From Pseudomonadota bacterium (GTDB taxonomy: Bacteria > Pseudomonadota > Gammaproteobacteria > Burkholderiales > Burkholderiaceae_C), in contig JAJZVU010000032.1 in assembly GCA_021845505.1 (NCBI GenBank), forward strand, positions 1 to 38,803: a DNA stretch of 38,803 bases, given 5' to 3'. Numbering within the stretch: position 1 is the first letter of the stretch; every line of letters starts with the position of its first letter. This document shows, piece after piece, positions 1 to 38,803 of the stretch. Made by a program: the position numbers and the translations under genes. The notes under the pieces are model-generated. The model made no database searches. It had not been told where the DNA came from and saw nothing but the letters and a program-made list of their open reading frames with translations.

Positions 1-37
1 GACCGCGCCGCCCCACCGCAACTCCAGGAGCCTCGAC

Positions 38-562
38 ATGAAAAAGACTCTTCTCGCCGCGACGCTGTCGCTGGCCTGCTCGGCCGCGATGGCCGGCCTG
101 GCCCCCTCGCCGATCGCCCGGCTGCTGCCGCTGTTGCACAACCAGGGCGCCAAGGGCCTGCTGCTGGCCATCGACGACGGCAGCGCCGACGCGTCGATGA
201 CCACCGACCTGCTGTATGGCGGCGCGGTGCGCCACGCCCTCGCCGGCTACCAGATCGTGGTGCTGCACAAGGCCGGACCGGACTGGACGGCCCGCTCGGT
301 GCAGGGCTGCCAGGGCTACGCGCCGTGCGCTGCCGACGCGTTGCGGCATCTCAGCGCGCAGCAGGTGCGGGCGCTGCGCGATACGCCGGCGCTGAAGGAC
401 GCCCGGGTTCTGGTGTACCGCGGAACCGGCGCCGCGCCGGTGGGCGTGGCCGACGCCTTCGACGACCAGCGCAGCGCGCTGCTGTTCGCCGAAGCGCTGC
501 GACGGGCGACTGCGTCGCGGCCGGCCACGACGTATACGTCGCGCGACTTCACCCAGCGCTGA
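38..562 (+). CDS. Secreted/periplasmic hypothetical protein
   Basis: This 174-residue protein begins with a clear Sec signal peptide: Lys-Lys at positions 2-3, a hydrophobic stretch, then an Ala-Met-Ala site near residue 19, so the mature protein is probably periplasmic. A good ribosome-binding site (AGGAG) lies 7 bases before the ATG. The mature part contains a Cys pair (the CQGYAPC segment, roughly residues 91-97) that could form a disulfide. I recognise no family and assign no function. The next gene on this strand starts about 240 bases downstream, so it is probably transcribed alone or from a promoter left of the window. I see no convincing terminator in 563-760. Confidence 0.7.
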   Translation: MKKTLLAATLSLACSAAMAGLAPSPIARLLPLLHNQGAKGLLLAIDDGSADASMTTDLLYGGAVRHALAGYQIVVLHKAGPDWTARSVQGCQGYAPCAADALRHLSAQQVRALRDTPALKDARVLVYRGTGAAPVGVADAFDDQRSALLFAEALRRATASRPATTYTSRDFTQR

Positions 563-767
563 GCGCGGCGGCCGCGAGGCCACGGCGCCGGCGCAGCTCC
601 AGGGCACGGCCCGTGCAGACGTCGCCTGGGTCGCGGGTGGGATCGGCCATCGCGGTCGCGCACCCGGTTCGCACGTCCAGGGATCCCGACACCCGCGCAC
701 GCCACGCGACACCGCGCCGGATCAAGCACCGGGCGCGGGCTCGCCGGCCGCGAAGGCCCTGCCCGCC

Positions 768-773
768 CATAAT
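768..773 (+). promoter_or_regulatory. Possible -10 element before the 799 gene
   Basis: CATAAT matches the sigma-70 -10 consensus at 5 of 6 positions and lies 25 bases before the ATG at 799, in otherwise extremely GC-rich DNA. No convincing -35 is present 16-18 bases upstream. The rest of the 563-798 gap shows nothing I can name. Confidence 0.3.
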
Positions 774-798
774 CACCGCAGGCATCTGGAGGCTTGCG

Positions 799-1920
799 AT
801 GGACCCGCTGTCGAGTTTCGTCGGCGAACGGCTGCGCGCCGGACTGGCACCCTCGCAGATCGAAGCGGAGCTGGCCTTGCTCGGCTGGGGTCCGCAGGCC
901 GTGCGCCGGGCCTTGCGCGACGCGCTGATCGGCCTCGGCGCCCCGATCCCGGCCGGGGCCGCGCCGGGATCGGTGATGCGCGCGTCCAGCGCCCTCGATG
1001 TCGGGATGAGCCTGTTCGGCTTCGTGCTGCTGGCCATGGTCGTCGGCGCGCTGCTCGACCTCGGTTTCGGGCTCGCTGACAAGGCCTTCCCCGACGTGCT
1101 GGCCGCCGCCGGCGGCGCGCCGCTGGAGCGCTCGATCCACCGCGCGATGGCTGCGCTGCTGGTCGCAATGCCCTGTTACGCGCTGTTCATCCGGTGGTGG
1201 CTCCGCCGCTTCGCCGCGGCAGCGGGCCGCCGCGAACCTGCGCTGACGCGCTGGCTGACCCACCTGGTGCTGCTGGCCGCCTCGGTGACCATGGTGGGCG
1301 ACCTGATCGCGACGGTCTACGCCTTGTTGCAGGGACAGGCGAGCATGCGCTTCGCGCTCAAGGCAGCCTGGCTGCTGGTGCTCGCGACCCTTGTCGGCGG
1401 GCTGTACCTGCTCGAGCGACGGCAGGTGCAGTACGCGCGCACCGCACCGCGCGCGGCGCTCGCGGCCATCGGCGTGACGGCCCTGCTGCTTGCGCTCGGC
1501 AGCCTCGGCCTGGGCCTGCGGCTGGCCGGCACTCCGGCGCAGGCGCGCGCGCAGGCGCTGGACCTGGAGCGCGCCCAGCGCCTGACCCGGCTCGCCGGCT
1601 GCATCGACAGCTACACCCGCGAGGCGGGGCAGTTTCCGGCATCCCTCGACGCCTTGCTGGCCTCGGCCAACCAGTCGGACTGCATCGCCTCCAGCCGCGA
1701 CCCGTCGAGCCGGCGCGCCTTCGACTATCGCGTGCTCAGCCCGCTGCACCCGGTGGGCGCCGTGCAGGAGGGCAGCTTCGAGCTGTGCGCCGACTTCGAG
1801 CGCGCGGAGCCTTCGCCGACTCCGGCCTCGCCCCACGCCACCGGCGCCTGGAGCGGGCATCGCGCAGGAAGGGTCTGTCGGGTGATCACGGTGCGCCTGC
1901 GGCAGACATCGCCGCGCTGA
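799..1920 (+). CDS. Polytopic membrane protein, resembles DUF5671-type proteins
   Basis: The frame is open far upstream, but the first sensible start is the ATG at 799 (MDPLSSFVGE), which follows a weak ribosome-binding site (TGGAGG) and a possible -10; this gives 373 residues. Residues 1-50 form an amphipathic helical region (GLAPSQIEAELALLGWGPQ) resembling the small helical N-terminus common in DUF5671-type membrane proteins. About five hydrophobic segments follow, between residues 70 and 250. The C-terminal third (after residue 250) is soluble, with several Cys residues and a segment (CIDSYTREAGQFPASLDAL) reminiscent of pseudopilin-like C-terminal domains. No catalytic motif is visible. 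The family link is from memory of sequence style and the role is unknown. Confidence 0.65.
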   Translation: MDPLSSFVGERLRAGLAPSQIEAELALLGWGPQAVRRALRDALIGLGAPIPAGAAPGSVMRASSALDVGMSLFGFVLLAMVVGALLDLGFGLADKAFPDVLAAAGGAPLERSIHRAMAALLVAMPCYALFIRWWLRRFAAAAGRREPALTRWLTHLVLLAASVTMVGDLIATVYALLQGQASMRFALKAAWLLVLATLVGGLYLLERRQVQYARTAPRAALAAIGVTALLLALGSLGLGLRLAGTPAQARAQALDLERAQRLTRLAGCIDSYTREAGQFPASLDALLASANQSDCIASSRDPSSRRAFDYRVLSPLHPVGAVQEGSFELCADFERAEPSPTPASPHATGAWSGHRAGRVCRVITVRLRQTSPR

Positions 1921-1950
1921 AGCGCTGGCTGCCGCGCCGGCCGCCAAGGG

Positions 1951-2012
1951 CGTGCGAATCGGTGCGAATCGGTGCGAATGGAGCCGACCAGATCGGTGCG
2001 AAAAGAGCCGAC
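1951..2012. repeat. Short tandem repeats upstream of the small ORF and porin
   Basis: A GGTGCGAAT core recurs at 10-bp spacing (1951-1980, three copies, the first with one mismatch). A 20-bp unit is then repeated 24 bp apart: TCGGTGCGAATGGAGCCGAC at 1969-1988 and a copy with 2 mismatches at 1993-2012. The array ends 9 bases before the ATG at 2022. The regular periods and the position directly ahead of the small ORF/porin pair suggest a multi-site regulator binding region or leader element. No regulator can be assigned. Confidence 0.6.
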
Positions 2013-2021
2013 AATACGGGC

Positions 2022-2219
2022 ATGCTGCGCAACCTCGTCCTGCTCGCCTCGCTGATCGCGCTGGTCGTCGGCGCCTCGGGAACCCGCATGTGGGCGGGGC
2101 TTGCGGGGTGGACGGTGTGCGCGCTGATCCTGCAGACCGCCGACGACACCACCACCGCGTCGATCGGCGCGTGGTCGGCTGCGGTGGTGGCGCTGGTGGC
2201 GCTGGTGGCGCTGACCTGA
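2022..2219 (+). CDS. Small hydrophobic membrane protein (65 aa)
   Basis: Starting at the ATG at 2022, this 65-residue product is almost entirely two hydrophobic segments (about residues 3-18 and 45-64) separated by a short polar link containing DDTTT. There is no signal cleavage site, so both segments would stay in the membrane. The stop lies 2 bases before the porin start at 2222, which suggests co-transcription and perhaps translational coupling. I recognise no family. The frame is open well upstream, but the codons before 2022 fall inside the tandem repeat and look non-coding. It could be a real small membrane protein or a leader ORF for the porin. Confidence 0.5.
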   Translation: MLRNLVLLASLIALVVGASGTRMWAGLAGWTVCALILQTADDTTTASIGAWSAAVVALVALVALT

Positions 2220-2221
2220 GG

Positions 2222-3562
2222 ATGCCGATGCGCAACTGGGCGTGGCTCCGCCGCGGCTTGCGCAACCCGGGCTGGAGCGGCGCGCGACGCATGGCCGCGG
2301 CGCTGGCCTGCTGCGCGCTGCCGGCGTGGCCGCTGCCGGCGCGGGCTGCCGCGCCCGGCCGCCTCGCCCGCAGCGGCGTATCCCTGTCGTTCAGCGACAG
2401 CGAGAACCTGCTGGGCAATTTCGCCGGCGGGGTCCGGCAGGGGTCGACGCTGCAGGGCCTGAGCACCCTGTCGCTCGACGTCGACACCGCGCGCGCCTTC
2501 GGGCTGCCCGGCGGCAAGCTGCACGCCAGCGTGCTCAACATCCACGGCCAACCGCTCACCGGACCGTACCTGGACGACCTGCAGGCGGCCAACGGCAACG
2601 AGGCGCGCAACGGGACCCGACTCTGGGAACTCTGGTACGACCAGTCCTTCGACCGCGGGCGCTTCGACCTCAAGTTCGGCCAGCAGAGCCTGGACAACGA
2701 GTTCATGCTCAGCCGCTACTCCGGGTTGTTCATCGACACCATGGCGGGCTGGCCGCTGCTGCCGTCGTTCGACATGTACGGCGGCGGGCCCGCCTACCCG
2801 CTGTCGTCGCTGGGGCTGCGGCTGCGCGCGCGAGCGACGCGCAGCCTCACGCTGCTGGCCGGCGCGTTCGACGACAACCCGGGCGGAGGGCGTTTCGCGC
2901 AGAACGCCCAGGTGCTCGACCCCAACGGAACCACCTTCAACCTCAACACCGGCACCCTGTTCATCGGCGAACTGCAGTACGCGACGACGATCGACGGTCT
3001 GCCGGGCCGCTACAAACTCGGCGGCTGGTACGACACCGGGCTGTTTCCCGACGAATACCTGGCCGCCGACGGGCTGTCGCAGGCCGACCCGCGCAGCGGC
3101 GGCGTGCCGTTGCTGCACCACGGCAACGACAGCCTGTACGCGGTGGCCGACCAGACGATCTGGCGCTCGCCCAGGCAGCCGGCAAGGACGCTGAACCTGT
3201 TCGGGCGCATCATGGGCGCGCCACCCGACCGCAACTTCATCGACTGGTCGTTCAACGGCGGCTTCACGCTCACCGACCCGCTGCCCGGCCGCCCGGCCGA
3301 CCAGTTCGGGCTGAACCTGGGGATCGGCCACGTCAGCAGCCGCGCCGCGCAGCTGGACCTCGCCTCGGGCCTGCCGGCGCAAGGCACCGAGACCCTGGTC
3401 GAGCTCACCTACCAGGCGCGCATCACCCGCTGGCTGGTGCTGCAGCCCGACCTGCAGTACGTCGTGCATCCCGGAGGCGGCCTGCGCAACCCCGGCGATC
3501 CGCGTCATCTGATCGGCAACGAACTGGTGGCCGGGGTTCGGGTGGTCGCCAGCTTTTCGTGA
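2222..3562 (+). CDS. OprB-family carbohydrate-selective porin
   Basis: The protein is 446 residues, with an Arg-rich N-terminus and a hydrophobic signal ending in PARAAA (about residue 40), then a beta-barrel pattern of alternating polar/hydrophobic strands. Recognisable OprB-like features include an early LHASVLNIHG-type strand, WELWYDQSF, a FGQQSLDNEF strand, the YKLGGWYDTG segment, and a C-terminal VAGVRVVASFS ending in an aromatic-Ser strand suited to BAM-dependent insertion. OprB proteins are outer-membrane channels for sugars and related small molecules; the substrate here is not evident. It begins 2 bases after the small membrane ORF, with a second in-frame ATG at 2228 as an alternative start. 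No sugar transport or catabolic gene is adjacent. Confidence 0.85.
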   Translation: MPMRNWAWLRRGLRNPGWSGARRMAAALACCALPAWPLPARAAAPGRLARSGVSLSFSDSENLLGNFAGGVRQGSTLQGLSTLSLDVDTARAFGLPGGKLHASVLNIHGQPLTGPYLDDLQAANGNEARNGTRLWELWYDQSFDRGRFDLKFGQQSLDNEFMLSRYSGLFIDTMAGWPLLPSFDMYGGGPAYPLSSLGLRLRARATRSLTLLAGAFDDNPGGGRFAQNAQVLDPNGTTFNLNTGTLFIGELQYATTIDGLPGRYKLGGWYDTGLFPDEYLAADGLSQADPRSGGVPLLHHGNDSLYAVADQTIWRSPRQPARTLNLFGRIMGAPPDRNFIDWSFNGGFTLTDPLPGRPADQFGLNLGIGHVSSRAAQLDLASGLPAQGTETLVELTYQARITRWLVLQPDLQYVVHPGGGLRNPGDPRHLIGNELVAGVRVVASFS

Positions 3563-3734
3563 ATTCCGGCGCGGCATCGCAACGCGCCGGCCGCGGCGCC
3601 GGCGACCCCGCTGACCCATGTCAACGCCGGGTCGGGCGCGGCTGGGTACCCTACCCCCATCGGGCAGCGCGCCGGCACGGCCGCGTCGCACGGCCCCTTG
3701 CGTCGCACCGGCGCAGCCACCGCAACGACCCGCC

Positions 3735-4922
3735 ATGACCGATGTCATCCTGAGCCTGAACGCAGGCTCGACCAGCCTGCGCTTCACCCTGTTCGAACTC
3801 GACTCCGCGCAGGTCGCCGAGCGGCCGCTGGCCGACGGCGAGGTCGAGGGCCTGGGCGGCCAGGCGCGCCTGCGCATCGCGTCGCGCATCGGCGCCGGCG
3901 TCGACCAGGAGCTGGCCGGCGGCGCCGACCATGCCGCCGCGCTGCAGCGGGTGCTCGGCTGGATCGACGAACACGATGCGGGAATGCGGCTGCTCGGAGT
4001 CGGCCATCGCATCGTGCACGGCGGCACGCAGTTCCAGGCGCCGTGCCGGCTGAGCCCCCGGGTGGTCGACGCGCTGGAGGCGCTGACCCCGCTGGCCCCG
4101 CTGCACCAGCCGCACAACCTCGCCGCGGTACGCGCGCTGGCGCGCAGCCACCCGCGGCTGCCGCAGGTCGGCTGCTTCGACACCGCGTTCCACGCCACCA
4201 ACACCCCGCTGTCCACCCGCTACGCGCTGCCGCGCGAACTGCGCGAGCTCGGGCTGCGGCGCTACGGCTTCCACGGCCTGTCCTACGAATACATCGCGTC
4301 GATCCTGCCGCGCCACCTGGGCGAGCGGGCCGACGGCCGGGTGGTGGTCGCGCACCTGGGCGGCGGCGCCAGCCTGTGCGCGATGCGCGCTCGCCGCAGC
4401 GTGACCTCGACCATGGGCTTTTCCGCGCTCGAGGGGCTGCCGATGACCACCCGCGCAGGCCACGTCGATCCCGGGGTGCTGCTGTACCTGATGAGCGAAA
4501 GGGGCATGGACGCGGCAGCGCTGGGCGACCTGCTCTACCACCGCTCGGGGCTGCTCGGGCTGTCGGGGTTCAGCGGCGACATGCGCACCCTGCTGGCCAG
4601 TTCCGAGCCGCGGGCCGCGATGGCGGTGCAGACCTTCGTCTACGCGATCGGTCGCGAACTGGGGTCGCTGGCCGCGGCGCTGGGCGGGCTCGATGCGCTG
4701 GTTTTCACCGGGGGCATCGGCGAGCACGCTGCCGCGGTGCGCGAACAGGTATGCCGCGACGCCGCCTGGCTGGGGCTGCGGCTGGATGCCGCGGCGAACA
4801 CGGCCGGCGGGCCGCTGCTCAGCGAGCCCGGCAGCCCGGTGACCGCGCTGGCGCTGGCGACCAACGAGGAACTGATGATCGCCCGCCACACGCTGGCGGT
4901 CGCGCGCGGCGCGTCGGCGTGA
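3735..4922 (+). CDS. ackA: Acetate/propionate-family kinase
   Basis: A 395-residue member of the acetate kinase family, which interconverts acyl phosphate plus ADP and the acid plus ATP. Landmarks in order: LNAGSTSLRF (residues 8-17), GHRIVHGG, CFDTAFH with the catalytic Asp, YGFHGLSYEY, the phosphate-binding HLGGGASL loop, TTRAG with the conserved Arg, FTGGIGEH, and NEELMIA near the C-terminus with the metal-binding Glu. The usual SVDTSMGF and GTRSGD segments read SVTSTMGF and TTRAGH, so it belongs to a divergent branch that I recall often lying near phosphoketolase rather than to the E. coli type. No phosphotransacetylase or phosphoketolase is in the window. It converges with liuD, 33 bases away. 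The start at 3735 is chosen because MTDVILSLNAG matches the family N-terminus. Confidence 0.9.
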   Translation: MTDVILSLNAGSTSLRFTLFELDSAQVAERPLADGEVEGLGGQARLRIASRIGAGVDQELAGGADHAAALQRVLGWIDEHDAGMRLLGVGHRIVHGGTQFQAPCRLSPRVVDALEALTPLAPLHQPHNLAAVRALARSHPRLPQVGCFDTAFHATNTPLSTRYALPRELRELGLRRYGFHGLSYEYIASILPRHLGERADGRVVVAHLGGGASLCAMRARRSVTSTMGFSALEGLPMTTRAGHVDPGVLLYLMSERGMDAAALGDLLYHRSGLLGLSGFSGDMRTLLASSEPRAAMAVQTFVYAIGRELGSLAAALGGLDALVFTGGIGEHAAAVREQVCRDAAWLGLRLDAAANTAGGPLLSEPGSPVTALALATNEELMIARHTLAVARGASA

Positions 4923-4955
4923 CGCAGCCGCGGCGGTCGAACGCGAGGGCCCGGC

Positions 4956-6959
4956 TCAGCTCGCCGCTTCGTCGAACTCCAGCAGCTCGGCGCCTTCCTG
5001 CACCTGGTCGCCGGCGGCGAAGCGGAAGCCGGTGACCACGCCGTCGCGCGGCGCGCTGATGGTGTGCTCCATTTTCATCGCCTCGAGCAGCAGCAGCGGG
5101 GCACCCTTGGCGACCTGGGCGCCGGGCTCGACCAGCAGCGCCACGACCTTGCCGGGCATCGGCGCGCGCAGGCCCCCGGAATGCTCCTCCTCGGCCTCGC
5201 CGGCGTGCAGCGCGTCGACCACCGCGAGCTGCCAGTGCCCGCCGTCGAAATACAGGTGACGGTCGGCGCCGTCGGCCAGCACGCTGGCGCGCAGCCGGCG
5301 CTCGCCCAGCTCGGCCCGCAGCTCGCCGGCGGCGTCCAGCGCGCCTTGCGCGCGCACCTGCTGGTCGTCGATGCGCAGCGCGAAGCCGCCGCCGAGGGCC
5401 TCGACGCCGACCTGCCGCAGCGCGTCGCCGCAGCGCAGCACCACGGTGCGCGAGGCGCTGCCGTTGAGCCGCCAGCCGTCGAGCCGGGTCCACGGCGAAT
5501 CGGGCTCGGGCGAGCGCTGCGCACGCGCGAGCGCCGCCTGGCGCTCGCGCAGCACCTCGGCCAGCGCGGCCAGCAGCCAGACCTCGTTCGCCGGCGGCGC
5601 CAGCGGCGGGAACAGCCACGCCTGCTCGCGCTCGATCAACGCGGTGTCGAGCTGCGCCTGTTCGAACGAAGGCGAGGCGACCAGGCGCGAGAGGAACCCC
5701 AGGTTGCTGGACACGCCGACGATGCGGTATCGCGCCAGCGCCTGTCGCATGCGCGCCAGCGCCTGCGCGCGGTCCTCGCCATGCACGATCAGCTTGGCGA
5801 TCATCGGGTCGTAATGGGGACTGATGGCGTCGCCCTGCTCGACCCCGCTGTCCACCCGCACGCCCTCGCCGCTGGCCGGCGGACACAGGTGCGCGAGGCG
5901 ACCGATCGACGGCAGGAAGCCGCGTTGCGGGTCCTCGGCGTAGATGCGCGCCTCGATCGCATGGCCGCCGATGCGCAGTTGCTGCTGGTCCAGCGGCAGC
6001 GGCTCGCCGGCTGCCACCCGCAACTGCCACTCGACCAGGTCGAGGCCGGTGATCATTTCGGTCACCGGGTGCTCGACCTGCAGCCGGGTGTTCATTTCCA
6101 TGAAATAGAACGCCCCGTCCTGGGTGGCGATGAACTCCACGGTGCCGGCGCCGACATAGCCCACCGCGCGCGCCGCCTGCAGCGCGGCCTCGCCCATGGC
6201 CTGGCGGCGCGCGGCGGTCATGCCGGGCGCGGGGGCCTCCTCGAGCACCTTCTGGTGGCGGCGCTGCACCGAGCAGTCGCGCTCGAACAGGTGCACGTAG
6301 TTGCCGTGGCTGTCGCCGAACACCTGGATTTCGATATGCCGGGGCTGCAGGATGTACTTCTCGACCAGCACCTGGTCGTTGCCGAAGGCACCCTGGGCCT
6401 CGCGCCGGCACGAAGCCAGCGCGGCGGCGAAGTCGGCCGCGGAGTCGACCCTGCGCATGCCCTTGCCGCCGCCCCCGGCGCTGGCCTTGATGAGCACCGG
6501 GAAGCCGATGCGCCGCGCCTGCTCGGCCAGCAGCGCGTCGTCCTGGTCGTCGCCGTGGTAGCCGGGGGTCAGCGGAACCCCGGCCCTTTGCATCAGCGCC
6601 TTGGCGGCCGACTTCAGTCCCATCGCGCGGATCGCCGACGCCGGCGGGCCGATGAACACCACCCCCTGGCGCTCGCAGGCCAGCGCGAAGTCCTCGTTCT
6701 CCGACAGGAAGCCGTAGCCGGGATGGATGGCCTCGGCGCCGCTGGCGGCGGCCGCGCGCAGGATGCGCTCGCCGTCCAGGTACGACTGCCGGGCCTCGGC
6801 CGGGCCGATCAGCACCGCCTCGTCGGCCATGCGCACGTGGCGCGCTCCGGCGTCGGCCTGCGAGTACACCGCGACGGTGGCGATGCCCATGCCGCGCGCG
6901 GTTCGCATCACCCGGCAGGCGATCTCACCGCGGTTGGCGATCAGGATCTTGCGGAACAT
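4956..6959 (-). CDS. liuD: Methylcrotonyl-CoA carboxylase, biotin-containing alpha subunit
   Basis: 667 residues: an N-terminal biotin carboxylase (FRKILIANRGEIACRV; ATP-grasp loop ASAGGGGKGM; RDCSVQRRHQK; FMEMNTRLQVEHPVTE), a linker/BT region, and a C-terminal biotinyl domain with AMKMEH, where Lys629 is the expected biotin site. It uses ATP and bicarbonate to carboxylate biotin, which the LiuB partner passes to 3-methylcrotonyl-CoA in leucine breakdown. By itself the sequence could be a propionyl- or acetyl-CoA carboxylase alpha chain; the choice of MCC rests on the liuABC genes directly upstream. It starts 8 bases after liuC ends, with a GAGGTGA ribosome-binding site, and is the last gene of the operon. 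No hydroxymethylglutaryl-CoA lyase (liuE) follows. Confidence 0.92.
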   Translation of the reverse strand: MFRKILIANRGEIACRVMRTARGMGIATVAVYSQADAGARHVRMADEAVLIGPAEARQSYLDGERILRAAAASGAEAIHPGYGFLSENEDFALACERQGVVFIGPPASAIRAMGLKSAAKALMQRAGVPLTPGYHGDDQDDALLAEQARRIGFPVLIKASAGGGGKGMRRVDSAADFAAALASCRREAQGAFGNDQVLVEKYILQPRHIEIQVFGDSHGNYVHLFERDCSVQRRHQKVLEEAPAPGMTAARRQAMGEAALQAARAVGYVGAGTVEFIATQDGAFYFMEMNTRLQVEHPVTEMITGLDLVEWQLRVAAGEPLPLDQQQLRIGGHAIEARIYAEDPQRGFLPSIGRLAHLCPPASGEGVRVDSGVEQGDAISPHYDPMIAKLIVHGEDRAQALARMRQALARYRIVGVSSNLGFLSRLVASPSFEQAQLDTALIEREQAWLFPPLAPPANEVWLLAALAEVLRERQAALARAQRSPEPDSPWTRLDGWRLNGSASRTVVLRCGDALRQVGVEALGGGFALRIDDQQVRAQGALDAAGELRAELGERRLRASVLADGADRHLYFDGGHWQLAVVDALHAGEAEEEHSGGLRAPMPGKVVALLVEPGAQVAKGAPLLLLEAMKMEHTISAPRDGVVTGFRFAAGDQVQEGAELLEFDEAAS

Positions 6960-6967
6960 GCGTCACC

Positions 6968-7774
6968 TCAGGAGTCGATGTCGGACGCGGGCACCAGCCA
7001 TGCCGGCTTGCGCTTGTCGAGGAAGGCGCGCAGGCCCTCGGCGGCCTCGGGCGTTGCGCGCAGGCGGGCGATGCGCCCGGCGCAGTCCTCGACCAGCGCG
7101 TCGTCGATCGGCCGGCCGGCGACCGCGCGGATCAATTCCGTGGCCGCCGCCTGCGCCTGCGGCCCGCCCGCCAGCAGCGACTCGACCATGCGCTCGACGC
7201 AGGCGTCGAGCTGCTCGGGCTCGGCCAGTTCGTGGACCAGGCCGATTTCGCGCGCGCGCGCCGCGTCGATGCGCTCGCCGGTCTGGAAATAGCGATAGGC
7301 CTGGCGCTCGCCGATCGCCCGCACCACGTAGGGCCCGATGGCCGACGGGATGATCCCCAGCCGCACCTCCGAGGTGGCGAACACCGCGCGGGTCGAGGCC
7401 ACGCACAGGTCGCAGGCCGACGCCAGCCCCATTCCGCCGCCCAGCGCCGCGCCGTGCACCCGCGCCAGCGTGGGCTTGCGGCAGGTCGCGATGCCGCGGA
7501 ACAGCACCGCCAGCCTTCGCGCATCGTCGAGGTTGCGCGCGGGCGGAGCCTCGCCCTGGCGCTTCATCCAGTTCAGGTCGGCCCCGGCGGAAAAACTGCG
7601 GCCCGCGCCCGCGAGCACGATGACCCGCACCGAGTCGTCGCGGTCCAGCGCGGCGAAGGCCTCGGTGAGTTCGGCGATCAGGGTTTCGTCGAAGGCGTTG
7701 TGGACTTCGGGGCGGTTCATCCACACCCATGCCGCGACGCCGCGCTGCTCGATCTGCAAGGTCTGGTGGTTCAT
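6968..7774 (-). CDS. liuC: Methylglutaconyl-CoA hydratase (crotonase family)
   Basis: 268 residues of crotonase fold from the ATG at 7774 (MNHQTLQIEQ). The open frame extends to an ATG at 7801 inside the end of liuB, but 7774 fits the family N-terminus and lies 7 bases past the liuB stop. FSAGADL (61-67) and HGAALGGGMGLASACD (107-122) form the CoA/oxyanion site. Glu136 in SEVRLGIIP matches the second crotonase catalytic Glu; the first Glu position is Gly116. Its role is hydration of 3-methylglutaconyl-CoA to HMG-CoA in leucine catabolism, inferred mainly from its place between liuB and liuD. A generic enoyl-CoA hydratase activity cannot be excluded from sequence. Confidence 0.88.
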   Translation of the reverse strand: MNHQTLQIEQRGVAAWVWMNRPEVHNAFDETLIAELTEAFAALDRDDSVRVIVLAGAGRSFSAGADLNWMKRQGEAPPARNLDDARRLAVLFRGIATCRKPTLARVHGAALGGGMGLASACDLCVASTRAVFATSEVRLGIIPSAIGPYVVRAIGERQAYRYFQTGERIDAARAREIGLVHELAEPEQLDACVERMVESLLAGGPQAQAAATELIRAVAGRPIDDALVEDCAGRIARLRATPEAAEGLRAFLDKRKPAWLVPASDIDS

Positions 7775-7781
7775 GGTCGGC

Positions 7782-9389
<1,608 letters not shown>

Positions 9390-9413
9390 CGCCTGCTCCT
9401 GCCCGCCGGCCGC

Positions 9414-10601
9414 TCAGCCGGCCTGGCCGGCGGTTTCCGCGTAGAGTTCGCGACCGATCAGCATGCGCCGGATCTCGCTGGTGCCGGCGCCGATTTCGTA
9501 CAGCTTGGCGTCGCGCCACAGCCGGCCCACCGGGTATTCGTTGATGTAGCCGTTTCCGCCCAGCGCCTGGATCGCCTCGCCGGCCATCCAGGTGGCCTTT
9601 TCCGCCGCGTACAGGATCGCACCGGCGGCGTCCTTGCGCAGGCCGCGCGAATGGCCGCCGCGGTCGCAGGCCTGGCCGACCGCGTAGACATAGGCCCGGC
9701 AGGCCTGCCAGGTGCTGTACATGTCGGCCAGCTTGCCCTGCATCAGCTGGAACTCGCCGATCCCCTGTCCGAACTGCTTGCGCTGGTGGACATAGGGCAG
9801 CACCACGTCCATGCAGGCGGCCATGATGCCCAGCGGCCCGGCGGCCAGCACCGCGCGCTCGTAGTCCAGCCCGCTCATCAGCACCCTGACCCCTTCGCCG
9901 ACCCGGCCCAGCACGTTGTCCTCGGGCACCTCGCAGTCGTCGAAGAACACCGGGTAGGTGTTGGATCCGCGCATCCCGAGCTTGTCGAGCTTGCTGCCGA
10001 AGGACAGGCCCTTGAAGCCCTTCTCCAGCAGGAACGCGGTGATGCCCCGCGGCCCGGCGTCGGGCTCGGTCTTGGCGTAGACCACCAGCACGTCGGCGTC
10101 GCCGCCATTGGTGATCCACATCTTCGAGCCGTTGAGCACATAGCGCCCGCCGCGCTTGTCGGCCCGCAGCTTCATGCCGACCACGTCGGAGCCGGCGCCC
10201 GGCTCGCTCATCGCCAGCGCCCCGACGTGCTCGCCCGACACCAGCTTCGGCAGGTACCTGCGCTTGTGCTCGGCGCTGCCGTTGCGGTGGATCTGGTTGA
10301 CGCACAGGTTGGAGTGGGCGCCGTAGGACAGCCCCACCGCGGCCGACGCGCGGGACACCTCCTCCATCGCGACCATGTGCGCCAGGTAGCCCAGGTTGCT
10401 GCCGCCGTATTCCTCGCTGACGGTCATCCCGTGCAGGCCGAGGTCGCCCAGCTTCTTCCACAGGTCGACAGGGAACACGTTGTCGCGGTCGATCGCGGCG
10501 GCGCGGGGCGCGATCTCCTTGGCGGCGAAGTGCTCCACGCTGGAGCGCAGCATGTCGATGGTTTCGCCGAAGGCGAAGGCGAGCCCGGGAAGCTGGACCA
10601 T
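9414..10601 (-). CDS. liuA: Isovaleryl-CoA dehydrogenase
   Basis: 395 residues from the ATG at 10601, which has an AGGAG ribosome-binding site; the frame stays open further upstream, but that part is not family-like. It is an FAD acyl-CoA dehydrogenase: [13 protein letters not shown] (FAD/substrate motif, about 128-140), KMWITNGG (160-167), and [32 protein letters not shown] near the C-terminus. Glu248 in [10 protein letters not shown] matches the catalytic base position special to isovaleryl-CoA dehydrogenases (Glu254 in the human enzyme), whereas most acyl-CoA dehydrogenases use a later Glu. It oxidises isovaleryl-CoA to 3-methylcrotonyl-CoA, with electrons passing to ETF. It is the first gene of the liuABCD operon. 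Confidence 0.95.
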
Positions 10602-10673
10602 GGCAATCTCCTGGAGGACAAGGCCGGGGCGCTGCGCCTCCGGTCGATGCCGCAGCTTATCGCGGAAGGTAGC

Positions 10674-10710
10674 GCATTTGGCGCCAAGCTGGTTGCATTT
10701 CGTGCCAAGC
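10674..10710. promoter_or_regulatory. Candidate AraC-type operator: two direct repeats 21 bp apart
   Basis: GCATTTGGCGCCAAGC (10674-10689) and GCATTTCGTGCCAAGC (10695-10710) agree at 14 of 16 positions and begin exactly 21 bp apart, about two helical turns. AraC-family activators typically bind such direct repeats. The pair lies in the 304-base gap between divergent liuA (start 10601) and the AraC-type gene (start 10906), about 73-109 bases before the liuA start, where an activator would sit. Apart from this pair and the TACAAT at 10761, the gap shows only a GATAAG at 10656-10661 on the minus strand that could be a liuA -10. Confidence 0.6.
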
Positions 10711-10760
10711 CATCGCGACCTCGGGCGGCCCCGCGCGCGCCCCCGCGGCGCTCGCCTTCC

Positions 10761-10766
10761 TACAAT
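10761..10766 (+). promoter_or_regulatory. Possible -10 element for the AraC-type gene
   Basis: TACAAT matches the -10 consensus at 5 of 6 positions. It lies about 50 bp past the direct repeats and 140 bases before the start at 10906. No good -35 is visible. If used, the mRNA would carry a leader of about 130 bases. Confidence 0.3.
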
Positions 10767-10905
10767 CGGGGCCTGCCGGGCTGCGGCGCGGCACCGGCAG
10801 GCTCGCGCAGCGCGCACCGGCGCGCCCGGGGGTGCCTGTTGCGCCAGCCGCCCGCGGTTCCCGCCGCAGCGCCACGACCCCGTCACCAACCCGCGCCCAC
10901 GCCGC

Positions 10906-11994
10906 ATGCCAGCCGCCGCCACCCCGATGGCCTTCGTCCGCTCGGTGCTCGCGGCCTACCGCAAGTATCGCGTCGACCCCTCGCCGGCGCTGCTCGAGGC
11001 GGGAATTCCCCGGGCCTTGCTGCAGCACCCCGAAGCCCGGGTCACCGCGGCGCAATTCGAGGCGCTGTGCCGCGTGGCGATGCAGCAACTCGACGACGAG
11101 GCGCTGGGCTGGTTCTCGCGCCGCCTGCCCTGGGGAAGCTACGGGCTGCTGTGCCGCGCCTCGCTGAGCGCCCCCAGCCTGGGAGTCGCGCTCAAGCGCT
11201 GGTGCCGCCACCACCGCCTGCTGACCGAGGACATCGATCTGCGGCTGCTGGTCGAAGGCGACGTGGCCACGCTGCAGATCGACGAACACCGCCGCCTCGG
11301 AGCGCTGCGGGAGTTCTGCCTGGTCAGTTGCCTGCGCTACGTGCACGGCTACGCCTGCTGGCTGATCGACTCCCGCATGGCGCTGCTGGAGACCCGCCTG
11401 CCGTTGCGGCGACCGCCGCACGGCGACGTGTTCTCGCTGCTGTTCCCCGGGCCGGTGGCCTTCGGTGCCGAACGGGCCTGCATGCGCTTTTCCGCCCGCT
11501 ACCTGGAGTTGCCGCCGTGCCGCGACGAGACCGCGATGCGCGCGATGCTGCAGCAGGCGCTGCCGCTGACGGTGCGCCAGTACCGGCGCGACCGCCTGCT
11601 GGCCGACCGCGCGCGCGCGCTCATCGCCGCCCACCCCGAACAGCCCCACGACGCCGCCAGCCTGGCCGACGCGCTCAACGTGTCGGTGCGCACGCTGCAC
11701 CGCCAGTTGCAGGAGGAAGGCACCTCGCTGCAGCGCATCAAGGACGCGGTGCGCCTGCGGCATGCCGCGCACAGGCTGCGTCGAGGCAACGAGCCGATCA
11801 AGAAGGTCGCGCTGGCGGTCGGCTTCGCCAGCGCGAAGACCTTCGCGCGGGCGTTTCGCGACTGGACCGGGCACAGCCCCGGCGCGTACCGCGCCGGCGC
11901 CGAGCCGGCTCAGGGCGCGGCGGGCTGGCCGCGCGCGGAGCGCGCCAGCGTGGCCACGCCCAGCAGCACGACCACCGAGCCGATGAAGCCGTAG
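10906..11994 (+). CDS. AraC-family transcriptional regulator, probable liu regulator
   Basis: 362 residues from ATG 10906; a second ATG at 10927 ([11 protein letters not shown]) is about as likely. The N-terminal part (10-200: [38 protein letters not shown]) is the arabinose-binding-like domain found in OruR-type regulators. The C-terminal part (about 235-330) has the two AraC helix-turn-helix units: [24 protein letters not shown] and [32 protein letters not shown]. Effectors of this subgroup are often amino or fatty acids and their derivatives. It is divergent from liuA with a candidate operator between them. The tail after AYR (about 30 residues) runs antisense into the MFS gene by 85 bases and looks dispensable. 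Confidence 0.85.
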
Positions 11995-13136
11995 CCCCAG
12001 GCCAGCGCGCCTCCCAGAGTGGCCACCAGCGAGAACAACGGCGGGCCGACGACGATTCCGGCATAGGTGAAGGTCAGCGTTCCGCCGGTCAGCGCGCCCG
12101 CCTGGCCCGCGGGCGACAGGCGCGCGACCTCGGCCAGGTAGACCCCGTTCCAGCCGGTGGCGGTGGCGCCGAAGGCGATCGCCAGCACCGCCATCGCGCC
12201 CAGGCCCCAGCGCGGTCCGAGCAGCGCGCAGGCCAGGGCGCTGCCCCCCATGACCAGCGCCAGCACTCCCAGCAGCCTGGCAGGGCGCACCCCATGGTCG
12301 GTGAGAAAGCCCCAGGTGATGCGCCCGACGACCCCGGCGCCCTGCCCCAGCGCCAGCAGCATGCCGGCGCGCACCAGCGACAAGCCTGCCGCCAGGTGCA
12401 GCTGGGCGACGAAGAACGCCGAAAAGCACATCTGCATCGATGCGAAGAACATCGACAGGACGGCCAGCGGGCGGATCCCCGGGTTGCCCCACACCAGCGC
12501 GATCGGGTGGCGCCGCCGCTGCGGCGGCGCGGGGGTCGCGGGAGCTTCGCGGTCGAAGCGCCCGCGCACCCGCTGCGCGGCCACCGCCGCGACCGCGCAG
12601 ACCAGCGCGACCGCCAGCAGCGCCAGCCGCCAGTTGGTCAGCTCCAGCGTGCCGGGCAGCAATGCGCCGGCGAGCACCCCGCCGATCGGCACGCCGGTCT
12701 GCTTGAGCGAGAACACCAGCCCGCGCAGCCGCGGCGGAGTGACCGCGGCCAGCAGCTGCGAGCTCGCCGGAGTGATCGGACCGTAGCCGAAGCCGATCAG
12801 CGCGGCTCCCAGCGCCATCAGCGCAGCCGCGCCGCTGGCCATCGCGGCCACGCCCAGCGCGCACAGCACCAGGCAGGCCTGGCTGACCCGCACCGCGCCG
12901 TGGCGCCGCACCTGCGCACCGCCGACCCCGGCCGCGACCATCGCTCCGCCGAACAGCAGCGCGATGTACACCCCGAGCAGCGCCAGCGGGCGCCCGGTGG
13001 CCTTGGCCACCGCGGGAGCGATCGCCGGCAGCGCCAGCACGCACATCGACACCAGCACCTGGATCACCAGCGTGACGGCCAGCGCCAATGCGGGGAAGGC
13101 TTCTGCGACGCGAGGGTGGGAAGATTCGACCGTCAT
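11910..13136 (-). CDS. MFS transporter, substrate unknown
   Basis: 408 residues from ATG 13136 (MTVESSHPRV), with about 12 hydrophobic helices, a Pro-rich basic cytoplasmic loop near residues 185-205 separating the two six-helix halves, and an MFS-like GFLTDHGVRPARL segment after helix 8. The motif SLKQTGVPIGG in helix 5 is typical of CynX/NarK-like and related organic-anion or drug permeases. It follows bioB by 86 bases on the same strand, so it may be the distal gene of the biotin/carboxylase transcript, or independent. Its 3' end overlaps the convergent AraC-type gene by 85 bases. No substrate can be inferred. Confidence 0.8.
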   Translation of the reverse strand: MTVESSHPRVAEAFPALALAVTLVIQVLVSMCVLALPAIAPAVAKATGRPLALLGVYIALLFGGAMVAAGVGGAQVRRHGAVRVSQACLVLCALGVAAMASGAAALMALGAALIGFGYGPITPASSQLLAAVTPPRLRGLVFSLKQTGVPIGGVLAGALLPGTLELTNWRLALLAVALVCAVAAVAAQRVRGRFDREAPATPAPPQRRRHPIALVWGNPGIRPLAVLSMFFASMQMCFSAFFVAQLHLAAGLSLVRAGMLLALGQGAGVVGRITWGFLTDHGVRPARLLGVLALVMGGSALACALLGPRWGLGAMAVLAIAFGATATGWNGVYLAEVARLSPAGQAGALTGGTLTFTYAGIVVGPPLFSLVATLGGALAWGYGFIGSVVVLLGVATLARSARGQPAAP

Positions 13137-13222
13137 CACTCCGATAGCAGCCGCGGGCAAGCGCCGTCACACGACAGGCGTGCCGGGACCGCGATACCCC
13201 CTAGCGTACGCCCGTCGCGCGC

Positions 13223-14230
13223 TCAGCCGCAGGCGCGCAGGCCCAGGCGTTCGAACAGTTCGCGATCGCGCTGCACCTGGGGGTTCCCGGTGGTCAGCAG
13301 GGTGTCGCCGTAGAAAATCGAATTCGCGCCGGCCGCGAAGCACAGCGCCTGCAACGCGTCGTCCATCTGCTGGCGCCCCGCCGAAAGCCGGACCATCGCC
13401 TTGGGCATGGTGATGCGCGCCACCGCGACGGTGCGCACGAACTCGAACGGATCGATGGGCCTGGCGTGCTCCAGCGGGGTTCCCTCGACCGCGACCAGGT
13501 TGTTGATCGGCACCGACTCGGGGTAGGGATCGAGGTTGGCCAGCTGCGCGACCAGGCCGGCGCGCTGGCGCCGCGACTCGCCCATGCCGACGATGCCTCC
13601 GCAGCACACGTGGATGCCGGCGTCGCGAACGTGCGCCAGCGTGTCGAGGCGGTCCTGGTAGGTGCGGGTGCTGACGATCGACCCGTAGTACTCCGGGGAG
13701 GTGTCGAGGTTGTGGTTGTAGTAGTCCAGGCCGGCGTCCTTCAGCGCCTGCGCCTGCTCGGCGCTGAGCATGCCCAGGGTCACGCAGCTCTCCATCCCCA
13801 GGTCCTTGACCGCGCCGATCATCGCGGCCACGCGCTCGAGGTCGCGGTCCTTCAGGCTGCGCCAGGCCGCTCCCATGCAAAAGCGGGTCGCGCCCTGCTC
13901 GCGGGCCGCGCGCGCCGCCTCCACCACCTCGTCGAGCGCCATCAGCTTGCCGGCGGCCAGGCCGGTGTCGTGGTGCGCCGATTGCGAGCAGTAGCCGCAA
14001 TCCTCGGCGCAGCCTCCGGTCTTGATCGACAGCAGGGTCGACAGCTGCACCTGGTTGGCATCGAAATGGGCGCGATGCACCTGCTGCGCCTGGTACAGCA
14101 GGTCGAGGAAGGGCAGTTCGTACAGCGCCTCGACCCGCTCGAGCGGCCAGCGGGTCGCGGCCTGAGCGGCCTCGGTGGCTGCGCCGCGCGGCCGCAGCGC
14201 GTCCACGGGAATCACGGATACGGTGCTCAT
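13223..14230 (-). CDS. bioB: Biotin synthase
   Basis: 335 residues. The radical-SAM cluster motif is CAEDCGYC (Cys74, Cys78, Cys81) in [17 protein letters not shown]. Other family segments present are [59 protein letters not shown] and ANSIFYGD, covering the residues for the second Fe-S cluster including the Arg of RLSAGR. It inserts sulfur into dethiobiotin to make biotin. It lies 16 bases after the carboxyltransferase at 14247 with its own GGAGAG site, so it is probably co-transcribed with the carboxylase genes, whose carrier needs biotin. No other bio gene (A, F, D) is in the window. Confidence 0.97.
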
Positions 14231-14246
14231 CGACAGCTCTCCAGGT

Positions 14247-15827
14247 TCACGGCCTCACGCCGCTCTTGTACTTCGGTCCGACATCGCTCTTCAGCCGGCC
14301 CTGCATCGCGTCGAGGAAACGGCACAGGTAGGCGCGGGTCTCGCGCGGATCGATGACGTCCTCCACTCCGAAGGCCTCGGCGGTGCGCAGCGGCGAGGCC
14401 AGCGCGCGCAGCTCGGCCTCGAGCTCGCGCTGGCGCGCGGCCGGGTCGGCGGCGCCCTGGATCTCCCGCTTGAACGCGGCGGCCACGCCCCCCTCGACCG
14501 GCAGCGAGCCCCATTCGGCCGACGGCCACGCGATCTTCAGGTTCAGCCCGTTCTTGCTGGTGGTTCCCATTCCCGCCATTCCATAGCACTTGCGGATCAC
14601 CACGGTGAGCATCGGCACCGTGGCCTGCGCCCCCACGTACACGGTGCGCATGCCCTCGCGCAGCGTGGCGGCCGCCTCGGCGTCCATGCCGACCATGAAG
14701 CCCGGCACGTCGACCAGGAACACCAGCGGCACGTGGAAAGTGTCGCACAGTTCGATGAAGTGGCTCTGCTTGCGCGCGGCCTTCACGTCCATCGCCCCGC
14801 CGGCGATCATGGGATTGTTGGCGATCACCCCGACGCTCCTGCCGTTCAGGCGCGCGAACGCGGTGATCAGCGCCTTGCCGAAACTCGGCTGCAGCTCGAA
14901 GACCGAGCCGCGGTCGACGACCAGCTCGATCAGCCTGCGCATGTTGTAGGGCTGGCGGCGGTTGCGCGGAACGATGCGCAGCAGCTCGTCCTCGCGCCGG
15001 TCCGTCGGGTCCTCGCAGCGCACGCTGGGCGGCAGTTCGTAGACATTCTGCGGCAGGTAGCCGAGGAAGCGACGGATCGACTCGAAGCACTTGTCCTCGC
15101 TGGGCGCGACATTGTCCACCGTGCCCGCGACGTCGACCGCCATATGCGCGCCGCCCAGCTGCTCCTTGGTCACCACCTGGCCCAGCGAACGCTCGACCAC
15201 CGGCGGGCCGGCGGCGAAGATCTGGCTGGAATCCTTGACCATGATCGACCAGTGGGAGAGGATCGCCCGGCCCGCCGGCCCACCGGCGGCGGTGCCCATC
15301 ACGGCGCTGACCACCGGCACGACCCCCAGCAGCTCGACCGAGCGCTCGAAGCCGTCGACTCCCGGGAACACCGTGTGGCCGCGCCTGCGGGCCGAGGTCA
15401 CGGTGCCGCCTGCGCCATCGATCAGGTTGATCAGCGGGATGCGGTATTCGTAGGCCAGATCCTCGACAAAGCCGCCCTGCCCGCCCTTGCGTCGATCGCC
15501 CCCCCAGCTGGTTCCTCCGCGCACCGTGAAGTCCTCGCCGCCGACGGCCACCGGCCGCCCGTCGATCTGCCCCAGGCCGCAGACATAGGGCGCCGGGGTC
15601 ACCCCCTGCAGTCGCCCGTCGACATAGCTGCCGTGCCCGGCCAGCGCGCCGACCTCGCGGAAGGAACCCGCGTCGAGCAGGCGATCGACCCGCTCGCGGA
15701 CGGTCAGGCGCCCCTGGGCGTGGTGCTTGTCCACCGCCGCGACGCCTCCCAGCTCGGCTGCCCAACGTCGGCGTTGCTCGATCTCGTCGACCTCGGCCTG
15801 CCAGTTCTCCCCGCTCGTGCCACTCAT
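14247..15827 (-). CDS. Acyl-CoA carboxylase carboxyltransferase (second CT)
   Basis: 526 residues of the PCCB/MCCB carboxyltransferase fold with both crotonase-like halves: [56 protein letters not shown] (oxyanion loop), then [44 protein letters not shown] and [16 protein letters not shown]. The acyl-selectivity position (Asp in propionyl-CoA enzymes, GGAYDVM) falls in GMAGMGT, so a Met or neighbour occupies it. The R-x-R-R-G-H segment and the missing canonical YSPA-type motif set it apart from PCC and MCC. It presumably shares the biotin carboxylase and carrier encoded upstream. It starts 153 bases after the ACS transporter with a strong GGAGAGGA site. The substrate is unknown. Confidence 0.88.
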
Positions 15828-15980
15828 GCTGTGCTGTCCTCTCCAGTTCGGTTGCTTCGATGACTCCCCGCACCCCGGCCGCCTCGCGGGCCCGAGCGTG
15901 GCGCCGGGCCGCCGGGCCGGGCCGCGCGAGCGCGCGACCCGCGCGACCTCAAGCCGGTTGCTCCGCGCCGCCGAGCCGAT

Positions 15981-17225
15981 TCACAGCTTGCGCGGATCGC
16001 AGGCGACGATCAGCAGCGCGCCGAATACGATCGGCAGGATCGACACCAGCGCAAAGGCGTAATAGAACGACCCGGTGGCGCTGACGATGAAGCCGGTGAA
16101 CAGCGGCGCGACGATCCCGGCCAGCGAGCCGATCCCGGTCACCAGGCTCGACGCGGCCCCACCGTTGCTCGGGCAGGCGTCGACCGGAATGGCGAAGAAG
16201 ATCGGGTTGGCGGTGAAATTGATCAGGCTGGCCACGCTGATCAACAGCACGATCTCCAGGGTGGTCGTCGCCACCAGGGTCATGCCGATGATCAGGCCGG
16301 TCACCAGCAGGCAGGTGCCCGCCAGGTAGGTGCGCCCCCAGCGCAGGCTGTCGGTCTTGCGGTAGACCCAGTCGGAGATCGGCCCCGAGGCCAGCGCACC
16401 GATGGTCATGAAGATCCACGGCAGCGAGCCGAAGTAGGCGATGTGGGAAAACTCCATGTGCCGTTCCTTCACCAGGTAGGTCGGAAGGAACGCCAGCAGG
16501 AAATACAGCACGTACGCGGACGAGAAGAACGCCAGCCCGGTCAGCCACAGCGTGCGGCTGCCGACGATGCGGCTCCAGTGCACCGCCTCGCCCGTCTGCG
16601 CGCGCTCGAGCGCCGGCGCGCCCTGCTCCGGCCTGTCGGTGATGTAGATCTTGCAGAGAACCGCCCACGCGATGCCGACGACACCCAGCAGGATGAACGG
16701 CGCCTGCCAGCCGTACGCCGAGGTCAGCCAGACAGCGACCGGGATGATGAGCAGCGAGCCCAGCGGGATGCCCGCGCCCATCAGCGTGGCGGCCCGGCCG
16801 TGCTCCTTGGCGGGAAACCAGTTGCCGATGAGCTGCGAGCCGCTGGGGAACGCCACCCCCTCGCTGGCTCCGAACAGGATGCGCAGCCCGAGCAGGCTGG
16901 CGAATCCGTTGGCCACCGCCACCAGCATCACGGTGATCGACCACAGCACCGACGACGCGATGAAGGTCCGCTTGGGGCCGAGCAGCGACACGATGCCGCC
17001 GCCGAGGAACACCAGCAGCACGTAGCCCCAGCCGAAGCCCGAGGCGATGATCCCGAACTCCTTGATGCTCAGGTGGAAGGTCTTGATCAGTACCGGCGCG
17101 ACGACACCCAGCACGCCGCGGTCCGCGTAGTTGATGATGGTGATCACGAACAACAGCCATGCCACGGTCCAGCGATTGCGCTGGGCCGGCTGCGCCGCGT
17201 AGCCGGTGTTTGGAGTTACTGCCAT
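15981..17225 (-). CDS. ACS-family (anion:cation symporter) MFS transporter
   Basis: 414 residues from ATG 17225, preceded by GGGAGAC; an upstream in-frame ATG at 17273 lacks such a site. It has the anion:cation symporter signature after the first helix (INYADRGVLGVVAP), FGWGYVLLVFLGG, the RILFGASEGVAFPSG segment of helix 4, and about 12 helices. Family members import sugar acids (galactonate, glucarate), phthalates, hydroxyphenylacetate or other carboxylates with protons. Its place inside the CoA-transferase/carboxylase cluster suggests it imports the acid that the transferase activates. It is 99 bases downstream of the biotin carrier gene. Confidence 0.88.
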   Translation of the reverse strand: MAVTPNTGYAAQPAQRNRWTVAWLLFVITIINYADRGVLGVVAPVLIKTFHLSIKEFGIIASGFGWGYVLLVFLGGGIVSLLGPKRTFIASSVLWSITVMLVAVANGFASLLGLRILFGASEGVAFPSGSQLIGNWFPAKEHGRAATLMGAGIPLGSLLIIPVAVWLTSAYGWQAPFILLGVVGIAWAVLCKIYITDRPEQGAPALERAQTGEAVHWSRIVGSRTLWLTGLAFFSSAYVLYFLLAFLPTYLVKERHMEFSHIAYFGSLPWIFMTIGALASGPISDWVYRKTDSLRWGRTYLAGTCLLVTGLIIGMTLVATTTLEIVLLISVASLINFTANPIFFAIPVDACPSNGGAASSLVTGIGSLAGIVAPLFTGFIVSATGSFYYAFALVSILPIVFGALLIVACDPRKL

Positions 17226-17324
17226 GGTTTGTCTCCCGAAGCTTTTGTGTATGTGCCTTTGGTTGGTGTTCATCCACGAACAGACTTGTGCCAGGCTGCA
17301 GCGCCTTGCCGATCCTCCCTTCCG

Positions 17325-17546
17325 CTAGTCCTCGATGACCAGCAGGACGTCGCCTTCCTTCACGGCCGCCCCCTCGGCGACGCGCACCTCCACGATGCTG
17401 CCGCCGTCCTCGGCGATCACCGGGATCTCCATCTTCATCGACTCGAGGATCATCAGGGTCTCCCCCTCCTCCGCGCCGTCCCCGACGGCCTTGAGGATCT
17501 TCCACACCGAGCCGGTGACCTCGGACTTCAGTTCATAGCGTGCCAT
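17325..17546 (-). CDS. Stand-alone biotin carboxyl carrier protein (73 aa)
   Basis: A complete minimal biotinyl domain of 73 residues. The biotinylation motif ESMKMEIP places the modified Lys at residue 38, with VTGSVWKILKAVGDGAEEGE before it and VAEGAAVKEGDVLLVIE after, forming the barrel-sandwich hybrid. There is no N-terminal Pro/Ala-rich arm as in AccB of the essential acetyl-CoA carboxylase. It should carry carboxybiotin between the biotin carboxylase at 17571 (24 bases upstream) and the carboxyltransferases at 18924 and/or 14247. A lipoyl role is unlikely, since the motif has Met on both sides of Lys. Confidence 0.93.
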   Translation of the reverse strand: MARYELKSEVTGSVWKILKAVGDGAEEGETLMILESMKMEIPVIAEDGGSIVEVRVAEGAAVKEGDVLLVIED

Positions 17547-17570
17547 TGGATTGCCTTGCTCCCAGGGAAT

Positions 17571-18911
17571 TCATCGAATCAATTCGGACAACAGTCCCGT
17601 GTGCACGTCGCCGTCGCGGAACGCGCTCGACGACAGCACCTGGTCCAGAGCGGCCAGGTTGGTCTTCACGCCCGCGATGTCGAACTCGCGCAACGCATCG
17701 CGCAGCAGGTCGATCGCCGCCTCGCGCGTCGGCGCGTGGGCGATCACCTTGGCCAGCATCGGGTCGTAGTGCGTGGTCACTTCGCGCCCTTGCGCATAGC
17801 CGGTCTCGATGCGGATTCCCGGCCTGCGCGGCGGCCTGAAGGTGCTCAGCGTGCCGGGCGAAGGCAGGAAGCGGCGCGAGTCCTCGGCATACACCCGGGC
17901 CTCGATCGCGTGGCCGTCGACCCGCACCTCGGGCGGCAGGATGTCGCCCAGCGCCTGCCCGGCCGCCGAGCGGATCTGCGCGGCCACCAGGTCGAGCCCG
18001 GTGACCTCCTCGGTCACGCCGTGTTCCACCTGCAGCCGGGTATTCGTTTCCAGGAAGCTGAAGCTGCCGTCGGCCCCCATGAGCATTTCGACGGTGCCGA
18101 TGTTGTCGTAGCCCATGCCGGCGAAGGTCGCGGCGATCTGCTCGGCCAGCGCATGCACCCGCTGGCGGTCGACGCGCGGCGCGCAGGCCTCCTCGAGCAC
18201 CTTCTGGTGCCTGCGCTGCACCGAGCAGTCGCGGTCGAACAGATGGCGCACCTTGCCGTGTCGGTCGCCCAGCAACTGGAACTCGACGTGGCGCGGCCGC
18301 TCCAGGTATTTCTCGAGATAGACGTCGCCGTTGGCGAAGCCGCGCAGCGCCATCGAGCGCGCGCGCTCGACGCTGGCCTGCAGCTGCTCCTCGTCGCGCG
18401 CCACCAGCATGCCGATGCCGCCGCCGCCGCCGGCCGGCTTGACCAGCAGCGGAAAGCCGATGCTGCGGGCGTGTTCCCGCATCTGCAGCGGATCGTCGCC
18501 GAGCACCGGCGAGCCCTGCCCGACCGGCAGGCCGTGGCGGGCGGCGAGCTCGCGCGCGCGGGTCTTGTGGCCCATCGCCTCCAGCCACCGGGCCGAAGGG
18601 CCGATGAATCGCGCCCCGGCCTGCTCCACCCGAGTCGCGAATTCGGGGTTCTCGGAAAGGAATCCGTAGCCCGGATGCACGCCGTCGGCGCCCGAGCGGC
18701 GCACGACGTCGAGCAGCGCCTGCTGGTTGAGGTAGCTCTCGCGCGCCGGCGCAGCGCCGATGCAGTAGGTCTCGCCGGCCTCGGCGAGGTAGGGCGCGCC
18801 GGCGTCGGCCTCCGAATAGACGGCCACCGACGCGATGCCCATGCGCGTCAGGGTGCGCAGCACCCGGGCGGCGACGGCGCCGCGATTGGCCACCAGGACT
18901 TTGTGGAACAT
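17571..18911 (-). CDS. Biotin carboxylase subunit (no biotinyl domain)
   Basis: 446 residues, the length of a bare biotin carboxylase: no BT or biotinyl domain, unlike LiuD in this window. Visible sites: KVLVANRGAVAARV at the N-terminus, Lys158 before the ATP-lid loop PAGGGGGIGM, RDCSVQRRHQK (227-237), Glu275, Glu288, Asn290 and Arg292 in FLETNTRLQVEH, and Arg339 in HAIEARVYAED. The usual Pro after QVEH is Gly. It carboxylates the 73-residue carrier at ATP cost. It starts 12 bases after the upstream CT stop and has no obvious ribosome-binding site, so it is probably translationally coupled to that gene. Confidence 0.93.
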   Translation of the reverse strand: MFHKVLVANRGAVAARVLRTLTRMGIASVAVYSEADAGAPYLAEAGETYCIGAAPARESYLNQQALLDVVRRSGADGVHPGYGFLSENPEFATRVEQAGARFIGPSARWLEAMGHKTRARELAARHGLPVGQGSPVLGDDPLQMREHARSIGFPLLVKPAGGGGGIGMLVARDEEQLQASVERARSMALRGFANGDVYLEKYLERPRHVEFQLLGDRHGKVRHLFDRDCSVQRRHQKVLEEACAPRVDRQRVHALAEQIAATFAGMGYDNIGTVEMLMGADGSFSFLETNTRLQVEHGVTEEVTGLDLVAAQIRSAAGQALGDILPPEVRVDGHAIEARVYAEDSRRFLPSPGTLSTFRPPRRPGIRIETGYAQGREVTTHYDPMLAKVIAHAPTREAAIDLLRDALREFDIAGVKTNLAALDQVLSSSAFRDGDVHTGLLSELIR

Positions 18912-18923
18912 GGATCGATCGTT

Positions 18924-20495
18924 TCAGTAGGTGGCAGGCCAGGTGCGCATCAGGTGCTGGCCGACCCCGTTGCTCAGCCGCATCCGATGCACCTCGAGCA
19001 TGCGGATCAGGTAGCTGCGGGTGTGCTGCGGCAGGATCACGCTCTGCACCGCGTACAGCGAGGCGATGTCGTAGACGCTGTTGTCGAGCTCCATCTGCTG
19101 CAGCGCCGCGTCGAAGCCCGGATCCCCCGGGGTCAGGCCGTGCACGATCTCCACCGCGTACTGCGGGGTCATGAAGCTGACCTCGGCGGTCGGCCAGGCG
19201 GCGACCTCGTCGGTGTTGCGCCCGCCGCCCATGTTCAGGTAGGCCTGGCCGTAGCTCTTGCGCAGGATGACCGACAGCTTGGGCACGGTCACCAGCGCCA
19301 GCGCGTTCATGAAGTTCATGATGCGCCCGGGCGCACGCTTGCGCTCGGCGTCCAGCCCGATGACAAAGCCCGGGGTATCGACGAACATCACCAGCGGGAT
19401 GTTGAAGGAATCGCACATCACGATGAAGCCGGTGATCTTCTCGCAGGCCTCGGTGTCCAGCGCGCCGCCCTTGTACAGCGGGTTGTTGGCGATCACCCCC
19501 ACCGTGCGGCCGTCGAGCCGGGCGAGCGCGGTCATCGCCACCTTGCCGAAGCGCGGCTTGAGCTCGAGCACGCTGTCGCGGTCGAAAATGGTGCGCACCA
19601 CCTTGCGCACGTCGTAGACCTGGGTGCGGTTGGCCGGCAGCAGGTGGACGATGTCGTCCATGCCCTCGCCCGATCCGGCGGGCACCGAGTGCACCGGCGG
19701 CGCCTCGTTGTGGTGGCTGGGCATGTAGCTCAGGAAGCGCCGGATCGCCTGCAGCGCCTCGTCGTCGGTGTCCACCACGGCGTCGGCGAAACCCGTGACC
19801 TCGGCGTGCAGACGCCAGCCGCCGAGTTCCTCGGGATCGATCTGCTCCTTGACCGCCAGCGACACCAGCCGCGGGCTCGACACGGCCATGATCGCGCCCT
19901 TGCGCATGACCATGAAGTCGGCCAGCACGCTGTACCAGCTCGACGAGCCGTAGCAGTATCCCAGCACGGCCGCCGCCCACGGGGTCTCGCGCATGCGCTG
20001 GTACTGCGTCGGGTCGTTGCCCAGCAGGCTGCCCATGCCCCGCGAGCCCATGGTGTCGGGCATGCGCGCCCCCGACGACTCGCCCAGGAACACCATCGGC
20101 AGCCCGCGTTGCGTGGCCACCCGCTTCATCTGCGCGATCTTCCTGCCGTTGGTCGCGCTGCTCGAGGCGCCCATGACCGTGAAGTCGTTGGACACGACTG
20201 CGATCTCGCGGCCGTCCAGCCGCGCATAGCCGACGACCTTGCCGTCGCCCGGGGTGCGCTGCCGGTCCTGCGCGACCACCGAGGTGGCGAACAGCCCGGA
20301 TTCGATGAAGCTGCCGGCGTCGACCAGGCGGTCGATGCGCTCGCGGGCATTGAGCAGGCCGCGCTCGCGACGCGCCTGCAGCTTGGCCTCGCCGCCCATC
20401 GCCAGCGCCTGCTCGCGCCTGACTCGGTACTCCTCGTGCAGACGCGCATAGGCGTCGGCGTTTTCCATGCTCTTGTGGTCGGGTCCGCTTCCCAC
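18924..20495 (-). CDS. Acyl-CoA carboxylase carboxyltransferase (first CT)
   Basis: 523 residues from a GTG start at 20495, chosen because AAGGAG lies 9 bases upstream; an internal ATG at 20468 has no such site. Two crotonase-like halves are intact: LNARERIDRLVDAGSF, VVSNDFTVMGASSSATNGRK, GESSGARMPD, then GVIANNPLYKGGALDTEACEK, MFVDTPGFVIGLDAE and RKSYGQAYLNMGGG. The selectivity position (Asp in PCC, Ile in ACC of Streptomyces) falls in GQAYLNM as Leu, so it is hydrophobic as in acetyl-CoA-type enzymes. It probably transfers carboxyl from the 73-residue carrier to a CoA ester made by the adjacent CoA-transferase. Substrate identity is open. Confidence 0.9.
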   Translation of the reverse strand: MGSGPDHKSMENADAYARLHEEYRVRREQALAMGGEAKLQARRERGLLNARERIDRLVDAGSFIESGLFATSVVAQDRQRTPGDGKVVGYARLDGREIAVVSNDFTVMGASSSATNGRKIAQMKRVATQRGLPMVFLGESSGARMPDTMGSRGMGSLLGNDPTQYQRMRETPWAAAVLGYCYGSSSWYSVLADFMVMRKGAIMAVSSPRLVSLAVKEQIDPEELGGWRLHAEVTGFADAVVDTDDEALQAIRRFLSYMPSHHNEAPPVHSVPAGSGEGMDDIVHLLPANRTQVYDVRKVVRTIFDRDSVLELKPRFGKVAMTALARLDGRTVGVIANNPLYKGGALDTEACEKITGFIVMCDSFNIPLVMFVDTPGFVIGLDAERKRAPGRIMNFMNALALVTVPKLSVILRKSYGQAYLNMGGGRNTDEVAAWPTAEVSFMTPQYAVEIVHGLTPGDPGFDAALQQMELDNSVYDIASLYAVQSVILPQHTRSYLIRMLEVHRMRLSNGVGQHLMRTWPATY

Positions 20496-20546
20496 TTGGT
20501 TTCGCTCCTTGGCCGATGACGGGTGACGCTGCCGCGGGCCGCTCGC

Positions 20547-21812
20547 TCAGGCCTGCTCGGCCAGCGCGGGGTGTTGGCCGCCGACGCTCGAGGCCTGGTA
20601 GATCACCCCGGCCTCGCGCAAGCGCAGCAATTCCTCGCGGGACAGGTCGGTCAGGCTGCCGAGCACCCGCTCGGTATCGCGTCCGACCGCGCCGCCGGCC
20701 ACGCGCAGCGCACCCGGGGTGGACGACAGCCGCGGCACCGGGCTGGCCATCGTGAAGGCCTCGCCGGTTTCGTCGCGCACGTCGACCAGCATCTCGCGCG
20801 CGCGGAAATGCGGGTCGGCGAAAATGTCCTGCATGGTGTAGATGCGGGTGGCCGGCACCTCGGCCTGCGCCAGCATGCGCTCGAGTTCGCCCAGGTCGTG
20901 CTGCGAGGTCCACTGCGCGACTTCGGCGTCCAGCGCGTCGTCGTGGGTGGAACGCGCGAGCGCCGAGGCGAAGCGGCTGTCCTCGACCAGTTCGGGACGC
21001 CGCATCGCCACGGCCAGGCGCTTGAACACCGCGTCGCCCATCGCGGTGATGTGGATGAAGTTGTGGTCCCGCGTCGGGTACAGGTTGTTGGGCGTGCTGT
21101 CTGGCAGCCGCGAGCCCGAGCGGTTGGCCACGTGGCCCAGCTTCTGGAAGGCCGAGATGTGGGGCTCCATGAAACTGAAGGCCGACTCGTACAGCGCCGC
21201 GTCGACGCACTGGCCCCTGCCGGTGATCTGCCGCGACAGCAGCGCCATGGTCGCGCCGAAGGCCCCGTACAGCCCGGTGCAGTAATCGGTCAGCGACACC
21301 GCGGTGCGAGTCGGAGGACGGTCGGGGTCGCCGGTGAGATGGCGCAGGCCGCTGACCGCCTCGCCGATCACCCCGTAGCCCGGGCGGCCCTTGTACGGGC
21401 CTGTCTGGCCGAAGCCGCTGATGCGGACCATCACGAGCCCGGGATGGATCCTGGCCAGGTCTTCGTAGCCCAGGCCCCATTTCTCGAGGCCGCCGGGGCG
21501 GAAGTTCTCGACCACCACATCGCAGCGCTGGACCAGCCGGCGCACCAGCGCCTGTCCCTCGGGCACGCGCAGGTTGACCGAAATCAGCGACTTGTTGCGC
21601 AGGATGCTGGCCGCGTACAGCGACTTGCCCTGGTGGCGCTTGCCCATGGTTCGCACCGGGTCGCCCTCGGGCGGCTCGATCTTGATGACTTCGGCGCCGA
21701 AGTCGGCGAGCAGCCTGCCGCAGAACGGGCCTGCCACCGTCGACCCCATCTCCAGCACCCGGAAGCCGCTCAGCGGCCCGTTGCGCTCCGTCTTGACCTC
21801 TTGCTCGTGCAT
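20547..21812 (-). CDS. CaiB/BaiF (class III) CoA-transferase
   Basis: 421 residues from ATG 21812 with CAGGAG upstream (the frame is open to 21845, but that lacks a site). Family landmarks: LSGFRVLEMGSTVAGPFCGRLLADFGAEVIKIE at the start, RNKSLISVNL, VENFRPGGLEKWGLGYE, FGQTGPY, and catalytic Asp176 in SLTDYCTG, the residue that forms the acyl-anhydride intermediate in this class. The C-terminal MQDIFADPHFRAREM segment is also typical. It moves CoA between an acyl-CoA (often succinyl-CoA) and a free acid. It sits between the GntR gene (29 bases) and the first CT (51 bases), so it probably activates the substrate that the carboxylase acts on. Confidence 0.93.
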   Translation of the reverse strand: MHEQEVKTERNGPLSGFRVLEMGSTVAGPFCGRLLADFGAEVIKIEPPEGDPVRTMGKRHQGKSLYAASILRNKSLISVNLRVPEGQALVRRLVQRCDVVVENFRPGGLEKWGLGYEDLARIHPGLVMVRISGFGQTGPYKGRPGYGVIGEAVSGLRHLTGDPDRPPTRTAVSLTDYCTGLYGAFGATMALLSRQITGRGQCVDAALYESAFSFMEPHISAFQKLGHVANRSGSRLPDSTPNNLYPTRDHNFIHITAMGDAVFKRLAVAMRRPELVEDSRFASALARSTHDDALDAEVAQWTSQHDLGELERMLAQAEVPATRIYTMQDIFADPHFRAREMLVDVRDETGEAFTMASPVPRLSSTPGALRVAGGAVGRDTERVLGSLTDLSREELLRLREAGVIYQASSVGGQHPALAEQA

Positions 21813-21841
21813 CGTCCTCGCTCCTGAACCGCGCCGCGCCG

Positions 21842-22546
21842 TCACAGGATGAACTTGCGATAGCGCAGGATGAATTCGCGCGCGCTGCGCATGTTCTCCC
21901 GCCGGCAGCGTTCGGCCTCGTCGGCGTCGCCGCGGCGCATCGCCGCCAGCACCGCGCGATGTTCCTTCAGGCCCTGTTCGGCGCGCCCTGGCAGGATGAT
22001 CACCCGCCGGATGACCGACTGGGTCTTTTCATAGATGCTGTCGATCATCGCGGTGAGGATCGGGTTGGCCGCGGCCTCGATGACCCGCCTGCGGAAGCGG
22101 GCATAGCCCTCCAGGAAGGCCTCGTAGTCGCCGCGAGCCACGTAGTCGTGCATCGCTCCATCGAACAGGTCGAGCAGGTCCTGCCAGCTCTCGGCGGCGG
22201 TGTTCTGGGTCGCCAGGCGCACCGTCAAGCCCTCGAGCACCTCGCGCACCTGGTAGAGCTCGATGACCTGGTCGACCTCCAGCTTGACCACGATCGCGCC
22301 GCGGTTCGGGATGCGCTCGACCAGGCCGCGCTCCTGCAGCGCCATCAGCGCTTCGCGCACCTTGGCGCGCGGCGCCCCGAACTCGTCGGCCAGCACCTGC
22401 TCGCGCAGCCGGCTGCCCGGAGGCAGGTCGTGGCTGACGATGCGGTCGCGCAGCAGCGCGAGCACGTCGGGTGCCCGCGGCGCCTTGCCCGGCGCCGGCT
22501 GCTTGGGGTCGGAGGCGGGCCTGGCCGCCTGCTGGTTCCTGGCCAT
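21842..22546 (-). CDS. GntR-family (FadR/FCD) transcriptional regulator
   Basis: 234 residues from ATG 22546 (MARNQQAARP). A winged helix-turn-helix (about 25-90: DRIVSHDLPPGSRLREQVLADEFGAPRAKVREAL, GLVERIPNRGAIV) is followed by an all-helical FCD ligand domain (about 95-225). In FCD proteins a metal is usually held by one Asp and three His. Here the first His region reads YARFRRRVIEA and the last ENMRSARE, so two of the three His seem missing, while EHRAVLAAM keeps one. It is the first gene of the carboxylase cluster and probably represses it and itself. The start lacks a clear ribosome-binding site, consistent with the short leader predicted from the promoter at 22575-22603. Confidence 0.9.
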   Translation of the reverse strand: MARNQQAARPASDPKQPAPGKAPRAPDVLALLRDRIVSHDLPPGSRLREQVLADEFGAPRAKVREALMALQERGLVERIPNRGAIVVKLEVDQVIELYQVREVLEGLTVRLATQNTAAESWQDLLDLFDGAMHDYVARGDYEAFLEGYARFRRRVIEAAANPILTAMIDSIYEKTQSVIRRVIILPGRAEQGLKEHRAVLAAMRRGDADEAERCRRENMRSAREFILRYRKFIL

Positions 22547-22574
22547 CGGTCTGTGGATGGTGATCGTTGCCCGC

Positions 22575-22603
22575 AGGCTAGGACCACGCCGTTTTTTTGT
22601 CAA
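22575..22603 (-). promoter_or_regulatory. Sigma-70 promoter for the GntR/carboxylase cluster
   Basis: On the minus strand TTGACA (22603-22598, a perfect -35) is followed by a 17-base spacer starting with six A, then TAGCCT (22580-22575, 3 of 6 to consensus). Transcription would start near 22568, about 20 bases before the ATG at 22546. Such an AT-rich block is rare in this window. The -35 overlaps a GntR-like palindrome, so repressor binding would block polymerase. Confidence 0.65.
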
Positions 22604-22654
22604 CAGATTCGCCAACAATTTAGCTAACAACCAGCGGCGATTCTGTAGACAAAA
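22597..22654. promoter_or_regulatory. Candidate GntR operator region with 12-bp-period repeats
   Basis: Two sites fit the GntR pattern TGT-N2-ACA: TTGTCAACAG (22597-22606) and CTGTAGACAA (22643-22652); their extended 12-base forms (22595-22606 and 22643-22654) are inverted copies with one mismatch. Between them an AACA core repeats at exactly 12-bp spacing (22602, 22614, 22626), and TTAGCTAA (22620-22627) is a perfect palindrome. The first box covers the -35 of the promoter. The rest of the 22547-22754 gap shows no gene. Confidence 0.55.
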
Positions 22655-22754
22655 GTTCTTACAAGCAGCACGGGCCTGCGGGCAGCCGGTCGACTGCTCG
22701 CCAAGTCCTTGATTCAAATGGTGATTCTGCGTCGCGCAGCGACGCGCGGGGCGC

Positions 22755-23330
22755 TCAGAAAGTGCCCGGGGCCGTTCGCTGCTGGCGCTGCCGCGACTGC
22801 GCAGGCGGCCTCGGCTGCGCGCGCTGGCGCGCGGCGGCCGCCGCGGCCAGCGAGGCGCTGAGTGCCGGCAACGCGCCGCGCATGGAGAAGTGGTCCGCCT
22901 GGAAACTGCCGCTTTGCAGCGGATAGGCGATCCCCAGCATGCCGTGATTGGCGGCGACGCGATTGTCGATGTCTTCCGGGTCGTGGATGATGTAGCGGTA
23001 CAGCATCGCGCCGTCACCGCGATAGGGTCCGCCGCAGGTCAGCTCGTGGCTGACCGCGCCCTGGCGGCTGTTGAACAGGGCGACCTCGGTCGAGCCCGTG
23101 CGGCACCGCAGTTTCATCGCCAGGATCCAGCGGCAGACGTTTTCCCCGGGATAGCAGAACTTGCCCAGCACGTCGCCGGACGCGCTCTCGGTGGCGGCGT
23201 AGTAATACGAGGAGTCGTCGGCGCGGCCGGAGATCCAGTCGCCGTAGGCATGGACGCGCTGCGCCAGCAGCGACGGCGGCATGCCCAGCGACCAGCCGGC
23301 CAGCAGCAGCGCACAGCCCAGGCGTTTCAT
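22755..23330 (-). CDS. Secreted hypothetical protein with Cys-rich domain
   Basis: 191 residues with a signal peptide (MKRLGCALLL..., predicted cleavage near residue 24) and a GAGGGG ribosome-binding site 6 bases before the ATG. The mature domain (25-150) contains four Cys (FCYPGENVCRW, LRCRTG, LTCGG) suited to two disulfides, and ends in a low-complexity Ala/Arg/Gln/Pro tail. A YGDWISG segment near the mature N-terminus is vaguely like invasion-associated protein B domains, but the match is too weak to name it. It is upstream of the GntR gene on the same strand, separated by a gap holding that gene's own promoter, so it is probably a separate unit. Confidence 0.7.
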   Translation of the reverse strand: MKRLGCALLLAGWSLGMPPSLLAQRVHAYGDWISGRADDSSYYYAATESASGDVLGKFCYPGENVCRWILAMKLRCRTGSTEVALFNSRQGAVSHELTCGGPYRGDGAMLYRYIIHDPEDIDNRVAANHGMLGIAYPLQSGSFQADHFSMRGALPALSASLAAAAAARQRAQPRPPAQSRQRQQRTAPGTF

Positions 23331-23460
23331 CGTGGCCCCTCGTTTCGCTCCGCCCTCTGCGGGCCTTGCCCTGGTTGCGCCGCGGCCTCGCGCCGCCCGC
23401 GGTGGCTGGATCGGGGGCCGACCGGCGCCATCAGTCTAGCGCGCCCGCCGAGGGTGCGAG

Positions 23461-23488
23461 ACAAAAGAAACCCGGCCGCGAGGCCGGG
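23461..23488 (-). terminator. Intrinsic terminator after the peroxidase gene
   Basis: A perfect 7-bp stem CCCGGCC/GGCCGGG (23471-23488) with a four-base loop is followed on the minus strand by TTTCTTTTGT (23470-23461). This is the classic stem plus U-tract, placed about 90 bases past the stop of the minus-strand peroxidase gene at 23580. The rest of 23331-23579 shows nothing else. Confidence 0.8.
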
Positions 23489-23579
23489 CGCAATCAGCGG
23501 GGAGCCATGAAACATCGACCAATGTAGGCACCGATTGTTGCTGGCGCGTTGCCCGGGGGTGACCGGCGTAGACCAGCTG

Positions 23580-24935
23580 TTACCGGAGCGGATGCCGACG
23601 CCGCCGCCAGCCGTCGTCCAGCGTGCGCAGGAAGGCGATGAGGTCGCGCATGTCGCGGCGGCTCATCGCCACGGGCTGTCCGGCCCTGCGGTCCAGCGGC
23701 GGATCGACCCGGTCGACGTTGCCCCGCAGGCGGCGCGGCAGGTCGTCGAAGCGCTCGACCCTGCCGTCGACCACCGGGTAGATCTTCCACGGCCTCGTGT
23801 CGCGGTCGTCGTAGAACTCCAGGACCTGCTCGAGGGTGTGGTAGACGCCGTTGTGGAAGAACGCATGGCGCGTGGCCGCGTTGCGCAGCGTGGGCGTGAG
23901 GAACATGCCGCAGTAGCGGGTCTGCGACGCCAGGTCCTTGCGGTACGGCCCGCACAGCCCGAGGTCGAAATAGCGGGGATTGCGATTGGCCGGGATCGCC
24001 GGGTTGCGCGGCACCCCCAGCGCCTCGTACTGGGTGTCGGTGAACAGCGGCGGCGAGCCGTCGGGGCCGGGTCGGTCGAGATGGCAGGCCGCGCAGTCGC
24101 CCTTGCGCGGATCGTTGAACACCCGGTAGCCACGCGCCTGCGCCGGCGTGAAACGCGCCCGTCCCTGCAGCCAGGCGTCGTACTTGCTGGTGAAGGGGTG
24201 GAAGCTGGGGTCCTCGATCTGGTAGCGGGCCAGCGCGAACAGGGCTTCGCTGACCAGCAGCCGCGGCTGGTGCAGCACCGCGCGGCCGAACAGCTCGACA
24301 AAGCGCCCGGCATAGCGCGACCCGTGCAGCTTGCGGGCGACCCGGTCGATGCTGCCGGCGTCCATTTCCAGCGGGTTGAACAAAGGCCCGTCGGCCTGCT
24401 GCTGCAGGGTGTCGACCCGACCGTCCCAGAACAGGCCGCCTTGCGGAACCAGGTTGGCTGCGCTGGCCTGGGCGTCGCTGGCGGTCTTGCGCAGCCTGGG
24501 CGCGCGCTGCCCGCGGGCCACCAGCTGGCGCAGCGTGACGGTTTCGTTTTCTTCGTTGTCGGGGCCGATGCTGAAGTTCGGCTGCCGGTACAGGTACTCC
24601 AGCGACGGCACCGCACGCACCCCCGGGCGGCTCAGCCGGCCGCCACCGAACTGCACGGACAGCGAGTTGGCCGGCGCGTAGGCATGCGCCGGGTCGTGGC
24701 ACGACGCGCAGGACATGCGCCCCGAGCCCGAAAGTCCCGTGTAGAAGAACAACTTGCGCCCGAGCCGGGCGACCGCGCTCAGGGGCCTGCGAGCAGGCAG
24801 CAGCAAGTGCACCGGATGGGGGTTGGCCCCGTCGGCCAGCACCAGCGGCGGCCTGGCCTGCGCCGCGGGCAGCGCGCGCCCCAGCGCCAGCGCGGCCGTC
24901 AGAAGCGCCGCGGCGCCCGCGGCCGGCCGCCGCAT
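23580..24935 (-). CDS. Di-heme cytochrome c peroxidase (CcpA/MauG family)
   Basis: 451 residues with a signal peptide (LLTAALALGRALPAAQA, cut near 27), so periplasmic. Two c-type heme sites: CASCH (Cys76-Cys79-His80) and CAACH (Cys281-Cys284-His285). The FWDGR segment (169-173), NPLEM and FLTPTLRNAATRHAFFHNGVYHTLEQV are family signatures. CcpA enzymes reduce hydrogen peroxide with cytochrome c or copper-protein electrons; MauG-like members oxidise other substrates instead. The start codon overlaps the phosphoesterase stop by one base (TGATG), so its translation is probably coupled to that gene. Its substrate is open, and the pairing with a phosphoesterase argues for a role other than plain peroxide defence. 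Confidence 0.92.
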   Translation of the reverse strand: MRRPAAGAAALLTAALALGRALPAAQARPPLVLADGANPHPVHLLLPARRPLSAVARLGRKLFFYTGLSGSGRMSCASCHDPAHAYAPANSLSVQFGGGRLSRPGVRAVPSLEYLYRQPNFSIGPDNEENETVTLRQLVARGQRAPRLRKTASDAQASAANLVPQGGLFWDGRVDTLQQQADGPLFNPLEMDAGSIDRVARKLHGSRYAGRFVELFGRAVLHQPRLLVSEALFALARYQIEDPSFHPFTSKYDAWLQGRARFTPAQARGYRVFNDPRKGDCAACHLDRPGPDGSPPLFTDTQYEALGVPRNPAIPANRNPRYFDLGLCGPYRKDLASQTRYCGMFLTPTLRNAATRHAFFHNGVYHTLEQVLEFYDDRDTRPWKIYPVVDGRVERFDDLPRRLRGNVDRVDPPLDRRAGQPVAMSRRDMRDLIAFLRTLDDGWRRRRHPLR

Positions 24936-26671
24936 CAGCTCGAGGTCGGGAAGCGGCTTCCCGCCGGTGGCCGGCGCAACACCCTGCCGGTACGCGGGTC
25001 CAGGAACAGTCGGGGAACGGGGCCCGCCGGCGCAGCCCCGGCATGCCGGCCGCCGAAACGGAACAGGCCCATCAGGCTGCCGGCGTCGGCATCGAAGGAC
25101 CCGCCGCCCAATCTCTGGCCGTGCAGCCAGTTGTCCTCGATGAAACGCACCACCGACGCCAGCGACACCCGGGTGTGGCCGACATGGTCGGGCCTGGCCC
25201 AAGGCGAGATCACCAGCAGCGGGATGCGCGTGCCCGGGCCGCAGCGCCCGTTGACCGGATGGCCGCTCAAGCCGTCGCGCGGCGTGCCGTTGCCGCAGAC
25301 TCCGCTGCCGTCGAGCTGGTCGGCCTGGGGATCGTAGGACGGGTTGGTCGGCGTCGCGAAGGCGTGGTCGTACCAGCCGTCGGAGTCGTCGTAGGTGACG
25401 ATCACCGCGGTGTCCTTCCACTGCGGCTGCTGCTCGAGGAAGTTCACCACCTTGGTGACAAAGGCCTGCTCGTCCAGCGGGTCGGAGTAGCCGGCATGGG
25501 CGTCCTGGTAGGCGGGAGCCTTGAGGAAACTCACCGCCGGGAAGTTGCCCTGCTCGACCGCGGTGAAGAAGTCGTTCAGGCCGTATTCGTGGTTCGCCGG
25601 GTCGCGCGTCGTGGTGCCGGGAACGTAGCTGTGGCCGATGGCCGCCACCGACGCAGGTCGCGCATGGGTCGGGTTGGCGGTGGAGGCGAAGTACTGGAAC
25701 CAGTTGTGGTGGGGGATGTAGTCGAGGATGGTCGCCCCCACCACCGTGGATGGCGTGCTGCGCGCGCAGCCGGTCGTGCCGTTGGCGTTGCTGCGCTGGA
25801 GATCGAATCCGCCCATGAAGCCGCCCCAGGAGATGCGCTGCGCATCGAGCAGGTCGCCGATGTTGCGCCCTTCCATCATCACCTGGTCCTTCGGGTTGGA
25901 GCACACGTCGTACGCCGGATCGACGTCGCTGATCAACGTCTTGCTGCCGTCGGAGTTGTCGAGGTAGTACGAGTTCGCCTGCAGGGTGAAGGGTTGCCGG
26001 GTCGTGCGCACCAGACGCACGCCGTTGGTCTGCCCGGACACCACCTCCAGCGCACCGGGGGTCGAGGGGCCGTAGGTGTCGGTGTAGGCGTTGTCGCTCA
26101 GTGCGAAGTGCTGGGCGTAGTTCCACAGCGCGGTCACGGTGTTGCCGTCGAAATACCCCATCACCTGGCCCTTGGTGCCGAAGGCGCCCACGCCACCGCG
26201 GGTGGCGGTTCCGGTGTGCAGCGGAAACAGATCCGCCCTGCCGCCGTCGTAGGCCTGCTGTTCGGCGGTGTAGCCGTGGTTCTGGTCGGCCGTGGCGGCC
26301 TGGGTGCGGTCGAGCCGGAAGGGGTTGCTGGCCCCGGCGCCGTTGGCGGGATTCAGATTGGGGTTGTGGTCCAGCAAAAGGCCGCGCAATCCGTTGACCC
26401 GCGGCGTGTCGGGCGCGGCGTGGAACGCCGGTTCGCCGGCCGGGTTCGTGGCCGACGGGTAGGTCGCGAAATAGTGGTCGAACGACACGTTTTCGTCGAA
26501 CAGCACGACCAGGTGCCGGATCGGCGTCGCCGGCACCGGCGCGCCGGCGTGCAGCCCGGAGCGGCTGGCGGCCGCCTGGTGCAACGGGCCCGTGGTGGAA
26601 CAGGCCGAGACGCCGAGCGCGATCGCGGCGGCGAGCGCCCAGTGGGTGGGCTGGGTCTTGAAGGTGGACAT
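24935..26671 (-). CDS. Lipoprotein phosphoesterase (phospholipase C / acid phosphatase family)
   Basis: 578 residues from ATG 26671. Residues 1-24 form a lipoprotein signal with lipobox VSAC (Cys24), so it is anchored in a membrane. The domain belongs to the PF04185-type phosphoesterases: IRHLVVLFDENVSFDHYFATYP (51-72, with the metal/nucleophile region at Glu60-Asn61 and a nearby Ser63), NAYTDTYGPSTPGA, a TYDDSDGWYDHAF metal site, and RIPLLVISPWAR. Family members include AcpA acid phosphatase and phospholipase C. Substrate is not predictable. It is co-transcribed with the di-heme peroxidase that overlaps its stop. Confidence 0.9.
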   Translation of the reverse strand: MSTFKTQPTHWALAAAIALGVSACSTTGPLHQAAASRSGLHAGAPVPATPIRHLVVLFDENVSFDHYFATYPSATNPAGEPAFHAAPDTPRVNGLRGLLLDHNPNLNPANGAGASNPFRLDRTQAATADQNHGYTAEQQAYDGGRADLFPLHTGTATRGGVGAFGTKGQVMGYFDGNTVTALWNYAQHFALSDNAYTDTYGPSTPGALEVVSGQTNGVRLVRTTRQPFTLQANSYYLDNSDGSKTLISDVDPAYDVCSNPKDQVMMEGRNIGDLLDAQRISWGGFMGGFDLQRSNANGTTGCARSTPSTVVGATILDYIPHHNWFQYFASTANPTHARPASVAAIGHSYVPGTTTRDPANHEYGLNDFFTAVEQGNFPAVSFLKAPAYQDAHAGYSDPLDEQAFVTKVVNFLEQQPQWKDTAVIVTYDDSDGWYDHAFATPTNPSYDPQADQLDGSGVCGNGTPRDGLSGHPVNGRCGPGTRIPLLVISPWARPDHVGHTRVSLASVVRFIEDNWLHGQRLGGGSFDADAGSLMGLFRFGGRHAGAAPAGPVPRLFLDPRTGRVLRRPPAGSRFPTSS

Positions 26672-26695
26672 CCGGGCAATCTCCAGGAACAGCAC

Positions 26696-26724
26696 AGCAT
26701 ACGCAGCCCGCCGGAGCCTGTCCC
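26696..26724 (-). promoter_or_regulatory. Possible promoter of the phosphoesterase-peroxidase operon
   Basis: On the minus strand GGGACA (26724-26719, 4 of 6 to -35) is separated by 17 bases from TATGCT (26701-26696, 4 of 6 to -10), giving a start about 18 bases before the ATG at 26671. The fit is moderate and untested. Confidence 0.4.
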
Positions 26725-26865
26725 ACTGCGACGGGCCGGCGGATCCGCTGGCGATTGTTCGGTGCCGATTCGCCAGGCGTGTGACAGACCGGGCAGGCTT
26801 TCGTTCGATTACTTTTGTTGCACCGCGACACGTCCGGCCGCCGGTGGCGTTTGCCGCTGCGAGCG

Positions 26866-26897
26866 GGGTGTCGGGATGCCGCGACATCCCGACACCC
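26866..26897. repeat. Perfect 13-bp inverted repeat in the panE-like leader
   Basis: GGGTGTCGGGATG (26866-26878) and CATCCCGACACCC (26885-26897) are perfect reverse complements with a 6-base loop, ending 39 bases before the ATG at 26937. The flanking genes are divergent, so neither needs a terminator here. It could be an operator for a dimeric regulator or a 5' leader hairpin. No U-tract follows on the plus strand. Nothing else stands out in the 26725-26865 part of the gap. Confidence 0.6.
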
Positions 26898-26936
26898 TGC
26901 TAGAGTCGGCCATCGCGTTGCCTTGCACGATCCGCC

Positions 26937-27890
26937 ATGACTCCTGCCCTCCCTCCCCGCATGGTCGTCGTCGGTGCCGGAGCGGTCGGCAGTTTTTTCG
27001 GCGCCCTGCTGGCCCGCGCCGGACTCCCCGTCACGCTGGTCGGCCGCCCGGCGCATGTCGACGCGATCGCCCGCGACGGCCTGCGGCTGCAGATGCAGGG
27101 ACAGGAAATCCGGGTCGCGCTGCACGCCACCACCGACATCGAGGCCGTGCGCGACGCCGAGGTGGTGCTGGTGTGCGTCAAGTCGCGCGACACCGACGCG
27201 CTGGCGCGGCAGATCGCCCCGCTGCTGTGCGCCGACGCGCTGGTGCTGAGCCTGCAGAACGGGGTCGACAATCCGGCCACGCTGGCCGCGCGGATCCGCC
27301 AGCCGGTGATCGCGGTGGCGGTCTACGTGGCCGCCGCGCTGGCCGAGCCGGGCCTGGTGCGGCACTTCGGGCGCGGCGAACTGGTGCTGGGGCCGGCCGA
27401 CGCGCGCGCGGCGCGCGACGCCGCGCTGCAACGGCGGCTGCAGGCACTGGCCGAAGTGTTCGCCAGCGCGCAGGTTCCGGTCCGGGTGTCGGCCGCGGTG
27501 ATGGACGACCTGTGGGCCAAGCTTCTGGTCAACTGCGCATTCAACGCCATTTCGGCGCTGACCCGGCAGCCCTACGGGCGCATGGTCGAGCAGCCGGCGA
27601 TCCGCGACCTGCAGGAGGCGCTGGTGCGCGAGGTGCTGGAGGTCGCGCGGGCCAGCGGCCATGCGCTCGACCCGCAGCAGGCGCGCGAGTCGGTGCGGGA
27701 CATCGGCCGCAGCATGGCGGGCCAGTTGTCGTCCACCGCCTACGACCTGATGCGCGGCAAGCCCACCGAGATCGACGACCTCAACGGGGTGATCGTGCGC
27801 CGCGGCGCCGAGCTGGGGATCGCCACTCCGGCCAACCAGAGCCTGTACGCGCTGGTCCGCCTCGCACAGGCCGCCGCGGCACCCGCCTGA
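26937..27890 (+). CDS. 2-dehydropantoate 2-reductase-like protein (first paralogue)
   Basis: 317 residues from ATG 26937; ATG 26961 (MVVVGAGAVGSFFG) is an alternative start. A Rossmann NADP-binding loop GAGAVGSFFG begins near residue 12, KSRDTDAL and SLQNGVDN follow, and the C-terminal domain has KLLVNCAFNAISAL (catalytic Lys and Asn) and PTEIDDLNGVIV (conserved Glu). PanE reduces ketopantoate to pantoate for CoA synthesis, but the family includes many other 2-oxo-acid or 2-hydroxyacid oxidoreductases. A second copy lies 1 kb away, so at least one probably has a different substrate. A perfect hairpin lies just upstream. Confidence 0.85.
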   Translation: MTPALPPRMVVVGAGAVGSFFGALLARAGLPVTLVGRPAHVDAIARDGLRLQMQGQEIRVALHATTDIEAVRDAEVVLVCVKSRDTDALARQIAPLLCADALVLSLQNGVDNPATLAARIRQPVIAVAVYVAAALAEPGLVRHFGRGELVLGPADARAARDAALQRRLQALAEVFASAQVPVRVSAAVMDDLWAKLLVNCAFNAISALTRQPYGRMVEQPAIRDLQEALVREVLEVARASGHALDPQQARESVRDIGRSMAGQLSSTAYDLMRGKPTEIDDLNGVIVRRGAELGIATPANQSLYALVRLAQAAAAPA

Positions 27891-27909
27891 GGCCGGCAGC
27901 CCGCCGGCC

Positions 27910-28806
27910 TCAGCGGGCGGCCAGCAGCAGGAACGCCGGCAGCGACACCGCGCCCAGCAGCGTCGAAAGGGACACCAGCGCGGCCACGTAGGGGCCGTCG
28001 CCGTCCATGCGCACCGCCAGCACGTAGGCGCTGGAAGCCGTCGGCGCCGCGGTGAAGATCAGCAGCGCCAGGGTCTGCGCATGGTCCAGGTGCAGCGAGC
28101 GCGCCAGCGCCCAGGCCAGCAGCGGCAGCAGCAGGTGGCGGATGGACAGCAGCCACACCGACAGCCCGCGGTCCTGGTGCAGGCCCTGCAGCCGCAACCC
28201 CGCGCCCACCGTCAGCAGGCCCAGCGCGATCGATGAGCTGCCCAGGCTGTGCAGCACCGGCACCACCAGCGGCGGCAGGTGCAGCCCCAGCGCGTGCGCG
28301 CCCAGGCCGGCCACGGTGGCCATCACCAGCGGGTTGCGCAGCAACTCGCCCAGCAGGCCGCGCCCGCCGTGGCGCGCCAGCGCCCACACCGCGACGCCAT
28401 TGCACAGCGGCACGCCGATGGCGATCAGCACCCCGACCATGGACACCAGCTGGTTGCCGCCGAGGCTCGAGGCGACCGCCAGGATGATGTAGGAATTGAA
28501 GCGGAACGCGCACTGCACCGCGCTGGCGGTGCGCCGGGCGTCGGCACGCAGCCAGCGCGAAGCCAGCGCCAGCGCGATGCCGCCCAGCAGCGCGCCCAGG
28601 CCGGCGAGCATCAGCGCCGAAGCGGACGCCAGCGTGTAGGTGGCCTCGATGCTGGTGGAAAACAGCAGCGCCGGGAACAGCACCAGGTAGACCAGGCTCT
28701 CGACCCCGCTCCAGACCTCGCGTCGCAGCGAGCTCAGGTGCATCAAGGCATAGCCCAGCGCGATCAGCGCGAAGTCGGGAAACAGCAGCAAGGCGTCGTG
28801 CAGCAT
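27910..28806 (-). CDS. AEC-family transporter
   Basis: 298 residues with about ten hydrophobic helices and a short N-terminus (LHDALLLFPDFALIALGYAL). FRFNSYIILAVASSLGG in the fourth to fifth helix and FTAAPTASSAYVLAVRMDGD near helix 8 are characteristic of auxin efflux carrier/malonate permease-type proteins. Members export or import small carboxylates. It converges with the first reductase-like gene, 19 bases away, and is divergent from the second, so it has its own promoter in 28807-28936. The arrangement suggests a carboxylate handled by one of the reductases. Confidence 0.85.
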   Translation of the reverse strand: MLHDALLLFPDFALIALGYALMHLSSLRREVWSGVESLVYLVLFPALLFSTSIEATYTLASASALMLAGLGALLGGIALALASRWLRADARRTASAVQCAFRFNSYIILAVASSLGGNQLVSMVGVLIAIGVPLCNGVAVWALARHGGRGLLGELLRNPLVMATVAGLGAHALGLHLPPLVVPVLHSLGSSSIALGLLTVGAGLRLQGLHQDRGLSVWLLSIRHLLLPLLAWALARSLHLDHAQTLALLIFTAAPTASSAYVLAVRMDGDGPYVAALVSLSTLLGAVSLPAFLLLAAR

Positions 28807-28936
28807 CGGCGGCAGGGACGGAGGCGAGAAGCTGCCAGCCTAGCAGGCCGTGGGGGCAGCGCAGGGGGTCGCGGCGCGCCGCTACCATGCCTGGGCCCGG
28901 CCGACGCAGAGCATCCCGGGCCACCAGGAGCACCGA

Positions 28937-29929
28937 ATGAACATCTGCATCATCGGGGCCGGCGCGATCGGCGGCCTGATCGGCGCCCGCCTCGCCGCCT
29001 GCGCAGGCGCCGAACCCGTCGTGCTCGCGCGAGGCGCGACGCTGCAGGCCCTGCGCGCGCAGGGCTGGCGCGCCGACACCGCGGACGGCCTGCTGCAGGC
29101 TCCGGCGCGCGCGGTCGAGGACCTCGGCGGACTCGGCGAGCAGGACCTGGTCATCGTCGCGGTCAAGGGCCCGGCGCTGCGCGAGGTGGCGCCGCTGGCG
29201 ACCTCGCTGCTGGGCCCGCGTACCGTGGTGCTGCCGGCGATGAACGGCGTGCCGTGGTGGTTCTGCGCGGTGCCGCCGCTGCGCGACCCGCAGCCCTTGC
29301 TCAGCATCGACCCCGACGGCAGCGTCGCCAAGGCCATCCCGCTGCGCCATGTGCTGGGTTGCGTGGTGCATGCCACCACGTCGGTGCCCGAGCCGGGGCT
29401 GGCGCGCCACCGCGGCCCGGCGCGCCTGTTCATCGGCGAACCCGCCGGCGGCGCCAGCGAGCGGGTCGACGCGGTGTGCGCGCTGATGCGCCGGGCGGGA
29501 TTCGAAGTGCATGCGTCGGCCGACGTGCGCACCGACATCTGGTACAAGCTGTGGGGCAACCTGACGATGAATCCGGTGTCGGCGCTGACCGGAGCGACCA
29601 TCGAGCAGGTGCTCGCCGACCCGCTGGTGCGGGGCTTCTGCAATGCGGCGATGGCCGAGGCGCGCAGCCTGGGCGAGCGCCTGGGTTGCCCGATCGAGCA
29701 GACTCCCGAGCAGCGCAACCAGATCACCTCGCGCCTGGGCGCCTTCAAGACATCGATGCTGCAGGACGTCGAAGCGTCGCGCGCGATCGAACTCGACGCC
29801 ATCGTCGGCGCGGTGCACGAACTCGGGCGCCGCGTGGCCGTGCCGACACCGTGCATCGACACCCTGCTCGGGCTGACGCGGCTGATGGCGCGGGTGCGCG
29901 GCCTGTACCCCTGGCCGGCCGCGGCGTAG
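28937..29929 (+). CDS. 2-dehydropantoate 2-reductase-like protein (second paralogue)
   Basis: 330 residues with an AGGAG site 5-10 bases before ATG 28937. It shows GAGAIGGLIGARL at the N-terminus, AMNGVPWWF in place of the usual LQNG segment, WYKLWGNLTMNPVSALTGAT with the catalytic Lys and Asn, and ASRAIELDAIVGAVHELG with the conserved Glu. The AMNGVPWWF-type branch is common in proteobacteria in settings unrelated to pantothenate synthesis, so the true substrate is probably another 2-oxo acid. It is divergent from the AEC transporter and only distantly similar to the paralogue at 26937. Confidence 0.82.
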   Translation: MNICIIGAGAIGGLIGARLAACAGAEPVVLARGATLQALRAQGWRADTADGLLQAPARAVEDLGGLGEQDLVIVAVKGPALREVAPLATSLLGPRTVVLPAMNGVPWWFCAVPPLRDPQPLLSIDPDGSVAKAIPLRHVLGCVVHATTSVPEPGLARHRGPARLFIGEPAGGASERVDAVCALMRRAGFEVHASADVRTDIWYKLWGNLTMNPVSALTGATIEQVLADPLVRGFCNAAMAEARSLGERLGCPIEQTPEQRNQITSRLGAFKTSMLQDVEASRAIELDAIVGAVHELGRRVAVPTPCIDTLLGLTRLMARVRGLYPWPAAA

Positions 29930-29937
29930 CCGGCGCC

Positions 29938-29973
29938 GCGGGATGCGCGGGATGCGCGGGATGCGCGGAATGC
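29938..29973. repeat. Four tandem 9-bp repeats between convergent genes
   Basis: GCGGGATGC is repeated four times head to tail, the last copy with one mismatch. It lies between the stop of the second reductase gene (29929) and the stop of the CBS gene (29991), so no start is affected. It is likely a slippage-prone spacer. Confidence 0.7.
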
Positions 29974-29990
29974 GTGTCCCGCGCGTCGCC

Positions 29991-30581
29991 TCAGGTCGGC
30001 GCCAGCAGGTGCTCGACCTCGGCGAAGCTCTGCGGCTTGTCGCTGGCCTCCACCGGCACCCCGAGCAGGCGCCCGATCTGGGTAGCCGAGAAGATTCCGC
30101 AGATCTGCGGCGGACGCCCTTGCTGCACGACCAGCGCGTGCTGGCGGCCGCTGTCGCGCAGCGTGCACACCACGTCGCCGATGCTGGCGTGCTGCACGTC
30201 GTTCCAGTCGAGCACCTGGATGCGCTGCCTGGGCACCATCACCCGGCTCACCGCCAGCTGGTCGCGCGCCACGCCGTCCTCGACGGCCACGCGGATCGGC
30301 GCTTCGCCCAGCAGGTCGCGCGAGGTGATCAGCCCCAGCAGTTCCCCGGCCGGGTCGGTGACCAGCAGCATGCGCACCCGCGCATGCACCATGCGCTGCT
30401 GCGCGGCCTCCAGCGAGGCATCGGGGTGGATGGCCACCGCAGCCACCCGCCGCAGGTCGGTCATCGCCAGCGCAGCCGGCTGGTTCATCTGCAGCGGCCC
30501 CTGCGGGCGGCCTTCGGGTTCACCCACCCGCGCTCCGGCGGGCAGCAGCTTCAAGTCGAGGGCGCGAAAGGGATTGCTCAC
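29991..30581 (-). CDS. CBS-domain pair protein
   Basis: 196 residues from a GTG start at 30581, supported by GGAG 7 bases upstream; an ATG two bases earlier is out of frame. Two CBS motifs are visible: about 40-100 (AVAIHPDASLEAAQQRMVHARVRMLLVTDPAGELLGLITSRDL) and about 115-180 (VSRVMVPRQRIQVLDWNDV, DSGRQHALVVQQG, GIFSATQIGRLLG). Such pairs bind adenine nucleotides and act as energy sensors or regulators of partner proteins. There is no fused catalytic domain, so the partner is unknown. A gap of about 150 bases to the next minus-strand gene holds no feature I can name. Confidence 0.85.
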   Translation of the reverse strand: MSNPFRALDLKLLPAGARVGEPEGRPQGPLQMNQPAALAMTDLRRVAAVAIHPDASLEAAQQRMVHARVRMLLVTDPAGELLGLITSRDLLGEAPIRVAVEDGVARDQLAVSRVMVPRQRIQVLDWNDVQHASIGDVVCTLRDSGRQHALVVQQGRPPQICGIFSATQIGRLLGVPVEASDKPQSFAEVEHLLAPT

Positions 30582-30732
30582 ATCGAGACTCCATCAAGAC
30601 GGTTGCGCGGGCGCGAAGGCCATCGCTGCAGACTGTAAGGGCGGCCACCGCATCCGGTTGTAACCACAATCCAAGAATGGCGAAGCCGTGTTGCCGGCGC
30701 GCCGCCCGGCGGGTCGGTCTCGTCGCGGCGCG

Positions 30733-31011
30733 TCAGCGCGCCGGCCCGGAACCTTGGCCGCCACCCGGCGCCTGGACACCGGCGGCGTCGCCCGGGGCGC
30801 TGGCCGCGGTCTGCTTCGACGCGTCGATCGCGCTGCGCGGCGACCTCCCGGGGATTTCCCGCGCGATGCCGGCTGCGCGATCGCGCACCGCCTGCCCGAA
30901 GAATTCGAGCACCAGCAGCGCGGCGATGGCGATCGACACGACGAGCAGCACGGCTTCGGCGCTGCCCTGGCCGGCCTGGCGGCGCGCATCGCATGGGTAT
31001 CGCATCGGCAT
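30733..31011 (-). CDS. Orphan Flp/TadE-like prepilin (92 aa)
   Basis: 92 residues from ATG 31011 (in-frame alternatives at 31005 and, further out, 31077). After a short basic leader comes AGQGSAEAVLLVVSIAIAALLV: Gly14 as a prepilin cleavage site with Glu at +5 and a hydrophobic helix of about 20 residues. This is the class III/Flp-like pattern seen in Tad pilins and TadE/F proteins. The tail is low-complexity Gly/Ala/Pro. No Tad secretion, ATPase or prepilin peptidase gene is nearby. The neighbouring frames are open too, so a spurious ORF is possible, but the pilin-type segment argues for a real gene. Confidence 0.5.
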   Translation of the reverse strand: MPMRYPCDARRQAGQGSAEAVLLVVSIAIAALLVLEFFGQAVRDRAAGIAREIPGRSPRSAIDASKQTAASAPGDAAGVQAPGGGQGSGPAR

Positions 31012-31159
31012 GCTGTCGGTCGGCGCGAACGCGCGGGGGTTGCGGTCACGCCCGCACTGTAGGCCGCGGCGCGGCAACGCCGCGTCAGTCGCGCGTTGAG
31101 TGCCCGGGCGCCGCGCGTGCGCGACAAGGCGCCGCCGCGGCTGTCGCGCGGATGCGCTT

Positions 31160-31168
31160 TGCTACATT
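31160..31168 (+). promoter_or_regulatory. Possible extended -10 promoter for the hydroxyacid dehydrogenase
   Basis: TGCTACATT has the TGn extension followed by TACATT (4 of 6 to -10) about 58 bases before the ATG at 31226. No good -35 is present, as is usual for extended -10 promoters. Confidence 0.35.
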
Positions 31169-31225
31169 GCGGTTGTTTTCCGGGACAAGCGTCGCGGCGG
31201 GCGCGCCCGCCATGGGGAGTCGGCG

Positions 31226-32359
31226 ATGAGCGTGATCACCTGTGTCGAAGACCTGCGCCTGCTGGCGCGCAGGCGTGTACCCCGCATGTTCTACGACTAT
31301 GCGGACTCGGGCTCGTGGACCGAAGGAACCTATCGTGCCAACGAGCAGGACTTCCGCTCCATCCTGCTGCGCCAGCGCGTCGCGGTCAACGTCGAGCAGC
31401 GCAGCGTGCGTTCGTCGATGCTGGGGGCGGACGTGGCGATGCCGGTGGCGCTGGCGCCCACCGGGCTGACCGGAATGCAGCACGCCGACGGCGAGATCCT
31501 GGCGGCCCGGGCCGCCGAAGCCTTCGGCGTGCCCTTCACGCTGTCGACCATGAGCATCTGCTCGATCGAGGACGTCGCCGCCCACACCCGCGCACCGTTC
31601 TGGTTCCAGCTGTACGTGATGCGCGATCGCGGGTTCATCGAGCGCCTGATCGAGCGCGCGCGCGCCGCCAACTGCTCGGCGCTGATGCTGACACTGGACC
31701 TGCAGATCCTCGGCCAGCGCCACAAGGACCTGAAGAACGGCCTGTCGGCGCCGCCCAAGCCGACGCTGCGCAACCTGTTGAACCTGGCGACCAAGCCGCG
31801 CTGGGTGCTCGGCATGGCGGGGACGCGGCGACGCACCTTCGGCAACATCGTCGGCCATGCCAGCGGGGTCGACGACCTGAGCTCGCTGTCGGCCTGGACC
31901 AGCCAGCAGTTCGACCCGACGCTGAACTGGAAGGACGTGGAGTGGATCAAACGCCGCTGGGACGGCAAGCTCATCGTCAAGGGGGTGATGGACGCCGAGG
32001 ATGCGCGGCTGGCCGCCGACTGCGGCGCCGACGCGCTGGTGGTGTCCAACCACGGCGGCCGCCAGCTCGACGGCGCGCCGAGCTCCATCGCCGCGCTGCC
32101 GCCGATCGTCGATGCCGTCGGCTCGCGCATGGAGGTATGGATGGACGGCGGGGTGCGCAGCGGCCAGGATGTGTTCAAGGCGCTGGCGCTGGGCGCGCGC
32201 GGCACGCTGATCGGTCGCGCCTTCCTCTACGGCCTGGGCGCGCTGGGCGAGGCCGGGGTCACCCGCTGCCTGCAGATCCTGCGCAACGAACTCGACCTGA
32301 CCATGGCCTTTTGCGGGCTGAGCGACGTCACCCGGGTCGACCGCCGCGTGCTGCTCTGA
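31226..32359 (+). CDS. FMN-dependent alpha-hydroxy-acid dehydrogenase (LldD-like)
   Basis: 377 residues. FMN-enzyme landmarks: MFYDYADSGS with Tyr24, PVALAPTGLTGMQH (73-86), the TLDLQ segment (156-160), GVMDAEDA with Lys252 just before, and SNHGGRQLD with the catalytic His276 and Arg279, then DGGVRSGQDVFKALALGA for phosphate binding. Such enzymes oxidise L-lactate, glycolate or mandelate to the 2-oxo acid; there is no membrane or heme domain visible, so electrons pass to an unknown acceptor. The start at 31226 gives the typical MSVITCVEDLRLLARRRVP N-terminus. It is followed after about 100 bases by a thioesterase with its own promoter. Confidence 0.9.
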   Translation: MSVITCVEDLRLLARRRVPRMFYDYADSGSWTEGTYRANEQDFRSILLRQRVAVNVEQRSVRSSMLGADVAMPVALAPTGLTGMQHADGEILAARAAEAFGVPFTLSTMSICSIEDVAAHTRAPFWFQLYVMRDRGFIERLIERARAANCSALMLTLDLQILGQRHKDLKNGLSAPPKPTLRNLLNLATKPRWVLGMAGTRRRTFGNIVGHASGVDDLSSLSAWTSQQFDPTLNWKDVEWIKRRWDGKLIVKGVMDAEDARLAADCGADALVVSNHGGRQLDGAPSSIAALPPIVDAVGSRMEVWMDGGVRSGQDVFKALALGARGTLIGRAFLYGLGALGEAGVTRCLQILRNELDLTMAFCGLSDVTRVDRRVLL

Positions 32360-32400
32360 GCGGACCGGACGCTTGCCGCGGCGGTCGCGCGAACGCGAGA

Positions 32401-32430
32401 TTGTCGGCGGCGCCCCGCTCTGCATACACT
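32401..32430 (+). promoter_or_regulatory. Possible promoter for the thioesterase
   Basis: TTGTCG (32401-32406, 4 of 6) and TACACT (32425-32430, 4 of 6) are 18 bases apart, giving a start about 18 bases before the ATG at 32456. Confidence 0.4.
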
Positions 32431-32455
32431 GGAGGCTGCCTGCCGCTCCCCCGCC

Positions 32456-32950
32456 ATGCCCGATTCCACCGCCCCCCCTGCGATCCAGGACCTGTATCCC
32501 GAGAACCTGGCCCATTGCTACGGCTGCGGGCGGCTGAACCCGCACGGGCATCGCATCCGCACCTTCGTCGACGAGCAGGGGCAGTCGGTTTCGGAATTCA
32601 TCCCCGATGCGTCCCACATCGCGGTGCCGGGCTTTGTCTACGGCGGGGTGATCGCCTCGTTGATCGACTGTCACTCGACCGCGACGGCGGCGGCTGCGAT
32701 GGCCGCCGCGGGGGCGGCGGCCGCGCATGCGTCGCCGAGCAGGCCGCCGCCGCGCTTTGTCACGGCCTCGCTGCATGTCGACTACCTGCGACCGACGCCG
32801 CTGGGCGCCGCGCTGGTCGTGCGGGGCAGCGCGCGTGAAATCAAGGGCCGCAAGGTGGTCGTCGAGTCGACGGTATACGCCGGCGGCGTCGCGACGGCGC
32901 GCGGCGAGGTCGTCGCGGTGATGATGCCCGAGGCCTTCGGCCAGGCTTGA
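32456..32950 (+). CDS. PaaI-type hotdog thioesterase
   Basis: 164 residues. The N-terminal HCYGCGRLNPHGHRI segment is the Cys-x2-Cys-Gly-x2-Asn-Pro-x-Gly motif typical of this thioesterase branch; PGFVYGGVIASLIDCHS is the hotdog active-site helix with the catalytic acid, and FVTASLHVDYLRPTPLG follows. It should hydrolyse a small acyl-CoA thioester; the substrate is unknown. A poly-Ala stretch near residues 78-90 is an insertion in the loop. The following gene begins 34 bases later, and both could be one transcript. Confidence 0.85.
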   Translation: MPDSTAPPAIQDLYPENLAHCYGCGRLNPHGHRIRTFVDEQGQSVSEFIPDASHIAVPGFVYGGVIASLIDCHSTATAAAAMAAAGAAAAHASPSRPPPRFVTASLHVDYLRPTPLGAALVVRGSAREIKGRKVVVESTVYAGGVATARGEVVAVMMPEAFGQA

Positions 32951-32984
32951 TGCGCTCGCCCAGGCCCGCCGGCGGCCCCTCCCG

Positions 32985-34520
32985 ATGAACCCCGCCGACG
33001 CCACCCCGGACGCGATCGGTCGCTACGGCCTGTTCCGCTCGCGTCAGCTCGAATCGACCTTCGTCGCCGCGCAGTGGGCCGAGCTGGCTCCGCGCGCGCG
33101 CGCGATCGGGCTCTGGGGCGGGCTGTGCTTTGTCGCCGGCAGCGCGGCCGACTACGTCGCCAGCGCCGGCCAGACCCCCTGGCTCGCGCTGCTGCTGGTG
33201 CGCTCGCTGGTGCTGGCCGCCGGCCTGCGGCTGGCCTGGGTCAGCCGCCCGCGCGCGCAACCGGCGCCGGCCAGGCTGGCGTCCTGGCTGCTGGGCTTCC
33301 AGGTGCTGGCGCTGGTGGGCCTGCGGGTGGTGGCGCAATTGCACGGCCACCTCTCGCCCTACCAGGCCATCGCCGCGGTGTTCGCCTGCGTGGTCCTGTA
33401 TGCCTTCGCTCCGCTGCTGCGGGCGCTGCAGTTCTGGTGCATGCCGGCGTGGCTGCTGCTGGCCGCGCTGCAGATGCGCCTGGGACTCGGGGCTTCCTGG
33501 GGCGAGGTGCTGCTGTTCGTGCTGCTGCTGGGATTCGTGAACGTCATCGGCTGGCAGCTGGCGGCGCACACCAACCGCTCGCAGCGCGACGCGTGGCTGA
33601 GCCACCGGCGGCTGCAGCGCGAAATCGCCGAGCGTGTCACCGCCGAACAGAACCTGCGCCATCTGTTCGAAGTCAGCCCGCTTCCGCTGGTGCTCGTCGG
33701 GCAGCCACATGGACAGCTGCTGCAGGTCAATCCGGCGGCCCGCGACCTGCTCGACCCGCTGCGGCTGCTCCCCGACCCCGCGCTGGCGATGGCGGGAGAC
33801 TTCTACGCCGACGCCCAGACCGGGCCCAGGCTGGCGCAGGCGCTGGCGCAGGCCGGCGCCGTCGGCCCGCTGGACCTTCGGCTCAAGGACAGCAGCGGCC
33901 AGTTGCTCGACGTCATGCTGTCGGCGCGCAGGCTGCGCTACAACGGCCGGCGCGCGGTCCTGGCCAGCCTGGTGGAAATCACCCATCGCAAGCGCCACGA
34001 ACACGAACTGCGCAGGCTGGCGCACACCGACTCGCTCACCGCCCTGTACAACCGCAGGGGTTTTTTCGCCCGCGCCGAACGCTTGCGGCGCGACGCGGCC
34101 AACACCCCGCTGGCCCTGCTGGCGCTGGACGTCGACCATTTCAAGGCCATCAACGACAACCACGGGCACGCCACCGGCGACCTGGTGCTGCAGCAACTGG
34201 CCGGACGCATCGCGGCGATGCTGCGCGACGGCGACGTGCTGGCGCGCATCGGCGGCGAGGAGTTCGCCGCGCTGCTCCCCGCGACCGACACCGCGCAGGC
34301 GCTGGAAGTCGCCGAGCGGGTGCGCCGCTCGGTGTGCGACCACGCGCTGCGCTGCCACGGGCTGCGGCTGCGCACCAGCGTGAGCGTCGGCGTCACGCTG
34401 GTCGATGCGCTGTCGGACGACATCGACAACGCGCTGGCGCGCGCCGACGCCGCGATGTACCGCGCCAAGCAGGAAGGCCGCAACCGCGTGCGCTGGCAGC
34501 CTGCCGCCGATGCGGCTTGA
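32985..34520 (+). CDS. Membrane diguanylate cyclase (PAS-GGDEF)
   Basis: 511 residues. Six hydrophobic helices occupy about 41-195, then a PAS-like domain (about 221-335: HLFEVSPLPLVLVG, LEITHRK) and a GGDEF domain (345-505). GGEEF at 423-427 is a catalytically competent motif. Arg414-Asp417 in RDGD forms an I-site (RxxD) five residues before it, so product inhibition by cyclic di-GMP is expected. DVDHFKAINDNHGHATGD is the usual metal/GTP segment. It makes cyclic di-GMP in response to an unknown membrane or PAS signal. It follows the thioesterase by 34 bases and converges with the nitroreductase gene. Confidence 0.93.
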   Translation: MNPADATPDAIGRYGLFRSRQLESTFVAAQWAELAPRARAIGLWGGLCFVAGSAADYVASAGQTPWLALLLVRSLVLAAGLRLAWVSRPRAQPAPARLASWLLGFQVLALVGLRVVAQLHGHLSPYQAIAAVFACVVLYAFAPLLRALQFWCMPAWLLLAALQMRLGLGASWGEVLLFVLLLGFVNVIGWQLAAHTNRSQRDAWLSHRRLQREIAERVTAEQNLRHLFEVSPLPLVLVGQPHGQLLQVNPAARDLLDPLRLLPDPALAMAGDFYADAQTGPRLAQALAQAGAVGPLDLRLKDSSGQLLDVMLSARRLRYNGRRAVLASLVEITHRKRHEHELRRLAHTDSLTALYNRRGFFARAERLRRDAANTPLALLALDVDHFKAINDNHGHATGDLVLQQLAGRIAAMLRDGDVLARIGGEEFAALLPATDTAQALEVAERVRRSVCDHALRCHGLRLRTSVSVGVTLVDALSDDIDNALARADAAMYRAKQEGRNRVRWQPAADAA

Positions 34521-34564
34521 GCAGCGGGCGCGCGGTCCGGCGCAGGCGCCGGACCCCACCGGCG

Positions 34565-35164
34565 TCAGTCGGCGGCCGGCTGCAATTCGCTGACAAAGCG
34601 CGCCGGATGCGGGCGCTCGCGCGGTGCGCGCCGACGTGCGGCGCTGCCGACCGCGACAAAGCACACCGCGCGCTCGCCGGCAGCCAGTGCGAAGCAGTCG
34701 GCCAGCGCGCGGCTGCGCAGCGCCAGGCCGCTGGCCAGCCCGACCGCGAAACCCTGGCAAGTCGCCATCAGCAGCAGGTTCTGCAAGGCGCAACCGAGGC
34801 TGGCCAGTCGTTCGTGCAGGGTGATGTGCTGCTGGCCGTCGCCGCCCTCGCGCACGATCGCCAGCGCCAGGAACGGCGCGCGCGAGGCCTTTTCGCGGGC
34901 GCGCTCGCGCTCGGCCTGGCCGGCGGCCGGATCGCGCTCGAGCAGCGCCGCCTCGAAGGCATCGGCCAGGCGCTGGCGCGCCGACGCCGGAACGACCACC
35001 CATCGCCAGGGCAGGATCTGCCCATGGTCGGGGGCGGCCGCGGCGGCCTCGAACAACTGTTGCTGCTGCCGCGCGTCGGGTCCGGGCTCCAGCAGGTGCC
35101 GCGGGCCGGTCTGGCTGCGCCGACGCATGCCTTCCAGCAGCGCGTCGGGAGTGAAGGAGTCCAT
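34565..35164 (-). CDS. Nitroreductase-family protein (YdjA-like)
   Basis: 199 residues from ATG 35164; the frame is open up to 35236, but MDSFTPDALLEGMRRRSQ is the family N-terminus. MRRRSQTGPRHLLEPGPD, AAAAPDHGQILPWRWVVV and LGCALQNLLLMATCQGFAVGLASG are characteristic of YdjA-type FMN nitroreductases. Such enzymes reduce small nitro or other electrophilic compounds with NAD(P)H; the true substrate is not known. It converges with the diguanylate cyclase gene (44 bases between stops) and is divergent from nsrR, so a link to nitrogen stress is possible but weak. Confidence 0.85.
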   Translation of the reverse strand: MDSFTPDALLEGMRRRSQTGPRHLLEPGPDARQQQQLFEAAAAAPDHGQILPWRWVVVPASARQRLADAFEAALLERDPAAGQAERERAREKASRAPFLALAIVREGGDGQQHITLHERLASLGCALQNLLLMATCQGFAVGLASGLALRSRALADCFALAAGERAVCFVAVGSAARRRAPRERPHPARFVSELQPAAD

Positions 35165-35276
35165 GGTCGAGCGGGGTTCAGGCCTGCCGGACCGCGGCAG
35201 GCGGCAGATCGAGCATAGCCCGGCGCCGGCCGGCACGCAGACACCCGCCCGGGCCGGGGCGCGATAGCGCAGCCCC

Positions 35277-35282
35277 TACAAT
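35277..35282 (+). promoter_or_regulatory. Possible -10 element of nsrR
   Basis: TACAAT (5 of 6 to the -10) lies 54 bases before the nsrR start at 35337, in CCCTACAATCGG, the same context as the TACAAT before the AraC-type gene. No convincing -35 is visible, nor any palindrome matching the one at the ytfE promoter. Confidence 0.35.
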
Positions 35283-35336
35283 CGGCGGCAGGCCCGGGGC
35301 GCGCGGCACCGGCCGCCGCGCTGGACGTCCCGCCCG

Positions 35337-35783
35337 ATGAAACTCACCGCCTTCGCCGATTTCGGATTGCGCACCCTGCTGCTGCTGGCGGCCAGCGGCG
35401 AGCGCGCCTGGTCGAGCGCCGAGCTGGCGCAGCACCTGCAGGTATCGCGGGACCATCTGGTCAAGGTCATCCAGCGCCTGGCGGCCGGCGGCTATGTGCG
35501 CACCGCCCGCGGCGCCGGCGGCGGCGTGTCGCTGGCCGTCGACCCGGGCTCGGTGCGCCTGGGCCAGGTCATGGCCTGGATGGAGCAGCCGCAGGCGCTG
35601 GTGGAATGCTTCCGGGACGACGGCGGTCATTGCAACCTCAATCCGGTATGCCGGCTGCGCGGACGCCTGGCTGCCGCCGAACGGGCCTTCTACGCCGAAC
35701 TCGACCGCAGCACCCTGGCCGAATGCATGCATCCGGGGCTGCGCGCCTACGCCCGCGCCGACGACCAGGCGGCACCGGCGTAG
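35337..35783 (+). CDS. nsrR: Rrf2-family nitric-oxide-sensing regulator NsrR
   Basis: 148 residues. The N-terminal winged helix is NsrR-like (MKLTAFADFGLRTLL, VSRDHLVKVIQRLAAGGYVRTARGAGGGV). Three Cys that would hold an Fe-S cluster are Cys91, Cys99 and Cys105 in ECFRDDGGHCNLNPVCRL, and the C-terminal helix AERAFYAELDRSTLAEC matches NsrR. NO damages the cluster and releases repression. It converges with ytfE (20 bases between stops), a typical target, so the pair is a nitrosative-stress module. IscR or other Rrf2 members are less likely given the Cys spacing and the partner gene. Confidence 0.92.
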   Translation: MKLTAFADFGLRTLLLLAASGERAWSSAELAQHLQVSRDHLVKVIQRLAAGGYVRTARGAGGGVSLAVDPGSVRLGQVMAWMEQPQALVECFRDDGGHCNLNPVCRLRGRLAAAERAFYAELDRSTLAECMHPGLRAYARADDQAAPA

Positions 35784-35803
35784 TGTCCTGCCCCGCCTGG
35801 GCA

Positions 35804-36511
35804 TCAGGCGCCGCGGGCCGGCTCGAACGCCGGGAACAGCAGGTTGTTCTCCAGGTGGATGTGCTGCACCAGGTCGTCGCAGAACTTGGCCACCCCGGCG
35901 TACAGCGCGCGCCAGGAGTTGCAGGCTTCGGCGGGCGGCTGGAAGTCGTCGGTGGCGCGGCGCAGCTCGACCAGCAGCTGCGCATGGTCGTTGTGCTCGG
36001 CGCGCATGCGCGCCACCGGCGGCTGCAGGTTCGTCCCCGGCGCGACTCGCTGCATCATCGGGAACAGGATCTGTTCTTCCTTGTCCATGTGCTGGGACAA
36101 CTCCTCCAGGCAGCGCTGCAGCAGTTCCTCCAGGCCCCGGGGCACTTGCGCATGCCCGGCGTGCACCCTCTCGACCTTGTGCGCCAGCCGCACCAGCTCC
36201 GGCAATTCGGCGCGGTGGGTGGCGTGGAAACGCTGCAGGATATGGTCGACCAGCTGCGCCGGCTGTTGCGGCAGCTCGCTGGCCTGGGGCTGCAGCGCGG
36301 CGATGTCGCGCTGCAGCTGTTGCAGGTCCAGCCCGCGCTCGGCGGCCGCCTCGCGCAGGCTGCGCGCTCCGCCGCAGCAATAGTCCAGCCGCAGGCTGCG
36401 CAACAGTCCCAGGGCCTGCGGATGGCTTCGCGCCAGTTCGCCCAGGGGCATTTCGCCCAGGTCGGGCAGGGCCGCACAGCTGCACTCGGGGGTATCGACG
36501 ACGTGGCTCAT
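35804..36511 (-). CDS. ytfE: Iron-sulfur cluster repair di-iron protein (RIC/YtfE)
   Basis: 235 residues from ATG 36511; the frame is open to 36622, but MSHVVDTPECSC fits and the promoter lies just beyond. An N-terminal ScdA-like domain (LDYCCGG, Cys45-Cys46, then SLREAAAERGLDL) is followed by a hemerythrin-like di-iron domain with HATHRAELPEL, HKVERVHAGH, HMDKEEQILFPMM, RAEHNDH and HIHLENNLLFP. It helps restore Fe-S clusters damaged by NO or peroxide. The promoter carries a palindrome in its spacer. It is divergent from the helicase gene. Confidence 0.93.
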   Translation of the reverse strand: MSHVVDTPECSCAALPDLGEMPLGELARSHPQALGLLRSLRLDYCCGGARSLREAAAERGLDLQQLQRDIAALQPQASELPQQPAQLVDHILQRFHATHRAELPELVRLAHKVERVHAGHAQVPRGLEELLQRCLEELSQHMDKEEQILFPMMQRVAPGTNLQPPVARMRAEHNDHAQLLVELRRATDDFQPPAEACNSWRALYAGVAKFCDDLVQHIHLENNLLFPAFEPARGA

Positions 36512-36532
36512 GATGGGATGACTCGCAAAGGC

Positions 36533-36562
36533 TTTAATAGGTATCCACGATACCACATTAAA
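36533..36562 (-). promoter_or_regulatory. ytfE promoter with operator palindrome in the spacer
   Basis: On the minus strand TTTAAT (36562-36557) and TATTAA (36539-36534) are 17 bases apart as weak -35 and -10. Inside that spacer sits the perfect palindrome GGTATC-CAC-GATACC (36540-36554); the flanking TTTAAT/ATTAAA arms extend the dyad with a one-base slip. A repressor bound here would block the promoter, and NsrR is the obvious candidate. The start would be about 17 bases before the ytfE ATG. Confidence 0.6.
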
Positions 36563-36597
36563 TCCCGAAACCCAATACGCCGAAAGGTCATTGCTGT

Positions 36598-38727
36598 ATG
36601 CTTGCACAGCCCTTGCGGCCACTCTCCTCCCTGCAACCCTGGACCGGCATGGCCGTGGCGATCGACTCGGTGGCGTGTTGCGCCGAACTCTTCGAACTCA
36701 ACGAGGAACAGCGCGCCGCGGTGGCGCACGGCCACGCCGGCCGGCCCGCCGGCGCGCTGCTGCTGCTGGCCGGCGCCGGCTCGGGCAAGACCACCACGCT
36801 GGCGGCCAGGGTGGCGCGCCTGGTGCTCGACGGCGCCGACCCGCAGCGCATCCTGCTGCTGAGTTTTTCCCGGCGCGCCGCGCAGGACCTGCAGCGCCGC
36901 GTCGGCGCCGCGCTGCACCGGGCGCTGCGCCTGCCGGCAGCGCACAAGCCGCCGGCGCTGCCGTGGGCCGGCACCTTCCATTCGGTGGCAGCGCGGCTGC
37001 TGCGCGAGCACGCCGCGCAGATCGGGCTGGCCGCCGACTTCAGCGTGCTCGACCGCGGCGACGCCGAGGACCTGCTCGGGCTGCAGCGCCAGGCGCTGGG
37101 GCTGGGCGACCGCAGCCAGCGCTTCCCCCTCAAGGCCACCTGCCTGGCCATCCATTCGCGCTGTGTCAACAGCGGGCAGGAGCTGGCCGAGGTGCTGCGC
37201 GGGCATTTCCCCTGGTGCTCGCGGCACGAGGCCGAGCTGCGCCTGTTGTTCCAGTCCTACACCGCGGAAAAGCTGCGCCAGCACCTGCTCGACCTCGACG
37301 ACCTGCTGCTGTGGTGGTCGCAGATGCTCGATCAGCCGCAGTTGGCGCAGCAGGTCGCGTCGCGCTTCGACCACCTGCTGATCGACGAATACCAGGACAC
37401 CAACAAGCTGCAGGCGGCGATCGTGCGGGCACTCGACCCCGGCGGCCGCAGCGTGACCGCGGTGGGCGACGATGCCCAGGCGATCTATTCGTTCCGGGCA
37501 GCCGAGGTCGACAACATCCTGGACTTCCCGCGCCAATACGCGGTGCCGGCCACCGTGCTGGCGCTGACCCGCAACTACCGCAGCACCCAGCCGATCCTCG
37601 ACGCCGCCCATGCGCTGATCTGCCAATCGGCGCGGCGCCACGCCAAGGCCCTGTGGAGCCGGCGCGCCGGCGCGCCGCCGTGCCTGGTCGACGTGGTCGA
37701 CGAGGCCGCGCAGGCGGCCTGGGTCGCCCAGCAGGTGCTGGAACACAGGGAGCGGGGACTGCGGCTGCGCCAGCAGGCGGTGCTGTTCCGCGCGGCGCAG
37801 CACAGCGCGATGCTGGAAATCGAGCTGGCGCGCCGCGGCATCCCTTTCGTCAAGTTCGGCGGCCTGCGCTTCACCGACACCGCCCACGTGAAGGACGTGC
37901 TCAGCCTGTTGCGCTGGACCGCCAATCCCCGGCATCGCCTGGCGGCTTTCCGCGTCGCCCAGCTGATCCCGGGGGTCGGGCCGGCGCAGGCGCGCCGGCT
38001 GTGGCTGGCGATGCAGGCGGCAAGCGACCCGCTGCAGGCGCTGCGCGAGTTCCGGCCGGGTGCGCAGGCTCGCGAGGCCTGGCGCGAACTGCTCGATCTG
38101 TGGCTCGCTCTGCATGCCCGGCCTCGCTGGCCGCGGCCGATGGAACTCGCCTGCGGCTGGTACGAAGGCCAGCTCGAGCGGCTGCACGAGCAGCCGGCAG
38201 CGCGCGCCGCTGACCTGCGGCAACTCGGCCGCATCGCCGCCGGCTACGGCAGCGCCGAACGTTTCCTCAGCGAACTCACCCTCGACCCGCCCGAACTCGG
38301 CGGCGCCCAGGCCGGCGCAGCGCATCGCGACGAGGACTACCTCATCCTGTCGACCATGCACTCGGCCAAGGGACAGGAATGGAAGGCGGTGTACCTGCTC
38401 AGCGTGGTCGACGGCTGCATCCCCTCCGACCTCGCCTGCGACGACACCGCGCAGGTCGAGGAGGAAAGGCGCCTGCTGTACGTGGCGATGACCCGTGCCC
38501 GCGACCACCTGCAGCTGATCGTGCCGCAGCGCTTCTACCTGACCCAGCAGCCAGCCCGCGGCGAAGCCCACGTGCACGCACTGCCCAGCCGCTTCCTCGA
38601 CCCGGCGGTGCGCGCCTGCCTGCAGCAGCTGACGGTCCCCGCGCAACCCGAACCCGCCGCGCCCTGCCCGCCCTTGCAGACCCCGACCGTCGATATCGCC
38701 TCGCGCGTCGCCGCGCGCTGGGACTGA
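36598..38727 (+). CDS. UvrD/Rep-like superfamily 1A DNA helicase
   Basis: 709 residues from ATG 36598; ATG 36649 (MAVAIDSVACC) is also possible, with no strong ribosome-binding site at either. Helicase motifs are all present: Q motif LNEEQRAAV (34-42), Walker A AGAGSGKTT (58-66), TFHSVAARLL, DEYQD (263-267), GDDAQAIYSFR (290-300), NYRSTQ (326-331), TMHSAKGQEW (586-595) and EEERRLLYVAMTRAR (621-635). It unwinds DNA 3' to 5' with ATP, in repair or replication restart. It is a homologue rather than UvrD itself: an unusual N-terminus, no long C-terminal extension. It is divergent from ytfE. Confidence 0.93.
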   Translation: MLAQPLRPLSSLQPWTGMAVAIDSVACCAELFELNEEQRAAVAHGHAGRPAGALLLLAGAGSGKTTTLAARVARLVLDGADPQRILLLSFSRRAAQDLQRRVGAALHRALRLPAAHKPPALPWAGTFHSVAARLLREHAAQIGLAADFSVLDRGDAEDLLGLQRQALGLGDRSQRFPLKATCLAIHSRCVNSGQELAEVLRGHFPWCSRHEAELRLLFQSYTAEKLRQHLLDLDDLLLWWSQMLDQPQLAQQVASRFDHLLIDEYQDTNKLQAAIVRALDPGGRSVTAVGDDAQAIYSFRAAEVDNILDFPRQYAVPATVLALTRNYRSTQPILDAAHALICQSARRHAKALWSRRAGAPPCLVDVVDEAAQAAWVAQQVLEHRERGLRLRQQAVLFRAAQHSAMLEIELARRGIPFVKFGGLRFTDTAHVKDVLSLLRWTANPRHRLAAFRVAQLIPGVGPAQARRLWLAMQAASDPLQALREFRPGAQAREAWRELLDLWLALHARPRWPRPMELACGWYEGQLERLHEQPAARAADLRQLGRIAAGYGSAERFLSELTLDPPELGGAQAGAAHRDEDYLILSTMHSAKGQEWKAVYLLSVVDGCIPSDLACDDTAQVEEERRLLYVAMTRARDHLQLIVPQRFYLTQQPARGEAHVHALPSRFLDPAVRACLQQLTVPAQPEPAAPCPPLQTPTVDIASRVAARWD

Positions 38728-38756
38728 AGCCACGGCCGCCCCGAAGCGGCCCGGCC

Positions 38757-38794
38757 AGCCCCCCGGGGGGCGCGGCGCGCAGCGCCGGGGGGCT
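38757..38794. repeat. GC-rich inverted repeat at the right edge
   Basis: AGCCCCCCGG (38757-38766) and CCGGGGGGCT (38785-38794) are perfect reverse complements around an 18-base GC loop, about 30 bases after the helicase stop. No T-tract follows within the window. Similar C/G-run hairpins after genes are, as I recall, common in Burkholderiales genomes. It may be a terminator or a dispersed intergenic repeat. Confidence 0.55.
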
Positions 38795-38803
38795 CAACCA
38801 CGC

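Follow-up and report, generated by a model that had tools for sequence, protein, structure and literature searches.

A recurring gene set that joins a class III CoA-transferase and a small biotin carrier to two PccB-like carboxyltransferases, a candidate module for carboxylating imported carboxylic acids

The locus occupies eight genes on one strand of the window (the whole stretch of 38,803 nucleotides that was analysed), followed from the regulator onward by a class III CoA-transferase, a carboxyltransferase (CT1), a biotin carboxylase (BC), a biotin carboxyl carrier protein (BCCP), a transporter, a second carboxyltransferase (CT2), and a biotin synthase. The coordinates and the Pfam and NCBIfam profiles confirm this order and the families named in the preliminary description. 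The features are:

22597..22606, minus strand: imperfect, operator-like palindrome CTGTTGACAA, which differs from TTGTNNACAA at one position
21842..22546, minus strand: GntR-family regulator with an FCD ligand domain (Pfam FCD 84.7 bits, GntR 53.1 bits)
20547..21845, minus strand: class III (CaiB/BaiF) CoA-transferase (PF02515 404.5 bits, cut-off 23.3; alternative ATG start at 21812)
18924..20495, minus strand: carboxyltransferase CT1, PccB-like (PF01039 319.9 bits)
17571..18911, minus strand: biotin carboxylase BC, optional in relatives (CPSase_L_D2 191.1, Biotin_carb_N 135.1, Biotin_carb_C 121)
17325..17546, minus strand: biotin carboxyl carrier protein BCCP, 73 aa, ESMKM motif (Biotin_lipoyl PF00364 53.2 bits)
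15981..17273, minus strand: MFS transporter, nearest to the anion:cation symporter (ACS, 2A0114) family (MFS_1 182.2 bits)
14247..15827, minus strand: carboxyltransferase CT2, PccB-like, divergent pocket (PF01039 362.3 bits)
13223..14230, minus strand: biotin synthase BioB, the genome's second (TIGR00433 417.3 bits, cut-off 225)

The gaps between CaiB and CT1, CT1 and BC, BC and BCCP, the transporter and CT2, and CT2 and BioB are 51, 12, 24, 153, and 16 bases, respectively, as previously given; the 99 bases reported between BCCP and the transporter apply only if the latter starts at its second Met, and the gap is 51 bases at the first Met. The GTG start of CaiB gives a 4-base overlap with GntR, and the first internal ATG leaves a gap of 29 bases. 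The best NCBIfam match of the transporter is indeed TIGR00893, but its 209.5 bits lie below the cut-off of 395, and the name ACS is best taken as a family-level call only. The other bioB of this genome (G000:C7:36686) also scores above the TIGR00433 cut-off. A promoter scan returned 0 promoters and no sigma-70-type site, and a terminator scan returned 3 terminators versus 3.1 in shuffles, neither of them informative.

A CT2-based scan found 304 relatives, 80 of which were kept, and partners were counted over the 59 loci with at least 5.5 kb of DNA upstream of CT2. GntR lies near CT2 in 45 of these loci, CaiB in 48, CT1 in 50, BCCP in 50, and BC in 26; the five occur together in 23 of the 59, and relative L085 repeats the full eight-gene order of the window, so the gene order is not due to chance. 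The recurring partners agree with the grouping, in the preliminary description, of regulator, CoA activation, biotin-dependent acyl-CoA enzyme, and transporter into one unit. The membership of that unit has to be redrawn: CT2, regarded there as an add-on, belongs with CT1 to the recurring core, and the ACS transporter (1/59 loci) and BioB (3/59), regarded as parts, are local extras outside it. An NMT1-type or TctC binding protein takes the place of the ACS transporter in 37 of 59 loci with enough downstream DNA. The pairwise distances of CaiB, CT1, and CT2 correlate (r 0.82-0.85, with no unrelated control gene, which fits coupling or shared descent alike), and up to four strong matches to the CT genes occur per genome in the sample searched. 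No description of this gene set was found in the literature searched, in line with the earlier statement that no such pathway was known.

The remaining neighbors vary between relatives: L135 and L099 carry UxaA-type dehydratases, five loci carry TauE, and L118 and L145 have weakly matching PrpD-like proteins; hence, the substrates may differ. A sulfonate substrate was considered and not adopted, the hints, TauE-type genes among them, being too scattered among the loci. The UxaA-type pairs, which to us are reminiscent of sulfolactate sulfo-lyase, match galactarate dehydratase at 135.6 and 139.7, below the cut-off of 730.85; a sulfolactate-dehydrogenase-like protein among the relatives scores 216.8 (cut-off 500); and the NMT1/SsuA-like binding proteins match structure 2x26 at only 28.1 bits and SsuA_fam at 57.5 (L145, cut-off 163.5).

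Within 300 bases upstream of gntR, the palindrome TTGTNNACAA occurs at 18 sites in 16 of 54 loci, where its density in these loci would predict 0.55. This enrichment points to putative regulation by the GntR protein, which is probably autoregulatory. The proposed GntR control thereby gains weight among the relatives; the window itself has no exact TTGTNNACAA upstream of gntR and carries a one-mismatch copy, with a second near match starting at 22644.

The catalytic-type residues are strongly conserved. The aligned Asp187 of CaiB, which we take to be the active-site Asp (D169 of FRC), is present in 56/56 orthologues, the biotin-type Lys of BCCP in 60/60, the catalytic-type Lys/Glu/Arg of BC in 28/28, and the oxyanion-type residues in 59/59 CT1 and 81/81 CT2 sequences. 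The acyl pockets diverge. In the available text of PMC7835884, Asp422 is conserved in propionyl-CoA enzymes, and D422 and I420 have a role in the acyl pocket. At the PccB D422 position, the 59 CT1 orthologues have Leu (47), Ile (11), or Val (1), and the 81 CT2 sequences have Met (78) or Gly (3) preceded by Gly at position 421; Asp occurs in 0/59 and 0/81, respectively. Since the pocket residues are near-invariant within each carboxyltransferase and yet different between the two, CT1 and CT2 probably serve different acyl-CoAs.

We consider the chances evenly balanced that the locus is a self-contained module for carboxylating imported carboxylic acids. An organic acid would be imported by the ACS-type transporter in the window, or by NitT/TauT ABC or TctC-type systems in relatives, and the class III CoA-transferase would turn it into a CoA thioester. 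The BCCP would be loaded with CO2 by the BC of the operon where present, or otherwise by another cellular BC, and would then serve the two different carboxyltransferases, with the imported acyl-CoA being carboxylated by CT1, by CT2, or by both. CaiB may finally pass CoA from the carboxylated product to the next acid, so that CoA would be catalytic and the minimal operon would be enough. A precedent for such a handover is P. aeruginosa Ict, which, according to the accessible part of PMC12290011, transfers CoA from citramalyl-CoA to itaconate.

The preliminary description had called the enzyme a split biotin-dependent carboxylase. This holds for the window, where Pfam domain matches place BC, BCCP, and CT in one operon, but BC is missing from 33/59 related loci and present in just 26, so it is not a general rule that a BC encoded in the operon drives the carboxylation. 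Among the 27 genomes chosen for a BC-less locus, 18 contain no BC orthologue anywhere (no match above 48% identity) and nine have one elsewhere. On a tree of 49 loci, the presence of BC switches at least nine times, and both carboxyltransferases stay.

CT1 and CT2 might build a single heteromeric carboxyltransferase, a mixed hexamer such as that of mycobacterial AccD4/AccD5, driving ATP-dependent carboxylation. The co-occurrence of CT1 in 50/59 CT2 loci, with the pairing preserved even at 39-45% CT2 identity (L070, L071, L075, L076, and L080), is consistent with this arrangement, as are solved PDB entries (9t97 and others) in which D4 and D5 chains are paired. We nevertheless regard it as doubtful, as five CT2-bearing genomes have no CT1 orthologue and the AlphaFold2 monomer model of CT2 is poor (pLDDT 59.2).

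The optional BC suggests another arrangement, a BC-independent transcarboxylase in which CT1 and CT2 share the BCCP, one decarboxylating its own acyl-CoA (e.g., malonyl-CoA) and the other carboxylating the imported acyl-CoA, with BC only priming or topping up carboxybiotin. The genomes lacking a BC orthologue, the turnover of BC around a constant pair, and the differing pocket residues argue for it, and the available portion of PMC3199775 restricts BC to carboxylases, in contrast to decarboxylases and transcarboxylases. Four of the five CT1-less genomes retain BC (G300 59%, G304 64%, G307 61%, and G302, whose BC is non-orthologous and lies in the L133 cluster), a complementarity that is suggestive in these four but not significant; it concerns five genomes, of which G303 has neither gene. 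Moreover, housekeeping AccC or fused BC subunits, present in the genomes chosen for BC-less loci, could charge the BCCP; BC stands in the cluster of the window and of the 26 relatives; and both carboxyltransferases are of the acyl-CoA type, unlike a 12S plus 5S pair. We judge this arrangement unlikely. The specific form in which CT1-BCCP-CT2 is an ATP-free acyl-CoA to acyl-CoA transcarboxylase that carboxylates the CaiB-activated imported acid, turned into an ATP-driven carboxylase where the operon keeps BC, seems rather improbable.

The reaction might also run in the opposite direction, with a malonate-type acid activated by CaiB and decarboxylated via the BCCP as in malonate decarboxylases. 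CaiB, CT, and BCCP without BC are functionally like a biotin-dependent malonate decarboxylase, but 26/59 loci keep BC, and the recurring neighbors include neither an acyl-carrier protein nor a membrane subunit of a decarboxylase, which leaves decarboxylation quite improbable.

Both carboxyltransferases have PCC/ACC beta subunits as their best solved relatives. CT2 matches the PCC (1vrg), MCC (3u9r), and GCC (5ikl) structures at 310.6, 213.2, and 171.5 bits, and CT1 matches the PCC, MCC, and GCC structures at 288, 155.6, and 144.1 bits; both are thus closest to PCC and not to the gamma-carboxylating MCC, contrary to a methylcrotonyl- or geranyl-CoA carboxylase. A likeness between YGMAG of CT2 and YGMCG of MCC was dropped, the motifs lying four residues apart when aligned to LiuB of the window's genome. 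An ordinary propionyl-CoA carboxylase with incidental neighbors is very improbable: the other PF01039 matches of the window's genome are LiuB-type, AccA/AccD-type, or one with an internal stop, leaving no other PccB-like match, but Asp422 is absent from both carboxyltransferases, their mmdA-family scores (371.9 and 329) are far under the cut-off of 998.8, and CaiB and GntR travel with the CT set.

For the proposed carboxylation module, a substrate hint comes from one CT2 clade, which is not that of the window and to which the additional chemistry genes are confined. In this clade, 12/16 loci also encode a homologue of itaconyl-CoA hydratase, an aconitase (AcnA), and/or a methylisocitrate-lyase-like protein; BCCP and BC lie outside the operon, and an orthologous BC occurs elsewhere in nine of its genomes. 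The gene order is CT1-AcnA-lyase-CT2 in L091 and L153, and CT1-AcnA-CT2 with a 4-base overlap in L101, whose AcnA, the single one scanned, scores 1213.9 (NCBIfam cut-off 945). The lyase-like protein is closest to carboxyvinyl-carboxyphosphonate mutase and 2-methylisocitrate lyases (~202 bits), and its KKCGH motif is missing from the L101 protein, from one L089 copy, and from one L153 copy. Hydratase homologues occur in nine loci, that of L098 being an 84-aa fragment, and match the solved itaconyl-CoA hydratase 8khg at 270.3 bits (L089) and 221 bits (L101). Because of these added genes, we tentatively suggest for this clade the carboxylation of a C5 unsaturated dicarboxylate, an itaconate-, mesaconate-, or citraconate-type acid, to an aconitate-type product entering the TCA cycle. 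By Pfam and NCBIfam profiles, itaconyl-CoA hydratase is not among the eight genes of the window. Elsewhere in its genome, C21 carries a separate group of three CaiB genes and an itaconyl-CoA-hydratase-like gene. This separate group, the limitation of the chemistry genes to one clade, their incomplete copies, the differing neighbors of other relatives, the position of BCCP and BC outside the operon of that clade, and the PCC-like sequences of both carboxyltransferases weigh against the proposed reading.

If the carboxylation module is correct, it would represent a widespread and apparently undescribed proteobacterial route in which an acid is activated by recycled CoA and carboxylated by a two-CT biotin enzyme, and it would assign a function to the repeated CT genes of the sampled genomes. 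A transcarboxylase between two acyl-CoAs, if true, would add a new way of moving carbon, of use in synthetic pathways that incorporate CO2. In the clade with CaiB, hydratase, and AcnA, C5 dicarboxylates offer a concrete and cheap test.

Compared with known systems, the locus resembles heteromeric acyl-CoA carboxylases of the PCC/ACC type in its BC, BCCP, PccB-like CT domains, biotin Lys, and oxyanion-type residues, but has two distinct carboxyltransferases, a free 73-aa BCCP, an optional BC, and a linked class III CoA-transferase, and lacks the Asp at the PCC specificity position. The mycobacterial AccD4/AccD5 long-chain acyl-CoA carboxylase also has two acyl-CoA CT subunits, which share an alpha subunit according to the entry names, but its BC and BCCP are fused, and we know of no linkage to a CoA-transferase, transporter, or regulator. 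The biotin-dependent malonate decarboxylase of Malonomonas combines acyl exchange, CT, and a biotin carrier, as here, but its acyl-carrier protein and membrane decarboxylase were not seen in the present loci. In the case of the Propionibacterium transcarboxylase (12S, 5S, and 1.3S), two carboxyltransferases likewise serve one carrier, and many relatives of the window locus similarly appear to have no need for BC; however, the second carboxyltransferase of that enzyme is of the pyruvate type (PYC/OadA), whereas both are of the PF01039 acyl-CoA type here and the window operon contains BC. The itaconate/methylsuccinate degradation clusters (ict, ich, and ccl) share the CoA-transferase, the transfer of CoA from product to substrate (PMC12290011) that is proposed here, and, with one clade of the present loci, a hydratase homologue; unlike them, the window operon is without a hydratase, and biotin enzymes replace or accompany the citramalyl-CoA lyase.

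Contig C16, which is the window in full, belongs to a 3.70 Mb assembly of 84 contigs that is 99.5% complete. The preliminary description of eight minus-strand genes at 13223-22546 is borne out by the window sequence in order, families and gaps: a GntR-FCD regulator, a class III CoA-transferase (CaiB), a PccB-like carboxyltransferase (CT1), a biotin carboxylase (BC), a 73-aa biotin carboxyl carrier protein (BCCP), an MFS transporter, a second PccB-like carboxyltransferase (CT2), and BioB. The transporter, assigned there to the anion:cation symporter (ACS) family, is broadly ACS-like, but its TIGR00893 score of 209.5 bits lies below the cut-off of 395. After the cluster, on the same strand, window positions 4956-13160 carry an MFS gene and a leucine-type set (acyl-CoA dehydrogenase, CT, and a BC-containing subunit); LiuB/LiuD-like genes also adjoin the CaiB-CT2-BC-BCCP genes of Variovorax L102. 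The second over-cut-off bioB of the genome (L174, G000:C7:31000-42000, at 2435-6631) neighbors a PYC/OadA-type carboxyltransferase, a biotin carrier, and a BKACE enzyme, and thus, like the window's bioB, adjoins biotin-enzyme genes; bioF is located away from this bioB, on C21. The sixth PF01039 match in the genome (G000:C21:254363-255613) contains one in-frame TGA.

In a draw of 300 genomes from the order, 26 have matches to the window's CT1 protein (P0006) at E 1e-100 or better, paralogues counted; the 8 genomes of the same family in this draw gave no such match, so the set is patchy close to home. Named genomes were scanned with an alignment of 15 CT2 proteins, in which 546 stretches gave 304 relatives, and the best 80 of these (CT2 identity 67-84%) were kept. 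Partner genes were counted, with thresholds, in the 59 of the 80 loci that reach 5.5 kb or more upstream of CT2: GntR in 45, CaiB in 48, CT1 and BCCP in 50 each, BC in 26, BioB in 3, and the window-type MFS in 1. In line with the search for conserved gene order that the preliminary description had proposed, all of GntR, CaiB, CT1, BC, and BCCP were found in 23 of the 59 loci, and the complete eight-gene order in L085, recorded as a Pandoraea MAG. Another 14 loci hold this five-gene set without BC, and the remaining 22 are partial, rearranged, or cut. The unit also occurs in named isolates, among them Xanthobacter tagetidis (L135), Schlegelella koreensis (L100), a Hyphomicrobium (L145), and, in rearranged form, Ottowia thiooxydans (L144).

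BC is an optional part of the cluster. On a tree of the 49 loci with CaiB, CT1, and CT2, 23 of them with BC, at least 9 changes in its presence are needed, against a mean of 16.6 and a minimum of 9 after shuffling, which indicates repeated loss or gain. Searching 32 genomes with the window's BC (P0005), we found matches of 61-77% in all 5 controls, whose loci include BC, and in 9 of the 27 genomes picked for a BC-less locus, and no match above 48% in the other 18. Of a further 19 genomes, 11 had a BC match of 58% or more and 8 did not; in two of these 8 (L141 and L144) a different BC adjoins CT1. A passage of PMC3199775 describes BC as confined to carboxylases, as opposed to decarboxylases and transcarboxylases. 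Since many of the genomes searched are draft MAGs and AccC-type BCs are still present in them, the simpler reading is that BC activity is supplied in trans where the locus has none.

CT1 and CT2 share about 32-33% identity. The oxyanion-type pair of the N-domain is Gly-Ser in CT1 (59/59) and Gly-Gly in CT2 (81/81). D422 of PccB, which part of PMC7835884 describes as facing the acyl group and setting the acetyl/propionyl preference, corresponds to Leu (47), Ile (11), or Val (1) in 59 CT1 proteins and to Met (78) or Gly (3) in 81 CT2 proteins, and the preceding residue in CT2 is Gly in place of Tyr (81/81). From these pocket residues, the two enzymes probably differ in their acyl substrate. Less closely related CT1/CT2 pairs were also found (CT2 identity 39-45%). 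Among 12 genomes with a CT1-less locus, 7 hold a CT1 orthologue (58% or more) elsewhere; the five without one (G300, G302, G303, G304, and G307, whose best match is only 42%) count against the necessity of CT1.

Transport genes were counted in the 59 loci that extend 3.5 kb or more downstream of CT2: 27 have an NMT1-type binding protein near CT2, 16 a TctC-type, 6 both, and 37 one or the other or both; typically a binding protein, an ATPase, and a permease immediately follow CT2. An ACS-type MFS occurs in 1 locus, and 21 have none of the three, some with other transport genes by eye. UxaA/galactarate-dehydratase-type two-part enzymes lie near the cluster in L135 (1011-2467, between ABC genes) and L099 (10324-11780). 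A set of 54 loci, 981,524 bases in all, contains 35 copies of TTGTNNACAA; 18 of these, spread over 16 loci, fall in the 300-base stretch upstream of gntR, where 0.55 would be expected. The window, not among these 16, carries CTGTTGACAA at 22597-22606, and a scan of it found no sigma-70-type promoter.

Clues to the chemistry come from one CT2 clade of 16 loci, delimited by reading the printed tree. Twelve of its loci encode an itaconyl-CoA hydratase homologue (9 loci, one copy an 84-aa fragment), AcnA (5), and/or a PrpB-like protein (6), none of which was found in the other 65 loci, the window included, many being short contigs. The gene order is CT1-AcnA-lyase-CT2 in L091 and L153 and CT1-AcnA-CT2-hydratase in L101, whose AcnA scores over the AcnA cut-off. 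The CT2-adjoining lyases of L091, L105, L114, and L153 contain KKCGH, which we take to be an isocitrate-lyase-superfamily motif; among solved structures, such lyases come closest to 4iqd and 2-methylisocitrate lyases, at about 202 bits. Against the itaconyl-CoA hydratase structure 8khg, the homologues of L089 and L101 score 270.3 and 221 bits. According to sections of PMC12290011, enzymes of this type isomerise itaconyl-CoA and hydrate mesaconyl-C4-CoA, P. aeruginosa Ict moves CoA from citramalyl-CoA to itaconate, and a second C. necator homologue works in a different, unknown pathway; the substrate therefore cannot be read off from homology. Nineteen of the 26 cluster genomes searched carry related hydratases (37% or more identity), in most cases outside the cluster itself; the window's own genome is among them, with one on G000:C21 that is 48% identical to that of L089. 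Three class III CoA-transferase matches surround this gene (G000:C21:29120-34817). In the related clusters L058, L060, L160, and L162, assigned by Pfam for two proteins and otherwise by eye, BCCP, CT, and BC are grouped with a sulfite-oxidase-family protein; ETF-like genes follow in L058, L060, and L162, and acyl-CoA synthetase-type and Fe-ADH-like genes also follow in L058 and L060.

The mechanism we favor, with an even chance of being correct, begins with import of an organic acid, which CaiB would convert to its CoA ester. CT2 and/or CT1 would carboxylate the acyl-CoA with carboxybiotin carried on BCCP, and CaiB would pass the CoA to the next acid, releasing a carboxylated product for use in central metabolism. 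Should the clue from the one clade apply more widely, we infer that a C5 unsaturated dicarboxylyl-CoA would undergo vinylogous carboxylation to aconityl-CoA, with the TCA cycle handling what follows, which would account for the lack of further enzymes in most operons. We found no use of the terms aconityl-CoA, itaconyl-CoA carboxylase, or mesaconyl-CoA carboxylase in the open-licence literature searched. Nor did that literature yield a description of the arrangement or, as the preliminary description had held, a pathway with exactly this set. The components are already known, and within that scope their two-CT, CoA-transferase-linked, BC-optional arrangement is apparently new.
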